Shown here one piece after another: positions 1 through 64,000 of a DNA stretch of 64,000 nt. This DNA is from Chitinivibrionales bacterium (lineage in GTDB: Bacteria; Fibrobacterota; Chitinivibrionia; Chitinivibrionales; FEN-1185). The DNA lies in the NCBI GenBank assembly GCA_035516255.1, contig DATJAL010000002.1:62001-126000 (forward strand). Reading direction: 5' to 3'. The position numbers and the translations under genes were made by a program. How positions within the stretch are numbered: position 1 is the stretch's first letter; the number at the start of each line of letters is the position of its first letter. A model generated the notes under the pieces. It saw only the letters and a program-made list of their open reading frames with translations, was not told the origin of the DNA and ran no database searches.

Positions 1-609
1 GGTCAATTTGTTAAAAAATATCCGGATGTTGTGCTGCGTCTGGTACGGGAGGGACATGAAGCAGGAAACCACACCTTTTCGCATCCGCATCTTACTTCTT
101 TTGCACAGGACCAGACGCAATCGATATTGCCTGCCATCACCGAGGCATATCTTGACCGGGAACTTGGAAAAACAGATTCCCTTTTCCATATATTGACCGG
201 CGTCCCGCTTGCACCGCTTTGGCGTGCACCGTACGGCGAATACAACCGGACCATATGCATTTGGGCCCAGAAAGCCGGATTTCTGCACGTCGGATGGCGG
301 CAAGGCAGAACATGGAAACTTGGCCTCGACAGCAACGACTGGATCAGCGACGAGGGATCGTCAGGCTATCATACGCCGCAAGAGGTGTATGATAAAATCG
401 TGGCGCTTGCCAACAGACCGGAAAATGGAATCAACGGCGGCATCATTCTCATGCATCTGGGCACGGTGCGCACTCAGAAGGACAAGCAGGTCCATCTGAT
501 GCTCGGAAGGCTTATCGACACGCTCCGGTCCCTTAATTACCGTTTTGTGCCCATATCGGAAATGCTGAAAGAATCCGGGATTGATATTGGAACATTAAAG
601 CATAGTTAA
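1..609 (+). CDS. Polysaccharide deacetylase (CE4/NodB domain), 5'-truncated
   Basis: The reading frame is open from base 1, so the gene begins upstream of the window; 202 residues are visible. They carry the later NodB-fold motifs: the metal-binding H-T-F-S-H element near residue 25 of the visible part, an R-A-P-Y motif near residue 73, and a late I-I-L-M-H motif. The first catalytic Asp-Asp motif lies off the left edge. CE4 enzymes remove N-acetyl (or O-acetyl) groups from peptidoglycan, chitin or other polysaccharides, usually in the envelope. Substrate cannot be told from this fragment. It ends 50 bp before the S2P gene on the same strand. Confidence 0.85.
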   Translation, partial: GQFVKKYPDVVLRLVREGHEAGNHTFSHPHLTSFAQDQTQSILPAITEAYLDRELGKTDSLFHILTGVPLAPLWRAPYGEYNRTICIWAQKAGFLHVGWRQGRTWKLGLDSNDWISDEGSSGYHTPQEVYDKIVALANRPENGINGGIILMHLGTVRTQKDKQVHLMLGRLIDTLRSLNYRFVPISEMLKESGIDIGTLKHS

Positions 610-659
610 AAGAATTTGATATGTTGTATTTTCAAAAGAAATAATAAACCAAGAAAAAA

Positions 660-1316
660 ATGTTTGATACCCATCATCTCAGAGAGCTGCTGATTAGGAC
701 TCCAGGTATCCTTGTCGGCCTCACTATTCATGAATATTGCCATGCATTAGTTGCACATTGGCGAGGTGATGATACTGCAAAAATGGTTGGACGTCTTACT
801 TTAAATCCCATTCCCCACCTTGATCCAATAGGAACAATACCCTTATTATTTACGACTTTTGGTTGGGCAAAACCGGTTCCTGTAAATTACTACAATTTGC
901 GAAATCCCCGGCTCGACTCTGCACTCGTAAGTGTTGCTGGTCCGATATCGAATATTTTTTGTGCATTATCTATTGGTTTTGTTTTTCGGATTTTACAGAC
1001 CTTTTTATCCGCAGAAGGATCTTTGCTTTATACATTCCTTATTCTAAGTAAGGCTTATGCAATTAATATAGGCCTATCTTTTTTCAATCTATTACCTGTT
1101 CCCCCACTTGATGGCTCCAATATTCTTTTAAGCTTTCTTCCTCGTTCACAAATAGAACCATATTTCAGAATGATGCGCCATATACCGACCATTTTCCTTG
1201 TCCTTATTGTCTTAGAACTTATGTTTAATATAAAAACAATTTCATTTATACTTAATCCTCTTTACAAGCCGTATTATTCATTCTGGACCTTTATCATTTT
1301 TGGCGGAAGGATGTAA
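660..1316 (+). CDS. Site-2 protease family zinc metalloprotease (M50B)
   Basis: A 218-residue membrane protein. The H-E-Y-C-H zinc motif is at about residues 24-28 in the first helix. The second half has an N-P-I-P-H-L-D-P-I-G-T block and the conserved N-L-L-P-V-P-P-L-D-G motif, in which the Asp supplies the third metal ligand. Short M50B proteins with no PDZ domain form the YwhC-like group. Known members cleave or process membrane proteins within the bilayer; this one's substrate is unknown. It lies 3 bp upstream of the heptose kinase gene, so the two are probably co-transcribed. The ribosome-binding site is weak (A-rich). Confidence 0.85.
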   Translation: MFDTHHLRELLIRTPGILVGLTIHEYCHALVAHWRGDDTAKMVGRLTLNPIPHLDPIGTIPLLFTTFGWAKPVPVNYYNLRNPRLDSALVSVAGPISNIFCALSIGFVFRILQTFLSAEGSLLYTFLILSKAYAINIGLSFFNLLPVPPLDGSNILLSFLPRSQIEPYFRMMRHIPTIFLVLIVLELMFNIKTISFILNPLYKPYYSFWTFIIFGGRM

Positions 1317-1319
1317 TTC

Positions 1320-2336
1320 ATGCCCACCCCAAACATCTCGCAAAAGCGTTTGAAACAGATTGCGGCTAACTTTTCCCAATCATCAATCATGGTGGTGGGC
1401 GATTCCATGCTCGATGAATATGTTTGGGGAGATGTCAGCCGCATATCACCGGAAGCACCCGTGCCCGTCGTGCATGTCCGGTCGCGTTCATCCCGGCTGG
1501 GTGGCGCGGCCAACGTGGTGCAGAATCTGAAAAGCCTCGGCGTTAGCCCTTATCTTGTGTCGTTGTGCGGAAACGATGACACCGGCATACTGTTACGGAA
1601 AAAACTGGAGCAAGCGGGCTGTAATTCAAAGGGGCTGGCCGTGTCGTGCCAAAGGTCCACTACCATTAAAACAAGAATTATTGCGCGGCACCAGCAGGTG
1701 GTGCGTGTAGACAGCGAAACGGTTATTGATGTGACAAAAGACGAAGCTGAAGTCTTGTGGAAGAGCGTTTCTTCCGAATTGTCGCGAGTGAAGGGCGTCA
1801 TCATATCAGATTATTCCAAAGGCGTTGTATCCAAACCGTTTATTGTCCAGCTTCTTGATGCTTGCAAAAAAAGGAATCTGTTTGTTGCCATAGACCCCAA
1901 AGAACGGCATTTCGATTTATACAAAGGCGTGAGCATCATTACTCCCAACCTCAAGGAAGCGCATGCCGTACTCGGCGTGCCCAACGCTCAAGTCAATGAC
2001 AGGGAAATTGAGTTGCTCGGTTGGAAAATCGTAAAAAAGCTTGACCTTCCATACCTGCTTATCACTCTGAGCGAGCGCGGCATGGCCTTGTTCGAAAGGA
2101 ACACCCGCACCTTTTCGCATCTGCCAACCGTAGCCAGAAACGTTTTTGACGTCACCGGCGCCGGCGACACGGTTATTAGCGTTTATGCGGCGGCAATCAT
2201 CAGCGGGGCAAAACCTATCGAAGCCGCTTACCTTTCTAATCACGCAGCAGGCATCATTGTTGGAGAACTCGGCACCGCCTGCGTGACGCCGGAAGCGCTG
2301 CTTGCGGCCTGCGCAGAAAAATATACGGGTCAATAA
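1320..2336 (+). CDS. rfaE1: D-glycero-beta-D-manno-heptose-7-phosphate kinase
   Basis: A 338-residue PfkB/ribokinase-family sugar kinase. The N-terminus has the heptose-kinase signature G-D-S-M-L-D-E-Y followed by R-I-S-P-E-A-P-V-P-V, then a glycine-rich G-G-A-A-N-V motif. The C-terminal D-V-T-G-A-G-D-T motif carries the catalytic Asp and the anion hole. The length equals the kinase half of HldE, so this is the stand-alone domain I form (HldA/RfaE1); the adenylyltransferase would be encoded elsewhere. It makes heptose-1,7-bisphosphate on the way to ADP-heptose for the LPS inner core, which argues for a Gram-negative envelope. It starts 3 bp after the protease gene. Confidence 0.92.
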   Translation: MPTPNISQKRLKQIAANFSQSSIMVVGDSMLDEYVWGDVSRISPEAPVPVVHVRSRSSRLGGAANVVQNLKSLGVSPYLVSLCGNDDTGILLRKKLEQAGCNSKGLAVSCQRSTTIKTRIIARHQQVVRVDSETVIDVTKDEAEVLWKSVSSELSRVKGVIISDYSKGVVSKPFIVQLLDACKKRNLFVAIDPKERHFDLYKGVSIITPNLKEAHAVLGVPNAQVNDREIELLGWKIVKKLDLPYLLITLSERGMALFERNTRTFSHLPTVARNVFDVTGAGDTVISVYAAAIISGAKPIEAAYLSNHAAGIIVGELGTACVTPEALLAACAEKYTGQ

Positions 2337-2393
2337 ATTGTCGTCTCCGCTTGTTAAAACGCCACCAAGGAATTATATTTTGTCGACACGTGA

Positions 2394-2470
2394 GGGCCCG
2401 TAACTCAGTTGGTTAGAGTAGCGGACTCATAATCCGTTAGTCCTAGGTTCGAGTCCTAGTGGGCCCACCA
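2394..2470 (+). tRNA. tRNA with CAU anticodon, probably tRNA-Ile2 (lysidine-modified)
   Basis: A complete 77-nt cloverleaf with encoded CCA. The acceptor stem GGGCCCG pairs with TGGGCCC. The D stem is ACTC/GAGT, the anticodon stem is GCGGA/TCCGT around loop CTCATAA, and the T stem is CTAGG/CCTAG. The anticodon is CAT. It is not an initiator tRNA, because position 1-72 is a normal G-C pair. C4-G69 and C5-G68 in the acceptor stem match determinants known for TilS recognition of E. coli tRNA-Ile2. I therefore favour Ile2 (C34 modified to lysidine, reading AUA) over elongator Met, but sequence alone does not fully separate them. Confidence 0.93.
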
Positions 2471-2566
2471 CTCTTTAACAATAGAAAACAACGACTGGCT
2501 ATGACGGGTAGGCTGCTGTTATTTTTCCCCTTTTCCGAAACTAAAAACACCTTCGAAATATTCCAC

Positions 2567-2606
2567 AAAAAAGCACTTCTGATACGGAAGTGCTTTTTTG
2601 TTTTTA
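2567..2606 (+). terminator. Rho-independent terminator after the tRNA
   Basis: The stem GCACTTC / GAAGTGC has a short loop (tgatacg). It is flanked by an A-run on the left and a run of Ts on the right, so it could work in both directions. It lies about 95 bp after the tRNA and before the zinc-ribbon gene. Confidence 0.8.
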
Positions 2607-2688
2607 TATTTTCCCTTCAGTTCGATAGGCCGGTGCGGTTGATACGTTGACGCATCCGTCTTTTTTCGGTGAAATTATCGGAGGCGAT

Positions 2689-3462
2689 ATGATAAAAGAC
2701 CTTGAATCGCTGATTCATCTGCAGGCAATCGATTTGCAGATCCACGAAATCTTGCAGTCCCAGCGGGACCTGCCAAAGCTGCTTTCCGAACTAGAAAAGG
2801 CCGTGGTTTCGGCACAGAAGACGGTTGATGGCGTCAGCCAACAGCTGGCGGCCAATGCAACCGAAAAAAAAACATTTGAAGAAAAGGTTGGCACCGCAAA
2901 ATCGGCCCTCGAGAAAAGCCAGGAACGCCTGAGCTCCATTAAAACGAATCGCGAGTATGATGCGGTCCATGCGGAAATCGAAAATTTTAAAAGCATTATT
3001 GCCGGCGCCGATGCCCGCATGAAAAGCCTTTCGGCGGAAACCGACAAGCTCCAGCAATCGCTTGAGGCGCACAAGGCAGAGCGCGAAAAAATAAAAGGGG
3101 AAAATGACCCCAAGATCGCCGAACTTAAAACGAAAATCGCTTCGATCGACAGCTCGGTGGCCCAGCTTAAAGAGGGCCGCGGGGCGATAATCGCCGGCAT
3201 TCCCAAACCGCTGCTGCGCACCTACGAGCATATCCTCTCCCGGAGGAAAAACGCAAAGGTGCTGAGTTTTGTTGACGACAGCCACCGCACCTGCTCTTCA
3301 TGCTTCAAGGTGCTCGAAACCCAGCTAGTCAACGAGATCCGCAAGGGGGCCAGATTGCTTACCTGTCAGAATTGCGGCGCGATCTTTGTGTGGGGGGAAA
3401 AGCCCGTGGATAAAGTTACGGATAAATCAGAGGAGAAAAAGGAAGAGGCTCCTGCAGCGTGA
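2689..3462 (+). CDS. Coiled-coil protein with C-terminal C4 zinc ribbon (DUF164/CT398-like)
   Basis: A 257-residue protein. About 180 N-terminal residues form a long, charged, heptad-rich helical hairpin. A central S-I-K-T-N-R-E-Y-D-A segment, typical of this family, sits near the hairpin turn. The C-terminus has two Cys pairs (C-S-S-C and C-Q-N-C), a zinc ribbon. The family is widespread, and a nucleic-acid or secretion-related scaffold role has been suggested, but the function is not established. I chose the ATG at 2689 because GGAG lies five bases upstream; a TTG at 2647 is in frame without a clear site. It is convergent with tssH. Confidence 0.85.
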   Translation: MIKDLESLIHLQAIDLQIHEILQSQRDLPKLLSELEKAVVSAQKTVDGVSQQLAANATEKKTFEEKVGTAKSALEKSQERLSSIKTNREYDAVHAEIENFKSIIAGADARMKSLSAETDKLQQSLEAHKAEREKIKGENDPKIAELKTKIASIDSSVAQLKEGRGAIIAGIPKPLLRTYEHILSRRKNAKVLSFVDDSHRTCSSCFKVLETQLVNEIRKGARLLTCQNCGAIFVWGEKPVDKVTDKSEEKKEEAPAA

Positions 3463-3479
3463 AATAGTTTGTTTTCCGC

Positions 3480-6185
3480 TCATCCCTTTCCCCTCGCTTT
3501 TTGCTTTCCACTTTTTTTTCCCTCTGGCGCCGCGTCGGCGCTGTCAGAAAAAACAATTTCATAATCGCCGTCCTCGTCCTTCCCGATATGGCACCGGGTA
3601 GCGGGTTTTTTATCCTGGCCCAAGTGCAAAAGCAGCTGGCGCGAAATCCCGGGCAGCAGTGTTCCGTCTATGACCGCATCGGCGTTGCGCGCGCCTGTTT
3701 CTATGGCGGTGCAGCTGTCGGCGATGGCGTCAACAAGATCGGGGGATATCGACATCGTGATGCCGTGCGCCTTTTTCAGGCGTTGCGCGATCGTGTCCAG
3801 TTTCATTGCGACAACGCCTTTCATCACCTCCTTTGACAGCGGCCTGAACGGCACGATCTTGCAGCGCGCCAGAAGCGCCGGCTGGAAATGGGCCGACAAT
3901 TCGGGCCGGATGGCCTTGACAAGATCGTCGCTGGAACATGATGCAGCGCGCTCCTGCGCGCACATCCCGGCAATGGTGTCGGCCGCGAGGTTCGAGGTCA
4001 TGATGATGATGGTGTTGCGGAAATTGATCTCCCGGCCCTCGCCGTCGCGCATGAATCCCTTGTCGAACACCTGATAAAACAGGTTCATGACCTCCAGGTG
4101 CGCTTTTTCCACTTCGTCAAGAAGCACGATCGAATACGGCTTCTGGCGCACCGCCTCGGTAAGAACGCCCCCCTCGCCGTACCCCACGTAGCCGGGCGGC
4201 GACCCTTTCAGCTGCGATACGGTGTGCTTCTCCTGGTATTCCGACATGTTAATGGTGGTGATGAATTTCTCGCCGCCGAACAGTGTGTCGGCGAGGGCTC
4301 GCGCGCATTCGGTTTTGCCCACGCCGGACGGCCCGGTGAACAAAAACACACCGAGCGGCGCGTCTGGACTGCCCATGCCTGTTTTTGACGCTCGTATGGT
4401 GCTTGCAAGCGCCGCGAGCGCGTCATCCTGGCCGATGACGCGCTCGCTGAGGCGCTTTTCAAGTTCCAGAAGTGTCTGTGCTTCGTCTTTTACCATGGTG
4501 CCCACGGGAATGCCGGTCCAGTCCGAAATCACCTGTCCGCACACCGATGCAGACACATGAGGAAATACCATCGGGTTGTCGCCTTGTAACGTTTCAAGTG
4601 CTTTAAGTGCTTCACCTATGTCCTTCTGAACAGCTGATAGATCTTTTTCGTTTCCGCCTTTTTCTCGAAGCGTTTTGATTTTTTCCTGCAATGATTGTAT
4701 TGACTGCACCTGGGTTTTTTCTTTTCCCCACTGTTCGGCAAGCGCTCCAATTTCTTCTTTCTTCCGTTTTATAGCGGCATCACATTCGTCAATAAACTCC
4801 TTCTCAACCGGCAGGCCAGCCTTCCTGTCGCGTTCAAGCTTCCTTTTTTCAAGTTCGGCGTTCTGAAGGCCGCGTTCGGCTCCGTCAAGCGAGGCGGGTT
4901 TAACGCTCTGGCTCATTTTGACACGGGCACAAGCGGTATCGAGCACGTCCACGGCCTTGTCGGGCAGCTGCCTGCCCGAAATATACCGGCGCGACAGGGA
5001 AACCGCGGCGGTCACGCCTTTGGTGGTGATTTGTACGCCGTGATATTTTTCGAAACTGTCGGCAACACCCCGCAGCATGATGATTCCCTTGATTTCGTCG
5101 GGCTCTTCTATTTTGACAAGCTGGAACCTCCGCGCGAGAGCCGGATCCTTTTCAAAGTATTTACGGTATTCGGACCATGTTGTGGCGGCAAGCGTGCGCA
5201 GTTCGCCGCGGGCCAGCGCCGGCTTGAGCAAATTGGCCGCGTCCCCCTGCCCTGCGGCGCCGCCCGCGCCGATGAGCGTGTGCGCCTCGTCAATAAACAG
5301 AATTGTTGATTTCGAATTGTTCTTCACGGCGTCAATGACGTTCTTCAACCGTTTCTCAAATTCGCCTTTCACCGAGGCTCCCGCTTGCAACAGCCCGAGA
5401 TCCAGTCCCCACAATGCGACATTTTTAAGATTTTCTGGTACATCGCCGTTTACAATACGGAGCGCGATGCCCTCAACGATGGCGGTTTTGCCGACCCCGG
5501 CCTCGCCGACAAGTATGGGATTGTTCTTGCGCCTCCGGTTCAAGATATCGAGGGCTTGGCGAATTTCGTCGTCACGCCCGAGAATCGGATCAATCTTTCC
5601 TGCCCTTGCCTCTTCGGTAAAATTCGTGCAGAACTGCGCCAGCACACTGGCCGCGGCCTCAGGAGTGCGCGAAACCGGCGGATGTCCTGACGAATCCCCA
5701 CCGGAGAACTGCTGCTCTGATGATGTTTTGGTAAGGGAAATAAACTCGGTTTTGAGCGCTTCAAGGTTCACCGACTTTAACAGCTCGCCATAGGACGTCA
5801 TGGAAAACTGCCCTTTTTCGAGCATGGCGACAAAAAGCAGTCCCGACGTGATTGACTGAAGAGAATAACTCAGCGAACCGATGCTCCATGCGAGCTCCAT
5901 TGCCTCAAGCAACGGCGGTGAAAATGACGGTCTCCCGGTATTGCCGTTTCTGAGGTTTTCGAGCTCCGTGTTTACCGCCTCTTTAAGACGGCCCGCATCA
6001 ACATTGTAATGCTTGAGAATCACGGCGACGTCTCCGGTTGTGTCGTCGAGGAACTCCGCAAAGAGGTGCTCCCACCGGACTTCATAATGGCCGCGGTTGA
6101 CACACAGCCCGACAGAAGCCTCAAGTGCTTTCGTGCATTGGTCGTTGAGCTTTTCCAACAATAAACGGATGTCTTTTACCACCAT
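3480..6185 (-). CDS. tssH: ClpV/TssH-type AAA+ ATPase of type VI secretion
   Basis: A 901-residue double AAA+ unfoldase. Walker A motifs are at residues 227-235 (G-E-A-G-V-G-K-T) and 618-625 (G-P-S-G-V-G-K-T). Walker B is at about 296-301. A middle coiled-coil domain spans about 440-530. ClpV rather than ClpB identity rests on two things: the N-domain, and the C-terminal C-x5-E-x-G-A-R-N-A-D-x7-L-L-P element. ClpV recycles contracted TssB/C sheaths. No sheath, baseplate, Hcp or VgrG gene is in the window. It is the last gene of a murA-lipoprotein-tssH series, 41 bp after the lipoprotein. A divergent general Clp chaperone is the alternative. Confidence 0.85.
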   Translation of the reverse strand: MVVKDIRLLLEKLNDQCTKALEASVGLCVNRGHYEVRWEHLFAEFLDDTTGDVAVILKHYNVDAGRLKEAVNTELENLRNGNTGRPSFSPPLLEAMELAWSIGSLSYSLQSITSGLLFVAMLEKGQFSMTSYGELLKSVNLEALKTEFISLTKTSSEQQFSGGDSSGHPPVSRTPEAAASVLAQFCTNFTEEARAGKIDPILGRDDEIRQALDILNRRRKNNPILVGEAGVGKTAIVEGIALRIVNGDVPENLKNVALWGLDLGLLQAGASVKGEFEKRLKNVIDAVKNNSKSTILFIDEAHTLIGAGGAAGQGDAANLLKPALARGELRTLAATTWSEYRKYFEKDPALARRFQLVKIEEPDEIKGIIMLRGVADSFEKYHGVQITTKGVTAAVSLSRRYISGRQLPDKAVDVLDTACARVKMSQSVKPASLDGAERGLQNAELEKRKLERDRKAGLPVEKEFIDECDAAIKRKKEEIGALAEQWGKEKTQVQSIQSLQEKIKTLREKGGNEKDLSAVQKDIGEALKALETLQGDNPMVFPHVSASVCGQVISDWTGIPVGTMVKDEAQTLLELEKRLSERVIGQDDALAALASTIRASKTGMGSPDAPLGVFLFTGPSGVGKTECARALADTLFGGEKFITTINMSEYQEKHTVSQLKGSPPGYVGYGEGGVLTEAVRQKPYSIVLLDEVEKAHLEVMNLFYQVFDKGFMRDGEGREINFRNTIIIMTSNLAADTIAGMCAQERAASCSSDDLVKAIRPELSAHFQPALLARCKIVPFRPLSKEVMKGVVAMKLDTIAQRLKKAHGITMSISPDLVDAIADSCTAIETGARNADAVIDGTLLPGISRQLLLHLGQDKKPATRCHIGKDEDGDYEIVFSDSADAAPEGKKSGKQKARGKG

Positions 6186-6226
6186 GGCGGCACCATCCTT
6201 TTCTCATACGCAGAGGTATTCGTTGT

Positions 6227-6793
6227 TCACTTTCGGTCGATGCGAGTCAGCGTTCCCATTATGTCTCGGTATACCGGATAAAAATTTTTAAACAACAGCG
6301 GCTTTGTCCAGAAGGCGATGCGAAGGTTGTAGGTATCAATGGTAAAGAAGAACTCCACGAATCTGAACTCGCCGGAGGAATATTCCCACCGCACCATCGG
6401 AACATTATAAACCGTGTCGTCGAAAAGTCCGTAATCCTGCACCTTACTGTTTTTGTTGATCTGCTGCATCTGTTCGGCATATTCCCGATTTGTTTCGTTA
6501 AGATTGGCAACGATTCCCCTTGTCGCCTGGGTTTTTTCCACGGTAAAGCCGATAAATAAAAGTTCCGCGCCGGATTCGTGAAGGGTTCTCACGGTTGATC
6601 GGTGGCCCTTCATGTTGTTTGGATCGGTGATAAGATCCCAATTTCCTCGATAGCTCAGAGAAAAGCCGATCGGTTGGTTCTGATACGTGCGGTCCTTGGG
6701 AAAAAACGCGCCTGGATAAAACTGTTTTATCGGCGCGAGACAACCGAGAATGAGCAGAAAACCGGTGGACAGCACGGCATAACATGACCGCAT
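6227..6793 (-). CDS. Predicted lipoprotein of unknown function
   Basis: A 188-residue protein with a short hydrophobic N-terminus ending in I-L-G-C, a type II signal-peptidase lipobox at residues 15-18. The mature part contains mixed alpha/beta segments with many aromatic residues. I do not recognise the family. It lies 6 bp after murA and 41 bp before tssH on the same strand, so the three are likely one transcript. By position it could be an accessory lipoprotein of a secretion system or of the envelope, but nothing in the sequence proves either. Confidence 0.75.
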   Translation of the reverse strand: MRSCYAVLSTGFLLILGCLAPIKQFYPGAFFPKDRTYQNQPIGFSLSYRGNWDLITDPNNMKGHRSTVRTLHESGAELLFIGFTVEKTQATRGIVANLNETNREYAEQMQQINKNSKVQDYGLFDDTVYNVPMVRWEYSSGEFRFVEFFFTIDTYNLRIAFWTKPLLFKNFYPVYRDIMGTLTRIDRK

Positions 6794-6799
6794 GAGCGC

Positions 6800-8152
6800 C
6801 TAACGCTTCCCTGTGGTGGGCCAATTTTTCCTTCGTTCTGCGGTGCGAATGATGCGTGCACCGAGCTTGGAAAGTCGCTGGTCGATATTTTCATATCCAC
6901 GGTCTATCTGCTCGATATTCTGGATACAACTTTTGCCCCGCGCTGCGCATGCCGCGATGAGCAGGGCCATTCCGGCGCGGATATCAGGCGATGAAATGGT
7001 GGCCCCGACAAGCTGCGACGGCCCGTTCACCACGGCCCGATGCGGGTCGCAAATCACTATTTTTGCACCCATGGATATCAGTTTGTCAACAAAAAAGAGC
7101 CTTGATTCGAACATTTTCTCATGCAGAAGACATGTGCCGCTGGCCTGCGTCGCCGCGACAATCATGATGGACATGAGATCCGCCGGAAAAGCAGGCCATA
7201 TGTTGTCTTCAATTTTCGGTATCGCGCCGCCAAGATCCTGTCGGATTTTCATAGTCTGGTGCCCCGGCACCATCAGTGTCCTTTGGTTTTGATCTACCTC
7301 TACCTGTATGCCGAGACGGGCAAACTGAAAGAGAATCATTTTCATATGCTGCGGATCGATGTTTGTAATGGTTATTTCTGAACGCGTCGCGGCTGCGAGG
7401 CCTATAAAGGATCCCGTTTCGATGTAATCGCTTCCGAGGGTGTGCGGGGCGCCTTCAATTCCCCCAGATCCATATATGGAAAGGACATTGGACCCTATCC
7501 CTTCTATCTTTACACCGCTTTTTTCCAAGAACCTGCATAGCCCCTGCACATGCGGCTCCGATGCCGCGTTTACAATAGTGGTTCTGCCGCGCGCACCTGC
7601 GGCGGCGATAACCGCATTTTCCGTTGCGGTCACAGACGCTTCGTCAAGGCAGATGTCCGTGCCGCGCAGACCCTTTTTCGCTTCCAGAACATAAAGCACT
7701 TGCTCAGAATTACTTGACTTTTGATAGTGTTTAGCCGTCATTTTTGCGCCAAGAGCCTTAAATACATGAAAATGGGTATCCAGCCTGCGGCGGCCGATTG
7801 AATCCCCGCCTGGCTGAGGGATCACCGCTTTCCCGGTGCGGGCGAGCAATGATGACGCAAAGAGAATCGAACCGCGTATGATACTTGAAAGGTCAGCAGG
7901 CAGCGTCGGGGCTGGCTCTGCCGTCGCATCAATACATACGCTTGAATTGTTTATCTCCGATATTTTTGCTCCAAGGAGTGATGCTATCGAGAGCATGCTC
8001 CGCACATCGCCAATGTCCGGCACGTTGGAAAGGGTCACGCTACCATGGCATAAAAGCGCCGCGGCAATAACCGGAAGGGCTTCGTTTTTGTTGCCAGCCG
8101 TTCGGATGGTTCCCTGCAGCTTGACGCCGCCTTCAACAATGAAACTGCTCAT
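6800..8152 (-). CDS. murA: UDP-N-acetylglucosamine 1-carboxyvinyltransferase with Cys-to-Asp active site
   Basis: A 450-residue EPSP-synthase-fold enzyme catalysing the first committed step of peptidoglycan synthesis, the transfer of enolpyruvate from PEP to UDP-GlcNAc. The N-terminal G-N-K-N-E-A-L-P motif is the MurA form of G-x-K-N. The C-terminal Y-E-N-I-D-Q-R-L motif is also typical. In the active-site loop P-G-G-D-S-I-G the usual Cys is replaced by Asp117 (codon 7802-7804). The same substitution in Mycobacterium and Chlamydia enzymes blocks fosfomycin alkylation. An AGAGGA ribosome-binding site precedes the ATG, and it is the first gene of a three-gene series. Confidence 0.93.
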   Translation of the reverse strand: MSSFIVEGGVKLQGTIRTAGNKNEALPVIAAALLCHGSVTLSNVPDIGDVRSMLSIASLLGAKISEINNSSVCIDATAEPAPTLPADLSSIIRGSILFASSLLARTGKAVIPQPGGDSIGRRRLDTHFHVFKALGAKMTAKHYQKSSNSEQVLYVLEAKKGLRGTDICLDEASVTATENAVIAAAGARGRTTIVNAASEPHVQGLCRFLEKSGVKIEGIGSNVLSIYGSGGIEGAPHTLGSDYIETGSFIGLAAATRSEITITNIDPQHMKMILFQFARLGIQVEVDQNQRTLMVPGHQTMKIRQDLGGAIPKIEDNIWPAFPADLMSIMIVAATQASGTCLLHEKMFESRLFFVDKLISMGAKIVICDPHRAVVNGPSQLVGATISSPDIRAGMALLIAACAARGKSCIQNIEQIDRGYENIDQRLSKLGARIIRTAERRKNWPTTGKR

Positions 8153-8525
8153 ACCGGTCCTCTTGCATAATTATCCACAAAATTATAATATAAGTTTTAT
8201 GCGACGATTAATAAAACAGCTAACGTTACCTGATGTCTTCGAAAACCCCCTTGGTGCGTTCTTTTGATTAAAAAATTTCCATTATTTTTATTCAAAGTGA
8301 TCTATTTTTCTAAAAATTCATTATATTCTATTTTGAGCTTCGTCTTGCTCGCGTGTTACATAATTTTTTGAACTAACACCATTTTACAGGGAATTCTTCT
8401 TTGGGTTGCAAGCACACGCCGCTTTGCGGATCTGCGCGCTATCCAAGAGAACAACCAAGTTCCCGGTAGAGGGATCAAAAAATTTGCCGTGAGTTAAGGC
8501 GAAGCTTTTTTGTTTTCCATCCTCG
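8153..8525. promoter_or_regulatory. Divergent murA/pyrF spacer with a DnaA-box match and a likely murA promoter
   Basis: This 373-bp AT-rich spacer separates the divergent genes murA and pyrF. On the minus strand a TATAAT hexamer (8182-8187) precedes murA by about 30 bp. Between it and the start codon is TTATCCACA (8171-8179), an exact DnaA-box consensus. The box would overlap the early transcribed region, so DnaA could affect murA. One exact 9-mer in an AT-rich window may be chance. No convincing gene was found in the spacer. Confidence 0.4.
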
Positions 8526-9263
8526 ATGTTGTATTTTAAGGACATGGCCGCAGACCGATCATCTTTTCTTGCTCTTGCCCTTGACAATCTGAACTCACGT
8601 GCAGAAGTACGCTCGCTTGTCAGCCAGACCAAACAGTATTTCGGCACTTTCAAGGTCGGTTTGGAGCTGTACACCCGCTTTGGCCCTTCGATCCTCGAAG
8701 AGGTGTTTGAAACCGGACGCAAGATTTTCCTCGACTTAAAATTTCACGATATCCCCCAAACCGTTGCAAATGCTGTCCGTTCATCATCACGACTTGGCGT
8801 TCAATATCTCACTGTGCATGCCCAGGGTGGCACCGAGATGATGAAGGCTGCATGCGCCGCGGCACGCTCCGCATGCAATGAAGGGCTTGCGCCTCCCAAA
8901 ATTGTCGGCGTCACCCTGCTTACCAGCATTGACGCCTCGGCGTTGCTTAACGAATTGAATGTGTCTGTTGCCATAGAGCAGCATATTAAAATCCTCGCCC
9001 TCCGAGCAGTTGATGCGCTCCTTGATGGAATTGTATGTTCGGCTGCCGACCTTCCTCACGTGAAACCCTTGTTGCCAGACGGATTTGAAATCATTACCCC
9101 GGGCATAAGGCTTCCCGAGGGCAATACCCATGATCAAAAACGTGTTTCTACGCCTAAAGAAGCAATAAAAAACGGCGCGACACTATTGGTGATCGGCCGC
9201 GCGGTTACCGAAGATAAAAATCCAGCTGCAATCGCGGAAAAAATTCTAAAAAGCATCGAATAG
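8526..9263 (+). CDS. pyrF: Orotidine 5'-phosphate decarboxylase
   Basis: A 245-residue TIM-barrel enzyme for the last step of UMP synthesis. The N-terminal A-L-A-L-D strand is followed by F-K-V-G-L-E and then the catalytic D-L-K-F-H-D-I-P motif. Near the C-terminus I-T-P-G-I-R and V-I-G-R-A-V supply the phosphate-binding loop. The ATG at 8526 has no good ribosome-binding site. A second ATG at 8544 has AAGGA only one base away, so the exact start is uncertain. The gene stands alone: divergent from murA and convergent with the bactofilin gene. Confidence 0.92.
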   Translation: MLYFKDMAADRSSFLALALDNLNSRAEVRSLVSQTKQYFGTFKVGLELYTRFGPSILEEVFETGRKIFLDLKFHDIPQTVANAVRSSSRLGVQYLTVHAQGGTEMMKAACAAARSACNEGLAPPKIVGVTLLTSIDASALLNELNVSVAIEQHIKILALRAVDALLDGIVCSAADLPHVKPLLPDGFEIITPGIRLPEGNTHDQKRVSTPKEAIKNGATLLVIGRAVTEDKNPAAIAEKILKSIE

Positions 9264-9627
9264 CCTGCAAAAATAATTCCATTTTTCTATTTTAAATAAA
9301 ATTTAATACGCCAATACTCACCTAGTAGCGGTTAGATCAATAAAAATCTGAAATATTCTTGGGTAATAAGATCTTTAAAAGGAAGACAAGTCGTTATTAT
9401 TTTTTAATGCTTTAAAAAATCTTTAAACTTTAAACACAAGTTATTCACAAAATAAATATGTTATGCTCATTTATTGTTGCCAATTTGTTAATATTTTATT
9501 TATTTATTTATATTTCGATTATTATCAATCAGTTATAAAACAACGTTCCTTAAAATATTATCAACACGGTTAAAATTTTTTAAATATCTCCGTTTAAATT
9601 TTTCTTATTATCAAGATTGAAAAATAT
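9264..9627. other. Very AT-rich convergent spacer with repeated TTATCAA motifs and a DnaA-box-like site
   Basis: This 364-bp segment between the 3' ends of pyrF and the bactofilin gene has no plausible gene. It is extremely AT-rich. It contains TTATTCACA (9441-9449), which fits the DnaA-box pattern TTATNCACA. It also has three related nonamers starting TTATCAA: 9522-9530, 9558-9566 (TTATCAACA) and 9608-9616. It could be a DnaA-binding or unwinding region, or just the terminators of two convergent genes. Confidence 0.35.
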
Positions 9628-9981
9628 TCAGACTTTAATATTTTTCTCTACATCCATGGTACAATTTCCATGAAATGTCGCGCCTTCGTTAATGACCAGA
9701 TCTCTTGTTTTTAAATCTCCGATCAACGATGCGTTCGCTTCCAATTCCACCCTGTCTTCCACAGAAAGGTTTCCTCTGACACTGCCGCCAATAATTGCGC
9801 TTTTAGCAACAATATCTGCCTCTATGTGGCCGGCATCTCCTACAGTCAAGGTCTCGGCTGTTTCCAGTTTTCCCTTAAGGGTGCCATCGATGCGTATGCT
9901 GTGGGGTACTGTAATTGTTCCCTCAACCGATGTGCCGGGGCCTATGATTGTTTGCAGTCCCTTATCGCTCCCTTTTTCCAT
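9628..9981 (-). CDS. Bactofilin (polymer-forming cytoskeletal protein)
   Basis: A 117-residue protein made almost entirely of short beta-strand repeats with periodic glycines and small residues (G-x-V-x-G-x-I pattern). This is the right-handed beta-helix of bactofilins, with a short disordered N-terminus. Bactofilins polymerise without nucleotide and scaffold cell-wall enzymes in shape control. I chose the ATG at 9981 because AAGGAAG lies just upstream. A longer in-frame start at 10050 would overlap the M23 gene by 53 bp. It directly follows a membrane-anchored M23 peptidase gene, a pairing seen in other bacteria where both act in cell morphology. Confidence 0.88.
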   Translation of the reverse strand: MEKGSDKGLQTIIGPGTSVEGTITVPHSIRIDGTLKGKLETAETLTVGDAGHIEADIVAKSAIIGGSVRGNLSVEDRVELEANASLIGDLKTRDLVINEGATFHGNCTMDVEKNIKV

Positions 9982-9997
9982 AGAAAGACTTCCTTTC

Positions 9998-10870
9998 TTA
10001 TTTTCCTTGATTGCTGAAAATAAATTTGGCAGGGTCAATATTTTTCCCATCTTTTATTATTTCGTAGTGAAGATGCGGGGCAGAAGAGCGTCCAGTATTT
10101 CCAACCAATGCAATTGTCTGGCCACGCTCCACGTGGTCGCCCTTTGCAACAAGAATCTGGGAACAATGGCCATACCGGGTTGAAAACCCATATCCATGCC
10201 GAATTGTTAATAAAAGCCCAAAATATTTGTCATTGCAGACATCTTCAACAATGCCGGGCGCTGTGGCGCGTATAAGGGTACCCTGAGTCGCAGCATAATC
10301 CAAACCATTGTGCATTTGCTCAGTGTCGTTTGCCACCTCTATATACCGGCGCGTTATCCATCCGTCAACTACTGGCTGGATACTGGGTAGTGCCGCGAGG
10401 GACAGTTCTGCGGACTCCCCTTTCTTTAAAATCTGTCGCTCGGCGCCCGATGATGTCATTTTAAGGCTGTCGAGCAGTTTGTCCACGGCAGACTTTGAAG
10501 ATGCCGTCTCCCCGTTTTGACGGGCGGCATCCAAGGTGGTGGTGCTCTTTTTAGGGTCCACCCCTGAAGATTGGGCGACCCGACGAAGGTAACGCCCCAA
10601 AAGTTCTATTCTGTCAATTTTTTCTGAAATAGACTTTATTTTTTGGTTGTCTTCCCTCAAATGCCTGTTTTCATTCGTAAGGACGTACACTAACTGCAAC
10701 TTTGCCGCTATCTCTCCAGATTTTACCACAAGAAGAATAAAACCGACAATAAAAATCACCATAAACACAACAAGAGAATAGACAATATTCCGATGGAGGT
10801 GCATCGAGAAGGTTTTGGCGTTTCCCTCCGGAATAAACATGATTGTATAATAATTTTTTTTTATCTGCAT
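9998..10870 (-). CDS. Membrane-anchored M23 (LytM) peptidase
   Basis: A 290-residue protein. One transmembrane helix lies at about residues 30-49, followed by a coiled coil at about 55-95, a linker, and a C-terminal LytM domain. The zinc site is visible as M-H-N-G-L-D (first His and Asp) and H-L-H-Y-E near the end. The catalytic Hxxx D and HxH motifs appear intact, so it should be an active DD-endopeptidase or a regulator of one in the periplasm. Its stop is 16 bp before the bactofilin start, so the two are probably one operon. It follows parB at a distance of 63 bp. Confidence 0.88.
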   Translation of the reverse strand: MQIKKNYYTIMFIPEGNAKTFSMHLHRNIVYSLVVFMVIFIVGFILLVVKSGEIAAKLQLVYVLTNENRHLREDNQKIKSISEKIDRIELLGRYLRRVAQSSGVDPKKSTTTLDAARQNGETASSKSAVDKLLDSLKMTSSGAERQILKKGESAELSLAALPSIQPVVDGWITRRYIEVANDTEQMHNGLDYAATQGTLIRATAPGIVEDVCNDKYFGLLLTIRHGYGFSTRYGHCSQILVAKGDHVERGQTIALVGNTGRSSAPHLHYEIIKDGKNIDPAKFIFSNQGK

Positions 10871-10904
10871 CGGTTTTTTCTGTTACCAAAAGAGGCTTTT
10901 CATG

Positions 10905-10920
10905 ACGGCTTAGAAGCCGT
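10905..10920 (-). terminator. Short hairpin downstream of parB, possible weak terminator
   Basis: ACGGCT / AGCCGT with a four-base loop (TAGA) lies 14 bp after the parB stop on the minus strand. No clear T-run follows, so termination would be weak. It might separate parAB from the M23/bactofilin pair. Confidence 0.3.
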
Positions 10921-10933
10921 TGAAAAATTTCAT

Positions 10934-11815
10934 TTATTCCTTGGAAAGAATTTCAATTATTCTATTTAGGTCGTCTTTATTGTAATAATGGATTTCTATT
11001 TTGCCTTTATCGTTCCGCAGATTTGTGAAAGTAACCTTAGTTCCAAATTTATACTGCAATTTTTCTATGAGCGCGTGATGATCCGGGTCTTTTGTCGCTC
11101 CTGCCTTTTTTTTAACACTGCCTTTTTCTGCCTTTTTCGCTTTTCCGTGTTGCACCGCCTCTTCCACATCGCGCACGGAAAGCTTTTGGGCCACGATCCT
11201 TTGGCAAAGCGCCTTTTGGCCATCGGGATCCTCTAAACCAAGTAAAGCCCGTGCGTGCCCCGATGTGATGTCGCTGTGAATAATCATCTGCTGGATTTCC
11301 TGTGGCAGTTTTAACAGTCTGAGAATATTGGTGATCGCGCTTCTGCTTTTTCCCACCCGGGCAGACAATTGTTCATGTGAAAGTCCGCATTCGCTCAAAA
11401 GCCGTTGGTAGGCACCTGCTTCCTCAATGTCATTCAAATTTTCACGCTGGATGTTTTCAACAAGCGCGATTTCGATCATTTCGTGATCGGAAACCTTGGG
11501 CTTGATAATGCTCGGAATTTTATCCTCTCCCAGAAGCAAAAGCGCGCGATAGCGCCGTTCGCCTGATATTATTTCGTATCCGTCAAGGTTTCTCCTCAGG
11601 ATTATCGCCTGTAACAGGCCCTGGGTTTTAATGCTTTCGGCCAGCCCCTCTATTTCCTTTTGGTCAAACTCTCTCCGCGGTTGAAAAGGGTTTGGCCGTA
11701 TCGCATTGCTGTCAACGAGAACTATTTCATTACCGCTCCCCTTTTCCTCGCTTTCCTGTGGAATAAGGTTGGTAAGACCTCTCCCGAGAGCTCTTCGATG
11801 ATGAGCATTACCCAT
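10934..11815 (-). CDS. parB: Chromosome-partitioning protein ParB
   Basis: A 293-residue ParB/Spo0J. The N-terminal CTPase domain has I-R-P-N-P-F-Q-P-R and G-E-R-R-Y-R-A motifs. The central helix-turn-helix parS-binding domain follows (L-S-A-R-V-G-K-S-R-S-A-I-T-N). A charged linker leads to a C-terminal dimerisation domain ending K-E. ParB loads at parS as a CTP-dependent clamp and spreads, directing origin segregation with ParA. Two parS sites lie 1.6 and 3.5 kb upstream. The start overlaps the parA end by 8 bp, so they are translationally coupled. Confidence 0.95.
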   Translation of the reverse strand: MGNAHHRRALGRGLTNLIPQESEEKGSGNEIVLVDSNAIRPNPFQPRREFDQKEIEGLAESIKTQGLLQAIILRRNLDGYEIISGERRYRALLLLGEDKIPSIIKPKVSDHEMIEIALVENIQRENLNDIEEAGAYQRLLSECGLSHEQLSARVGKSRSAITNILRLLKLPQEIQQMIIHSDITSGHARALLGLEDPDGQKALCQRIVAQKLSVRDVEEAVQHGKAKKAEKGSVKKKAGATKDPDHHALIEKLQYKFGTKVTFTNLRNDKGKIEIHYYNKDDLNRIIEILSKE

Positions 11816-12590
11816 TGTGCATTATTTCCTTTGCAAGATTCAAATAGTTCTCCGCACCAGAGGACATTATATCATAGAGGATAATCGGTTTGCCAAAAGA
11901 GGGCGCCTCGGATAGTTTGACATTTCTTGCTATTATTGTTTTAAAAACCTTTTCGGGAAAGCATGACCGAACATCTTCTGCCACCTGCCGGGATAGATTC
12001 AACCTGCCGTCATACATGGTGAGCAGTGCGCCTTCAATCACCAATTTTGAGTTCAAGTTTTTCTGAACAAGCCTTATAGTATTAAGCAGTTCGGCAAGTC
12101 CTTCAAGAGCATAATATTCGCATTGAATGGGAATAAGCACCGAGTCTGCTGCAGACAGAATATTGACCGTAAGAAGGCCAAGTGATGGTGGCGAATCAAT
12201 AATGAGATATTCATATTCATTCCGGATTTGCTCGATAGCGTTTTTCAAGCATTTTTCCCGGGCAATCATATTTACAAGTTCAATCTCGGCTGAAGCAAGA
12301 TCAGGGCTTGCCGGAGCAATATCGAGATATTTCATATGTTCAACTGGGAGGATGATATCTTTGAGAAGCACCTCCTTTTCACCTTTTTTTCTGTTTGTCA
12401 CGACCTCATAGACGGAAAGTCCGATATCCTTTTTATCTTTGCCGATCCCTGTCGTTGCATTGCACTGCGGATCCATATCGAGGAGCAGCGTTTTATGCTC
12501 CGCAGCAGCAAGTGTGGCGGCAAGATTTATGGCTGTTGTGGTTTTCCCAACGCCGCCTTTCTGATTACACACCGCAATAATTTTTCCCAA
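11808..12590 (-). CDS. parA: Chromosome-partitioning ATPase ParA (Soj)
   Basis: A 260-residue Walker-type ATPase. The deviant Walker A motif K-G-G-V-G-K-T-T is at residues 11-18, Walker A' is the L-L-L-D-M-D-P-Q segment, and Walker B is the L-I-I-D-S-P-P segment. Without a DNA-binding N-terminal extension it is the short chromosomal form. It forms nucleoid-bound gradients that move ParB-parS complexes. A 131-bp gap separates it from rsmG, so parAB may have its own promoter. Confidence 0.95.
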   Translation of the reverse strand: MGKIIAVCNQKGGVGKTTTAINLAATLAAAEHKTLLLDMDPQCNATTGIGKDKKDIGLSVYEVVTNRKKGEKEVLLKDIILPVEHMKYLDIAPASPDLASAEIELVNMIAREKCLKNAIEQIRNEYEYLIIDSPPSLGLLTVNILSAADSVLIPIQCEYYALEGLAELLNTIRLVQKNLNSKLVIEGALLTMYDGRLNLSRQVAEDVRSCFPEKVFKTIIARNVKLSEAPSFGKPIILYDIMSSGAENYLNLAKEIMHNG

Positions 12591-12721
12591 TACAACCCCG
12601 CTCGTCTCTTAGTTTCTAATTAGATCTTGTTTCAGGGGATCAAGTGTTCTTCACTTTTAGTAAACTGCGGATAATGGATGCTCCTTCTCGCCGCCAACAA
12701 CCCGATTATATCGAGGGGGAA

Positions 12722-13405
12722 TTATCTGGTCAACTCCAAGGAAACAAGGTTAAGACCAAAAATTTGGTTTCCAAGATCATACTCGGCAATCTCACTTATT
12801 TTGATTCCGTCTTTTTCCTTACTTGACGTTATATTCTCGAGTTCCTGAGAAAATTGCTTTGTTTTAAAGGTGTACATATGGCCATCAGGAGCCAAAAACG
12901 GTCGAGCAAGCATGGAGAATTTTTGCATCGTCCCAAGGCCTCTGCTTATTACATAATCAAATCCTTTTTCAGGGACGGGCATTTTTTCAACTCTTCCGTT
13001 ATAGACTTCAACATTATTTAGCGTCAAATCCGTCTTTACTTGCGAAAGAAACATGCACTTCTTTTTATTGGATTCGGCAAGCACAATTACAAGATCTGGC
13101 CGGAAAATACGGATGGGGATAGAAGGAAAACCGCCGCCAGGACCAATATCCAGTATTTTTGCACTTTTTTTAAAACCAAACAGAAGCAGAGGTTGTAAAG
13201 AATCACAAAAATGCCGTAAAAAAAGGTGCTCTTCATCCCCAGGAGAAATAAGCCCCGCTGCAGCATTCCATTTAAGAAGAAGGGATATGTATTTTAATAT
13301 CATATCTCTCTGTTCAAGGGTCGGGGTTAGCCCGAGGCGCTCTAACTCCTTGAGTTCATAGCAGTTCTTTGCTCTCTCAAGGTGGATTTTGTTAATTTTT
13401 TTCAT
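12722..13405 (-). CDS. rsmG: 16S rRNA (guanine(527)-N7)-methyltransferase RsmG (GidB)
   Basis: A 227-residue class I methyltransferase. The SAM-binding loop reads D-I-G-P-G-G-G-F-P-S-I-P, the signature of RsmG, followed by acidic L-A-E-S-N-K-K-K. A later V-I-S-R-G-L motif is also family-specific. It methylates G527 of 16S rRNA, and loss causes low-level streptomycin resistance in other bacteria. It begins 4 bp after mnmG, the usual gidA-gidB arrangement. Confidence 0.94.
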   Translation of the reverse strand: MKKINKIHLERAKNCYELKELERLGLTPTLEQRDMILKYISLLLKWNAAAGLISPGDEEHLFLRHFCDSLQPLLLFGFKKSAKILDIGPGGGFPSIPIRIFRPDLVIVLAESNKKKCMFLSQVKTDLTLNNVEVYNGRVEKMPVPEKGFDYVISRGLGTMQKFSMLARPFLAPDGHMYTFKTKQFSQELENITSSKEKDGIKISEIAEYDLGNQIFGLNLVSLELTR

Positions 13406-13409
13406 ACGC

Positions 13410-15263
13410 TCACCGTTGTTTCACGTGAAACATCTGGTTAGAAAGATATACCATAAGTACCGTTATGTCTGCCGGCGTAACGCCGGGAATCCTTAAAGCC
13501 TGTCCAAGGGATCTTGGCCTTATTTGTAATAACTTTATTCGAGATTCGTTTAGCAATCCTTTAATGTTATTATAATTAATATTTTCAGGGAGGATTTCAT
13601 TTTCCATTTTGCGATAACTTTCCAGCTTTTCCAAATCGTTTTCAATAAAGCCGCTATATTTTATATCTGCCTCGATTGCTGATCGAATTTCCCTGTCCTC
13701 AATTTTTAAATCAATAATATTGAGAATTTCTTCAATTTTTATCTCAGGTCTCTTTAACAATTCGGACGCCTTCATTTTAACTTTAATTGAGGCCTTGCTC
13801 TTTTTTTCCCATTCTCCGGGTGATATCTTTACTTCGGAAAGTTTCTCTCTATATCCTGCCTTTTGTTCCCACACACGTTCTCTTTTTTCGTAAAGCTCTT
13901 TGGAAATAAGTCCTCGACGCAAAGCGATCGGCATGAGGCGCTCATCAGCAGTATCCTGACGAAGAATGAGCCGATGCTCGGCGCGTGAAGTAAACATCCG
14001 ATACGGCTCCTGTGTCCCTTTTGTAACCAAGTCATCGATAAGAACTCCTACATATGAACTGTCTCTGCCCAGCACGAGAGGTTCTTCCCCTATTACGGCA
14101 GCGGAGGCATTTATTCCAGCAAGCAATCCTTGACCAGCCGCTTCTTCGTAACCAGATGTACCATTAATTTGCCCGGCAAAATACAAATTTTTTACGCTTT
14201 TGGATTCGAGGGTTGGCCAAAGTTGGGTAGGGGGAAAAAAATCATACTCTATCCCATATCCTGGCCTAAGGATATCCGCTTGTTCGAGGCCGGGTATACT
14301 ATGTACCATTTTTACCTGAACGTCAAAAGGCAAACTCGTTGACAACCCGTTCAGATACATTTCGTTCGTGTCCAAACCCTCCGGTTCTAAAAATAATGTA
14401 TGCCCATCTCTTTCTCCAAACCGAACCACTTTGTCCTCTATAGACGGACAGTACCGTGGCCCGACACTTTTTATTTTGCCGGTATAGAGGGGGGAGCGAT
14501 CCAAATTCTCCAGAATAGCCCGATGGGTCTCCGTCGTTGATTTAGTGATCCAACATACAACTTTATTTTCCAGGGGTTTCGAAGTAGAAAATGAAAACGG
14601 CCAAGGTTTTGCATCACCATTTTGTTTTGCCAATTTTTCGTATTTAACCGTATTGCCGTTAATCCTAGGTGATGTTCCGGTTTTAAGCCTTCCGGATTTA
14701 ATTCCAAACTCTTTTATTGATTCGCTAAGGTCCAAAGAAGGTGGTTCCCCGAGCCGTCCGCAGGGAAATGAGGTAAGACCAATATGGGCAATGCCATTTA
14801 AAAAAGTACCCATTGCAAAAATAATGCACGTGCCCTCTATTTCTTCACCGTTATCAAGAACAACGGCACGGGCTTTGTCTCCTTTTGCTTTTATGGCCCT
14901 CACAAATCCTTGAAGCAGATCGACCATTGGCTGTTCTTCTAGATATTTTCGTGCAATATTCCTATAATCTTTTTTATCTGCCTGAGCCCTGTTTCCCCAG
15001 ACCGCCATGCCCTTTGTCTGATTGAGCATTTTGAAATGAATGCCAGCCTTATCGGCAATGCGCGCCATGAGCCCGCCAAGCGCATCGATTTCACGAACGA
15101 TGTTTCCCTTTGCAATGCCTCCAATCGCCGGGTTGCAAGACATTTGGGCAATCAGATCCAAATGCGAGGTAACTAAAAGAACCTTTAATCCTTTGAGGGC
15201 GCTTATATGCGCAGCTTCTATGCCCGCATGGCCGCCACCAATGACGATAATATCAAATTTCAT
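13410..15263 (-). CDS. mnmG: tRNA uridine-5-carboxymethylaminomethyl modification enzyme MnmG (GidA)
   Basis: A 617-residue FAD-binding protein. The Rossmann motif V-I-G-G-G-H-A-G-I-E-A-A is at the N-terminus, followed by S-C-N-P-A-I-G-G-I-A-K-G and the later P-R-Y-C-P-S-I-E-D-K motif. With MnmE it installs the (carboxymethyl)aminomethyl group on wobble U34 of several tRNAs. Its length is typical. A perfect parS site overlaps its last codons, so the C-terminal F-H-V-K-Q peptide is dictated partly by the site. Confidence 0.96.
   Translation of the reverse strand: MKFDIIVIGGGHAGIEAAHISALKGLKVLLVTSHLDLIAQMSCNPAIGGIAKGNIVREIDALGGLMARIADKAGIHFKMLNQTKGMAVWGNRAQADKKDYRNIARKYLEEQPMVDLLQGFVRAIKAKGDKARAVVLDNGEEIEGTCIIFAMGTFLNGIAHIGLTSFPCGRLGEPPSLDLSESIKEFGIKSGRLKTGTSPRINGNTVKYEKLAKQNGDAKPWPFSFSTSKPLENKVVCWITKSTTETHRAILENLDRSPLYTGKIKSVGPRYCPSIEDKVVRFGERDGHTLFLEPEGLDTNEMYLNGLSTSLPFDVQVKMVHSIPGLEQADILRPGYGIEYDFFPPTQLWPTLESKSVKNLYFAGQINGTSGYEEAAGQGLLAGINASAAVIGEEPLVLGRDSSYVGVLIDDLVTKGTQEPYRMFTSRAEHRLILRQDTADERLMPIALRRGLISKELYEKRERVWEQKAGYREKLSEVKISPGEWEKKSKASIKVKMKASELLKRPEIKIEEILNIIDLKIEDREIRSAIEADIKYSGFIENDLEKLESYRKMENEILPENINYNNIKGLLNESRIKLLQIRPRSLGQALRIPGVTPADITVLMVYLSNQMFHVKQR
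13417..13432. promoter_or_regulatory. parS site, perfect 16-bp palindrome
   Basis: TGTTTCACGTGAAACA is an exact match to the bacterial parS consensus bound by ParB. It lies inside the 3' end of mnmG, about 1.6 kb from parB. Confidence 0.95.
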
Positions 15264-15283
15264 GATTTTTTCATATAAAATAT

Positions 15284-15299
15284 TGTTTCACGTGAATCA
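15284..15299. promoter_or_regulatory. Second parS site, 15 of 16 match
   Basis: TGTTTCACGTGAATCA differs from consensus at one position (A to T at base 14). It sits in the 99-bp mnmE-mnmG gap, 20 bp upstream of the mnmG start codon. With the first site it brackets mnmG. Confidence 0.85.
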
Positions 15300-15362
15300 G
15301 GATTTTACTGCAATAAAAATATCACATGGGTGAAAAGAGAAGAACTTAATAGTGGGGTATTT

Positions 15363-16733
15363 TTACTTGCCAATACAAAATTCGGAAAATATGCTATCTA
15401 ATATTTCCTCGTTTGTTGTATCTCCAACCATTTCTCCGATGTCGTTTAACACATTCCTAAGATATAATGAAATAATTTCCTCGCCCGAACTATAGAGTTT
15501 TTCTACCGCATGGAGTTGCTTTGCCATGCTATCGGCTAAATTCATTTGTCGTTGGTTCCGAACAAGGGATGAAAATTCCAATGTCCCGATAATCTTTTTT
15601 ACCTCTTTTCCAATAAAATCAACAATCCTTTTGCGCTCGTGCTTATCTTTTAAACAAGCGCCAAAATAAGGAATATGGTTTGCCACACAAAATTTTTTCT
15701 TTGTATCTCCATCCATGAGGTCTGTCTTGCTGATAATACAAATTATTTTTCCCTTTTTTTTCAATAATATCTTTTCGTGTTCAGTTATCTGGATGTTTGC
15801 AGGTGTTACCCAGATAATTAGTGCGGCTTTATTGATGTATTCCTGAGTTTTTTTTATTCCAATTTGCTCCACATTGCTACTAGTATTTCGAAGTCCCGCA
15901 GTATCCAATAGCTTTATTTTTTCGCCAGCTATTAGTATATCCTCACTAACCATGTCGCGTGTTGTTCCTTCTTCCCAATGGACGATAGACCGTTCACATT
16001 CAAGCATAAGATTAAATAGGCTAGACTTTCCTGCGTTGGTTATTCCAACGATTGGAACAAAAACACCTTTTTCGATAATTTGTGATTTTTGCCTTTTTTT
16101 TATCTCCATTTCTATGTCTTTTCTTATTTTTATTATTTTCTTTAAATGGTTTTTTTTCTTCTTTTTTATATCATCTTCGTCTGGAAATTCTATTTCAGCC
16201 TCAATATTACGCACTATTTCCTTTAAGGTATTTTTCCATTTAAATAATATTTGTTTATAACCTTCTAAATAGCTTTCCATTGCGGCCTTATATTCTTTAT
16301 CCACCTGGCTATTGATGAGTCCTTGTATTGCCTCTACTTTTACAAGGTTCATTTTTCCGTTTAAAAAGGCTCGCCGGGTAAATTCCCCCTTTCCTGCGAT
16401 AACTGCACCATTTTTTACCAATTCAGACAGTATCTTTTCTATGATGATTTCTCCCCCGTGGCATAAAATTTCTACCATATTTTCGCCCGTGTAAGAATTA
16501 GGTGCTAAATATTTAATTGCAGTAATTTGGTCGATGGCTCTTTGATTTTGCACCGAAGTGAATCTATACAGACAAATGGTTTTTGGAGGAATTTCTTTAA
16601 AGGTATCAGATGGATTAATACATTTCCCCACAATAGAAAATGCATCTTTTCCTGATACACGAATTACCGCAAGAGCACTTTTAACATTACCTGTTGAAAG
16701 AGCAGCAATGGTCTTTTCGATATTCAAAAGCAT
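15363..16733 (-). CDS. mnmE: tRNA modification GTPase MnmE (TrmE)
   Basis: A 456-residue protein. The N-terminal tetrahydrofolate-binding domain has an R-V-S-G-K motif and, around residue 120, G-E-F-T-R-R-A-F-L-N-G-K. A central G domain inserted in the helical domain has P-loop G-I-T-N-A-G-K-S-S and switch D-T-A-G-L-R. The chain ends in F-C-I-G-K, the invariant catalytic Cys-containing tail. The G4 motif reads S-K-T-D rather than the usual N-K-x-D. It partners MnmG, whose gene follows. The gene is notably AT-rich and lysine-rich. Confidence 0.95.
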   Translation of the reverse strand: MLLNIEKTIAALSTGNVKSALAVIRVSGKDAFSIVGKCINPSDTFKEIPPKTICLYRFTSVQNQRAIDQITAIKYLAPNSYTGENMVEILCHGGEIIIEKILSELVKNGAVIAGKGEFTRRAFLNGKMNLVKVEAIQGLINSQVDKEYKAAMESYLEGYKQILFKWKNTLKEIVRNIEAEIEFPDEDDIKKKKKNHLKKIIKIRKDIEMEIKKRQKSQIIEKGVFVPIVGITNAGKSSLFNLMLECERSIVHWEEGTTRDMVSEDILIAGEKIKLLDTAGLRNTSSNVEQIGIKKTQEYINKAALIIWVTPANIQITEHEKILLKKKGKIICIISKTDLMDGDTKKKFCVANHIPYFGACLKDKHERKRIVDFIGKEVKKIIGTLEFSSLVRNQRQMNLADSMAKQLHAVEKLYSSGEEIISLYLRNVLNDIGEMVGDTTNEEILDSIFSEFCIGK

Positions 16734-16817
16734 ATAAGGGATGCTTTATATCTGGTTGGGTTATTATCCCGTCAGAAAGGTATTCGTTGTCAGGGGTTGA
16801 TGAGCGGGTATTTTCAT

Positions 16818-18668
16818 CTATTTTTTAGATTTTTTAATTGCATGGTTTCTTTTTTCCTCAGCTTCTAGATATGCCGCCCTTTCTTTTTGCATGCTTTTGT
16901 CAAGTATATACTGCTGCAATATTCCCAGAACATTTGAAAAAGTCCAATAAAAAACAAGTCCAGCGGGAAAATTGTTGAAGACGACGAGCATAAATACCGG
17001 CATGAAATATACCATTGCCTTTTGATTTGGATCCTTTGTCGTCATTTTAGTCTGGATAAACGTAAGGATCGCCATAATGATTGGCATTAATGCAATGCCA
17101 TAGCCATACATTGGTATGCCGTTTGGAAAAATTTTATCTAATCCCAATTGCCTGAGGCTAATGAGAATTTCCGGCTGGGAAAGGTCTTTTACCCACGGAA
17201 CCATCCATGTATGGGCGCCTCGCAGCTCTATTGCTTTTAGCAGCACGATATAAAGTCCGATTAAAATCGGCATCTGTAAAAACATGGGAAGACAACCGGG
17301 ATTTAATGGGTTTACTCCCTCTTCCCGGTATAGAGCCATTATTTCTTCATTCATCTTTTTAGGGTTGGTTTTATAGCGCTCCCGAAGGTGGTTTATTTTC
17401 GGTTGAAGAAGTTTTATCCTATTCATTGATTTCATACTGCTTTGTGAAAGAGGAAATGTAATAGCCCGTATAATTATAGTGAGGATGATTATCGTAACAC
17501 CGTAATCTTTTACAATATTTTCGACATATACCAACAACCACAGCATCCATTCGCAAATAAAGGGAAACCAGAGGTCGGCTCTTATCAGCCATTCCCAACC
17601 GCCAAAAAGCACTTTTTCAAATTTAATTTTAAAAGACCTGAGAAGAGAAAGTTTGCTCGGCCCGGCATAAATCCAATATCCTTCCCTGTTCCCGTCACCG
17701 CTTCTTTTTATTGATAGAGAATAATCTATAATCTGTTGTCTCTGCCCTTGCGCTTTGATATCATCGGTGGCCTTTGCATCGTATCCTTCAATAAGAAGGT
17801 CGGCGTCTTTTACCGTGTCCGCAACGATGGCAACTAAAAAATATTTTGACGTAATGGCCGCCCATTTGTAAAATCCCGTTTTCTCATCTTTTTCCGGTTT
17901 TTTCTGTTGCAGATGCTCGATATTCTTTCCGTCAAAAATATGTACTTTCCGTTGTTCGTTGACATATGCATTGTTGTATTGTTTTACGCTTGCTTTATAA
18001 AATTCACTTTCCGTGATTCCGCATTTCCATCCGACAGTAATGTTTTTTCCATCGAGAGAACCGGAGATAATATTAAGCCCAATTTTGTAACTGTTCCCTT
18101 TAAAAGTATATCGTTTCTCGATAACAGAACCTCCGGCCGCATTACTTTCAAAGGATATCGATATTTCTTCACTATTGCTTATATTAATTTTTTTACCTGA
18201 GTTCCCCTTTAATTTAAACGGCTTATTATCAAAATTATCACCATCTATCGTTAAATTGCCGCCGCCAACAGCTGAGCAGCCGATAAGGTCCACTTGCTCT
18301 TTTGGATCGGTAAGGTTCGGTTTAATCCGGTCGTATCCGTATTCTTTCATTTTAAGAGAAATAATTCGTGCGCCAATTTCTGAAATCCCGCATAATATTT
18401 TTTCGTTTTCTATCCAAATGGTATCTCCAATGATTTTTTGGGGTTCGCCGATTTCTTTTGCAGGAGAATTAACGTTTGGGGTTATCGTTATAGCCTTGTA
18501 TACAGTGTCCTTTGTTGGCGTGGTTGATACTTCGTTCTTTTGTAAAGATTTTTTCAATGGACCAGAAGAAACATCTTGACTTTTCATCGATGCGCGATTT
18601 TCATACATTTGAAAAAACATTATCGTCACTAATATAAGGATAATAGCTAAAACGGTGTTTTTATCCAC
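16818..18668 (-). CDS. yidC: Membrane protein insertase YidC
   Basis: A 616-residue Gram-negative-type YidC/Oxa1. The N-terminal helix is at residues 5-22, followed by a large periplasmic beta-supersandwich domain to about residue 350. The conserved five-helix insertase core is next, containing R-A-I-T-F-P-L-S-Q-S and the N-P-G-C-L-P-M-F-L-Q-M-P-I motif. A basic C-terminal tail ends in K-K-S-K-K. The large periplasmic domain supports a Gram-negative host. It lies 2 bp after yidD. No jag/khg gene sits between yidC and mnmE. Confidence 0.95.
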   Translation of the reverse strand: MDKNTVLAIILILVTIMFFQMYENRASMKSQDVSSGPLKKSLQKNEVSTTPTKDTVYKAITITPNVNSPAKEIGEPQKIIGDTIWIENEKILCGISEIGARIISLKMKEYGYDRIKPNLTDPKEQVDLIGCSAVGGGNLTIDGDNFDNKPFKLKGNSGKKINISNSEEISISFESNAAGGSVIEKRYTFKGNSYKIGLNIISGSLDGKNITVGWKCGITESEFYKASVKQYNNAYVNEQRKVHIFDGKNIEHLQQKKPEKDEKTGFYKWAAITSKYFLVAIVADTVKDADLLIEGYDAKATDDIKAQGQRQQIIDYSLSIKRSGDGNREGYWIYAGPSKLSLLRSFKIKFEKVLFGGWEWLIRADLWFPFICEWMLWLLVYVENIVKDYGVTIIILTIIIRAITFPLSQSSMKSMNRIKLLQPKINHLRERYKTNPKKMNEEIMALYREEGVNPLNPGCLPMFLQMPILIGLYIVLLKAIELRGAHTWMVPWVKDLSQPEILISLRQLGLDKIFPNGIPMYGYGIALMPIIMAILTFIQTKMTTKDPNQKAMVYFMPVFMLVVFNNFPAGLVFYWTFSNVLGILQQYILDKSMQKERAAYLEAEEKRNHAIKKSKK

Positions 18669-18670
18669 GT

Positions 18671-18922
18671 TTAACGAGCCTTTCCTTTTACCGCGGGAAC
18701 TGGATCAAAGCCGCCCAAACTAAATGGGGTGCATTTTAACAGCCTTCTTCCAATGTGAAAAAAGGCACGATAAAACGGCATCGTTAAAATGGCTTCCCGA
18801 GCATATTCACTGCATGAGGGATGAAATCTGCAGGTACCATGGGGAATAATAAGAACCGTTTTCGTTAGTGCGATTATTGATGAAAGGAAGAAAATTCCTA
18901 TTGTTTTTCCGTTTTTTCCCAT
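18671..18922 (-). CDS. yidD: Membrane protein insertion efficiency factor YidD
   Basis: An 83-residue protein with the family signature C-R-F-H-P-S-C-S-E-Y-A and a later G-G-F-D-P-V-P. It assists YidC-dependent insertion. It overlaps the rnpA 3' end by 25 bp and is followed by yidC, the universal order in this cluster. Confidence 0.94.
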   Translation of the reverse strand: MGKNGKTIGIFFLSSIIALTKTVLIIPHGTCRFHPSCSEYAREAILTMPFYRAFFHIGRRLLKCTPFSLGGFDPVPAVKGKAR

Positions 18923-19242
18923 GTTAAAAAACTACTTTTAAGCTCTCCCGTCGATGGCAACAAATTTCCCACTGGTTTAACGAGGATATCAAAATAGGGT
19001 GGGGTATTGCTTGCGTTGTTACGAATTATTTCTTTATAAACCCTTTTTATCTTATTTCTTTGAACTGCATTTCCATTTTTTTTTGTAACTAAAATCGCAT
19101 ACCGATTGTTTTCTTTTCCGTTTATTAAAAAGATCACAGTAAAATACGAGCACCTCCAGCAACTTCCCTTTCTGGTAAGAAAAGAGATTTCTTTCCTTGA
19201 TGAAATCCTGTTTCTTTTTCCACGTTTTTCCACCAGGAACAA
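18898..19242 (-). CDS. rnpA: Ribonuclease P protein component
   Basis: A short basic protein of about 114 residues with the RNR-like motif (Q-R-N-K-I-K-R) that binds the RNase P RNA, then Y-F-D-I-L-V-K. It helps mature tRNA 5' ends. No ATG is available near the expected start. Translation must begin at TTG (19242), immediately after the rpmH stop, or at the GTG three codons later. This points to coupling with rpmH. Confidence 0.88.
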   Translation of the reverse strand: MFLVEKRGKRNRISSRKEISFLTRKGSCWRCSYFTVIFLINGKENNRYAILVTKKNGNAVQRNKIKRVYKEIIRNNASNTPPYFDILVKPVGNLLPSTGELKSSFLTWEKTEKQ

Positions 19243-19383
19243 TCAATCTGATGAAGCCAACCGCTTGCGTCCCTTGGCCCTTCTCTTTTTTAGTATTTTT
19301 CTTCCACTTTTTGTTGCATTTCTTTTGCGAAAACCGTGAGTGTTTTTTCTTTTTCTTTTAGACGGCTGAAACGTTCTTTTCAT
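19243..19383 (-). CDS. rpmH: 50S ribosomal protein bL34
   Basis: A 46-residue very basic protein starting [12 protein letters not shown] and containing T-H-G-F-R-K-R, the invariant bL34 signature. It ends S-S-D. An AAGGAAG ribosome-binding site lies about 8 bp upstream of the ATG at 19383. It is the first gene of the minus-strand rpmH-rnpA-yidD-yidC series, divergent from dnaA across a 226-bp spacer. Confidence 0.96.
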
Positions 19384-19609
19384 ATCGTAGCTTCCTTTCT
19401 GTGTTAAAAATGGTTTCAGTCATGTCAGACTGTCAATGCGTTTCTGACACATTTTAAAAACATGGATTTGATTTCTCTGGTCTCTTTATGTAGATTTTTA
19501 TGGTCGTTTTAATAAGGCGGAGCATGGGGCTTAAAATTTCCTTCCTTCATAGTTATCATTTGTTGGCGTAGCCAAAACTTTTTTTATTAGTAACCTCGGA
19601 TATTGTATT
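19384..19609. promoter_or_regulatory. Divergent rpmH/dnaA control region with an inverted repeat
   Basis: This 226-bp spacer must hold the promoters for rpmH (leftward) and dnaA (rightward). It has an inverted repeat, TGTCAGA (19423-19429) and TCTGACA (19443-19449) with 13 bp between, 40-66 bp upstream of rpmH. It could be an operator or a leader hairpin in the rpmH transcript. No DnaA consensus box was seen here. Confidence 0.5.
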
Positions 19610-20947
19610 ATGCAGCTTTCGCTGTGGCAAAATATTCTTTCAGACATTTCGCTGGATGTAGATACTGCAACCTTAGAGGCGTGGTTCCGCCCGTTACAGC
19701 CAAAACAAATTCTGGAAGGAAAAAATTTTGTTATAGAGGCTCCCAATCAATATGCCGTTGATTTTCTGAATCAACATTATAAAATAAAAATTCTTGCCCT
19801 TGCCAAAAAGCATTTTCCTTTAATTGAGGAAATCTCTTTTCTTGTTCCTGCCAACGCTTCCATTTCTCCCATTGATAAAAAAGCTGAAACCACATTGCTG
19901 CAAAAGCAGCTGATGTCCTCGGCGCTTTTTAACCATAATTTTACCTTTGAATCATTCGTGGTGGGGCCCGGAAATGAATTCGCAAAAAGTGCCGCTTATG
20001 CTGTTGCAAAAGCTCCTGGCAAAACCAAATTCAACCCGCTTCTTATTTATGGAGGTGTTGGTCTTGGAAAAACGCACCTCTTACAGGCGGTAGGAAATTA
20101 CCTTCTTTTCCAGAGAAAAGACCTCCGTATAGCCTATTCTTCATCTGAAGAATTTTATTTGAATTTTATTGATGCTATTAAAAACAACAGCACCAGGAAA
20201 TTCTCGGATTCCTATAAGTCTGCCGGAGTTCTCTTAATTGATGATATTCAGTTTCTTTCAGGCAAAGAGAGCACGCAAGAAGAGTTTTTTTTTATTTTTA
20301 ATACGCTCTATCAAAACCAGCGTCAGATTGTCCTCACTTCTGATCGTCCCCCAAATTCTTTGAAAGGCCTTCAGGATCGTCTTATTTCTCGTTTTCAATG
20401 GGGCCTTTGTGTAGATATCCAGCCACCAAATTTGGAAACGAGGGTCGCTATACTAAAAAGAAAAGCGGAACAGGACAATTTATGTATTCCTGAAAACATC
20501 CTTCTTTTCATTGCTGAAAATGTATCTTCCAACATACGAGAACTTGAAGGAATCGTTATACGCCTTCTCGCATATTCATCGATCACCAACCGTGACATTA
20601 CCATTGAACTGGTAAAGAGTATCCTTAAAGTATCTCAAAATACAGATAAAACAAGGGCTTCTATTGATAAGATTATTGAAACCGTCGCTGATTATTACAA
20701 GGTTCCTGTTAATAACATTCGTGAGAAAAATCGCAGAAAAGAGGTTGCATTTTGCAGGCAGATAGCAATGTATATTGTAAAATCTTTTTCTAATTATTCG
20801 CTAAAATCAATTGGTCTGCATTTTGGAGGCAGGGATCACAGCACGGTAATTCATGCCATTCAGCATATTGAAAAATTAAAAAATATCGATAAAAACATTT
20901 TATCTGATATAGAAAATATTGTTGCTTTAATTTCAGAAGAAAAATGA
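19610..20947 (+). CDS. dnaA: Chromosomal replication initiator DnaA
   Basis: A 445-residue DnaA. Domain I is at residues 1-80. A short domain II leads to the AAA+ domain with F-x-V-G-x-x-N and Walker A G-G-V-G-L-G-K-T-H near residues 145-152, then Walker B L-L-I-D-D-I-Q-F. The C-terminal domain IV carries the DnaA signature G-G-R-D-H-S-T-V-I-H. It opens oriC. It is the first plus-strand gene, transcribed away from the rpmH-parB series, as expected at an origin. Confidence 0.97.
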   Translation: MQLSLWQNILSDISLDVDTATLEAWFRPLQPKQILEGKNFVIEAPNQYAVDFLNQHYKIKILALAKKHFPLIEEISFLVPANASISPIDKKAETTLLQKQLMSSALFNHNFTFESFVVGPGNEFAKSAAYAVAKAPGKTKFNPLLIYGGVGLGKTHLLQAVGNYLLFQRKDLRIAYSSSEEFYLNFIDAIKNNSTRKFSDSYKSAGVLLIDDIQFLSGKESTQEEFFFIFNTLYQNQRQIVLTSDRPPNSLKGLQDRLISRFQWGLCVDIQPPNLETRVAILKRKAEQDNLCIPENILLFIAENVSSNIRELEGIVIRLLAYSSITNRDITIELVKSILKVSQNTDKTRASIDKIIETVADYYKVPVNNIREKNRRKEVAFCRQIAMYIVKSFSNYSLKSIGLHFGGRDHSTVIHAIQHIEKLKNIDKNILSDIENIVALISEEK

Positions 20948-21220
20948 AATTTTTTTTCCATTTATATTATTATATATTATTCTGTTTATAATTTGTTGAT
21001 TGGATCATGGTGTGTTTTTATGAATTAGTTATCAATGAATTTATAAATCTTTTACTTGTTTTATTAACATCATAATATGATTATTAACAATGGGTTAGGA
21101 ATATATACCACACTATCAACAAATCTATTTTTAAAACTATTTGTTTATATATATATTTTGAAATAGAAAATAATTCATCTTTCGCATATTTTAAATTTTA
21201 CTGGAAAGGCAATCTATTCT
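20948..21220. other. dnaA-dnaN spacer, candidate oriC
   Basis: A 273-bp very AT-rich spacer without a gene. It has TTATTAACA at 21061-21069 and again at 21081-21089, exactly 20 bp apart. It also has TTATCAATG (21029-21037), CTATCAACA (21113-21121), and an outer inverted pair TTTGTTGAT (20992-21000) / ATCAACAAA (21115-21123). None matches the strict TTATNCACA box, so this is a candidate by position and composition only. Confidence 0.45.
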
Positions 21221-22360
21221 ATGGAATGTGTTATTACAAAAAATAAAATTTTTAATTTAATACAAAAAGCATATCCTTTAATCCCATTAAAAACATCTCT
21301 ACAAATATTATCAAATTTTAAAATATCCATTTCAAAAAAAGGCATCAGTTTCAGCGCCACTGACCTCGATCATTCTATAATAGCTTCTGCAGAGGCTGTG
21401 GCTGATGGTGAAGCAGAAATAACCGTCAATGCGAGAAAGTTGTTTGAAATCATTAGGGAAATGCCTGAAGGCGACATTCATCTTTCTTTGGATGCAAATG
21501 TGCTTATTATAGAGAATAAAAAGGGGTTTTCCTGTAAAATCGCCGGAATCGGAACTGAAGATTTTCCTGCATTTCCTGAAATAAAAAACGGTACAGATTT
21601 TTCCGTAAAAGTTGATAGTCTCAAAGAAATGATTATAAAAAGCAGTTTTGCCGTTTCAAAAGATGAGTCAAGAACGTGTTTATGCGGTGTTCTTTGGAAA
21701 TTTGAGCGTGGCGAAATAGGTATGGTGGCCACAGATGGGCATCGGCTCGGGTATTCATTTTATAAAAGTGAAGAGAAGTTTGAAAAAAATGTTTCAATGA
21801 TTATTTCTCCAAAAAGCCTTCTGCATTTAGTAAGAATAATAGATGAAAAAAAAGCAGAAGACACTGTTCAAGTATCAATGAGTGAGAAGTATGTACTCTT
21901 TACATTAGATTCTGTAAAAATTTGTTCAAAATTAATAGACGGTCCGTATCCTGATTATGAGAAGGCAATTCCAAAGGTAAATCCAAAAAAAGCAATTATA
22001 GATAAAACTCTTCTTTATGAAGCGGTAAAACGGGTTTCAATCTTATCTAATCAGAAGACACACCTTGTAAAATTTGTCTTTAAAAACAAAAAACTTGAGG
22101 TCGTTGTCCTTAACCGGGACATTGGGGGAGAAGCAAGAGAACTATTAGATATTGACTATGAAGGCCCGGAGCATACTGTTGGTTTTAACGCGCAATACCT
22201 TATGGAGATCATCAGTATTATTTCTGTTACAAAAATAAGAATGGAAATGAACACGCATATAAGCGCCTGTCTCATTTTTCCAGAAATTGCAAAGGAAAGC
22301 GAAAAGAAAAGCGATGATTTGTTTCTTATTATGCCTTTGAGGATTATGGAGGAATCATAA
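21221..22360 (+). CDS. dnaN: DNA polymerase III beta subunit (sliding clamp)
   Basis: A 379-residue three-domain clamp protein, normal length for bacterial DnaN. The F-A-V-S-K-D-E-S-R block and the V-A-T-D-G-H-R-L motif in domain 2 are diagnostic. The C-terminus ends in P-L-R-I, the P-M-R-[L/I]-type end that shapes the peptide-binding pocket. It follows dnaA as usual. A terminator and then a sugar aminotransferase come next, instead of recF. Confidence 0.95.
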   Translation: MECVITKNKIFNLIQKAYPLIPLKTSLQILSNFKISISKKGISFSATDLDHSIIASAEAVADGEAEITVNARKLFEIIREMPEGDIHLSLDANVLIIENKKGFSCKIAGIGTEDFPAFPEIKNGTDFSVKVDSLKEMIIKSSFAVSKDESRTCLCGVLWKFERGEIGMVATDGHRLGYSFYKSEEKFEKNVSMIISPKSLLHLVRIIDEKKAEDTVQVSMSEKYVLFTLDSVKICSKLIDGPYPDYEKAIPKVNPKKAIIDKTLLYEAVKRVSILSNQKTHLVKFVFKNKKLEVVVLNRDIGGEARELLDIDYEGPEHTVGFNAQYLMEIISIISVTKIRMEMNTHISACLIFPEIAKESEKKSDDLFLIMPLRIMEES

Positions 22361-22380
22361 TTTTATTTATCATTTTTTGA

Positions 22381-22413
22381 AAAAAGCCTTGCATTTATCA
22401 GCGAGGCTTTTTG
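22381..22413 (+). terminator. Rho-independent terminator after dnaN
   Basis: GCCTTGC / GCGAGGC stem with an 8-base loop, preceded by an A-run and followed by a T-run. It lies 20 bp after the dnaN stop and marks the boundary with the polysaccharide locus. Confidence 0.85.
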
Positions 22414-22446
22414 TTTAGTTTTAAAAACGTCTTGTGAAAGGACTTT

Positions 22447-23577
22447 ATGGATTTTATCGATTTAAAAGCGCAGTACCAATTATTAAACCCATCGTTGCAA
22501 AAACATATCTTAGATATCCTGGATCGCGCCCAATTTATAATGGGAAAAGAAATAACGGAGCTTGAAGAAAAGTTGTCGCTGTATACAGGTGCTTCCCATT
22601 GCATTTCCTGCGCCAGCGGCACCGACGCGCTTTTTCTTGCTCTGTTAGCACGAGGAGTGGGTCCGGGTGACGCAATATTCACCACGACATTCACCTTCAT
22701 AGCGACCGCCGAGGTAATATCGCTATTGGGTGCAACCCCTGTATTTGTGGATATTGACAAAAAGACATATAACATTGATCCGATCTCGCTCCGGCATGAA
22801 ATTGTCCGGGTAAACAAAGGCGAAAAAATTGCCGTTGGGATTACAAATAAAATAAAACCAAAAGGCATAATCCCCGTTGACCTGTTCGGGTTATGCGCGG
22901 ACTATGATTCGATTGATGCAATAGCAAAGGAGTTTGGACTGTTTGTGCTCGAGGATGCAGCTCAGAGCTTTGGGGCGATGTATCACGGTAAAAAAGCATG
23001 CGCGCTTGGCGATTGCGCTGCTACGAGTTTTTTTCCTGCAAAACCTCTCGGATGCTATGGCGACGGCGGCGCCGTATTCTGCAATGACAAGGCGATGAAG
23101 GATATCCTTGTTTCCCTTCGCATCCATGGGCAGGGGATCGACAAATATGAAAACGTAAGAATTGGCATCAACGGACGCATGGATACCATTCAAGCTGCGG
23201 TACTTCTGGCAAAACTTGAGATATTCGATTCTGAGCTGGAAAAAAGGCAGCGCGTCGCTCAACGATATTCCGACGCACTGGCTGGGACCTGTACGGTACC
23301 GACAATACCGCAAGGATATAGCAGCGCCTGGGCCCAATATTCAATCTTACACGATCATCGAGAAGCAATAATTGAAAAATGCAAAAGAAAGGAAATTCCA
23401 ACGGCAATTTATTATCCAAAGCCGCTTCATCTTCAAAAAGCATTTGCGCCGCTAGGCTATGAAAAAGGGCAATTTCCCGTAGCAGAAAATATCGCGGGTA
23501 ATATTTTAAGCCTTCCCATGCATCCCTATTTAACTAAAGATAATCAGGAAAAAATTATTGAAACTATTTTGGACTGA
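22447..23577 (+). CDS. wbpE: DegT/DnrJ/EryC1 sugar aminotransferase, WbpE-like
   Basis: A 376-residue PLP-dependent sugar aminotransferase. The PLP lysine is K199 in S-F-F-P-A-K-P-L-G-C-Y-G-D-G-G, and the cofactor-binding E-D-A-A-Q-S-F-G is at 169-176. This K-P-L-G-C-Y-G-D-G form is typical of WbpE/WlbC. That enzyme aminates UDP-2-acetamido-3-keto-glucuronic acid at C3. WbpB- and WbpD-like genes lie 0.7 and 1.6 kb downstream, which supports this assignment over other DegT substrates. An AAAGGA site precedes the ATG. Confidence 0.85.
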   Translation: MDFIDLKAQYQLLNPSLQKHILDILDRAQFIMGKEITELEEKLSLYTGASHCISCASGTDALFLALLARGVGPGDAIFTTTFTFIATAEVISLLGATPVFVDIDKKTYNIDPISLRHEIVRVNKGEKIAVGITNKIKPKGIIPVDLFGLCADYDSIDAIAKEFGLFVLEDAAQSFGAMYHGKKACALGDCAATSFFPAKPLGCYGDGGAVFCNDKAMKDILVSLRIHGQGIDKYENVRIGINGRMDTIQAAVLLAKLEIFDSELEKRQRVAQRYSDALAGTCTVPTIPQGYSSAWAQYSILHDHREAIIEKCKRKEIPTAIYYPKPLHLQKAFAPLGYEKGQFPVAENIAGNILSLPMHPYLTKDNQEKIIETILD

Positions 23578-23722
23578 TTCTTTGATCCCAACGGCAATCT
23601 GTCCATGGAAAACAGGCGGACCTCATCAAATAAGGGATGCTTCATAAACGCGAAATCCCCGAGTCAAAAATTAAAACGACGCAGCTAAATAATTTTCCTT
23701 GACTGCAAAGATGTTGCAATTG

Positions 23723-23760
23723 TAGGATAAAATATCCTATATTGTTCAACGATTGAACAA
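23723..23760. promoter_or_regulatory. Two adjacent palindromes upstream of the EPS regulator, putative operator
   Basis: TAGGATA-AAA-TATCCTA (23723-23739) is followed after two bases by TTGTTCAA-CGA-TTGAACAA (23742-23760). Both have perfect arms and 3-bp spacers. They end 42 bp before the start codon of a winged-helix regulator, as expected for autoregulation. Confidence 0.55.
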
Positions 23761-23802
23761 ATAAAAAGGTTTTGTAAATTCAATGAGAACTCTTAGGATT
23801 CT

Positions 23803-24126
23803 ATGATTGAATATAAAGTAATTCGCGAAATTGAAAACAATCCTTCGCATACGCAACGAAGCCTTGCTGAAAAGCTGGATATAAGCCTTGGAAAGGCCAA
23901 TTATGTGCTTGCAGGGCTTATTGAAAAAGGCATCGTGAAGGCGAAGAAATTAAAAAACCATCCAGACAAAATCAGATGGCAATACGTTCTGACACCGGCC
24001 GGAATGCGGGAAAAATTAAAAATTACCCAAAAATACCTGCATAGACGAATGCTGGAATATGAGGAAATGCAAAAAGAGATTGCGCAGCTTCAGCAAGAAA
24101 TCAATGTTAAGGAAAAAGTGAACTGA
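23803..24126 (+). CDS. MarR-family EPS-associated transcriptional regulator
   Basis: A 107-residue winged-helix protein: a helix-turn-helix at about residues 17-45 (T-Q-R-S-L-A-E-K-L-D-I-S-L-G-K), a wing with K-x-R-W-Q-Y-V-L-T-P-A-G, then a C-terminal coiled coil of about 30 residues. It matches the small regulators found in exopolysaccharide loci (the EPS-associated MarR-like group). It probably controls this locus and itself through the palindromes upstream. No ligand-binding domain is present. Confidence 0.8.
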   Translation: MIEYKVIREIENNPSHTQRSLAEKLDISLGKANYVLAGLIEKGIVKAKKLKNHPDKIRWQYVLTPAGMREKLKITQKYLHRRMLEYEEMQKEIAQLQQEINVKEKVN

Positions 24127-24186
24127 TTGCTTATTATTTGTGAAGCATGATGTTCTAAAAAACAGTTTTACCCATAAAATTTGATA

Positions 24187-24239
24187 GGCGGAACGCTCCC
24201 GGTACCGCCGATGGGGGAAAGGAGCGACCGGGACGAACG
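24187..24239 (+). promoter_or_regulatory. Structured leader upstream of wbpB, possible pseudoknot
   Basis: GGCGG (24187-24191) pairs with CCGCC (24205-24209) around a 13-nt loop. Within that loop CGCTCC (24194-24199) is complementary to GGAGCG (24221-24226), and CCCGGT (24198-24203) to ACCGGG (24227-24232). The last two pairings compete. The element is GC-rich amid AT-rich DNA and ends just before the wbpB ribosome-binding site. I do not recognise a known riboswitch class. Confidence 0.4.
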
Positions 24240-24254
24240 AAAAAAGGAAGTTAC

Positions 24255-25205
24255 ATGGGAAAAACATTCGCATTAATCGGAGCGGGCGGATATATCGCGC
24301 CGCGGCACTTGCAGGCAATCAAAGACACGGGAAACGTGCTCGTGGCGGCGTGTGACCCCAAGGATTCGGTAGGCGTACTTGACAAATATTTTTTTGATGT
24401 TCATTTTTTTACGGAATTCGAACGCTTTGACCGCCATGCAGAGAAGCTGCGTCGCAAGGGCACTCCCGTTGAATACGTCAGCATCTGCTCGCCGAATTAC
24501 TTGCATGATGCGCATATGCGATTTGCCATGCGGATAGGAGCCAATGCGATCTGCGAGAAACCGCTCGTGCTCAACCCGTGGAACCTTGACGCTCTTGCGG
24601 AGCTGGAGCAGGAGAGCGGGAAAAAAATAAGCACCATTCTGCAGCTTCGCGTGCATCCGGCGCTCATTAAGCTGCGCGAGAACATTTTAAAAGTAAAAAA
24701 GGTTCAGAAACATAAGATCGTCCTTACCTATATTACTTCTCGAGGAAATTGGTACCTTGTATCATGGAAGGGACAGCTTGATCGGTCGGGCGGACTAGCA
24801 ACGAACATCGGCATACATTTTTTCGACCTCCTCATATGGCTCTTTGGTTCAGTCCAGCGCTCCGAAGTTCATGTTTCCATGCCGAGAAAGACCGGCGGAT
24901 TTCTGGAACTTGAGCGCGCCACCGTGCAATGGTTCCTTTCAATTGATAAAAGCGACCTTCCTTCGCAGGCTGTCGCCCAGAACAAAACAACCTTCCGATC
25001 GATCACCATGGACGAGAAAGAGATAGAATTCTCGGAAGGTTTCGCAAACCTTCATACAAAAGTGTACGAAGAAACACTGGTAGGAAACGGTTTCGGCATA
25101 GAGGATGTCAGGCCTTCCATTTCGCTTGCCCACGAAATACGGATCGCAACGCCGACGGGAATCAAGGCGGAATCGCACCCATTTCTCACAAAGGCAAGTT
25201 TATGA
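24255..25205 (+). CDS. wbpB: UDP-2-acetamido-2-deoxyglucuronate 3-dehydrogenase, WbpB/WlbA-like
   Basis: A 316-residue Gfo/Idh/MocA oxidoreductase. The Rossmann motif G-A-G-G-Y-I-A-P-R-H is at residues 9-18, the conserved C-E-K-P-L is near residue 95, and a Q-L-R-V-H-P motif follows. The I-A-P-R-H form is typical of WlbA/WbpB, which oxidises C3 of UDP-GlcNAcA so that WbpE can aminate it. AGGAAG precedes the ATG. It overlaps wbpD by 4 bp. Confidence 0.88.
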   Translation: MGKTFALIGAGGYIAPRHLQAIKDTGNVLVAACDPKDSVGVLDKYFFDVHFFTEFERFDRHAEKLRRKGTPVEYVSICSPNYLHDAHMRFAMRIGANAICEKPLVLNPWNLDALAELEQESGKKISTILQLRVHPALIKLRENILKVKKVQKHKIVLTYITSRGNWYLVSWKGQLDRSGGLATNIGIHFFDLLIWLFGSVQRSEVHVSMPRKTGGFLELERATVQWFLSIDKSDLPSQAVAQNKTTFRSITMDEKEIEFSEGFANLHTKVYEETLVGNGFGIEDVRPSISLAHEIRIATPTGIKAESHPFLTKASL

Positions 25206-25864
25206 CGCAATACTTCAAACATGAATCCGCATATGTAGACGAGCCTGTTGACATAGGAGAGGGAACGAAAATATGGCATTTTTGTCATGTCATGAAGAAT
25301 GTAAAAATAGGGATAAACTGCATTCTCGGGCAGAACGTGTCCATTGCAAGCGATGTGAAAATCGGCGACAATGTAAAAATCCAGAACAATGTATCGGTGT
25401 ATACGGGTACGATTGTTGAAGACGATGTCTTTCTCGGGCCTTCATGCGTTCTGACAAATGTCACCAATCCGCGCGCGCAAATCAACCGGCACGCATTGTA
25501 TGAAAAAACAAACATTAGGCGAGGAGCAACGATCGGCGCTAATGCAACGATCGTTTGCGGAACTACGATCGGAAGATATGCATTTATAGCGGCCGGCGCT
25601 ATTGTGTCCAAAGATGTTCCGGATTATGCTCTTGTCATGGGAGTGCCAGGGAGACAAGAAGGTTGGATGAGCAGGCACGGGCATATTTTAAAAAGCCCGG
25701 ATAAAAAGGGGATAATGAAATGTCCGGAGAGCGGATTACGGTATAAAGAAATTAAAAAAGGCGTTTTAAGATGCATGGATCTTGATGAAGACGCCGAATT
25801 ACCCGACGGTTTGAAAATCGGAAAAGTGCGGTATGACGATCTGAAAAAAAAGCATCGTCCCTAA
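25202..25864 (+). CDS. wbpD: UDP-2-acetamido-3-amino-2,3-dideoxyglucuronate N-acetyltransferase, WbpD/WlbB-like
   Basis: A 220-residue left-handed beta-helix acetyltransferase. Hexapeptide repeats run from about residue 16 to 145. An insertion contains N-P-R-A, as in WlbB, and a C-terminal extension of about 70 residues has a small C-P-x-S/C-M motif region. It would N-acetylate the 3-amino group to give UDP-GlcNAc(3NAc)A, the precursor of ManNAc(3NAc)A in O-antigens. The 2-epimerase (WbpI) and the 6-dehydrogenase (WbpA) are not in the window. Confidence 0.88.
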   Translation: MTQYFKHESAYVDEPVDIGEGTKIWHFCHVMKNVKIGINCILGQNVSIASDVKIGDNVKIQNNVSVYTGTIVEDDVFLGPSCVLTNVTNPRAQINRHALYEKTNIRRGATIGANATIVCGTTIGRYAFIAAGAIVSKDVPDYALVMGVPGRQEGWMSRHGHILKSPDKKGIMKCPESGLRYKEIKKGVLRCMDLDEDAELPDGLKIGKVRYDDLKKKHRP

Positions 25865-25885
25865 AATGAAATTTCTTGTTGATGA

Positions 25886-26392
25886 ATGATGAAATATAAT
25901 AGCCAAAACCATTTGCTGAAGATCCTGCAGACCTTATCAAAAGCGAAAGTAAGGCATATCGTGTGCGGCGGCGTTGCCGTTGTTTTGCACGGCGTAGAAC
26001 GAATGACCATCGATCTTGACATTGCCCTGGATTTTGACCCCGGCAATGTCAGGAGGTTCAATGCAGCAATGAAGCGCCTGAGCCTGGTCCCCAGGGTGCC
26101 GATTTCCGCCGAGTGCCTTGCCGACAAAAAGCAACGGGAAACATTGATCAGGGAGAAAAACGCCCTGGTTTTTACGTTTATTGATACCGAAAATCCCTTT
26201 CGTATGGTAGATGTACTATTAACTGCTGAGAACTCATATAAAGCGTTGTATGCAAAATCCGAGAAAAGAAAAATTGGGAGGGTGGCAGTTCGGGTGGCAT
26301 CCAAGAGACAGATTATTTCCATGAAAAGCAAGGTGCGGCCACTCCGTGATAAAGACAGGTTCGACATCAACGCTCTTAAAAAAGCACAATGA
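25886..26392 (+). CDS. Nucleotidyltransferase-fold protein (AbiEii/MNT-like)
   Basis: A 168-residue protein. The motif G-G-V-A-V-V-L-H-G at residues 28-36 is followed by T-I-D-L-D-I-A-L-D at 41-49, which gives the two metal-binding acids of the DNA polymerase beta-like nucleotidyltransferase fold. Such proteins often act as toxins or antitoxins that modify RNA or a partner. It overlaps a small downstream frame by 4 bp. It is unrelated to sugar metabolism and interrupts the wbp-wzz order, so it looks like an inserted module. An alternative ATG lies three bases downstream. Confidence 0.7.
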   Translation: MMKYNSQNHLLKILQTLSKAKVRHIVCGGVAVVLHGVERMTIDLDIALDFDPGNVRRFNAAMKRLSLVPRVPISAECLADKKQRETLIREKNALVFTFIDTENPFRMVDVLLTAENSYKALYAKSEKRKIGRVAVRVASKRQIISMKSKVRPLRDKDRFDINALKKAQ

Positions 26393-26625
26393 CCACATCA
26401 CAATGCAGCGTGCTGTCCGCTTTTGACAGGAAGGACTTTGACGGCCACACGGATTTTCCGTCTTTGACGGCCGAGCAGAGACTTTTGTGGCTGTCCGGGT
26501 GTGCACGATTTGCGGTTGCCGCAAAAATGAATGTTGGAAACAGAATACATCGTGTCAGAAGAGCGAATCCCGCGGCAAGAAGCCGGAAGCGTGAACATAG
26601 GCATCAGGGCAAAAAAACCGGGTGA
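26389..26625 (+). CDS. Small protein, possible partner of the nucleotidyltransferase
   Basis: A 78-residue frame whose ATG overlaps the preceding stop by 4 bp, which suggests coupling. Residues 16-42 (F-D-x-H-T-D-F then L-T-A-E-Q-R-L-L-W-L) look like a genuine amphipathic helix, similar in style to small partners that follow such nucleotidyltransferases. The last 30 residues are Arg/Lys-rich and less convincing, so the gene may be frameshifted. About 100 bp without features follow before wzz. Confidence 0.45.
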   Translation: MTTSQCSVLSAFDRKDFDGHTDFPSLTAEQRLLWLSGCARFAVAAKMNVGNRIHRVRRANPAARSRKREHRHQGKKTG

Positions 26626-26732
26626 ACAATTGAAATTTCCGAAAAGTAGGGGCTCTGAACCATCACAATTTATTTTTCTGTCAAGACTCAAGTAAATATT
26701 ATCAATACCAACCAACTCCTGGAAAGATAACC

Positions 26733-27710
26733 ATGGAACACCTTCCAGTCCAACCGCAGACAACGCCCTTGTCACGGCCGAGAGACCCGGATGAGATCAA
26801 CCTGCTCGAATACATCTACGCGCTTGTTAAGCACAAGAAGCTGATAATAGGGCTCACGCTGCTGGGAATTGTCGGCGGCTACGTTGCGGCGCTTGTCAAG
26901 GGGCCGATGTGGGTGGCGGAGGCGATGATAGCGCCGAAGGAACGCGAGTCGCAAAAATCAACGTCACTTGCCGATCTCGGCGCGCTCGGAGGCCTTGTTG
27001 CCAGCCAACTGAACCTCGACCAAGGCAGCGCGAGCCTGAACACGATGGAGATGATACTTGACAGCAGGGACTTCGGGGCAAAGCTTATAGAGAAGGACTC
27101 CCTGTTGCCGTTTATTTACAAATATCAATGGCCGGGAAAATACAAGAAATACTGGGACCAATCGCGAAATACATGGAAACCTAATTTCGTTAAACCGAAC
27201 CCGCTCGCCATGGGCGGTTTTATTAAGAAGAAATACGTCAAGAAAACCAAAGACACTAAGAAAAATGTAATTGTATTAACCATCCAAACGAAAGACTCCG
27301 CATTCACAAGTACTTTTGCAACCACATATATGGACTATCTCAATGAATATATTCGAACAAAGGTCCAAACTGAAGCAAAAGAGAACGTGGCTTATCTTGA
27401 CAGTGAACTTGTCAATATCGCTGACCCATTACTTAGGACGAAAATTCTCGGGCTCCTTGCGAGTGAGATTGAAAAAGAGATGGTGGTAAGCAGAGAGGCG
27501 TTCAAGGTTGCGGACCCCTTGTATATCCACAAGACCTTTAAGGAGAAGAGACTTCTTCCGCTGGTTTTCGGGGTTGGATTGTTCTTTTTGAGCTGCGTTA
27601 TTATAGTGTTCATCCATGCGTTCAGCACTTTCGATAAGACTGAGGAAGAGCGGGACCTTATCGAAAAGATAATAAAAGAGTTGGACCTGTTGCCGGCAAG
27701 GAAGAAATAG
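26733..27710 (+). CDS. wzz: Wzz-family chain-length determinant
   Basis: A 325-residue polysaccharide co-polymerase. The cytoplasmic N-terminus has I-N-L-L-E-Y. The first transmembrane helix is at about 35-53. A periplasmic domain rich in charged helices follows. The second transmembrane helix is at about 275-296 and the C-terminal tail is short. There is no fused tyrosine-kinase domain, so it is the PCP-1/Wzz type that sets O-antigen chain length with Wzy. GGAAAG precedes the ATG. Unlike many Wzz proteins, the second helix lacks an obvious Pro-rich motif. Confidence 0.85.
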   Translation: MEHLPVQPQTTPLSRPRDPDEINLLEYIYALVKHKKLIIGLTLLGIVGGYVAALVKGPMWVAEAMIAPKERESQKSTSLADLGALGGLVASQLNLDQGSASLNTMEMILDSRDFGAKLIEKDSLLPFIYKYQWPGKYKKYWDQSRNTWKPNFVKPNPLAMGGFIKKKYVKKTKDTKKNVIVLTIQTKDSAFTSTFATTYMDYLNEYIRTKVQTEAKENVAYLDSELVNIADPLLRTKILGLLASEIEKEMVVSREAFKVADPLYIHKTFKEKRLLPLVFGVGLFFLSCVIIVFIHAFSTFDKTEEERDLIEKIIKELDLLPARKK

Positions 27711-27791
27711 CGAAATGTTGTTGTGCCGGAAACAATAAAAGGTTTCGAGCATGATACGATCAAGGCGCCAGATGTCTGATGATGAGGAAAG

Positions 27792-28205
27792 ATGACAAAG
27801 GCCTGCATAATTAATCTACCCAAAGTGCTTGATAAAAGGGGAAACCTTTCATTTATGGAAGGCGAACTACACATTCCATTTGAAATAGTAAGAACGTATT
27901 GGATATACGACGTGCCAGGAGGAGAAATTCGAGGGGGGCATGCATATAAGGAAAACCAGGAATTCATTGTTGCTCTTTCTGGTAGCTTCGACGTTTTAAT
28001 AGACGATGGGACACAAAAGAAAACATTCAGTCTAAACCGATCATATTATGGTTTATATGTTCCACAAATGTATTGGCGCGAGATGCAGAATTTTTCAACC
28101 AATTCGCTCGCATTAGTAATTGCGTCAACCAAATTTGATGAAGATGACTATATCCGCGATTATAGAAATTTTATCCTTCAAACGCAAAACAAAGTTTCGA
28201 AATGA
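27792..28205 (+). CDS. fdtA: FdtA/QdtA-like sugar 3,4-ketoisomerase, first copy
   Basis: A 137-residue cupin of the WxcM-like/FdtA group. Y-D-V-P-G-G-E-I-R-G-G-H-A-Y-K is at residues 39-53, a G-S-F-D-V strand follows, and F-D-E-D-D-Y-I-R-D-Y is near the end. Known members isomerise dTDP-4-keto-6-deoxyglucose to its 3-keto isomer. Here the second His of the usual R-G-x-H-A-H-K motif is Tyr52, which may reduce or alter activity. The stop overlaps the next copy's start (ATGA). Confidence 0.85.
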   Translation: MTKACIINLPKVLDKRGNLSFMEGELHIPFEIVRTYWIYDVPGGEIRGGHAYKENQEFIVALSGSFDVLIDDGTQKKTFSLNRSYYGLYVPQMYWREMQNFSTNSLALVIASTKFDEDDYIRDYRNFILQTQNKVSK

Positions 28206-28627
28206 AGACAAACGTTTACGATTGTACAATAATTGAATTGGACAAAAGGCACCGCGAAAAGGGAAATCTGACGGTTGTAGAAAATCTGGAAACCATCCCT
28301 TTTTCTGTCCAAAGGGTTTACTATCTATATGACGTGCCCGGTGGTGAGTCAAGGGGTGGTCATGCCCACAAGGAATTGGAGCAGCTTGTCATAGCGGCAA
28401 GCGGCAGTTTTGACGTGATCTTAGATGACGCCAGGACGAAGCGGACATTCACGCTAAACCGACCATACCAAGGGTTAATCATTGTCCCAGGAATTTGGCG
28501 GGAAATCGCGAACTTTTCCTCAGGATCTGTTTGTCTTGTCTTGGCATCGCTTAATTATGATGAAAAGGATTATTTCAGGTCATACATCGATTTTATCGAT
28601 TATAAAAGCTCACTTTCAGAAAAATAA
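28202..28627 (+). CDS. fdtA: FdtA/QdtA-like sugar 3,4-ketoisomerase, second copy
   Basis: A 141-residue cupin clearly homologous to the upstream gene. It shares the D-V-P-G-G-E-x-R-G-G-H-A block, the G-S-F-D-V strand and the closing Y-D-E-K-D-Y-F. It keeps the complete R-G-G-H-A-H-K motif (residues 51-57), so it is the more likely active isomerase. It fits upstream of the FdtB-like transaminase at 30.8 kb for dTDP-3-amino-3,6-dideoxyhexose. RmlA and RmlB, which make its substrate, are not in the window. Confidence 0.88.
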   Translation: MKTNVYDCTIIELDKRHREKGNLTVVENLETIPFSVQRVYYLYDVPGGESRGGHAHKELEQLVIAASGSFDVILDDARTKRTFTLNRPYQGLIIVPGIWREIANFSSGSVCLVLASLNYDEKDYFRSYIDFIDYKSSLSEK

Positions 28628-28726
28628 ATATCTGCGTTTTGGTCAATAAGGGAGACATAGCAAGTTGCTCCACAATGAATCTACGTAAAAAATCAGAATA
28701 TTATTATCTATTTAAGAGGAAATAGC

Positions 28727-29806
28727 TTGTCAAGGATTTTGGTTGGCGGTGCAGGTGGAGCTCCTTCTGAGGGTGTGATACGCTCCTTATTGGAGGATGA
28801 TAAATGCGAAGAAATAATTGGCATGGGGAGTGAACCGAGCGATTTAATATTGTCAGCTGCAAGAGTAAAAATATGTGTTCCCTATGCTGTCGAATCAAAA
28901 TATAAAGAAAGCATATTGGGAATATTGAAACAGGAGCAGGTCCATCTTCTTCACTGCCAAAATGATATGGAAATATTAGAGATATCCAAGCTTCGAAGTG
29001 AAATCAAGGCTCTTGGTGTGAAATTATTTATGCCTGAACATGGTGTAATAGATGCATGTGTAAATAAGTTTAAAAGCTATCAAATATGGGCATCGAAAGG
29101 AGTGCCTGTTCCCAAAAGTATTTTTATTAACAATGAACATGACCTAAAAAATGCATTTGAACGGTTAGGAAATAAACAAGGAAACATTTGGCTTCGTTCC
29201 ACAGCGATTAGTGGTGGAGGAAAAGGAGCACTTCCGACCAACGATTTTGAATTTGCTAAGAGATGGATAAACCGATATAATGGATGGGGTGAGTTTTCTG
29301 CAGCGGAAATGCTATCTTCGGACACCATTACGTGGCTTTCAATTTGGTTTGAAGGTGAATTGGTGGTTGCGCAGACACGTAAAAGAATGGGTTGGACCCA
29401 TGGCAACAGAACTTTGTCCGGCGTAACGGGGGTAACAAAGGTCGGTATAACATGCTCGGATGAAAAGGTAGATGCAATCGCGAGAAACGCAATATGCGCA
29501 ATTGATAAGAGACCCCATGGAATTTATGGGGTTGATATGGCTTACGATCAAAATAATGTTCCAAATCCGACAGAAATAAACATTTCAAGGTTTTTTACAA
29601 CAATTCTTTTCTTTACAAGAGCCGGATTGAACATGCCAAAAATCTTCAAGGATATCGCTCTATACGGGGAGTTTCCTATATTAGAAAAGAATATCAATCC
29701 CTTACCCAATGGACTAATGTGGGTAAGAGGCATGGATACTGAACCAATGTTGGTGACTGAAAAAGACATGGTCGAACGCATAAGAGGATTCAAAAAGAAC
29801 AAGTAA
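28727..29806 (+). CDS. ATP-grasp domain protein (carbamoyl-phosphate-synthase-like)
   Basis: A 359-residue protein. An N-terminal pre-ATP-grasp Rossmann-like domain opens with I-L-V-G-G-A-G-G-A-P. ATP-grasp lobes follow from about residue 110, with W-L-R-S-T-A-I-S-G-G-G-K-G near residues 150-162 and late P-T-E-I-N-I-S-R metal-binding residues. Translation starts at TTG, supported by AAGAGGA six bases upstream. ATP-grasp enzymes ligate a carboxylate to an amine or thiol via an acyl phosphate. In this position it may attach an amino acid or other acid to an amino sugar, but the substrate is unknown. Confidence 0.8.
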   Translation: MSRILVGGAGGAPSEGVIRSLLEDDKCEEIIGMGSEPSDLILSAARVKICVPYAVESKYKESILGILKQEQVHLLHCQNDMEILEISKLRSEIKALGVKLFMPEHGVIDACVNKFKSYQIWASKGVPVPKSIFINNEHDLKNAFERLGNKQGNIWLRSTAISGGGKGALPTNDFEFAKRWINRYNGWGEFSAAEMLSSDTITWLSIWFEGELVVAQTRKRMGWTHGNRTLSGVTGVTKVGITCSDEKVDAIARNAICAIDKRPHGIYGVDMAYDQNNVPNPTEINISRFFTTILFFTRAGLNMPKIFKDIALYGEFPILEKNINPLPNGLMWVRGMDTEPMLVTEKDMVERIRGFKKNK

Positions 29807-29994
29807 CATGCTCTTTCGGAGCTTCGGATGTTGGGGACAATTTCATATTTGAAATCGATTAAATCCTGACTCATAGAAGACAGAAGCCCTTCTTCAATCA
29901 TATAATATTATTACACAAGACCTTCATCCTCTGTTGATCGCCACATGAAAATTTGTTTGCCAAACAGATATGCAGACTTCGAGAAGAAAACGAA

Positions 29995-30615
29995 ATGAAC
30001 ATTATCCTTGATCTTGACGGAACGCTTATAGACGCAAAACGCCGTTTATTCACGCTATTTTGCGATCTAACAAAGCAGACACTATTGGCAATTGATGATT
30101 ATTGGGAATTAAAGCGCGCCATGTATGACAATTCCTATATTTTAAAAAACTATTTTAGTTATTCTGAGGCTGAAATTGGTGCTTTTAACAGAAAATGGCT
30201 TGATCAGATAGAAGAAAGCAACTATTTACGGCTTGATACGATGTTTCCGTTTACTATTGACGTTTTAGATAAGCTGCTTCAACAGGATATTAATCTGCTT
30301 ATGATAACAGCAAGACAGTTCAAACCAAATACACTACAGGAAATTAACCGCTTTGCAATTGCAAAATTTTTCTCGGCTATTTTTGTCACAGAAGGTCATA
30401 AGACAAAAGAGGAACTACTACGATCTTCCGGATTAGAATTTCATAGTGAAGATCTGTTGGTTGGTGATACAGGAATTGATATTCAAACCGGGAAATCGCT
30501 GAACGTAAGGACATTCGCAGTTTTGTCGGGCTTCCGGAATAGATCTATGCAGCTAAAATACAGGCCAGATTTTATTGCAGATGATATGCGGAATATTGTT
30601 GAAGTATTGAAGTAA
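29995..30615 (+). CDS. HAD-superfamily hydrolase (phosphatase-like)
   Basis: A 206-residue protein. Motif I is D-L-D-G-T-L at residues 6-11 with the nucleophile Asp. A helical cap follows, then motif II (I-T-A-R), a later Lys, and motif IV G-D-T-G-I-D. It resembles phosphoglycolate-phosphatase-type HADs and is presumably a phosphatase for a small phosphorylated metabolite or sugar. I chose the ATG at 29995; a TTG 14 codons upstream is less likely. It is separated by 188 bp from the ATP-grasp gene. Confidence 0.82.
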   Translation: MNIILDLDGTLIDAKRRLFTLFCDLTKQTLLAIDDYWELKRAMYDNSYILKNYFSYSEAEIGAFNRKWLDQIEESNYLRLDTMFPFTIDVLDKLLQQDINLLMITARQFKPNTLQEINRFAIAKFFSAIFVTEGHKTKEELLRSSGLEFHSEDLLVGDTGIDIQTGKSLNVRTFAVLSGFRNRSMQLKYRPDFIADDMRNIVEVLK

Positions 30616-30759
30616 TTTAAAGCTCCCCCTCGCAGGCAGAGAAGACCCCCTTTAATTTTGAGGGAATAAAAACATAACTTACAGCCGCTCGTATTCCCCG
30701 AGAAAGCTGCACGTAGTACGAACGCTAGGATCCAACCTGGAAAAAGGCGAGTGTACCAT

Positions 30760-31860
30760 ATGGAAGTTCCATTCCTGTCATTGAAGGATATTTCGCACAA
30801 ATACTCAGATGAAATCAACAAGGTAATCAAGCGCGTCGTTGATTCCGGATGGTATCTGCAAGGCAAGGAAAATAGAACGTTCGAGACAAACTATTCAAAC
30901 TACATAGGAACTAAGAATGCAATTGGCGTAGCAAACGGATTGGATGCACTTATATGGATTCTGCGGGGATATATCGAGATGGGAGTAATGAAACCCGGGG
31001 ATGAAGTTATTGTTCCGGCAAATACCTTTATTGCCTCAATCCTTGCAATTACCGATAATGATTTGGTGCCCGTATTGATTGAACCCAAAATAGCGGATTT
31101 TCAAATAGACGACCATTTAATTGAAACCGCAATCACATCAAAGACAAAAGCGATAATGATCGTACATCTATACGGGCAATGTGCATACACTGTAAAAATT
31201 CATGAACTCTGCCGAAAGTATAACCTTAAGCTAATTGAAGACAATGCGCAAGCTCATGGATGCATGTTTGGCAGAATTAAAACAGGGGCTCTCGGCGACG
31301 CGGCGGGCCACAGCTTTTATCCCGGAAAAAATCTAGGGGCTTTAGGAGATGCCGGCGCTGTCACAACAAATGATGATGCATTAGCAGCAATAGTTCGCAC
31401 GCTTGCTAATTATGGTTCAACAAAGAAATATGTCTACAAATTCAAGGGACGAAACAGCCGACTTGATGAAATTCAGGCTGGGGTACTTAATGTCAAGCTG
31501 CGACATCTTGATGAGGATATTAAATTGCGAAGGCGTGTTGCAGAACTATACATCGAAAACATAAGAAACGACCGCATAACACTCCCTATGGTTGCGGATT
31601 GGAACGCCCACGTTTTTCATATTTTTGCCATCCGTAGCAAGAAACGTGACGATCTTCAGAAACACTTAAGCGACAACGGCATTCAGACGCTAATTCATTA
31701 TCCCATCCCTCCTCACAAACAGGAATGTTATAAAGAGTGGCATTCGTTGTCGCTGCCAATTACAGAGCTGATCCATAGGGAAGTGCTAAGCCTGCCGATG
31801 AGTCCAACCCTTGATGACAAACAAGTTAGGTACGTCATAGACGTGGTAAATAAATGGTAA
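30760..31860 (+). CDS. fdtB: dTDP-3-amino-3,6-dideoxyhexose transaminase, FdtB/QdtB-like
   Basis: A 366-residue DegT-family aminotransferase. PLP lysine K190 lies in [25 protein letters not shown] is at 80-89, and E-D-N-A-Q-A-H-G contributes to cofactor binding. The [10 protein letters not shown] form and the [11 protein letters not shown] segment are characteristic of FdtB/QdtB, which aminate 3-keto-6-deoxy dTDP sugars made by FdtA/QdtA. Two FdtA-like genes lie upstream, which supports dTDP-Fuc3N or dTDP-Qui3N. The ATG at 30760 is preferred to a GTG three codons earlier. Confidence 0.87.
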
Positions 31861-31979
31861 GGACCACAACATTACGATAAGTAAAACATTCTCACTGACC
31901 TCGATTTTCACACTTGTCAGAATGAACGCCGACTTTGTATTTAGTATCATGCCATTTATCGTAAAGAATTAATAATAGC

Positions 31980-32894
31980 ATGAAGATTTTACTGACTGGA
32001 GCTTCCGGTTTTCTAGGTAATAATCTGCTTCGTTATATTAAATCGCATGATACAAACGATAAATTACAATTGTATTTATTAACATCAACATCAATTAACG
32101 GATATACCTGCATCCCACACAAAGATTATACTTTTTCCAAGAAAGATATTTCCAGAAAAGTGGCCGACCGCATCGATGTTCTTGTCCATTGCGGAGCTTT
32201 TTCACCCAAAACCAAAAAGGAAATGAACGATATACGAGGGTCATCTAAAAATATTGAAAACACAGTTTATCTAATAGACAACCTGCCTTTTCCACCTAAA
32301 AAAATTATCTACACCAGCTCCGTAAGTATTTATGATGCTTCGAGTTCTGAAGTAATAGATGAAAACACCCCCCCCAACCCTGATTCCTTATACGGGCAGT
32401 CAAAATTATTTTGCGAAAATATTCTCCGAAAGTATTCGTTGGAAAATCATATTGGCTATCAAATCCTCCGCATAGGAGTTATTTACGGAGAAGAAAATAT
32501 CCATAATCAAGGTTTAATTCCGACCACAATAAAAAAAATCATCGATAATCAAAATCCTGTTGTATTCAACGGCGGCATGGAACTGAGGTCTTTTATTAAT
32601 GTATATGACTGTTGTAGGACAATTTATTTGGCAATTGAAAAACAGATTGATGATCCTATTGTTAATGTTGTATTTGAACAACATCTGCCTGTAATAGATT
32701 TGGTCAGACTCATCGTTAAAATATCGGGTAAAAATATCGCCATTAACGATATAAAAACAGATAAAAAATACCCCGACATAGTTTATAACGTTAAAAAATC
32801 AATAAAGAATTTCGGGTTGTATGAAATTGATTACACAACAGGCTTAACGAGTTGTTATAACTATTTTCAAAAAAATTACAGGCAGGGGTTATGA
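31980..32894 (+). CDS. NAD-dependent epimerase/dehydratase (extended SDR)
   Basis: A 304-residue extended short-chain dehydrogenase. The NAD-binding G-A-S-G-F-L-G is at residues 7-13, a T-S-S-V-S-I-Y segment carries the catalytic Ser region, and Y-G-Q-S-K carries the catalytic Tyr and Lys. A late R-S-F-I-N-V-Y-D substrate-domain motif is present. It should act on a nucleotide sugar (epimerase, reductase or dehydratase); the exact reaction cannot be assigned. It overlaps the ThDP enzyme gene by 4 bp, so the two probably act in one pathway. Confidence 0.85.
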   Translation: MKILLTGASGFLGNNLLRYIKSHDTNDKLQLYLLTSTSINGYTCIPHKDYTFSKKDISRKVADRIDVLVHCGAFSPKTKKEMNDIRGSSKNIENTVYLIDNLPFPPKKIIYTSSVSIYDASSSEVIDENTPPNPDSLYGQSKLFCENILRKYSLENHIGYQILRIGVIYGEENIHNQGLIPTTIKKIIDNQNPVVFNGGMELRSFINVYDCCRTIYLAIEKQIDDPIVNVVFEQHLPVIDLVRLIVKISGKNIAINDIKTDKKYPDIVYNVKKSIKNFGLYEIDYTTGLTSCYNYFQKNYRQGL

Positions 32895-34579
32895 AAGTTG
32901 TTGATTATATAGCTGAATATTTGCAATCATCAGGCACCAAACATGTTTTCGGGTTTCAGGGGGGGTCTATTACTCCGTTAATAGATGCCATCGGCAAAAC
33001 AGGGAGCATCGAATATGTTCAGAATTATCATGAACAGGCTTCGGCCTTCTGTGCCGATGCTTATGCACGGATCAGCGGAAAATTAGGCATAGCAATAGGT
33101 TCTAACGGACCCGGCTTTACCAATCTCATCAGTGGCATTGCTAATGCCTATCTTGACTCCATTCCCTGTCTGTTCATTACTGGACAGGTAAATACGACCG
33201 ATATCAATATATCCGAAAACATACGTCAGAATGGTTTTCAGGAAGTAGGTACAATTGATATTGTAAAACCTATTACTAAATATGCAGTAACTATCAAGCA
33301 TAGTTCAAGAATAAAATTTGAATTGGATAAGGCCATCCATATTGCCACAAGCCGCCGGAAAGGGGCTGTTTTGATTGATCTGCCTCTTGATATACAGTTC
33401 GAAGAAATAGATAAAAGTACTCTGATCAGCTATGTTCCCCAGGAAAAAGACCTCCCTATTGATACGATGCCAATTCAAACGACAATTGCAATGATTGAAT
33501 CTTCAGAAAGACCTCTAGTCCTTATAGGCGGCGGCGTTAGAAATTCAGGCGCTGTAGAAGAACTTAATAGATTTATTGCCCTGACCGCTATTCCTACTGT
33601 TTCAACGTTAATGGGATTGGACGTTTTTACCCCGAACAATTACGGGTTTTGCGGTATTTACGGAAATACCTATGCCAATCTGTCGGCCTACAATTCGGAT
33701 CTGCTGTTGGTTCTGGGATCCAGACTATCAAAACGGCAATTTGGTAAAAGCAGGGAAAAATATGCACCGCATGCTCGAATAATTCATGTAGATATTGACG
33801 AAAATGAATTCGGACATTCCGTAGACGCAGAAGCGACAATCAATGCTGATATCAGATTGTTTCTACGGGAACTCAACAAAGCCATTTCACTCCGGAGTAC
33901 TAAATCCGGTCGTTTTTCAAAATGGCTTAAAAAACTTGATGACTGGAAAATCAAATACGCAAAAAGTGCCCTCCTCAATTCCAAAAATTTTGACCCCGTG
34001 CAGGTTGTAGCGGAAATAAGCCGGACAATCCCGAATGGATCAATAATATGTTCCGATGTAGGTCAAAATCAGATGTGGCTCGCGCAGGGTTTTGAACTTA
34101 AGTACAATCAGAGGATTTTGAATTCGGGTGGCCTCGGCTGCATGGGATTTTCTTTACCTGCCGCCATAGGCGCAAAAGTAGCCAGCCCCCAAAGCACTGT
34201 TGCAGCTTTTATGGGAGATGGCGGATTTCAAATGAACCTACAAGAATTGCAGCTCATTGCTCAAAGACAGCCAGGTATTAAATGCATAGTGTTCAATAAT
34301 CATACGCTTGGCATGATAAAAGAAATGCAGAAGAAATTTTTTAATGAAAATTATCTTGGGACAGAAATCGGATATCAGGCCCCCAATCTTCGGCTATTAG
34401 CTGACGCGTATGGATTGCGCTATCTAAAAATACAAACCATGCGGCAGCTAGATTTTTTTTCTGACATTTGGAAAGATAATGATTCATACATAATAGAAAT
34501 AGAAATAAATCAGGAAAACACTTATGTCCTGAATCGGCATAATGAAGAAAGAATATACGGAGAAATAGAATCCCTCTAA
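32891..34579 (+). CDS. Thiamine diphosphate-dependent enzyme, acetolactate-synthase-like
   Basis: A 562-residue enzyme with the three-domain ALS/POX architecture. The catalytic Glu is E48 in Y-H-E-Q-A-S-A-F. The central domain has L-I-G-G-G-V-R. The C-terminal ThDP motif begins G-D-G-G-F-Q-M-N and ends N-N-H. Stand-alone ALS-like genes in polysaccharide loci include YerE, which transfers a two-carbon unit from pyruvate onto a keto sugar to make a branched sugar. That role is an inference here; glyoxylate carboligase- or sulfopyruvate-type reactions are possible. The overlap with the SDR gene supports a nucleotide-sugar substrate. Confidence 0.85.
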   Translation: MKVVDYIAEYLQSSGTKHVFGFQGGSITPLIDAIGKTGSIEYVQNYHEQASAFCADAYARISGKLGIAIGSNGPGFTNLISGIANAYLDSIPCLFITGQVNTTDINISENIRQNGFQEVGTIDIVKPITKYAVTIKHSSRIKFELDKAIHIATSRRKGAVLIDLPLDIQFEEIDKSTLISYVPQEKDLPIDTMPIQTTIAMIESSERPLVLIGGGVRNSGAVEELNRFIALTAIPTVSTLMGLDVFTPNNYGFCGIYGNTYANLSAYNSDLLLVLGSRLSKRQFGKSREKYAPHARIIHVDIDENEFGHSVDAEATINADIRLFLRELNKAISLRSTKSGRFSKWLKKLDDWKIKYAKSALLNSKNFDPVQVVAEISRTIPNGSIICSDVGQNQMWLAQGFELKYNQRILNSGGLGCMGFSLPAAIGAKVASPQSTVAAFMGDGGFQMNLQELQLIAQRQPGIKCIVFNNHTLGMIKEMQKKFFNENYLGTEIGYQAPNLRLLADAYGLRYLKIQTMRQLDFFSDIWKDNDSYIIEIEINQENTYVLNRHNEERIYGEIESL

Positions 34580-34594
34580 TACATCTGCAAAGCA

Positions 34595-34744
34595 ATGGAT
34601 CAACGTCTGACCGGCCGAGAAAATAAACATACTGTGCAAATATTTGCTTATAATAATGAGAAATGTGAACAATTAAACCTTCCTATGAGCCAAATAGCCC
34701 TTGAACAAACTCAGTATTTTATAGAAAAGATTAATAAGTGGTAA
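34595..34744 (+). pseudogene. Relic of a DegT-family aminotransferase C-terminus
   Basis: A 49-codon frame ends L-N-L-P-M-S followed by E-Q-x-Q-Y-F-I-E-K-I-N-K-W. That is the normal C-terminal end of DegT aminotransferases. The FdtB-like protein at 30.8 kb ends in the same way (S-L-P-M-S ... V-N-K-W). The rest of the enzyme is absent, so this is probably the stump of a deleted or recombined aminotransferase gene. Its stop overlaps the wzx GTG start by 7 bp. Confidence 0.65.
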
Positions 34745-36093
34745 AATTAATCTCATTTATTATTGATAACCTAAGCAAAAATAGAGTTATTAAAGTCTTT
34801 TCATTAACATCTGTTTCTACTTTCGTCAGAATGATGACAGGTTTCGTAAGTGTGAAAGTCATTTCAGTCATGATTGGTCCAAGTGGAGTTGCGTTACTTG
34901 GACAATTAAATAATTTTTCTTCGATAATTTTAGCTTTTGGATCTGGAGGGATAAACAGCGGAATTACCAAATATGTAGCTGAATTAAAAAATAATCAGGA
35001 AAAGGTTAAATCATATATCGGTACTGGTACGTTTGTCACCCTAGCAAGCACTTTGTTGTTTGGTTTTTCCCTCATAATTTTTTCAAATAAATTAAGCTTT
35101 TGTATTCTACTAACAGCAAAATATTCATATGTTTTTACTGTTTTTGGAACCACATTAATCTTTTATACATTTAATGCATTCTTACTTTCAATTTTGAATG
35201 GATTCCAACAATTTCGGTTGTTTGTAATTATCTCCATATTTTCAAGTATTTTTGGTCTTCTAATTTCAATATGTCTTGTATGTTTATGGGGCATAGATGG
35301 AGCCCTAATTAATTCAGTAACGAGTCAAAGCTTTTTGCTGTTCATAACAATTTACTTTATCAGGAAACATAATTTTGAATGGCTTTCTAAAAGTTATCTA
35401 TTACATAAATTCCAAATATCCATAGCAATAAAATACTTTAACTTTTTTGTCATGACTTTAGCAGCCTCTCTCGGTGCTCCGGTCGCACAATTGTTAATTC
35501 GTAGCTATTTGATGAAATCCTTTTCTATGAAAGATGCAGGATGCTGGGAAGGCATAAATAAGGTTTCCAACATGTACCTAATGGTTATCACTTCATCATT
35601 TGGGATTTACTACTTACCAAGGCTATCTGAGTTAAAAGAATCCTTGCTAATTAAAAAGGAGATTTATTCTGCGTTCAAAATAGTAATTCCCTGCTTGTTG
35701 GGTTTTTTGCCACTCATATTTTTATTTCGCAATCAAATTATTTCCATATTGTTTTCAAATGAATTTCGTTCAATGAATCAATTATTTGCATGGCAATTAG
35801 TTGGTGATTTTCTTAAAATATCAAGTTGGCTGATTGCGTATCTGATGCTTGCAAAAGCAATGATGAAACAATTTGTAATAACAGAAATTTCCTTTTCAAT
35901 ATCATATATTTGTTTTGTATTTCTTTTTTGCAATCTATTTGGTTTTCAAGGTGTTGTCATAGGTTATTCGCTTAATTATTTTATATACTTAATTACAATT
36001 TATTTTCTAATATTTAGAAACATCCACAAGATTGCTTATAAAGAGACAAAACCTGAAAAATCTCCATATGATTGGAAAGAATCTGTTACGTAA
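34738..36093 (+). CDS. wzx: Oligosaccharide flippase Wzx (MOP superfamily)
   Basis: A 451-residue very hydrophobic protein with about 12-14 predicted helices in two repeats and a short charged tail. An early M-M-T-G-F-V-S-V-K and a G-V-A-L-L-G-Q-L segment fit the Wzx pattern. It would move the undecaprenyl-linked repeat unit across the inner membrane before Wzy polymerisation. The start is a GTG that overlaps an aminotransferase relic. The gene is among the most AT-rich in the window. Confidence 0.87.
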   Translation: MVKLISFIIDNLSKNRVIKVFSLTSVSTFVRMMTGFVSVKVISVMIGPSGVALLGQLNNFSSIILAFGSGGINSGITKYVAELKNNQEKVKSYIGTGTFVTLASTLLFGFSLIIFSNKLSFCILLTAKYSYVFTVFGTTLIFYTFNAFLLSILNGFQQFRLFVIISIFSSIFGLLISICLVCLWGIDGALINSVTSQSFLLFITIYFIRKHNFEWLSKSYLLHKFQISIAIKYFNFFVMTLAASLGAPVAQLLIRSYLMKSFSMKDAGCWEGINKVSNMYLMVITSSFGIYYLPRLSELKESLLIKKEIYSAFKIVIPCLLGFLPLIFLFRNQIISILFSNEFRSMNQLFAWQLVGDFLKISSWLIAYLMLAKAMMKQFVITEISFSISYICFVFLFCNLFGFQGVVIGYSLNYFIYLITIYFLIFRNIHKIAYKETKPEKSPYDWKESVT

Positions 36094-36220
36094 ATAGGAA
36101 TCTGCGGTATTAATTTTTATGTATCAAGTTGAAAAAGGAGTAATAATTACCAAGTTGTTTTCAAAGGCAGATCTAATAAAGCAGATGTAGAAATAGGAAT
36201 TTATTAACTAGGCGAACTTT

Positions 36221-37069
36221 ATGGAATATCAAGAAAATATTATAGGTAGCAAAAATGCATTGGTTTCTATTCTAATAGCCAGTTATAATCACGAAAAATA
36301 TATTGGGGATTGTTTAAATAGTATATTGAAAGACAGATACACAAACAAAGAAATAATAATTATTGATGACGGTTCTACCGACAATTCAGTAAGAGAAATT
36401 AATAATTGGATTAGAAATAATGAAACAAGAATAAAAGTTGACTTTACCCATCGCCCTAACAAAGGCGTCACCAAAACATTAAATGAGTTGGTTACTCGTT
36501 CTTCAGGTATATTTATCTGCTTCGTGGGCAGTGATGATATGCTTACAGAAGATAGCATTCAAGTTAGGCTTGATGTATTATCTGCCAATCCTAATAAAAT
36601 GGCTGTTATTGGAGATGCAAAGGTAATAAACCCGGAGGGTGACATAATTCTGAATAGTGCTATAGAGTTTTGGAAAGGACATAAGGAAGACTTCATGTCT
36701 GATGAAAAGCTCAGATACATGGTTGTTTCAAAATGGTCAGTGCCAGGGCCTGTTTTAATGGTAAATAGAAGGATTTACGATATTATAGGGTTATATCCTG
36801 AAGATCTAACAGTAGAAGATCTGGACTTTTTTCTTAGAGCTATCGGCAGAGATTTAGTAATGTTCTTAGATCATATTGTTGCATATTATCGAATTCTTGA
36901 AACAAGCCTTTGTCGAAATAATATTTACAGTCGTGATAAAATCAAGTCAATAATCAAGAGTTACTGGAGAAATATTCACTTGTTCAAATTGAGATATAAG
37001 ATAAGAATATTAAGAAATATTTTACTCGGTCTTAGAGATTTGTTGTCTATTTGTAAAAATGTGCAATGA
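36221..37069 (+). CDS. Glycosyltransferase family 2
   Basis: A 282-residue GT-A fold enzyme. It has V-S-I-L-I-A-S-Y-N-H-E-K-Y at the N-terminus, nucleotide-binding I-D-D-G-S-T-D-N-S, and the metal-binding acidic G-S-D-D-M near residue 103. A C-terminal helical tail is rich in Lys/Arg. It adds one sugar of the repeat unit on the cytoplasmic face; donor and acceptor are unknown. It is preceded by 127 bp of featureless AT-rich DNA. Confidence 0.86.
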   Translation: MEYQENIIGSKNALVSILIASYNHEKYIGDCLNSILKDRYTNKEIIIIDDGSTDNSVREINNWIRNNETRIKVDFTHRPNKGVTKTLNELVTRSSGIFICFVGSDDMLTEDSIQVRLDVLSANPNKMAVIGDAKVINPEGDIILNSAIEFWKGHKEDFMSDEKLRYMVVSKWSVPGPVLMVNRRIYDIIGLYPEDLTVEDLDFFLRAIGRDLVMFLDHIVAYYRILETSLCRNNIYSRDKIKSIIKSYWRNIHLFKLRYKIRILRNILLGLRDLLSICKNVQ

Positions 37070-37304
37070 TAGTATTTACAGTGATGGTGGCCGCCTGACA
37101 TTTTGCTTCTGTCAAGTCTGTAATCAAGCCATATTTTCTTAGTCTGTTTATAAATCTTGCAGCTTGTTGACAGTAACGCATAATAATATTTCGTGTTTTT
37201 AGAAACGATTCCTTAATTACTTTATAATTCGTAATGACTTTTCCTTCTTCGGAGGCCTCCCGAGATTCACCAGTTGTGTTGCCTGGTTCAATATTACATT
37301 CTTC
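37047..37304 (-). pseudogene. Open minus-strand stretch, possible gene relic
   Basis: An 85-codon open frame without an early start codon lies antisense in the 358-bp gap between the GT2 and acetyltransferase genes. A second 57-codon open stretch lies in another minus-strand frame just upstream, containing L-G-R-P-P-K-K-E-K. The pattern suggests a frameshifted old gene, perhaps a mobile-element protein, but I recognise no domain. Confidence 0.3.
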
Positions 37305-37427
37305 TTATGGGCAGGCGCCTTGATTTTATCGTTCTTGAAAAGCACAACAATATAAAACAATGTCAGCAGACATCCCCTCTTTATGTCGAATTAACCAGAC
37401 ACTAATAATGTCAAATAACAAGCAATC

Positions 37428-38060
37428 ATGAAAGATTGTCGTTTGCTATTACTCAATGTTATCGCTTATATATTATCAATTTTCACAAATAGCAAATTAT
37501 CAAAAGCTACCCAATATATAATTGATAAGACATATTCCATTTATCTATCCAGACAATTCTTCAAAATCGGCAAAAATTCATTTTGGGAATTTCCTGCTTT
37601 CATCCATGGTCCTGATAAAATTTCAATCGGTAAAAACTTTTATGCATTTCCACGTCTGCGAATTGAGGCATTTGAAAAACATTTAGGAGCGAAATTCTCC
37701 CCTTCCATTATCATCGGAAACAACGTCTCCATAAATTATGACTGTCACATAGCTTGCATAAATAGGATTGAAATCGGGAACCACGTTGTTATTGCAAGCC
37801 GGGTATTTATTACCGACCATTATCACGGTGAAGCTTCAAAACAGGCTCTTGAAACACCGCCGGATCAACGCACATTGGTTTCTAAGGGACCGGTGATAAT
37901 CGAAGACAATGTATTGATTGGTGAAGGTGTTGCTATTATGCCCAATGTGCGTATCGGTAAAAATGCTATCATAGGTGCGAATTCAGTGATTACTCATGAT
38001 ATTAAAGCCAACACTGTTGTTGCCGGTGTTCCTGTAAAAGTAATCAAAGATTTTTCTTGA
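37428..38060 (+). CDS. Hexapeptide-repeat O-acetyltransferase (CatB/WbbJ-like)
   Basis: A 210-residue left-handed beta-helix acyltransferase. Repeats of the [LIV]-G-x-x form run from about residue 50 to 195. The catalytic-type His is in T-D-H-Y-H, and it ends with the usual G-V-P-V-K-V-I. An N-terminal hydrophobic stretch of about 20 residues may be a membrane contact. It likely adds an acetyl group to a repeat-unit sugar. It stands between a GT2 and a GT8-like gene. Confidence 0.86.
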   Translation: MKDCRLLLLNVIAYILSIFTNSKLSKATQYIIDKTYSIYLSRQFFKIGKNSFWEFPAFIHGPDKISIGKNFYAFPRLRIEAFEKHLGAKFSPSIIIGNNVSINYDCHIACINRIEIGNHVVIASRVFITDHYHGEASKQALETPPDQRTLVSKGPVIIEDNVLIGEGVAIMPNVRIGKNAIIGANSVITHDIKANTVVAGVPVKVIKDFS

Positions 38061-38135
38061 TAACGAATATCTGTGCAAAAATTTGTTTCTAAGATGATTG
38101 CTGTCATTACTAATTAATAGCTCAAAGGAAAATGA

Positions 38136-39365
38136 ATGAACGCCATTTTTACCATAGCAGCAAAGAATTACCTTGCACAGGCAAAGACGCTTGCCGATTC
38201 TGCCGCAAAATATTGTCCAGAATTCAATTTCTTTATTGTACTTGCGGATGAGGCTGAAAATAGCATTGCACTTTCATCCGAAAAACATTCGATAATTGAA
38301 GCGAAGGATTTTGAAATTCCCAAAATCATGCAAATGGCATTTAAGTACGATGTTGTTGAATTCTGTACCTCGGTAAAGCCATTCATTTTCGACCACCTTT
38401 TTAAACAGTACAAATACGACCACATATTCTATTTAGATCCGGATACGATTATTTGTTCCTCGCTTGCTGATGCCCTAGAGGCCCTCAAGAACAATTTCCT
38501 GCTTCTGACACCCCATTTTATGAATCCCTATGTTTCTTTTGAAGGATCAACGTCAGAAGAGGAATTGCTCTTTGTAGGCATTTTCAATCTTGGGTTTGCT
38601 GCCATTCGGCGTTGCCTGGAATCTCAACAATTTCTTACATGGTGGAAGGAAAAACTAAAAGATCAATGTTTTGCAGACAAGCAGGATGCTCTCCATGTTG
38701 ACCAGCGATGGATGGATTTCGTTCCAGTGCTCTATGAAAAGGGGGCAAAAATATTCCGGCACCCGGGATACAATGTCGCAACATGGAATTTGCACGAAAG
38801 AAATGTGGCTATTGTTAATGATAGGTACACTGTTGATTACAAATTCCCGTTGGTTGTGTATCATTTCTCCGGATTCGACCCAAATGATCCAAACAGCATG
38901 TGCAAAAAGCAATCGAAATATAATTTAGTCAATTATCCGCAATTTAAACCTCTCTTTGATGAATACAGGAGAAATCTTATAAGGAACGGATACCATGAGC
39001 TTTCAAAACTTCCTTATGCTTATAATAAATTCAACAATGGTATTTCCATTGTCCGATTTCAAAGAAGGCTTTTTAGAGCACTCTTAAAAGACGGGTATAA
39101 TGTTCAAGACCCATTTTCTACTTCACCGGGCAGTTATTATGATATGCTTGAAAAAAACAAATTGATAATTCACGAAAAGGGCAAGAATCTTGACCAAACA
39201 CGAAAGATCATTCCCAATTACAAGCAAAAAATGAATCGAATGTTCAAGACCATGCTTCTTTTAAAGAAGATAATTGGTATTCGACGATACTATTATCTGA
39301 TGCGATTTTTCCTTTTTTACACTCGATTTGAAGAGCAGTTGTTCTTGATCGAAAAAAGAACATGA
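38136..39365 (+). CDS. GT8-like glycosyltransferase
   Basis: A 409-residue enzyme with a GT-A core in the first 260 residues. The N-terminus resembles the A-x-x-Y-L-x-Q-A-x-x-L pattern of GT8-related proteins. The metal-binding D-P-D lies in F-Y-L-D-P-D-T (near residue 105), and a late V-Y-H-F-S-G-F contains a conserved His. A helical C-terminal region of about 140 residues has no recognised domain. It probably transfers a hexose. It overlaps the following GT4 gene by 4 bp. Confidence 0.8.
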   Translation: MNAIFTIAAKNYLAQAKTLADSAAKYCPEFNFFIVLADEAENSIALSSEKHSIIEAKDFEIPKIMQMAFKYDVVEFCTSVKPFIFDHLFKQYKYDHIFYLDPDTIICSSLADALEALKNNFLLLTPHFMNPYVSFEGSTSEEELLFVGIFNLGFAAIRRCLESQQFLTWWKEKLKDQCFADKQDALHVDQRWMDFVPVLYEKGAKIFRHPGYNVATWNLHERNVAIVNDRYTVDYKFPLVVYHFSGFDPNDPNSMCKKQSKYNLVNYPQFKPLFDEYRRNLIRNGYHELSKLPYAYNKFNNGISIVRFQRRLFRALLKDGYNVQDPFSTSPGSYYDMLEKNKLIIHEKGKNLDQTRKIIPNYKQKMNRMFKTMLLLKKIIGIRRYYYLMRFFLFYTRFEEQLFLIEKRT

Positions 39366-40450
39366 TTCGTGTTGGAATTGATGGGCGAGCCCTCCAGGGC
39401 AATCGTACCGGTATCGGCCGATATGTTTATGAATTATGCCGCAGGCTAGATAAAGAATTCACGGAGACAATATTCTTTATCTACACAAACAGACATTTAG
39501 ACCTTCCATGTGTTAACAACCGATGGATTCTTCGTTGTGATACTTCTCTTTGGGGCCGTATCCTAAGACCGGTATTATGGACTAAGCTGAGAGCCGGCTT
39601 TTTATGCAAAAAGGATAACTTGAATTTTTTCTGGGGACCTACAACTTTTCTTCCAAAATTATCTGACAATGTTAAAACTGTTGTAACGGTCCATGATATT
39701 AATTATCGAATAGTTCCTCAAACCATGAAATTTACCCACCTATGGGCCCACCGTCTGTTTTTCAAAGCCGATTTGTTGAGGGCAAATGCCCGTATTGCTA
39801 ATTCTCCAGGAACCGCTCAAAAAATCATAGAATATTTCTCGACTTCCGTTACCGCTATAATACGACCTTCTGTTGACAAACGGTTTGTTCCAAAGACTCA
39901 AACGGAAATTAAGGAGGTCTTAGTCGCTTTGAGAATCCATAAACCGTATTTACTGGCGCTTGGCACAATTGAGCCCCGGAAGAATCTTCCCGTTGTGTTA
40001 GAATCATTTCTGCGATTGAAGAGACGAGGGGACTTGGAGGGATATGTGCTTGTTATGGTTGGGGCTCACGGTTGGAAGGATAAGAAAATAATTGCGATGG
40101 CGGAAAGAGAGCCTTCCATCATACGTCTAGGCTTTGTTTGCGATGAATATTTGCCATATTTGTACGGGGGAACAGAAATATTTGTTTATCCCTCGCTCTA
40201 TGAGGGCTACGGAATGCCGGTGCTCGAAGCACTAAAATGCGGTACTAAAGTGGTAACAACGAATATTCCCGAAATACGCGAGATCGGCGGCGACAATCGA
40301 GTCGTATATGTTGAGCCAAACATTGAGAGCGTGATGACTGGAATTATGAAAATGAAGAACTGCAAATTGGGCGAAACCCCGGAACTCCCCAGCCAGACAT
40401 GGACGGATGGTGGAGAAACCATGGCGAAAGTCTTCGCATCATTGTCATGA
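39362..40450 (+). CDS. Glycosyltransferase family 4 (GT-B)
   Basis: A 362-residue retaining GT-B enzyme. The N-terminus has I-D-G-R-A-L-Q-G-N-R-T-G-I-G-R-Y. The donor-binding half has L-G-T-I-E-P-R-K-N and the E-x7-E motif within Y-E-G-Y-G-M-P-V-L-E-A. It belongs to the WbaZ/mannosyltransferase-like GT4s that share the G-I-G-R-Y start. A second similar gene occurs at 47.5 kb. It overlaps the GT8-like and Wzy genes by 4 bp each. Confidence 0.88.
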   Translation: MIRVGIDGRALQGNRTGIGRYVYELCRRLDKEFTETIFFIYTNRHLDLPCVNNRWILRCDTSLWGRILRPVLWTKLRAGFLCKKDNLNFFWGPTTFLPKLSDNVKTVVTVHDINYRIVPQTMKFTHLWAHRLFFKADLLRANARIANSPGTAQKIIEYFSTSVTAIIRPSVDKRFVPKTQTEIKEVLVALRIHKPYLLALGTIEPRKNLPVVLESFLRLKRRGDLEGYVLVMVGAHGWKDKKIIAMAEREPSIIRLGFVCDEYLPYLYGGTEIFVYPSLYEGYGMPVLEALKCGTKVVTTNIPEIREIGGDNRVVYVEPNIESVMTGIMKMKNCKLGETPELPSQTWTDGGETMAKVFASLS

Positions 40451-41799
40451 GAACACGTCTTTCCACAATCTCACTGTATTTCCTGCTTTTCGCAATGGTT
40501 TTTAGCAGTCTCGCCTATTTACTAAAAGTTGTCTTACCTGGGCAACTGGGAGTCATTGCCCCATGGATAAAGGACTTTTTCCTGTTCCTTTTTTTGGCAA
40601 CTATCTTATGTTTGGTTGCAATCAGAATGAAATTATCGATAAACTTTAGGAGTATCGATGGGCTCATTTGTTTGTATTTATTTCTCTGTTTATTCAAATA
40701 CATAACCTCTCCGATGCCCCGTTTTTTTTCATTTCAGTCGTTTTGGGCTATGACCATCGGTCCCGCTCTCTTTATCTTCTTCAAACAAATTCCACCTCTG
40801 GATCAAAAGATCATTGATAAGATATTGAAACTATATTTCATTTGGACCATATTAATGATAGTAATAGCAATAGTTATTTACCTTTCCGGTCAAGAAGTAT
40901 TCTTTCAAAAGATTGGACTTACCGATTATGTTACGCAATTAGGAGGCGAGCAACATTCCTTAACAATGTTTTCCATGCGAAATGGGGAATGGGTTCCTCG
41001 CATGACGGGTTTAATTCTTTCCCCGCTCGAAATGGCGTTCCTTTTGATGCTTTCCATAGCGCTGGCAATTATTTGCATCAAGACAAGAACACGGACAGTA
41101 TTGTACTCAATAATTATTTTCGTAAGTTTCCTATTGGTTAGTAATCGCAGTATTATTGTTGGAACCGTTGTGGGTTTCACGGGTTTATGGTTCATGAAGC
41201 TAAAGAAAAGGTACAGCATATTAATCAGTATGCTTGTGATTCTAATGATTCCACGATTAATAATTTATGAAATTAATCATTACACAACGGCATTCTTATC
41301 TGGAAAAACCAGTGATTCTGCGATTATTCATATGAATGATCTATTAATTCGTGGCCCTGCATTAGTATTGGATAATTGGAAAGGTGCCGGTGTCGGCACT
41401 ACAAGCGGCAAATTTGGGTTATTAGCAAGGGCCAAAGACGAGTCTATTTCTGAGGCATTTGTCGGTAATATTGAATCATTCTATTACTCGCTTTCTGTTC
41501 AACTTGGTATTCTGGGATTGTTCTTATATTTATTGATATTTTTACGTCTTATTTTTCTGTTTAATTCAGCTCGATTGCGTTATCCCCACATAAGTTCATA
41601 TTGTAATGGGGCTATTTTTGGGATTATTTCCCTTCTTACCGGCGCGGTTTTTCTTCCCGTTCTTGATTCCCGTTTACTGAATATCATTTTGTGGTCGATA
41701 ATTGGATTGTCAAACATGGTTATTCTGCACATTGAGGGCAGATTTAAACAAACAACGATTCAGAAGAGCTATCATAACCTGTTGCTTGTTGAACACTAA
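40447..41799 (+). CDS. wzy: O-antigen polymerase/ligase-like membrane protein (Wzy)
   Basis: A 450-residue protein with about 11-12 hydrophobic helices. A long hydrophilic periplasmic loop at about residues 280-350 contains N-W-K-G-A-G-V-G-T, the Wzy/WaaL-type loop. It is probably the polymerase of this locus rather than a ligase, given Wzz and Wzx nearby. I chose the ATG at 40447, which overlaps the GT4 stop (ATGA), instead of an in-frame start 16 codons upstream. Confidence 0.82.
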   Translation: MRTRLSTISLYFLLFAMVFSSLAYLLKVVLPGQLGVIAPWIKDFFLFLFLATILCLVAIRMKLSINFRSIDGLICLYLFLCLFKYITSPMPRFFSFQSFWAMTIGPALFIFFKQIPPLDQKIIDKILKLYFIWTILMIVIAIVIYLSGQEVFFQKIGLTDYVTQLGGEQHSLTMFSMRNGEWVPRMTGLILSPLEMAFLLMLSIALAIICIKTRTRTVLYSIIIFVSFLLVSNRSIIVGTVVGFTGLWFMKLKKRYSILISMLVILMIPRLIIYEINHYTTAFLSGKTSDSAIIHMNDLLIRGPALVLDNWKGAGVGTTSGKFGLLARAKDESISEAFVGNIESFYYSLSVQLGILGLFLYLLIFLRLIFLFNSARLRYPHISSYCNGAIFGIISLLTGAVFLPVLDSRLLNIILWSIIGLSNMVILHIEGRFKQTTIQKSYHNLLLVEH

Positions 41800-41809
41800 G
41801 TTTCGAACC

Positions 41810-43543
41810 ATGAAGAATATTTTTTGGACTGTTGCCCAATTGACGTGTAGAAAACATGCTCTTTGTGCCTACATGGGCAAAAGTATTGGTGCAGGATTGT
41901 TGCTATTTTCCTCCCCGCTGCTTTTGAAACTCTTTTTTTGTTTGGCCCAAACAACGAATGAAAATATCCAAGGTAAGCTGGATACAAATTTGCCCGCACA
42001 ATTTATCACAAAATTATATACCGAAGCGTTGGGAACGGGTCCCGATCAATCGGAATGGCGAAAGTACATGGAATATTTTAGCAAGAACGGACACACACAG
42101 AGATCGCTTTTGGCTGTAGCTAAGAAAGTCTTTACGTGCAAAGAATACTGCGATCTTGGGTATGATAATGAACAAAAGGTTCTAACGATTTTTCGGGCTT
42201 TGTTATGTCGCGACCCGGAACGTGTCGAATTAGAATACTATTGTGGGCGGATTGCCTCTTCTGGTATTGAGACCGCTATCAGCGATTGCATCTTTGGCAA
42301 GGAATTTACAAGCGTCATTTACACAAAAATCTTTAGTCAAAAGCCTTATTACTGGACTAGTGCATCTGCTCCGGCTCACTTAGCTGTTGATACAAATTCT
42401 TACGGGCCCAAGATATTTAATCCTAAACGGTGGAGTAGTTTAAACGCTTGGCTAAAGACTGCCCACCCGGGGGATACGTTCTGTATACGCCAGAAAGAGC
42501 TTGTTTCTGTTGATACGACTGTCGTTATCCCGGAAGATATTACTCTCCAAACCGTCGGGGCACATATAACAAGAAGTTGTCAATATGCCTGCTTTTCTAG
42601 GATCGTACGCAGCAGAAATTTTACAGCTGATGCAGAGCTTATCCGATTATCCCATGGCGCAAGGATTAGAAACGTTTGGATTGATGGGCAACGCGCTTTT
42701 TTGAAGAATTCGGATGTGACAGTCGGCGGTGGAAGGCAAAATTTGCGTGTTTATGGCGGAAATAGTGCTGTTATCAATTGTAGATTCAATGGCTGTGCGG
42801 GTGGAAGTAATATTGAGATCATGCATGTTCCTGGCAAGGTGAATGTCGAAAACAATTTAATCACATGCTATGAAACACACCATCAAAACAGCGTCTATCT
42901 TCCTGAAAAATATCCGTGGTGCGACGGCATTAGCATTCATGGAAACGAAGGCGTGATTAAGAACAACACTATTATCGACGCGACTGATGTGGGCATAGTT
43001 ATGTTTTGTTACTATCCTGAGCCCGGGAAGCAAATGTCAAGAATTTCTCATAATACCGTTATTTGCAGTGGCAATTCAGCTTACGCGGCAATTGCAATTG
43101 ACCCGTGGTATTGCCACTGGTGCAAACAAAAAAGCCCTCCAGTATTTCTTTACCAGAACTTCGATTCGGCAATTGTCGACAGCAATGTCATTTGGACGAG
43201 TTCATATGCGCACTTTGACATAGGAATATCTGTTGGTGCAAGAGCTTGGTGGGGTGATGAAGCAAATTATGTCGAAGGCGTGAAGGTGATGGACAACACA
43301 ACCGGAATTCGGTTTGCAGTATGTAATATTGGGATATGTATTTCTAATGCTCAAGACGTTCAGGTAATAGGTAACGCGATGAAATTTGACTTGAAAGATG
43401 TACATAATAGCCTTGGTATCAAGGCATGTGCTGTTGGTGTCGATATAAGAAACGTAAGTCCCAAGAGCGTAAATCTGCAAACCTATACGCCCGTATCAGT
43501 TGAAAGGGGGATGAGTCATTTGCCGCTTTTGTCCCAAGATTGA
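41810..43543 (+). CDS. Secreted DUF4214 plus right-handed beta-helix protein
   Basis: A 577-residue protein. A hydrophobic segment at about residues 24-46 should be a signal peptide or anchor. A DUF4214-type domain follows (L-Y-T-E-A-L-G-T-G-P-D then R-A-L-L-C-R-D-P-E). From about residue 205 there are parallel beta-helix repeats rich in N-N-x-I and I-x-x-N (pectate-lyase superfamily). It may process, bind or anchor the surface polysaccharide. Catalytic residues cannot be assigned. It is 10 bp downstream of wzy, so it is in the same operon. Confidence 0.78.
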   Translation: MKNIFWTVAQLTCRKHALCAYMGKSIGAGLLLFSSPLLLKLFFCLAQTTNENIQGKLDTNLPAQFITKLYTEALGTGPDQSEWRKYMEYFSKNGHTQRSLLAVAKKVFTCKEYCDLGYDNEQKVLTIFRALLCRDPERVELEYYCGRIASSGIETAISDCIFGKEFTSVIYTKIFSQKPYYWTSASAPAHLAVDTNSYGPKIFNPKRWSSLNAWLKTAHPGDTFCIRQKELVSVDTTVVIPEDITLQTVGAHITRSCQYACFSRIVRSRNFTADAELIRLSHGARIRNVWIDGQRAFLKNSDVTVGGGRQNLRVYGGNSAVINCRFNGCAGGSNIEIMHVPGKVNVENNLITCYETHHQNSVYLPEKYPWCDGISIHGNEGVIKNNTIIDATDVGIVMFCYYPEPGKQMSRISHNTVICSGNSAYAAIAIDPWYCHWCKQKSPPVFLYQNFDSAIVDSNVIWTSSYAHFDIGISVGARAWWGDEANYVEGVKVMDNTTGIRFAVCNIGICISNAQDVQVIGNAMKFDLKDVHNSLGIKACAVGVDIRNVSPKSVNLQTYTPVSVERGMSHLPLLSQD

Positions 43544-43576
43544 CTGGAAAGTGGTTGGATAACAGAAACTCGTGGC

Positions 43577-43903
43577 TTAGGTTGTATCCCAGGGGACCTC
43601 AGAGATTATATTAGGTCTGCTTGGAAACGAGGCGCTGACAGGGATACATGCAATGTTGACTTCGGTTTGCTCCCGTAAATCTATTTTCTCCCAGAGAGTC
43701 TCACCTGCTGTCTTGTCCCCGAAATTCAGCGCAATAAAAAGATCTAGCTGCATAGGTTCAAGATTTGTAACATCTTTCGATCCAGATTTGTCAAACAACA
43801 CTATGGTCTGTCCGCCGCAAAAATGTTCCGATCTCTTCTTGCGGACAAGTGTGTAAACAATAGGAATGTTTGTCTTGCTAAAGATTGAACTGTAATATAG
43901 GTG
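43577..43903 (-). pseudogene. Open minus-strand stretch of 108 codons, possible C-terminal gene relic
   Basis: Within the 429-bp gap between the beta-helix gene and the small membrane protein, the minus strand is open for 108 codons ending at TAA, with no start codon in its first 50. The composition is protein-like (L-F-D-K-S-G-S, A-L-N-F-G-D-K-T, a final P-W-D-T-T), but I know no family. It could be the tail of a gene whose 5' part was lost. Confidence 0.35.
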
Positions 43904-43972
43904 TTAATTATCAACAGATTACCAGTGGACTCAACTCACTTTTGTGGCCTTTAAGAAGGAAATAGTTCTCCA

Positions 43973-44182
43973 ATGAAACAAACACTGTTGTTCATCTCAA
44001 TGCTCTTTCTATTCACGTTACCCCAATCAAGTTATGGTTATATTGATTTGGGAAGTGGATCCTACTTCATTCAGATCTTCATTGCCATGGCTATTGCGGC
44101 CCTTTATTCCATTAGAAGCCAATTCCATAGATTGTTGCAATTTCTATACAAAAAATTCCAGAAAAAAAACGGCTCGAAATGA
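43973..44182 (+). CDS. Small membrane protein with Y-I-D-x-G-S-G-S motif
   Basis: A 69-residue protein. An N-terminal signal-like hydrophobic segment (residues 4-22) is followed by Y-I-D-L-G-S-G-S-Y and a second hydrophobic helix (about 30-46), then a basic tail. Small proteins with this motif recur next to the methyltransferase-like and sulfatase-like genes found here. Function unknown. Its last codons overlap the next gene by 4 bp, so translation is coupled. AAGGAAATAG upstream supports the start. Confidence 0.72.
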   Translation: MKQTLLFISMLFLFTLPQSSYGYIDLGSGSYFIQIFIAMAIAALYSIRSQFHRLLQFLYKKFQKKNGSK

Positions 44183-45561
44183 TAAAGGCAGCCAACAAGA
44201 CGGATGGCTCCTTCCGAGATCCCTCAGGTTTTGTTTTTGTAAACAAAGGTGCATTATATAGGCAAATAAATGGTTGTTATAAGGAACATTATGACTATCT
44301 TATTCAATCGGGGCTGTATAGACATCTGAGCGAAAATGGGCTGCTTGTTCGACATGATGAAGTCAACGAGACCTTTTCAACAGCCAAAAACGCATATAAA
44401 GTTCTCAAACCCAAAGAGATTGCCTTCATTTCATATCCCTATGAATGGTGTTTCAGTCAGCTTAAGGCTGCGGCGATTACCACCTTGGAAATCCAGAGGA
44501 TTGCCCTCGAGTATGGAATGACTCTCAAGGACAGTAGTGCTTACAATATTCAGTTTGCCGATAGTAAACCGATCTTCATCGACACGCTCTCATTTGAAAT
44601 CTATGTGCCAGGTGAACCGTGGGTTGCATACCGGCAATTCTGCGAACAATTCTTTTGCCCACTTGCACTCATGTCTTTTACAGATCTTCGGTTGAATCAA
44701 TTAGCAAGGGTTTTTATCAATGGAATACCGTTAGATCTTGCCAGCAAACTTCTGCCGAAAAAGACATATTTGACATTTTCGCTATTGTCGCATATTCATC
44801 TTCATGCCAAGAGCCAAAGGTATTTCTCTAATCGAAAAGTTTATCCACATCATTTTACAATGTCCAAGCAGTCTCAGACGGCGCTGCTATCACATTTAAC
44901 TTCATCGGTGAGGGGAATGAAATCGTCAGGTTCTCAGTTTTCGGTTTGGCATTCATACTATAAAGACAACAACTATTCTGAAAAAGCATTTGAGCACAAG
45001 AAGAGTATCTTTAACTCGTTCCTTGATCGAATCTCCCCCAAGACGCTTTTTGATTTCGGGGCAAATACGGGCATTTTCAGCAAGATTTCGAGCGATAGGG
45101 GTATTATCACATATTCATTTGATAATGATGCCCAGTGCATCGAAAAACTATACAACGAGTGCGCATCAGAAAACAAAAGAAACATACTACCTCTCGTAAT
45201 GGATCTTTCCAATCCAAGTGCCGGCATCGGGTGGGCCAACAGAGAACGGTTGAGTTTAGGTGATCGGGGGCCAGTGGATGCTATTTCTGCCTTGGCCTTA
45301 ATTCATCATTTAGTTATTTCAAACAACATCCCCCTGGAAAAAATCGCCGACTTTTTTAGTTCCTTGTGCGCATATTTGATTATTGAATTTGTCCCAAAAT
45401 CGGATTCACAAGTTCAACGGCTATTATCGAATCGAAAAGATGTCTTTGAAGATTATAATGAACAATGCTTTGAAAAATCTTTTTCCATATACTTTAACCA
45501 AATCGACAAAATTCATATTGTAGAATCAGAGAGAAAGATGTATGTCTTCGCAAAACGATAA
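44179..45561 (+). CDS. NoeA-like protein with C-terminal SAM methyltransferase domain
   Basis: A 460-residue protein. The N-terminal 260 residues have K-D-S-S-A-Y-N-I-Q-F and an F-I-D-T-L-S-F-E block followed by W-V-A-Y-R-Q-F-C, typical of proteins related to nodulation protein NoeA. A class I methyltransferase domain follows with F-D-F-G-A-N-T-G-I-F-S near residue 293. It may methylate a surface glycan or lipid-linked sugar. It is overlapped 4 bp by the small gene upstream and 20 bp by the sulfatase-like gene downstream. Confidence 0.8.
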   Translation: MIKAANKTDGSFRDPSGFVFVNKGALYRQINGCYKEHYDYLIQSGLYRHLSENGLLVRHDEVNETFSTAKNAYKVLKPKEIAFISYPYEWCFSQLKAAAITTLEIQRIALEYGMTLKDSSAYNIQFADSKPIFIDTLSFEIYVPGEPWVAYRQFCEQFFCPLALMSFTDLRLNQLARVFINGIPLDLASKLLPKKTYLTFSLLSHIHLHAKSQRYFSNRKVYPHHFTMSKQSQTALLSHLTSSVRGMKSSGSQFSVWHSYYKDNNYSEKAFEHKKSIFNSFLDRISPKTLFDFGANTGIFSKISSDRGIITYSFDNDAQCIEKLYNECASENKRNILPLVMDLSNPSAGIGWANRERLSLGDRGPVDAISALALIHHLVISNNIPLEKIADFFSSLCAYLIIEFVPKSDSQVQRLLSNRKDVFEDYNEQCFEKSFSIYFNQIDKIHIVESERKMYVFAKR

Positions 45562-47113
45562 AATGATTCATAGCGCTTATATTCACTTGATTCTTTTGCC
45601 TCTCGTTCCGATTTTCTTTTATGAGATGCATTATGATCGATTTTCAGGACACTATTCCATTCCGATCATTGGCGTAATAATTACGGTTGTAGCCACATCG
45701 TTTGCACTTTGGTGTTTGCTATCCTTCCTTCAGAAAAATAAAACAATTGTCGCAATAATCACGTCGATCCTCTTGATTTGGTTCTTTTCTTATCAATACC
45801 TCTATAATGCGATTCATCCTTTTTTGGTGTTTCATAATGTGATACTAGGCAGAGATAGATTTCTTCTTCCGCTTTATTTCTGCCTGCTGCTTGTCGCTTT
45901 CATGATTCTTGGGATTCTTTTAAAGAAAGATTCCAACCGCACAATAAAGATAAGCAGCTGGCTCAGTGCGTTGGCGTTGGCGATTTTCCTGGTATTCACC
46001 CTTAGTGAAGTAAAAGTTCATATTAGCGCCCACTCCAATACCCATTTTGATATTCTTCCCACATCTGGAAATGTATCGGTGCCGACGGCATCCTCAGACA
46101 ACATCGTAAAACCGGATGTTTATTACATTATCTGTGACGCCTATCCGTCTAGCAGTGGCCTTATTCGATTCTGCAATTTCGATAATCATGATTTCCTGAC
46201 TGAATTGGAAAAAAGGGGGTTTTATCTTCCGGAAAGTAGTACCTCAAATTATCCTTTCACACAACTATCATTCGCATCATTCCTGAACATGGAATACTTG
46301 GAGAACCCCACCCAAAGAACAATGGGGCCTCAGAAATATTATTCTGTTCTCAACGATCTTATTGCAAATAACAGAATCATGCATGTTTTCGAAGAGAACC
46401 ACTATCACTCTATTAAGATTGGTTCGTGGTGGAAATCCGATCATCCCGGCTTTTCTACCTATTGTGTTCAGTATCTCTCTCTTCTTATGGATATTTTGAA
46501 TAAAAGCGTTCTGAAACCCTATATTGAAAGTTCTGGCGTTAATAATCAGCAACGTGTGCTATTCTTTACGACTCTGGACAAATTGGAGAAAGCAATAAAG
46601 GAAAAACAGTATCCAAAGTTTGTTTTTGCACACATCTATTGCCCTCATCCTCCATTTTGTTTCCAAGCAAATGGTGAAAAACCGCCCTTGAATATGCTGC
46701 TCTCCAAGGATCAGCCGCATCAAGGTTTCTTGTTAAGAGAGCAAGTAAAGTACTTGAACAAGGTGCTTCTTGCTACCATCGATACAATTTTATCAAATTC
46801 AAGGGTAGAACCGATAATCATCTTGCAGGGGGATCACGGGGCTGCCTTTGTATTCAGTACCATAATGGACACAAAGACTATGCCAGACAGCACATTCTTG
46901 AAGTACCAATTTAGGATTCTAAATGCGTATAAGGCCCCCGAACAGATTAAGAGGCAGTTATATAATAAAATAACGCCAGTCAATTCTTTTCGCATAATCG
47001 TAAGTACATTGTTTGGATGCAAATTAGACAGACTTCCGGACAAAAATTATTATGCTTCGCATATTAATCCGTGTAAGCATTGGGAAGTAAATAGTATTGT
47101 GCAGAATCAATAA
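45542..47113 (+). CDS. Membrane-anchored sulfatase/alkaline-phosphatase-superfamily protein
   Basis: A 523-residue protein. About five N-terminal transmembrane helices (to residue 160) are followed by a periplasmic domain with the alkaline-phosphatase fold. D-V-Y-Y-I-I-C-D-A-Y gives the first metal ligand, N-Y-P-F-T-Q-L-S-F-A-S supplies a likely Thr/Ser nucleophile, and Q-G-D-H-G is the late metal site. The layout resembles LtaS/OpgB/EptA-type phosphotransferases. It may add a phospho-substituent to the glycan. It begins inside the NoeA-like gene. Confidence 0.82.
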   Translation: MSSQNDKMIHSAYIHLILLPLVPIFFYEMHYDRFSGHYSIPIIGVIITVVATSFALWCLLSFLQKNKTIVAIITSILLIWFFSYQYLYNAIHPFLVFHNVILGRDRFLLPLYFCLLLVAFMILGILLKKDSNRTIKISSWLSALALAIFLVFTLSEVKVHISAHSNTHFDILPTSGNVSVPTASSDNIVKPDVYYIICDAYPSSSGLIRFCNFDNHDFLTELEKRGFYLPESSTSNYPFTQLSFASFLNMEYLENPTQRTMGPQKYYSVLNDLIANNRIMHVFEENHYHSIKIGSWWKSDHPGFSTYCVQYLSLLMDILNKSVLKPYIESSGVNNQQRVLFFTTLDKLEKAIKEKQYPKFVFAHIYCPHPPFCFQANGEKPPLNMLLSKDQPHQGFLLREQVKYLNKVLLATIDTILSNSRVEPIIILQGDHGAAFVFSTIMDTKTMPDSTFLKYQFRILNAYKAPEQIKRQLYNKITPVNSFRIIVSTLFGCKLDRLPDKNYYASHINPCKHWEVNSIVQNQ

Positions 47114-47455
47114 TTCGCGGCTGCCTGGGCAGTTTGCAGACACAGTACATAGAATAAATTTGGAAGAAAATACATTTTTGTTTTCGGAGCAGGGCAAACA
47201 GAGATGTCTCAAAAGGCTTCTTTCCTGATAGAAAGTTTCTTGCCATAAACAGCACTGAAAGATCCTTGAGATACTCTGGTTCTTTGGCAAACAGGCTTTA
47301 GCCATCTAAAATATTCTTTCATAATTCCTAGATCCCCGCCTACGGCCCTAGTGATTTACTAGTTACTCTGACGATCTTGCGGATATTTTGTATTCATCCG
47401 TTCCTAACCCTAATAATGCGCGATGAAAAGCAATAAAGCGCGCAGCTGTTTAAGA
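47114..47455. other. Spacer without a recognised gene
   Basis: About 340 bp between the sulfatase-like gene and the next GT4. Short open stretches occur on the minus strand in more than one frame, but none shows a domain, a ribosome-binding site or consistent coding character. No terminator is obvious. Confidence 0.4.
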
Positions 47456-48613
47456 ATGAATATCTTTATTGATTTAACTGGATTGAGACGTTCAATAACT
47501 GGTATTGAGAACTACACACTACATTTCGCAAAAACATTGTTGAACATGGATAACAAGAATGAATATCATTTTCTTTTCAGAAGGAATATTCATCCAGATT
47601 TCCAAGACCCTGTCAATCTTTCTTCCCGGTTCACGTTTTCGATTTCCAAGTTTAAATCACAGTTTCTTACAGAACAGCTTTTTATTCCCTGGTTCCTTGC
47701 AAACCATAATTTCGACTTTGCCTTTTTTCCTTGCTTTCCACCAGGATTATTTGTTATACACAAAAAACTTGTTTTCTTGTGTCACGATGCCGTAATGTGG
47801 AAATACCCTAAAACCCTCTCACTCAAGAATAAGTTGTACTTCAGACCTCTAGCGGAAAATGCTCTTTGGAAGGCAAGTTTGGTGTGCACAAATTCAGAAT
47901 CCTCAAGGGAAGACATAGGTCATTATTTCCCTAATGTCCACGAAAGGACAATTAATATAGGAGCTGCAATTAGCGATAAGTACTCTGAATTTGATAGTGC
48001 GATGATTCCGAAGGTCCTCAGAAAGTTTGGCATTAGCAGAAAATACCTTCTTTGTGTTAGTTCGCTGGAACCCAGAAAGAATATTCCCTTTATCGTTACT
48101 ACAACCGCAGAGATTCTCAGAAAACATGATCTGTTGCTGGTTTTGGTAGGAAGAGCTGCTTGGGGCAGAACTGCCATTGATAAGGCTATTCAAAGGGTCA
48201 ACATTTCAGAACGAGTAGTAAGAACCGGATATGTAAGTCTAAACGACTTAAAATGTCTCTATAGTGCTGCGGAAGTTTTCCTGTTTCCATCCTTATATGA
48301 GGGTTTCGGTTTTCCGATTCTTGAAGCATTCGCGTGCGGCTGCCCTGTGATTACGTCCAATGTTTCTTCAATGCCGCACGTTGCAGGGGATGCTGCATTG
48401 TTAATCGACCCCACGAGTGAAGAGGACATGAAGAGAGCGATTCATGCCATCCTGAGACAGGAGCATGTAAGAAGTGCCCTGATTTCAAAAGGGAGTCAGC
48501 AGTTAAGCAAATTCAGTTGGACTCTGAGCTGTGAGAGGTTTGTGCACACATTGGAAAAGCTAAATAACCAACTTGGAGAACACTTGCGGGCTAGTGCAGC
48601 GAAGGAAAAATGA
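47456..48613 (+). CDS. Glycosyltransferase family 4, second copy
   Basis: A 385-residue GT-B enzyme. It starts I-D-L-T-G-L-R-R-S-I-T-G-I-E-N-Y and has S-L-E-P-R-K-N in the donor-binding half, then Y-E-G-F-G-F-P-I-L-E-A, the E-x7-E motif. It is related to the 39.4-kb gene but clearly diverged. The ATG at 47456 puts the N-terminus at the usual beta-strand; another ATG lies 11 codons upstream. It overlaps the WecG/TagA gene by 4 bp. Confidence 0.86.
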   Translation: MNIFIDLTGLRRSITGIENYTLHFAKTLLNMDNKNEYHFLFRRNIHPDFQDPVNLSSRFTFSISKFKSQFLTEQLFIPWFLANHNFDFAFFPCFPPGLFVIHKKLVFLCHDAVMWKYPKTLSLKNKLYFRPLAENALWKASLVCTNSESSREDIGHYFPNVHERTINIGAAISDKYSEFDSAMIPKVLRKFGISRKYLLCVSSLEPRKNIPFIVTTTAEILRKHDLLLVLVGRAAWGRTAIDKAIQRVNISERVVRTGYVSLNDLKCLYSAAEVFLFPSLYEGFGFPILEAFACGCPVITSNVSSMPHVAGDAALLIDPTSEEDMKRAIHAILRQEHVRSALISKGSQQLSKFSWTLSCERFVHTLEKLNNQLGEHLRASAAKEK

Positions 48614-49401
48614 GCAACATCATCGATGGAGTCCTGGGCGTTTCCTATTTTGCTGGCTCATTTTCTGATGCGATGCAAACCATCCTTTCCCTTGCATCTG
48701 AAACGGGTGAATCCAAGTATTCGGTATTTACACCGAACGTGCACCATGTGTATCTCATTCAAAAGAATGAGAAATTGAGACAAGCATATCAATCTGGTTC
48801 GATCTGCCTTCTTGATGGCATGCCCTTGGTTTGGGCACTCAGGATTTTCGCTAGAAAAAACGTCCAAAAGATTTCCGGGTCCGATATGTTTGTTTGCCTT
48901 TTTAAAGAAGCAATCAAAAGGGGCATGAAAGTATGCCTTCTTGGCGGTACACCGGGAGTGGCCGAGAAAGCAGCAAGTATTCTTCTTAAGGCAAAAGAGG
49001 ATAAGGGGCTTATTTTGACTTATTCTCCGCCATTTGGTTTTGAAAAATCTGTTCTGGAAGACCAAAAGGTAATAAACGAAATTAACCGTTTTTCCCCAAA
49101 CATTCTATTCGTTGCTTTCGGTGCCCCAAAGCAAGAGATATGGATCTATGAGCACCTAAGCAAATTAAGTGTAAAAATGGCGATGGGAGTTGGTGGCTCC
49201 TTTGACTTTGTTGCCGGAGTACAAAAACGGGCTCCGATTTTCATGCAAAATATTGGATTAGAGTGGTTGTTCCGATTAATATGTGATCCCAGACGTTTGT
49301 GGAAACGGTATCTTATCACTAATACATTCTTTATCCGGCTTCTAATAACAGAAGCAATCAAGAGAATGATTTTCAGGAAAGCGACGAACATCCAATGCTA
49401 G
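48610..49401 (+). CDS. WecG/TagA/CpsF-family glycosyltransferase (GT26)
   Basis: A 263-residue protein with the GT26 sequence order: T-P-N-V-H-H-V-Y, D-G-M-P-L-V-W, G-S-D-M-F, L-L-G-G-T-P-G-V, A-F-G-A-P-K-Q-E and E-W-L-F-R-L. These enzymes transfer ManNAcA (WecG) or ManNAc (TagA) to a lipid-linked acceptor. Given the WbpE/B/D genes, a diamino-uronic acid donor is plausible. It lies 3' to a GT4 gene and is followed by the interrupted GH5. Confidence 0.9.
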   Translation: MSNIIDGVLGVSYFAGSFSDAMQTILSLASETGESKYSVFTPNVHHVYLIQKNEKLRQAYQSGSICLLDGMPLVWALRIFARKNVQKISGSDMFVCLFKEAIKRGMKVCLLGGTPGVAEKAASILLKAKEDKGLILTYSPPFGFEKSVLEDQKVINEINRFSPNILFVAFGAPKQEIWIYEHLSKLSVKMAMGVGGSFDFVAGVQKRAPIFMQNIGLEWLFRLICDPRRLWKRYLITNTFFIRLLITEAIKRMIFRKATNIQC

Positions 49402-50396
49402 CAATATCCCGAAATACGTTGTTTGCCCTTCTTCTTTGTGCAGATTTTCTCTGGGCATTGGATAATTCTTCGCAACAACATAGAAGTTACTTGCCGTGGC
49501 TCAGAGTAGACAACAACTACATAGTTGATTCTACCGGTAAACCAATCCGTCTTATCGGTCATGGGATTTCACCAATAAATCCTGGTGAATGGGGGAACAA
49601 AACAATTCAACAGATTGTAACTGAATATAAAGCCAAGGGGTTTAATTCAATGCGTGTTTCATTCTATCGCAATAATAATTATAACCAGACTCGCGATCAA
49701 ATCAAAGAGCTTGGACCAGAGTCTTTTATTGATAAATGGATATAGCCCCAGGTTTCAGAGATAATAAGAAATGGAATGTATGCCATAATTGATTGGCACG
49801 GATATGAAAATCAACATGCCTTTCTATATTCTGAATTAATACCCTTGTGGACCTCAATAGCGCAAAGATACAAGAATGAACCTGGAGTCGCTATTTACGA
49901 ATTGTGGAACGAACCGAAGTGCGTCGGCAAAGCGGGTGCCGATTCGCTCAGAACATGGTATAAAAATGCCGTAGATGCTATCCGGAAGATAGACACTCAA
50001 CACATTATTATGGTTTCCGACTGGAATGCCGGATGGGGGTGGGCAATTGAATCAATGTGGGCACCACACGGCACGCTGATCGACATCGATCCTTTGAGCA
50101 AGAAACAAATCGTTTATAGCAAACACATGTCGGCTATAAATGAAAGAAAAGGCGATGGCGTAGATGCGGACAATTTCTCTCGCAAGTACAATGTTCCCGT
50201 CTTTTGGGGCGAAGTTGAAACGGATCCGAATGTTAACGTGATCCCAATATCCGACCAGCATATTCTATTCAAACAAATGATTGACAGACTTCTAAAGAAC
50301 AACCTTTGCCAGGGCGTCGAGTTTTGGCGGATTTATGATGATGCATTTGAAGATGATTGGAAACCTCTATTGGATGCCAATTGTCAACAAAGGTAA
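49395..50396 (+). pseudogene. Secreted GH5 family glycoside hydrolase interrupted by an in-frame TAG
   Basis: The frame is continuous for 333 codons except for one TAG at 49743-49745 (codon 117). Before it are a signal peptide and the N-terminal barrel strands with L-I-G-H-G-I-S. After it come I-D-W-H-G, the acid/base Glu173 in W-N-E-P, and a late W-G-E-V likely holding the nucleophile. No frame change is needed. A single base change (for example CAG to TAG) explains it, as would a sequencing error. TAG is a normal stop elsewhere here (pyrF, the GT26 gene), so recoding is unlikely. Intact, it would be an endoglucanase or similar beta-glycanase. Confidence 0.8.
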
Positions 50397-50533
50397 TCAC
50401 AGCTGCCATCTTATACAATGAAATCTCAGTACAAAGAAACCTTAGTTGATTTGGGCAGCACATCCATGCATATCGCTCAATTATGGAAAAGCCAACAAAG
50501 TCTAAAACGCAGAACCTCTCTGGAAAATTAATT

Positions 50534-51487
50534 ATGCACCCCTCCTCAAAAATCTTCATCGCCGGCCACCGCGGTCTTGTTGGATCAGCAATAACCCGCA
50601 AGCTGCGGGAAAAAGGCTTTACCAACCTTCTTGAAAAGACGCACTCGGAGCTCGATTTGACGAACCAACATGCAGTGGAAATTTTTTTCGCGGATGAGAA
50701 GCCCGAATATGTCTTTCTCGCCGCTGCAAAGGTGGGCGGTATTCATGCCAACAGCACCTATCCTGCCGAGTTCATTTTCAGCAACATGCAGGTGCAGATG
50801 AATATCATCAACGCGGCGTGGAAGTTCAAGACCAAGAAACTGATGTTTCTGGGATCGTCATGCATTTATCCCAAGTATTGCCCGCAGCCCATGAAGGAGG
50901 AGCACCTGCTCTCCGGCTATCTGGAGCCGACCAATGAGCCTTACGCGCTTGCAAAGATCGCCGGCATCATCATGTGCAGGAGCTATAACAAACAGTACGG
51001 GACCGATTTTATTTCCGTGATGCCCACCAACCTCTACGGTCCCAACGACAATTATCACCCGCTCAATTCGCATGTGCTGCCCGCTCTCATTCGAAGGTTT
51101 CACGAGGCGAAAGTGAACAATGCGCCAAACGTGATGATCTGGGGAACCGGCAATCCGACGCGGGAATTTCTGTATTCGGACGACCTTGCCGACGCCTGTA
51201 TTTTCCTCATGGAGAAATACACGGGAAATGAGATCATCAACATCGGGTCGGGTCAGGAAGTCACCATCCGCGACCTGGCGAATGTCGTCAGGAGCGTCGT
51301 GGGGTTCAAAGGCACAGTGGATTTTGATCCGACCAAGCCGGACGGCACGCCGCGGAAGCTGCTTGACTGTTCAAAACTCCACGGTCTTGGTTGGCGGCAT
51401 AAGACCCAATTAAATGAGGGTGTAAGGCTGGCGTATGAAGACTTCTTGAAGATGCTTGCGGATGCGGGCAGGAAAGACAGGTTTTGA
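50534..51487 (+). CDS. fcl: GDP-L-fucose synthase
   Basis: A 317-residue SDR epimerase/reductase. It has G-H-R-G-L-V-G-S-A near the N-terminus, an A-A-A-K-V-G-G-I segment, a G-S-S-C-I-Y-P-K segment and the catalytic Y-A-L-A-K, all specific to GDP-fucose synthase. It converts GDP-4-keto-6-deoxymannose to GDP-L-fucose; GMD, which supplies the substrate, is not in the window. I chose the ATG at 50534. Its GC-rich codon use differs sharply from the AT-rich genes just upstream. It ends the plus-strand locus. Confidence 0.92.
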
Positions 51488-51591
51488 CTTCCAAAATGAC
51501 CGCCAAATCCGCCTCAATTTGACCGACGAATTTTATACTTACCTACCATAATATCCTCGTCTTCGGCCACCGCAGCCCTGCTAGCTCTGCT

Positions 51592-52230
51592 TTAATTCAG
51601 TCGCCCCGAATTCAGCTTAATAATCTTCTCCTCATACTGCTTTCTCAACGACTCTCCCACGCCGACATCCTCCCCCAAACAATCCAACGCGAGCGCCACG
51701 GCTTCAACCGTCGCAAGCCCTTCCTTTTTCACTTGGCCACGCATTGATTTGTGAACTGGGTTCAGCGTTATCCTGGTCAATTTGAGCAGCCATGGATTGC
51801 GCCACCACATCGTCTTGGCCTGCTTCCATGAACCATCCAGCACAACAATTCCTTCAAATCTCGTTTTAATGGGGAGAAGCCGTTTTTTCTGAGTATCGTA
51901 GAGTTCGATTTTCCGTGAAGGGTCTATTATTCCTTTTAAGAATAATATGCCCCATTTCTGCGGATCTGCTTCTTCTCCAAGAGCGTGGGACAAATTGCGC
52001 CAGGAAAGACCGACGCGAAGAACACTGTTGGCAAGCGCTAAATGGGCAAGCATCGCCGAGTTAAGCAGTTTGTATTGTTCCCGCGGGTGCTGGAGAATGA
52101 GTACCTTTACGGATGCGTTTAATGAAGTGACCTTTCCGCATATGCATTGCCCTTGCGGGCGCAGGCATTTTTTACATGCGGAATTTTTATCAATCTTTTC
52201 AGATGAACTGACCGGAAGAGTCGTTTTCAT
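51592..52230 (-). CDS. tapT: DTW-domain tRNA-uridine aminocarboxypropyltransferase (TapT-like)
   Basis: A 212-residue protein. A zinc-type Cys cluster (C-K-K-C-L-R-P-x4-C-I-C) is near the N-terminus. The signature reads D-G-S-W-K-Q-A-K-T-M with an S in place of T in D-T-W-type motifs, and H-P-R-E appears near residue 49. TapT adds the acp group to uridine-47 of some tRNAs. It lies 27 bp downstream of the DUF2304 gene on the same strand. Confidence 0.85.
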   Translation of the reverse strand: MKTTLPVSSSEKIDKNSACKKCLRPQGQCICGKVTSLNASVKVLILQHPREQYKLLNSAMLAHLALANSVLRVGLSWRNLSHALGEEADPQKWGILFLKGIIDPSRKIELYDTQKKRLLPIKTRFEGIVVLDGSWKQAKTMWWRNPWLLKLTRITLNPVHKSMRGQVKKEGLATVEAVALALDCLGEDVGVGESLRKQYEEKIIKLNSGRLN

Positions 52231-52257
52231 GATACAGGAAGATACTTCATCGTCCGA

Positions 52258-52602
52258 TCAGGCTGCATTTTTCTTGGCCTTGAAAATGGAGATTTCCTGG
52301 GCAAGTTTTTTTACGTCCTCCCTGAGCGACGAAAGCCTTATCGTAAGATAGAGAAGCATGCAGGTGAAAATGAAGATGACGCAGAGGAGTATCACGGTGA
52401 TATAATGCAGATGGATGAGCGACGAGATTTTTACAAGCAAATTCGGAAACAAGCCGAAAAAAAGAAAGAGAAAAGCAAGTGGCAGCCACAACAGGCTGTA
52501 TTTCTCTTTGATAGAGTTGTTGCCGATGAAATACAGAATAAAGGCGGTGATAAGGATGCTGGTGGCGCCGAAGATGATCCGTGCCGTTATGGTGATTTCC
52601 AT
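52258..52602 (-). CDS. DUF2304 membrane protein
   Basis: A 114-residue protein with three hydrophobic helices and a C-terminal coiled coil, the DUF2304 layout. This family is commonly found beside DPM1-type glycosyltransferases and is thought to be their membrane partner. Its start overlaps the upstream glycosyltransferase gene by 16 bp, which fits that pairing. Confidence 0.83.
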   Translation of the reverse strand: MEITITARIIFGATSILITAFILYFIGNNSIKEKYSLLWLPLAFLFLFFGLFPNLLVKISSLIHLHYITVILLCVIFIFTCMLLYLTIRLSSLREDVKKLAQEISIFKAKKNAA

Positions 52603-53309
52603 GACTGCCCCTTGTACGGGTTATCCTTGAAAAAAGAAATAAAAAACGCCAAAGAAACCGCAATCATATACACCAATGAATAAAACCAGCTGATTGAAGA
52701 CCTGCCTTGCTTTCTCGGGTTCATTCGCACCTCTTCGCATTCGATTCTATACCCGGCCCGGATCAACAGCATCGTGCTTTCGATTTCAGGATAATCGAGC
52801 GGATAATATCTGGCAAATTTTTCTGCGATTGATTTACCGAAGCAGATAAACCCGGAAGTAGGGTCAAGAACATTGGTGCGGGTGAAAAAGCGGAATAGTA
52901 ATCTGAAATACCACCCCCCGATTTTTCGCGCCATATCGCTCGACGTTTTAAAGTCCGCGCCGCATCGTGTGCCCACCACGAGGACATTGTCTTTGACTTT
53001 AGACAATAATTTATCAATAAAAAATCCGTTATGTTGGCCGTCACCGTCCATTCTCACCAATGTATCATATCCTTGCTTCAGGGCATAAAGTACCCCCAGT
53101 TGTACCGCGCCGCCGATGCCTAGGGATATTGAAGAGGATAGTACTGTCACCCTTTCGAACATTTCAGCAGTTTGCACGGTATTATCAGCAGAATGGTCGT
53201 CAACGACAATAATATCGCATTGCGGGGCATTGGATCGTACATCTTCAATGACGCGGCCGATGTTTTGCGCCTCGTTTTTTGCCGGGATAATTACTGCAAT
53301 TTTCGACAT
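52587..53309 (-). CDS. Polyprenyl-phosphate glycosyltransferase, DPM1-like (GT2)
   Basis: A 240-residue GT2 enzyme. It has I-P-A-K-N-E-A-Q-N-I, V-V-D-D-H-S-A-D-N-T and the metal-binding M-D-G-D-G-Q-H, all typical of dolichol/undecaprenyl-phosphate sugar transferases. It ends with a hydrophobic helix and a short tail. It would make a lipid-linked monosaccharide used on the outer face. The ATG at 53309 is preferred; a longer frame reaches 53390 without support. Confidence 0.86.
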   Translation of the reverse strand: MSKIAVIIPAKNEAQNIGRVIEDVRSNAPQCDIIVVDDHSADNTVQTAEMFERVTVLSSSISLGIGGAVQLGVLYALKQGYDTLVRMDGDGQHNGFFIDKLLSKVKDNVLVVGTRCGADFKTSSDMARKIGGWYFRLLFRFFTRTNVLDPTSGFICFGKSIAEKFARYYPLDYPEIESTMLLIRAGYRIECEEVRMNPRKQGRSSISWFYSLVYMIAVSLAFFISFFKDNPYKGQSWKSP

Positions 53310-53393
53310 AATTATGACCGCCCAATAAATTGCAATATTTAGTATATCATGGCGCAGTATCAATGAAAAGTTGAAATTAAGGATACACAAAAT

Positions 53394-53430
53394 AAAAACA
53401 CCCGGGGTTAAAACCCCGGGGTGTTTTTTG
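53394..53430 (-). terminator. Rho-independent terminator after the GH3 gene
   Basis: A strong GC stem (CCCGGGGTT / AACCCCGGGG) with a tiny loop, A-rich on one side and T-rich on the other. It lies 16 bp after the GH3 stop on the minus strand and can also serve the opposite direction. Confidence 0.88.
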
Positions 53431-53445
53431 TTTTCCGATTGAATT

Positions 53446-55869
53446 CTAATAAGTCAAGCCGAAACCATAGGGAAAGAGCGGGGTGCCTCCGGTGCCGGTA
53501 ACGTCTCCGTAGGGCTGGCCATCCGGTGCATTGCCATTAATGGGGTTCTGCGCAAGCGAAACGGGCCAGGTATGAGAGAGCTTGCCCGTGGGCTTCTCAC
53601 CATTGACGGAAAAGAGGATGTCGGCCATGCCTTCGCCTTCCGGTCCGGGCAGCCACGCGGCGACCCACGCGGGAACTTTTGCAATGTCGTCGGTGATGAT
53701 GATCGGACGTCCCGAATACAGCACCACAACAACCGGTTTTCCCGAAGCCACGCACGTAGTGATCAGGTCCTTGTGCGCCTGGGTGAGGGTGGAAGGTTGA
53801 GTGGGGATGTCGCCGCCACCCTCGGCATAGGGTACCTCACCAACGCAGACGACAACAACATTAGTATTTGCGGGAATGGTTGAGCCGTCAGCCGAATAAG
53901 TGGCATTCGGACACACCGCCTGGATTGCTCCCCGGAGCGTCAGCCCGGTAGGAGGGGTCCTCTTCGGGTTGTCATCCCAGCCGCTTGGCCAATCCATGCA
54001 CCAGCCGCCGCACTGCATATACATGTCGTCGGCGAATTCTCCGACAACACAGACGTTCGCGGTAGTACTAAGAGGAAGCGGTTTTGTTCCGTTAAACGCA
54101 TCGTTCTTAAGCAACACCATTGATCTCCGCACGCATTCGCGGGCGACTGCCGTATGCGCAGCACACTTGATAAGAGGGAGATATGCACGGTTTGCAAGCG
54201 AATTCTGCATCAGGTTGAGGCGCAGCTTGATGCGAAGGATGCGTTTGCAGGCGTCGTCCAGGCGCCCTGCGGCCGCGCCCTGAACGGCAGTGTAAACGCC
54301 CTGCGGGCCTGCGTTGTCTGGTTCCATGATGTTGTCGACGCCGTCGTTGAAGCTGCCGACCAGGTTGGAATTTGATGCATCCCAGTCGCCAACGACAAAC
54401 CCGTCGAATTTCCAGGCGGTCTTCAACGTGTCGGTCAGCAATGCCGGACAAAAATGCGATGGAGTACCTAGCCACGAGCACATACCGGCCATCACAACAG
54501 CAAGACCATTGTCAACACAGACTTTGAAGGACGGGAGATGGATCCTGGCCATGACGGCGGGTGTACCTGTTGCACAATTGCCGGCGTTTACGCCGCCAAC
54601 TGCACCTCCACCACCCGCCATATGCTTTGTGGTTGCCGCAACGGCGGATGGCGCTGAAAGGTCGGTCCCCTGAAAACCGCGCACAGCGCCTCTTACCATA
54701 GGAACCGTGCCGTCCGGAGATTCGTCCCATCCCTCGTAATACCGCCCCCACACGATGTTTCGCGGAACATCCACCACCGGTGCGAATGCCCAATTGATGC
54801 CCATGCCCCTTAATTCGATGGCGGTGATTCTTTCTTCAAGTTCGGCCAGAAGGGGATTGCGTGTGCATCCCATGCCTATGTTGTGGGGAAACATGGTACC
54901 ACTCGGCGGCGAGATAAATCCATGTACTGCGTCAATGGCGACTAATTTTGGAGTTCCTTGGGCAGCGATGGTGCCTGATTGCCAGCTATCACAGAGATTG
55001 GCATTATCTGAGCAGGCAGGACCGCCATTGCCGACGCCGTAAAAAATCGTCCCCCAATTGTTATTTGTAGCGTATTGAACGCCTTGGCAAACCTGGTAGG
55101 CTTTCCATGAAACCGACTTGCCGGTCATTATGGTGGTGATCTCCGCTTCTACATCACGGGTGGTGATGGCGATATCTCCAACATCGCCGGTAAAGGCGTC
55201 AATGGGTTTGAATGCAGCGTTAAAGTTAGTCTTTCCGGCACGGACGGTATCAACGGAGGCCATTTTTTTGGGCAAGCCGGCATTTTGGAAAAGCCTATCA
55301 GCGGTGGTCAAGCCACCCTTGCCCGATTTGGATGTGTAAAGGAGTTTTGTGGATTGAACTTCGGATCCGTTTGCCACCTGTACCACATAAGCTTGGCAGG
55401 CAAGAGGACTGCTCACGAGTGAAAAGGGGCTGCACTGCCATGTACCGTTTTGCAGGATGTTGTTGAAAACCGTCTGAACCCTGCGGCCGTCAAGCGAAAA
55501 TAAATTGATGGCGACCTTTTTTGTTCCGGAAACATGGAATTGAATCAGGCTTCCCTGGGCAGTCAAATTCAGGCTTTTTCCTAAAAGGTTTTCATTGACA
55601 TTTCTGTCCTTGGATACTCCGGTACCTGGGCAATAATACATTTGCAGGTTTTTTACATCCCATTCGGTGGGGCCGGGAAGACTGAATCGGCCATCGGAAC
55701 AAGTGTATGCATAAATGAGCCTGTTGTTGATGCTGGTATACATCACCGTCGCATCGGCAACCGGCGCGCCGCTTCCATCCACGACGCGACCGGTTATGGC
55801 GGCACCTGCCGGCATCGTGCTCATCAATAACGTAAAAGAGAATAATGATAGCAAAAAATATTTTTTCAT
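53446..55869 (-). CDS. Secreted GH3 beta-glucosidase-type enzyme with internal sorting-like module
   Basis: An 807-residue protein. The signal peptide is at residues 1-23, followed by a carboxypeptidase-regulatory-like beta domain (25-90) and a module at about 100-180 resembling a type IX sorting domain (I-N-L-F-S-L-D-G-R-R-V, then A-Y-V-V-Q-V). The GH3 N-domain from about 245 has K-H-M-A-G-G at 415-420 and the nucleophile Asp495 in V-V-G-D-W-D. A GH3 C-domain follows. It probably cleaves cello- or xylo-oligosaccharides outside the cytoplasm. Sorting modules normally sit at the C-terminus, so the internal position is unusual. Confidence 0.9.
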   Translation of the reverse strand: MKKYFLLSLFSFTLLMSTMPAGAAITGRVVDGSGAPVADATVMYTSINNRLIYAYTCSDGRFSLPGPTEWDVKNLQMYYCPGTGVSKDRNVNENLLGKSLNLTAQGSLIQFHVSGTKKVAINLFSLDGRRVQTVFNNILQNGTWQCSPFSLVSSPLACQAYVVQVANGSEVQSTKLLYTSKSGKGGLTTADRLFQNAGLPKKMASVDTVRAGKTNFNAAFKPIDAFTGDVGDIAITTRDVEAEITTIMTGKSVSWKAYQVCQGVQYATNNNWGTIFYGVGNGGPACSDNANLCDSWQSGTIAAQGTPKLVAIDAVHGFISPPSGTMFPHNIGMGCTRNPLLAELEERITAIELRGMGINWAFAPVVDVPRNIVWGRYYEGWDESPDGTVPMVRGAVRGFQGTDLSAPSAVAATTKHMAGGGGAVGGVNAGNCATGTPAVMARIHLPSFKVCVDNGLAVVMAGMCSWLGTPSHFCPALLTDTLKTAWKFDGFVVGDWDASNSNLVGSFNDGVDNIMEPDNAGPQGVYTAVQGAAAGRLDDACKRILRIKLRLNLMQNSLANRAYLPLIKCAAHTAVARECVRRSMVLLKNDAFNGTKPLPLSTTANVCVVGEFADDMYMQCGGWCMDWPSGWDDNPKRTPPTGLTLRGAIQAVCPNATYSADGSTIPANTNVVVVCVGEVPYAEGGGDIPTQPSTLTQAHKDLITTCVASGKPVVVVLYSGRPIIITDDIAKVPAWVAAWLPGPEGEGMADILFSVNGEKPTGKLSHTWPVSLAQNPINGNAPDGQPYGDVTGTGGTPLFPYGFGLTY

Positions 55870-56293
55870 CCTTTTCCTCCTGTTTTTTCTTTACCCGTCA
55901 ATAAATGCTAAAAACTATTTGTTGAGAAAAATATTTTTCCCGGCCTCCTTTCCCAGTAATGAATTGCTGGTAAAAAATCCTATTTAAATTTTACTTTTTG
56001 CGTTTAGTAGATAATGCTGTTTTATTATAATAGATGGATCATCGTTACAGACTGGGTAGCTTCTATAATAATATATCAAAAAAATTGCCCTTTAACACAT
56101 TCTTTTACAACAAATTTGAAAAAAATGAATGGAACATATTCTAAGGATTTATCAATAATAAAAATCCTGGAAACAAATAATTTCGATAACGAATTGATAT
56201 TGGGATGGATGGAAAGCGATTTCAATTCGCCATTTTATCATCAATAACTCAATGTTGGCTTATTTTCTTGCCGGGAAGGTTTTATGGAAAAAA
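55870..56293. other. Upstream region of the GH3 gene, no convincing gene
   Basis: This 424-bp AT-rich segment carries an AAAGGA-type site (GAGGAAAAGGATG on the minus strand) directly before the GH3 start and presumably its promoter. A 77-codon plus-strand frame (56014-56247) has no ribosome-binding site or recognisable domain, and I do not annotate it. Confidence 0.4.
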
Positions 56294-56308
56294 TTATCTT
56301 GAAGATAA
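56287..56308 (-). terminator. Weak terminator at the end of the radical SAM operon
   Basis: On the minus strand TTATC / GATAA with a 5-base loop is followed by six Ts, and it overlaps the stop codon of the last radical SAM gene. The stem is AT-only, so efficiency is uncertain. Confidence 0.4.
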
Positions 56309-57652
56309 ATAATTTTTCAAATGGTGCAATATTGTTTGCGGCTTATGCAGCAGCATAAACCGGTGCCACATTCTAAGCCCCTTCCGGTAGCTTGATTCAA
56401 TTTCATGTTTTGAAAACTCCGGATAAGAAAGCGGTGTTGTTCCGGCGCCGTTGAATTCCTCATAAGAATTGTTTACTAACCATCCGTTTTTCTGCGCTAT
56501 TTTGTAAAATACAGTGCCGGGATAAGGCGTTGCCGTGCTGAATTGGACTGTATCTGGGTTCAAGGACAGCACAAACTTGACTGTTTCCATGACGGTCTTT
56601 TTCGTGTCGCCGGGAAGGCCGATCATGATTGTCGCATGACGCTTGATCCGGTGGCGCCGCAGTGTCGCAAACGTTTCTTTAATTTGCTTAAGTGTTATTC
56701 CCTTTGGAATCGTGTCAAGAATACTCTGTATGCCACTTTCGACACCGAGTTTTATCGCCCGGCAACCCGCTTTTGCCATCCATGTGGCGCATTCCTCGCT
56801 CACGGGAACATTACCCATGCAGCTCCAGGATATGCCCCGAACGCGTTCGCATATTTCCCTGCAAAGCGCAATAAGGTGCGCCGGCTGCACGGTGAGCGTG
56901 TCGTCATCAAATAATATCTCGCTTGGATGATATCGTTTGACAAGATATAACATTTCATCAACGACCTGTGCCACGTTTCTTGTTCTATATTTTGTTTTTC
57001 CGATGTAGGGGGCGAGCGAACAGAACGAACATGCATGGGTGCAGCCCTTTGATGAAAGCAGGGTGATATTGAATCCACGCGAAAACGGGTCATGATATTG
57101 TTTGAGGGGCAGTTCATCACGTAGCGGGTAGGGCAGCAAATCAAGGTTGTCGAGAATGGGGGCATAAACAGGAGCGGGATTTGCTACGGTTCCAACGTAG
57201 GGAGGAAGGGCCGATTTACCTTCAAGCGATTCGACAAAATCGGCAATAAGATATTCATATTCACCACAAAACACGTAATCGAACCCTGCATCAAGGTGTT
57301 GCCGGGGCAGGGCGGTTGCATGAAAACCTGCCGCACAGAGCGGGGTCCCCTTAAGCTGTTTTACCGTATCCATATCGGCGGAGAAGCTCGGCGCGCTTGT
57401 TTCCATGATAATAAGGCCAGGAGAGAATGATGAAATGAATTGAAGCAGCGCTGTGATGTCCCATTGCAAAACGGGGCAATCTTTGATTGCAACCGTATGG
57501 CCTGCCTGCTTTAGTCTCGCACCGGCATAGGCGAGAGCGAACGGAAATGGAAAATAAAGGCCGCGTTTTGTCAGCAGCTTCCGCCTGTGGGGCCACCGTG
57601 AACCGGCGCGGACGAATTCATTGCCGGGAGGATTAAGAAGAAGGATATTCAT
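56294..57652 (-). CDS. B12-binding-domain radical SAM protein (last gene of operon)
   Basis: A 452-residue protein. The N-terminal 150 residues form a cobalamin-binding-type Rossmann domain (N-P-P-G near the start, then C-G-E-Y-E). The radical SAM cluster motif is C204-x3-C208-x2-C211. V-E-S-G and a G-L-P-G-D-T motif follow in the barrel. Family members methylate unactivated carbons or rearrange lipids, tetrapyrroles and natural products. It lies 7 bp after the UPF0104-type gene and is transcribed with it. The substrate is not predictable. Confidence 0.88.
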   Translation of the reverse strand: MNILLLNPPGNEFVRAGSRWPHRRKLLTKRGLYFPFPFALAYAGARLKQAGHTVAIKDCPVLQWDITALLQFISSFSPGLIIMETSAPSFSADMDTVKQLKGTPLCAAGFHATALPRQHLDAGFDYVFCGEYEYLIADFVESLEGKSALPPYVGTVANPAPVYAPILDNLDLLPYPLRDELPLKQYHDPFSRGFNITLLSSKGCTHACSFCSLAPYIGKTKYRTRNVAQVVDEMLYLVKRYHPSEILFDDDTLTVQPAHLIALCREICERVRGISWSCMGNVPVSEECATWMAKAGCRAIKLGVESGIQSILDTIPKGITLKQIKETFATLRRHRIKRHATIMIGLPGDTKKTVMETVKFVLSLNPDTVQFSTATPYPGTVFYKIAQKNGWLVNNSYEEFNGAGTTPLSYPEFSKHEIESSYRKGLRMWHRFMLLHKPQTILHHLKNYLSSR

Positions 57653-57659
57653 AATATCA

Positions 57660-58646
57660 TCACTGGATTTTCATTTTCGATGGCTTGACAATAAAATGCA
57701 TGATACCAACCATGACGAGGTAGCATCCGAACAGCGTTAACAGAGTAAGGGAACGTGATGAAACCGCGAACGCAGCAAAAGCCTCCTTGGTAACGCCGTA
57801 ATGGTGAAGAAGGTAGAGAAGAGTCACTTCCGTAATGCCGAGACCCAACGGCACGAATGAAAGAACCATGATAACTCCCGAAAGGGTTATCATCTCGAAA
57901 AGGAGAAATATGGAAATGTGCGCTGATGATTCCTCAAGAAGAATCCTCGTGAGCACGACAAGAAAAATGTACGAAATTATCGACAGGGCCATTATCACGA
58001 AATATCGTTTTCCAAGTTTTTTTACCTCATAGCTGACTTTTTCCGCAAACGATAAAAGTGTGCAGAATGCTTTCCGAAGAGAAAAAAAAGTGCCATGACA
58101 CTCATGCTCCAGGCCGTCCAAGATCCTCTGAAGGACGGCGCGCCAGAAAGCGTTGTTTCCAAGAAGGAAAAAAGCGCCTGAAATTCCTGTAAATACCGAA
58201 CAGGAAAAAAGTATTCCAGTCAAAGATAAATTTTGTAGAACAAGAAGTCCGATCACACCAAACAGTAATTGCATGTAAAACTCAACCATCTTGTCGACGA
58301 TAATTGCAAGGCCGATTTCCTTCACTCGATATTCTTTTAGAAGAAACGGCGCAAAATCGCCGAGCCGGGCAGGAGTAAGGCTGCCTCCGGTTTTTGACAG
58401 AAAATAAACATACGCCACCTCTTTGAGCGGTATCGAAGCGCCGATGATGAGTTTATACCGAAAAATGCCAACGCCGAATGAAAAAATCATGAGGAGAACG
58501 CATTCAATCAGCGGAAGCGCTTTCATGGAACCGAGAACCGTCCAGACAATTTTCCAATTGACTATTCTGACAAAAAGAACGGTAAAGATAACAAGCAGGA
58601 CAAATCCGACAATGGTTTTTATTGAAATTTTCTTTATGCCGGGCAT
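57660..58646 (-). CDS. UPF0104/LPG-synthase-TM-type integral membrane protein
   Basis: A 328-residue polytopic protein with about eight helices. It has T-G-G-S-L-T-P-A-R-L-G-D near residue 84 and a late P-L-G-L-G-I-T-E motif, the two conserved blocks of the YbhN/AglD/MprF-N family. Members flip or transfer lipid-linked groups. The ATG at 58646 starts 4 bp after the methyltransferase stop; a frame extending upstream overlaps that gene and is rejected. It lies within an operon with glycosyl- and methyltransferases, so lipid modification is plausible. Confidence 0.83.
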   Translation of the reverse strand: MPGIKKISIKTIVGFVLLVIFTVLFVRIVNWKIVWTVLGSMKALPLIECVLLMIFSFGVGIFRYKLIIGASIPLKEVAYVYFLSKTGGSLTPARLGDFAPFLLKEYRVKEIGLAIIVDKMVEFYMQLLFGVIGLLVLQNLSLTGILFSCSVFTGISGAFFLLGNNAFWRAVLQRILDGLEHECHGTFFSLRKAFCTLLSFAEKVSYEVKKLGKRYFVIMALSIISYIFLVVLTRILLEESSAHISIFLLFEMITLSGVIMVLSFVPLGLGITEVTLLYLLHHYGVTKEAFAAFAVSSRSLTLLTLFGCYLVMVGIMHFIVKPSKMKIQ

Positions 58647-58650
58647 GCGG

Positions 58651-59346
58651 TTATTTCCTGCCAATATAAAGAAGCTGCGCGCCGGAAGCATGTTGGAGCA
58701 GCGGTTGCAGAAATCGTGGGAACAGAAAGCTGACGGTGAACAGATCGTGGTTGTATGACCGCGCGACAAGGGTTGAAAAGCCGAAGCAGGCAAACAGAAA
58801 TTCAAGGGAACGTTTTGTGAAGGGCCGTTTATGGGTGATGTCGTTGAAAAAGGCGAACTTGTACTTTTCGATGTCCGGCACGGTGACAAAGACAATGCCG
58901 TTTTTTTTCAAAATGCGGTATATTTCTGAAGCGATTTCCTCCGGATTGGAAAGATGCTCGAGCGTTGAGCAGATAAGGACGATATCACAGCTTGCATCAG
59001 GCAATGCAACGGGGCCCTTTTCCACGTCGGCGCAGATGAATTCGATGCTGTTTTCTTTGCATTTCTCCTTGAAGAAATCGTCAAAGTCGATGGCGATCCG
59101 CCGATTCACCTCGGGGCCGTTGTAACTGAGCATCCATCCGTCATAGGCGCCGATGTCTGCAACCGACAGCCCTTTGGCATTGGGGAAAAAGGTGTTAACG
59201 ATATACCACAAATTAAACGCATGAAAATTCTTCTGCCCGATTTTCTCAGCCTTTTTTTGCAGGCGGCTCATGAAAAAACCGGCGACAGGGTTTGGTTTTG
59301 GCAGGTGAAATTTCCTGTAATTTTCTGCATAGCACATTTTAATCAT
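58651..59346 (-). CDS. Class I SAM-dependent methyltransferase
   Basis: A 231-residue protein. The SAM-binding loop D-I-G-A-Y-D-G is followed by I-D-F-D and the late C-S-T-L-E-H-L-S, as in Methyltransf_11/12 proteins. The ATG at 59346 overlaps the DUF362 stop by 8 bp; ATG 59337 is an alternative. It is one of two methyltransferases in this operon. The substrate is unknown. Confidence 0.85.
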   Translation of the reverse strand: MIKMCYAENYRKFHLPKPNPVAGFFMSRLQKKAEKIGQKNFHAFNLWYIVNTFFPNAKGLSVADIGAYDGWMLSYNGPEVNRRIAIDFDDFFKEKCKENSIEFICADVEKGPVALPDASCDIVLICSTLEHLSNPEEIASEIYRILKKNGIVFVTVPDIEKYKFAFFNDITHKRPFTKRSLEFLFACFGFSTLVARSYNHDLFTVSFLFPRFLQPLLQHASGAQLLYIGRK

Positions 59347-60535
59347 AGACACCCTTTTGTTTGGAATGGAATGGTTTTGCAACAGCCAACAGGACCTTCG
59401 CAACCCGGAACAGCACCGATTTTCGAAGGACAATCGCTCGTGACGGGCACAGTTCATGGCAGCAATAGCACCTGATGCAGGCATCCCGGTCGAGCATCGT
59501 CGCCTTTTTCTTCTTTGTAAAACCAATGACGCGCACCGGGCATGAATTCACGCAGGTGCCGCAGCCGGTGCATTTTTTTGGAATGACTTCAGGAAAAAGA
59601 ACGAGGGAATTTTTCATCAAACGTTTAAGAACGGGATTGGTGAAGCTGTTCGGATTTTCACTGCGGGCCGGTTTGCGGAACCGGAAGGGAGAAAAAGCGC
59701 CAATGGTCAGTATCTCGATATCGGCAAGCGAAGCGGGCCCGAACCCCCGCTTTTTTGCGCAGGCCAGCACCGGAACATCGTTATCGTCGATTCCCATGCA
59801 TGTGCAGGCGACCCTGTCAACGGCAACAGGATGTTCACCCACCAGGATAATACCGCAGGAGAGGGGCGACCCGGAATTGGGGCCGTCGCCTTCCATCGCC
59901 ACGATCGCATCAACAATGGAAAGCGCGGGCGGAACAAAGTCTATGATGTCAAGAATCGCGTTGAAAAAATGGGCGGGATCGGGCATCCGCAGGTGGAAAT
60001 TCGCCTTGTGTACTCCCGGAACTATTCCGAACATGTTTTTACACGCGCCGGTGATGTGGCCATAACAATGCGTTTTCAGCTTTGGAACATTGATAATTGC
60101 ATCAACGGAAAAAATGTCCTTTAAAAAGAGACATGTTTTTATCAGGGTGCCGTTGGGCAAGTGTTTTTCGACGGCGTCGTCGTTGTATTTGATTTCGCAG
60201 CTGTGCGTGCGCGCAGCGGTTTCGGCGCCGGTAACGGAAAACACGGCGCGTTTTATCGACGGATTGATCCGCGAGCCGCCGGGGCTCTCAATGATAACGG
60301 GGCGGCCCCCCATTTTTTTTGCGAGGACTATTGCCGATTCGATCACGGCCGGATGCGTTGTCGCCGCCTGTTCGGGGGGACAAGGAAGAAACAAATTTGG
60401 TTTGAGCGCGACCGATTTGTTAGTGAGTGCGAGTTTTTTCGTAAGTTCCATGGTTTCAACGGCCGAATACAGAACGTCGGCTAGGGGGTCGTTATAAGTG
60501 AGGCCGGAAATGACTGCAACGGCGTGCTTTGCCAT
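59339..60535 (-). CDS. DUF362 protein with C-terminal two-cluster ferredoxin domain
   Basis: A 398-residue protein. The DUF362 domain spans about residues 1-290 (A-L-K-P-N-L-F, then P-K-L-K-T-H). Two [4Fe-4S] motifs follow, C-x2-C-x2-C-x3-C-P and C-x2-C-x2-C-x3-C-P. DUF362 proteins are suspected redox or modification enzymes. In this operon it could deliver electrons to the radical SAM enzymes, which need a reductant. It starts at the last base of the upstream radical SAM gene. Confidence 0.86.
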   Translation of the reverse strand: MAKHAVAVISGLTYNDPLADVLYSAVETMELTKKLALTNKSVALKPNLFLPCPPEQAATTHPAVIESAIVLAKKMGGRPVIIESPGGSRINPSIKRAVFSVTGAETAARTHSCEIKYNDDAVEKHLPNGTLIKTCLFLKDIFSVDAIINVPKLKTHCYGHITGACKNMFGIVPGVHKANFHLRMPDPAHFFNAILDIIDFVPPALSIVDAIVAMEGDGPNSGSPLSCGIILVGEHPVAVDRVACTCMGIDDNDVPVLACAKKRGFGPASLADIEILTIGAFSPFRFRKPARSENPNSFTNPVLKRLMKNSLVLFPEVIPKKCTGCGTCVNSCPVRVIGFTKKKKATMLDRDACIRCYCCHELCPSRAIVLRKSVLFRVAKVLLAVAKPFHSKQKGVYD

Positions 60536-61905
60536 CAGCGTTTTCCGTGTGATGGTGAAACCAAGTTTTTCACCTTAAAAAATACCAGGCGGACGAACCG
60601 ATGTACATAGTTTACCACTTCCCGCGGCTGCTTGATCCCCTGCCATGCCAAAAGAAGAAGCGAATAATTGCGAAATACATATTTAATCTGCAACCGCTCG
60701 AATATTTCCCGCTGACGTTCCGGAGCGATGGCGGTGTTGCAGGGCTGTATGAAAGGATTTCCCGTTGTAAATTGACCCCAGTCAACGCGTCCGTCAGGGC
60801 CGGCCGCACCTTTGCACTGTTGCCACAGTTTCGTACTAGGATACGGCGTCAAGAAATGGATGGAGACGAAGTCAATCTTGTTTTCATCAATGAATTTTTC
60901 CGTTAACGCAATGTCCTCCTCGGTTTCGGACGGGGTGCCGACAATGAAACAGCCGCGGACCCTAATGCCGCCGTCGTTGCAGAGGCGGATGGTTCTGCGG
61001 CAAACGTCCACGCGGGTCCCCTTTTCAAGAACGTCGAGGATTCTCTGGCTGCCGGACTCAAACCCCAGGGCGACCTGGTCGCATCCTGCTTTTTTAAGCA
61101 GGGTAATTATGTTTTCGTCAAGCGTACCGGCCTGTGCCTGGCATTCCCATTTGAGCGTATCAAGGCCCTTTTCAACCAGCAGGGAGCAGATATCCCGCAC
61201 CCGGTTTTTATTGCCCGTGAAACATTCGTCGGTGATGGCAAGGCCCTTGATTCCATATTTCTTTACAAGATACTCTACTTCGGCGACAACGCGCGATGCG
61301 CTCTGGTACCGCACCGGAATTTTCCGCAAGGAATTATGGCAGAACACGCAGGAAAAGGGGCACCCGCGGCTGGTGAGAAGGGAGGCGGTTTTTCTCCGGC
61401 TGCCGGAAATCTGGTCTTTCTGACGCAGATAAAACGCCATGTCGATGAGATGGCGCGACGGGGGAGGCAGTTCATCAAGGTTTTCGAGCATGGCGCCGTG
61501 AATGATTTTTTTTTCTCCGTGTTTGACGGAATTGTTTGTAACAATGTCAAGCAGCGCCTTTTCGCCTTCGCCGGTCACCACTGCGTCACAGTGGCCGAGG
61601 GATTCTTCCGGCCGGGCCGAAGGGTGCACGCCGCCCATGATAACGGTGGCATCAAGTTCTCTTTTTACAAAGTCGGCAATCTGGTACGCCCGTGGAACGA
61701 ACATGGTCATTGCGGTGATGCCGACGAATTTCGGGCGGTGCGCAAGCAGCTCGGTTTCGGCATGCGCCCCGCTTATTTCATCAATGATGCAGACCTCATA
61801 CCCGTGCTTTTCGAGATAGGCCGCAAGAAAGGCAAGGCCGAGCGGCTCCTTTTTAAGGGGCGTATTCCCCGGTGCGGGGCCAGGATTGACAAGCGCAATA
61901 TCCAC
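60535..61905 (-). CDS. B12-binding-domain radical SAM protein (second)
   Basis: A 456-residue protein. The N-terminal cobalamin-binding-type domain starts with V-N-P-G-P and includes G-G-V-H-P and the following T-G-E-G-E. The cluster motif is C182-x3-C186-x2-C189. A G-F-E-S-G-S motif and the late G-T-P-S-E-T block match the same subfamily as the 56.3-kb protein, but the two are clearly different. It is 3 bp after a methyltransferase gene. Confidence 0.88.
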   Translation of the reverse strand: MDIALVNPGPAPGNTPLKKEPLGLAFLAAYLEKHGYEVCIIDEISGAHAETELLAHRPKFVGITAMTMFVPRAYQIADFVKRELDATVIMGGVHPSARPEESLGHCDAVVTGEGEKALLDIVTNNSVKHGEKKIIHGAMLENLDELPPPSRHLIDMAFYLRQKDQISGSRRKTASLLTSRGCPFSCVFCHNSLRKIPVRYQSASRVVAEVEYLVKKYGIKGLAITDECFTGNKNRVRDICSLLVEKGLDTLKWECQAQAGTLDENIITLLKKAGCDQVALGFESGSQRILDVLEKGTRVDVCRRTIRLCNDGGIRVRGCFIVGTPSETEEDIALTEKFIDENKIDFVSIHFLTPYPSTKLWQQCKGAAGPDGRVDWGQFTTGNPFIQPCNTAIAPERQREIFERLQIKYVFRNYSLLLLAWQGIKQPREVVNYVHRFVRLVFFKVKNLVSPSHGKR

Positions 61906-61908
61906 GGA

Positions 61909-62616
61909 TCATTCCCTCGGAACGGGGCGGTACAGAGAACCGTTCTTTTTTGCAATCAATAAAAAAGATTCCGCTTTCGCATGATACGCCAATTCAAGAA
62001 GAAACACGAACGGCGCCTTCAAGAGACGGATGACGAACGGCGTCTTGCACCCCATTTGCGCGCCGGTAAGCGTAATCGGTTTAAATTCAAAAGCGAAACC
62101 GTATTTTTGCGCCAACGCGGCGACGTCGTTTTTATAAAGGGCGCGCTCATCCTTGCATGGGACCACGCGGATCGGCGACCGGGGATGGTGGGTGAGGTAC
62201 GTTTTCGGGTTCTGCGCGTCGGGCTCGACGGCCAGCAGCGTTCCCGCCGGGACAAGCACCCGGCCGATTTCGCTGAACACCGCATCGAGTTTTTCAGCGA
62301 CATGGTGCAGGGTGTTGATGGACAATACAAGGTCGAAAAAGCCGTCCGGATAGTCAAAACGTTCCGTGACGTCGCCGACTTTTGCCTCCTTGAAGTAACG
62401 CTGAGCCACGGCGACGCTGTTCGGCGAAATGTCGATGCCGTACCAGTCGTCCCTTTTAAGGCATTCGTTGACTTGCCCGGTGCCGCAGCCGATGTTGAGC
62501 ACACGAACATCATGGGGGACTATTTCATCTATTTTTTTTATAGAGGCAACCGTATATAGATAGGAATGGTGGCCGCGGGCCATTTCGTCGAAGATGTCTT
62601 TTTGTTCTGTTTTCAC
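61909..62616 (-). CDS. Class I SAM-dependent methyltransferase (second)
   Basis: A 235-residue protein. N-I-G-C-G-T-G-Q-V is the SAM loop, followed by G-I-D-I-S and N-T-L-H-H-V. The C-terminus has hydrophobic stretches that may touch the membrane. It overlaps the GT2 gene by 4 bp. The Methyltransf_11 family includes ubiquinone, lipid and sugar methylases, so the substrate is open. Confidence 0.86.
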   Translation of the reverse strand: MKTEQKDIFDEMARGHHSYLYTVASIKKIDEIVPHDVRVLNIGCGTGQVNECLKRDDWYGIDISPNSVAVAQRYFKEAKVGDVTERFDYPDGFFDLVLSINTLHHVAEKLDAVFSEIGRVLVPAGTLLAVEPDAQNPKTYLTHHPRSPIRVVPCKDERALYKNDVAALAQKYGFAFEFKPITLTGAQMGCKTPFVIRLLKAPFVFLLELAYHAKAESFLLIAKKNGSLYRPVPRE

Positions 62617-63554
62617 GGAAGGCGGTTTGTCTCAGAGTTTTTAAAAAGGCCTTTCACGATCCCCCAGCTGTACGGCCAGATGATGACCCAGCGCGCGAGC
62701 CAGCGGGTCAGGCCCTTCCATGCGGACTTGAATGCGATCATCCAATGCACCAAGGTGGCCGCTAATATCACACCCGCACAAATTGCTCCCGTATAAAAAT
62801 TCACCGGCAGGGAAACCACACTCACCACCATGAGCAAGGCAAGGACAGGAATGCACAGCGTATAATACCACATGAAATTCCTGATGCCCGCGGTCTTCAT
62901 CATGATGACGATATCAAATCCCATCATGACCGTCTGGCGCAGGAACCCGAGCAATTCCGCTTTGTAATGATGCCGAGCGATAACGCCGTCATCAAACCAT
63001 ATCTTGTACCCGGCCTCCTGAAGTTTCATGGAAATATATACGTCTTCTGCCGCCATGAGATTGACCTGGAGCCAGCCCCCGATCTTTTTAAGCGCGTCGG
63101 TCCTGAAATAAGAATTCCCGCCGATGACGCCGTCGGTATAGCCGGTTTTTTTTGTTTCAACTACAAACCACATATGATGCAGCCAGCTTGAGAAGTTGTG
63201 CCGGCCTATCATGGGATGAGCGCCGGTGCCCGCCGCCGCCTCGGGTTTTTCCGTGAAAATATTCTTGATGCGCCGCACCCAGTTTTCATCAAGCACGCAG
63301 TCGGTATCGGTAAAAGCGAGGATATCAGTGTTGCAACGATGGAGCGCGGTGTTGCGCGCGTGAAAGAGTTTTATTCCCTCGTTGGGAAGGACTTTAACGG
63401 CGAAATTATGTAAGAATGGCGGCAATGGCTTTGACACGTCATCGAGGATCAAAAAAACGGAATCCGGCTTTTCGGTTTGGCGGGCTATGCTGTCAAAACA
63501 TTCCTGTTGCAGGCTACTGGCGTTTTTAGCAGACAATGCAAGCGTGAGGGTCAT
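62613..63554 (-). CDS. Membrane-associated GT2 glycosyltransferase
   Basis: A 313-residue protein. The GT-A domain spans about residues 1-215, with A-R-N-T-A, the D-T-D metal motif in F-T-D-T-D-C, and a later E-D-V-Y motif. Two or more C-terminal helices follow at about 235-285. It resembles GT2s that glycosylate lipids. It starts 4 bp after the SPASM-like gene and is coupled to the methyltransferase gene. Confidence 0.86.
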   Translation of the reverse strand: MTLTLALSAKNASSLQQECFDSIARQTEKPDSVFLILDDVSKPLPPFLHNFAVKVLPNEGIKLFHARNTALHRCNTDILAFTDTDCVLDENWVRRIKNIFTEKPEAAAGTGAHPMIGRHNFSSWLHHMWFVVETKKTGYTDGVIGGNSYFRTDALKKIGGWLQVNLMAAEDVYISMKLQEAGYKIWFDDGVIARHHYKAELLGFLRQTVMMGFDIVIMMKTAGIRNFMWYYTLCIPVLALLMVVSVVSLPVNFYTGAICAGVILAATLVHWMIAFKSAWKGLTRWLARWVIIWPYSWGIVKGLFKNSETNRLP

Positions 63555-63558
63555 GGGA

Positions 63559-64000
63559 TTAAATAAAATCCAGTTGTGCGATGTCCTTGATCATCATCTG
63601 GTGCATGAGTTCGTTGTACACGCCGAACCTGCAGTCGAGGACGTTGCATTCAGAAACTTTTATGTTTTTTATGGCGTCCCAGTGCCGCTTTGAGTACCAT
63701 ATTTTTGAAAGCGGCTGCTTGAACAGATTGCCGAAGCAGTGCGTTTTTTTGCGGTGGCGGTAGTAGCAGCAGATAAAAACATCGCCAAGCGCGTCAATCA
63801 TGATCTGGACCGGCGAAAGCCAGCACTTCATGGTAATGTTTGCACGGCGCACGCTGCCTACCACCGACAGCCGCGGGTACTTGTCGGCAAGCCTCGTGAT
63901 GCGCGCCTGGATTTTTTCTTCACTGCGGCCGAGGCCGAGCGATTTGAAGATCCGCACGCTCTTGAATTGCAGAGAATCCACGCAGAGCCTGTTGGCGAGC
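63559..64000 (-). CDS. Radical SAM/SPASM-like protein, 5' end beyond the window
   Basis: The frame is open to the right edge, so the N-terminal part, including the CxxxCxxC motif if present, is missing. The visible 146 residues end in a SPASM-type Cys-rich tail: I-D-A-L-G-D-V-F-I-C-C-Y, a later G-N-L-F, then S-E-C-N-V-L-D-C-R-F. SPASM domains hold auxiliary [4Fe-4S] clusters. The first gene of the operon may lie further right. The radical SAM assignment is inferred from the tail only. Confidence 0.7.
   Translation of the reverse strand, partial: LANRLCVDSLQFKSVRIFKSLGLGRSEEKIQARITRLADKYPRLSVVGSVRRANITMKCWLSPVQIMIDALGDVFICCYYRHRKKTHCFGNLFKQPLSKIWYSKRHWDAIKNIKVSECNVLDCRFGVYNELMHQMMIKDIAQLDFI

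Follow-up and report, generated by a model that had tools for sequence, protein, structure and literature searches.

The locus considered here raises the question of what three radical SAM proteins could do together with a glycosyltransferase, two methyltransferases, a DUF362-ferredoxin and a membrane protein, all encoded at one end of a 64,000-nucleotide stretch of Chitinivibrionales DNA (the window). No described pathway that matches this operon was found in the literature. The gene content and the genomic setting make it reasonably probable that the operon uses radical chemistry to modify the sugar portion of a lipid-linked surface glycan, with a putative substrate and product deduced from the gene content.

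Operon layout and neighbourhood

Eight minus-strand genes form one tightly packed operon from 56294 to 64602, the first of which (rSAM_C) begins 602 bp outside the window (Table 1). All eight open reading frames were confirmed, and every domain call is backed by Pfam. Neighbouring genes either overlap, by 1-8 bp, or have no more than 7 bp between them: a gap of 4 between rSAM_C and GT2, an overlap of 4 between GT2 and MT2, a gap of 3 before rSAM_B, overlaps of 1 (rSAM_B/DUF362) and 8 (DUF362/MT1), and gaps of 4 (MT1 to UPF0104) and 7 (UPF0104 to rSAM_A). The starts of UPF0104 and MT1 were corrected to 58646 and 59346; the mechanical reading frames were longer. A compact eight-gene operon with such spacing had been claimed in a preliminary description, which also proposed extension to the right to find the first gene; the spacing bears out the former, and the extension ended at rSAM_C and a 258-bp divergent gap.

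Table 1. Genes of the operon and neighbouring features, in window coordinates.
Feature	Positions	Strand	Description and Pfam score
rSAM_C	63559..64000, on to 64602 (contig C2:126602)	-	Radical SAM/SPASM protein, first operon gene, 347 aa
GT2	62613..63554	-	GT2 family glycosyltransferase, two C-terminal hydrophobic segments, 313 aa; GT2 46.4 bits
MT2	61909..62616	-	Class I SAM-dependent methyltransferase, 235 aa, GTG start
rSAM_B	60535..61905	-	Radical SAM protein with clear B12-binding N-domain, 456 aa, GTG start
DUF362-ferredoxin	59339..60535	-	DUF362 protein with C-terminal two-cluster ferredoxin domain, 398 aa; DUF362 173.7 bits, Fer4
MT1	58651..59346	-	Class I SAM-dependent methyltransferase, 231 aa, start corrected
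UPF0104	57660..58646	-	UPF0104/LPG_synthase_TM membrane protein, 328 aa, ~6 hydrophobic segments; LPG_synthase_TM 72.6 bits
rSAM_A	56294..57652	-	Radical SAM protein of the HpnJ/AprD4 neighbourhood, 452 aa
Polyprenyl-phosphate-type GT2 and DUF2304 small membrane protein	52258..53390	-	Separate neighbouring pair
Surface-polysaccharide cluster	22447..51487	+	DegT x2, GFO_IDH, acetyltransferases, Wzz, Wzx-type flippase, GT4 x2, GT2, WecG/TagA, GDP-sugar epimerase

Across the divergent gap lies an Alg14/Alg13-type glycosyltransferase pair, and within the gap a promoter-like TAGACA-18-TATAAT (11/12) ends about 150 nt 5' of the rSAM_C start codon. The 424 bp downstream of the operon hold no convincing gene, only short low-complexity reading frames, and a search with Rfam detected no cobalamin riboswitch. 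A surface-polysaccharide (Wzx/Wzz) cluster adjoins the operon, and the combination of GT2 and DUF2304 found in the separate neighbouring pair is also present in a Lawsonia plasmid cluster.

The radical SAM proteins compared with named families

The CxxxCxxC motif is intact in all three radical SAM proteins, each of which has a Radical_SAM domain (66.7, 79.8 and 65.7 bits). Two B12-type N-domains had been proposed. That of rSAM_B is clear (B12-binding 65.6 bits, Radical_SAM 79.8 bits), as in cobalamin-dependent radical SAM enzymes, whereas that of rSAM_A scores 30.8 bits, just under the cut-off of 32.1; both proteins are therefore predicted to be of the cobalamin-dependent type, rSAM_A as a borderline case. 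The SPASM-like tail noted earlier is a SPASM domain of rSAM_C (34.5 bits against a cut-off of 21.5), and its cysteines C260, C278, C279, C319 and C324 are invariant in three relatives.

None of the named families fits these proteins, in agreement with the earlier failure to match a described pathway; the best equivalog models, HpnJ and BchE, score far below their cut-offs. HpnJ (TIGR03471) is the best family model for rSAM_A and covers its whole length, but reaches 222.3 bits against a curated cut-off of 577.6, and for BchE (TIGR02026) the scores are 136.7 (rSAM_B) and 106.6 bits (rSAM_A), with a cut-off of 481. The substrate of HpnJ is hopanoid-linked glucosamine (PMC12583986), and the enzyme works beside a glycosyltransferase; the operon likewise has a GT2, but neither an HpnI nor an HpnK orthologue. 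AprD4, a radical SAM 1,2-diol dehydratase with an aminosugar substrate (paromamine), is the closest solved structure by sequence to both rSAM_A and rSAM_B, and AprD4 with paromamine is the best PDB match of the predicted rSAM_A model (TM 0.74). Identity is 22-24% (22-23% in the structural comparison), the AprD4 model (NF033070) gives 96.0 and 92.4 bits against a curated cut-off of 500, and the operon has neither aminoglycoside genes nor an AprD3-type reductase. AprD4 and HpnJ are thus distant relatives, and at such a distance the substrate class of radical SAM enzymes is poorly predicted.

Among the accessory proteins, both methyltransferases contain a Methyltransf_11 domain (55.8 and 67.0 bits), and MT2 is weakly similar to the solved D-glucose O-methyltransferase 6uv6, among others; for GT2 and UPF0104 no solved structure was found by sequence. 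The ferredoxin domain of the DUF362 protein retains 8/8 cysteines, which makes this protein a likely electron donor. The DUF362-ferredoxin native to the phylum belongs to another clade, for which reason the operon protein was probably acquired from elsewhere.

Conservation of the trio and settings of its relatives

Locus L238, which belongs to a distant bacterium (genome G599, related to a Zixibacteria genome), encodes consecutive orthologues of rSAM_C (45% identity), rSAM_A (44%) and rSAM_B (43%). As these three are mutual best hits among 2081 proteins from the collected loci, the trio is a conserved unit. The order of the genes differs from that of the operon, a fourth radical SAM gene is present, the contig lacks the other five operon genes except for a distant GT2, and no glycosyltransferase directly adjoins the trio. 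The fourth radical SAM protein is closest (45%) to that of a GT4-rSAM-GT2-GT2 run (L081). A second copy of the full eight-gene set was not found in 1155 genomes and, among the matches listed, in one scan of genome contigs; because it was found nowhere else, the accessory genes could be unrelated passengers, and the DUF362-ferredoxin, GT2, methyltransferases and UPF0104 look like local additions. Conservation, which the preliminary description had left between the whole set and individual genes, thus concerns the three-gene core. Within the phylum (168 genomes) no other rSAM_C was found at E 1e-30, and an rSAM_A relative at E 1e-58 occurs in only two genomes. The suggestion that the DUF362-ferredoxin is the electron source is tenable for this operon but not as a general pairing: of at least 80 such loci from other genomes, 1 has radical SAM relatives nearby among the matches listed.

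A Nitrospirae locus (L131) resembles the operon in that a single run holds a DUF362-ferredoxin, a GT2 and four radical SAM genes, three of them B12-type. Identities are only 27-34%, and its other radical SAM and GT2 proteins have no recognisable kinship to rSAM_C and the operon GT2. The run precedes genes that by eye resemble bamA, lpxD, fabZ and lpxA, and the locus carries a TMEM260-type O-mannosyltransferase. In 150 relatives of this genome no second case of such a set was found.

Relatives of the trio recur in sugar or glycan clusters of chromosomes, plasmids and phages, including nucleotide-sugar, heptose and glycosyltransferase clusters. The two best rSAM_A relatives of the phylum itself (L080, L081) adjoin epimerase-like or glycosyltransferase genes. 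The plasmid search gave distant relatives only. One of these, on plasmid 1 of Lawsonia intracellularis, is an rSAM_A-clade B12 radical SAM gene whose cluster also contains another radical SAM gene, five methyltransferases and SIS, HAD-IIIA, GHMP kinase, GalE, GT2 and DUF2304 genes. This cluster shares with the present locus the rSAM_A-clade gene, the presence of a further radical SAM gene, class I methyltransferases, GT2 and DUF2304, but has heptose-type sugar genes and lacks DUF362 and UPF0104, and its second radical SAM protein does not match rSAM_C at E 1e-4. Relatives of rSAM_C occur with SpsF-like, transketolase, DegT and epimerase genes, and in one cluster with pseudaminate, SIS, PfkB and transketolase genes. 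Phage relatives were found by alignment-based searches; those of rSAM_C lie with UDP-galactopyranose mutase, PfkB/cytidylyltransferase, GT9 and DegT genes, and four of these loci also hold a B12 radical SAM gene; scanning of viral contigs with the single proteins rSAM_B and rSAM_C gave no match. B12 radical SAM genes have an adjacent GT2 in 12/54 cases against 5.5 expected from within-locus shuffling (p=0.0015), but a single orthologous pair accounts for six of the 12 cases, and the association, being in part one inherited pair, is weaker than its p-value. The operon and, for the most part, the relatives of its radical SAM proteins lie beside glycan genes, as befits a surface-glycan module, although some rSAM_C relatives adjoin csrA and fliW-like genes instead, and with the proviso that neighbourhood evidence is guilt by association and that glycosyltransferases are common genes.

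Possible functions

In the reading that we favour, GT2 would load a polyprenyl- or lipid-linked acceptor with a sugar that is probably an aminosugar. The three radical SAM proteins could then alter this sugar at unactivated carbons, candidate reactions being deoxygenation, C-methylation, oxidation and ring rearrangement, with electrons presumably supplied by the DUF362-ferredoxin. The two methyltransferases would attach O- or N-methyl groups, and UPF0104 may move or otherwise handle the lipid-linked product. Gene content, the layout of the operon, the retention of the core in a distant genome and the glycan settings here and in relatives are observed; the substrate, the order of these steps, the electron donor and the entire part given to UPF0104 are what we infer. 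More speculatively, the trio may work one after another on a single lipid-linked sugar and give a carbon skeleton undescribed in bacterial surface glycans, as a mobile module that different phyla share and whose components have distant relatives in sugar clusters of phages; this is possible, but we hold it with little confidence.

The earlier proposal of a modified lipid or lipid-linked product is plausible as to the lipid link, and the evidence favours the sugar or glycan part over a membrane lipid as such. If the lipid itself were modified, the radical SAM proteins would act on an acyl or isoprenoid chain, as has been suggested for ladderanes and for ring formation in archaea, and GT2, the methyltransferases and UPF0104 would build a polar head group. 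The LPG_synthase_TM type of UPF0104, the amphipathic C-terminal regions, the genes that follow the L131 run and the match of rSAM_A and rSAM_B to the lipid family rSAM_ladder_B12 agree with this. That match reaches only 106-114 bits against a cut-off of 360, however; HpnJ is a better-scoring model for rSAM_A and AprD4 its nearest structure, relatives lie mostly among sugar genes, and no fatty-acid, isoprenoid or glycerolipid gene was found in or beside the operon, which makes a lipid substrate unlikely. The hopanoid cyclitol-ether pathway (HpnI/HpnK/HpnJ), suggested by HpnJ and the presence of a GT2, was rejected because the host, with a genome 96.6% complete, has no match to squalene-hopene cyclase (PF13243); the lack of an HpnK-type deacetylase and the low HpnJ score (222 against 577.6) agree, and this pathway is practically refuted unless the missing part of the genome holds the cyclase.

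A sugar-derived natural product, small, secreted and of the aminocyclitol or nucleoside type, would account for the sporadic occurrence of the set and for the likeness to natural-product enzymes, AprD4 and, for rSAM_C, DesII and cytosylglucuronate decarboxylase. It is rather improbable, since the operon has no resistance, transporter, regulator or scaffold-building gene, the hydrophobic segments of GT2 and UPF0104 point to the membrane, and the setting is that of a polysaccharide locus. Slightly less probable still is glycosylation or modification of a protein such as flagellin: several Zixibacteria-related genomes have rSAM_C relatives beside csrA and fliW-like flagellar genes, another relative lies in the pseudaminate cluster and L131 has its O-mannosyltransferase, but the flagellar-side relatives form a separate branch and no flagellar gene was found near the operon. 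Maturation of a ribosomal peptide comes to mind since many SPASM proteins are peptide maturases; we regard it as very improbable, given that the intergenic gaps leave no space for a precursor, the downstream 424 bp contain no credible small reading frame, peptidase and exporter genes are lacking, and every NCBIfam maturase score is far below its cut-off.

Tailoring of a surface glycan is thus preferred. Among the glycan clusters examined, on anaerobe chromosomes, plasmids and phages, radical SAM genes are met repeatedly, and no paper was found that assigns a reaction to them there. The three-gene core conserved between distant genomes is a defined, expressible unit for probing radical chemistry on surface sugars. 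If confirmed, such chemistry would represent a further class of sugar modifications, one that may serve phages as well as their hosts.

Operon structure and genomic setting

The eight minus-strand genes of the operon are all real, and the spacing noted in the preliminary description (no gap above 7 bp, overlaps of 1–8 bp) was recovered. Rightward extension, proposed there to find the first gene, placed the start of the SPASM radical SAM protein rSAM_C at 64602, 602 bp outside the window; the corrected starts of UPF0104 and the methyltransferase MT1 are 58646 and 59346. Upstream of rSAM_C is a 258-bp divergent gap, followed by an Alg14/Alg13-type pair on the opposite strand. The gap holds one good promoter-like site for the operon (consensus match only), and nothing convincing was found in the 424 bp downstream of rSAM_A. 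Pfam agrees with every earlier domain call, the B12-binding match of rSAM_A being slightly sub-threshold (30.8 bits, cut-off 32.1).

The source genome comprises 4.28 Mb in 61 contigs. A surface-polysaccharide cluster spans 22.4 to 51.5 kb of the window and contains DegT-type aminotransferases, a GFO_IDH oxidoreductase, acetyltransferases, Wzz, a Wzx-type flippase, several glycosyltransferases, WecG/TagA and epimerases. It is separated from the operon by a DTW-domain gene, a GT2-DUF2304 pair and a GH3 enzyme. A 206-aa ORF (window 49776–50396) that matches GH5 cellulase on mid-profile only (76–196 of 272) is perhaps a truncated gene within this cluster. Upstream of the cluster are dnaA and a dnaN-like gene (window 19610–22360), so cluster and operon probably lie near the replication origin.

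Conservation of the three radical SAM genes

A query with rSAM_C against 387 genomes related to a Zixibacteria genome identified genome G599, of which locus L238 encodes orthologues of rSAM_C and of the B12-type proteins rSAM_A and rSAM_B.

Radical SAM genes of locus L238
Gene	Coordinates	Strand	Match to operon protein
Fourth radical SAM gene	L238:9482-10987	same as trio	
rSAM_C orthologue	L238:10996-12060	same	45%
rSAM_A orthologue	L238:12113-13597	same	44%
rSAM_B orthologue	L238:13692-14999	same	43%

In a comparison of the 2081 proteins encoded by the retrieved loci, each of the three is the mutual best hit of its operon counterpart, scoring 398 bits against 253 for the next best (rSAM_A), 387 against 204 (rSAM_B) and 335 against 258 (rSAM_C), and rSAM_C forms a clade with its partner (support 99/98). 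Of the gene set that had been described as a whole, the trio recurs; the L238 contig yielded no DUF362 gene, methyltransferases or UPF0104. It follows that the three radical SAM genes are a conserved unit; the remaining operon genes may be local.

The genome searches covered 1155 genomes and a minority of the genome_contigs collection. In 168 Fibrobacterota genomes, rSAM_C lacked any further match at E 1e-30, and just two relatives of rSAM_A were present at E 1e-58. DUF362-ferredoxin genes are widely distributed and mostly stand alone: among the matches listed, radical SAM relatives are nearby in one of 80 loci from other genomes, the Nitrospirae locus L131. In six genomes of one Fibrobacterota family (L070–L075) one or two B12-type radical SAM genes lie close to the vertically inherited DUF362-ferredoxin gene, so this pairing recurs. 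There the DUF362-ferredoxin gene is usually followed by one encoding a ~210 aa protein, and type VI secretion-like genes are adjacent in some (by eye). The operon DUF362 protein falls in a different clade from the vertical copies (support 96/94, long branch), which suggests that it was acquired.

Homology and neighbourhoods of relatives

The set had not been matched to a described pathway, and in agreement with this an NCBIfam search of the operon proteins gave no equivalog. The best models were HpnJ for rSAM_A (222 bits, cut-off 577.6), BchE for rSAM_B (137, cut-off 481) and a tungsten-oxidoreductase maturase for rSAM_C (88, cut-off 380). The host genome has no squalene-hopene cyclase domain, and no Rfam family, cobalamin riboswitches included, reached threshold within the locus. 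AlphaFold2 models built on ten-sequence alignments had pLDDT values of 78.5 (rSAM_A) and 74.2 (rSAM_B, final 90 residues unreliable). In the PDB, the rSAM_A model is closest to AprD4 in complex with paromamine, the substrate of that enzyme (E 3.9e-24, TM 0.74), and the rSAM_B model resembles TsrM and AprD4 to a similar degree (TM 0.58–0.67). The substrate of HpnJ is hopanoid-linked glucosamine (PMC12583986), so the two characterised neighbours of rSAM_A both act on an aminosugar.

Neighbouring genes were labelled with small profiles, or by eye where Pfam was not applied. rSAM_A belongs to a supported clade (SH-aLRT 99) with a phylum-wide GT2-paired B12 radical SAM protein, a Lawsonia plasmid protein and the third B12 radical SAM protein of L131. 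In 46 Fibrobacterota loci, 12 of 54 B12 radical SAM genes adjoin a GT2 gene, where within-locus shuffling predicts 5.5 (p = 0.0015), half of the 12 being one orthologous pair. The Lawsonia cluster combines its B12 radical SAM gene with a second radical SAM gene, five methyltransferases, GT2, DUF2304, GalE, SIS, HAD-IIIA and a GHMP kinase. This small plasmid (L. intracellularis plasmid 1, NC_008012.1) is mostly one glycan cluster; open-access full texts yielded no paper on the plasmid.

Relatives of rSAM_C occur alongside pseudaminate, SIS, PfkB and transketolase genes and, by eye, alongside SpsF-like, transketolase, DegT and epimerase genes or epimerases and a polyprenyl-type GT2. On phage contigs they accompany UDP-galactopyranose mutase, PfkB/cytidylyltransferase, GT9, DegT and GT4, and in four phage loci an rSAM_B-related B12 radical SAM gene is within a few kilobases. 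A separate branch adjoins csrA- and fliW-like genes (by eye).

Several further arrangements were seen. The large phage contigs L254–L256 and L261 carry glycan clusters with a SPASM close to a B12 radical SAM gene, in some with UDP-galactopyranose mutase between them. In one group of phages (viral contigs L245–L251, e.g. L247:6283-8972) an rSAM_C relative (~31%) is immediately 3′ of a conserved 484–493 aa gene, in a block with primase-like and DNA polymerase III alpha-like genes. In four Zixibacteria-related genomes (L228, L239, L240, L242) the relative next to the csrA-/fliW-like flagellar genes matches at 28–38%, and a 758-aa ORF adjoining another relative (L262:7680-9956) is by appearance an epimerase–radical SAM fusion.

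Proposed pathway

Neighbourhoods and distant homology point to a glycan as the probable target of the operon. The gene content, the operon geometry and the conserved trio are observed directly; the substrate, product, order of steps and electron donor are inferred. GT2 would put a sugar onto a lipid-linked acceptor, after which rSAM_A, rSAM_B and rSAM_C would alter it at unactivated carbons, with the DUF362-ferredoxin as putative electron supply for all three. MT1 and the second methyltransferase MT2 would complete the sugar, and UPF0104 may handle the lipid-linked product.
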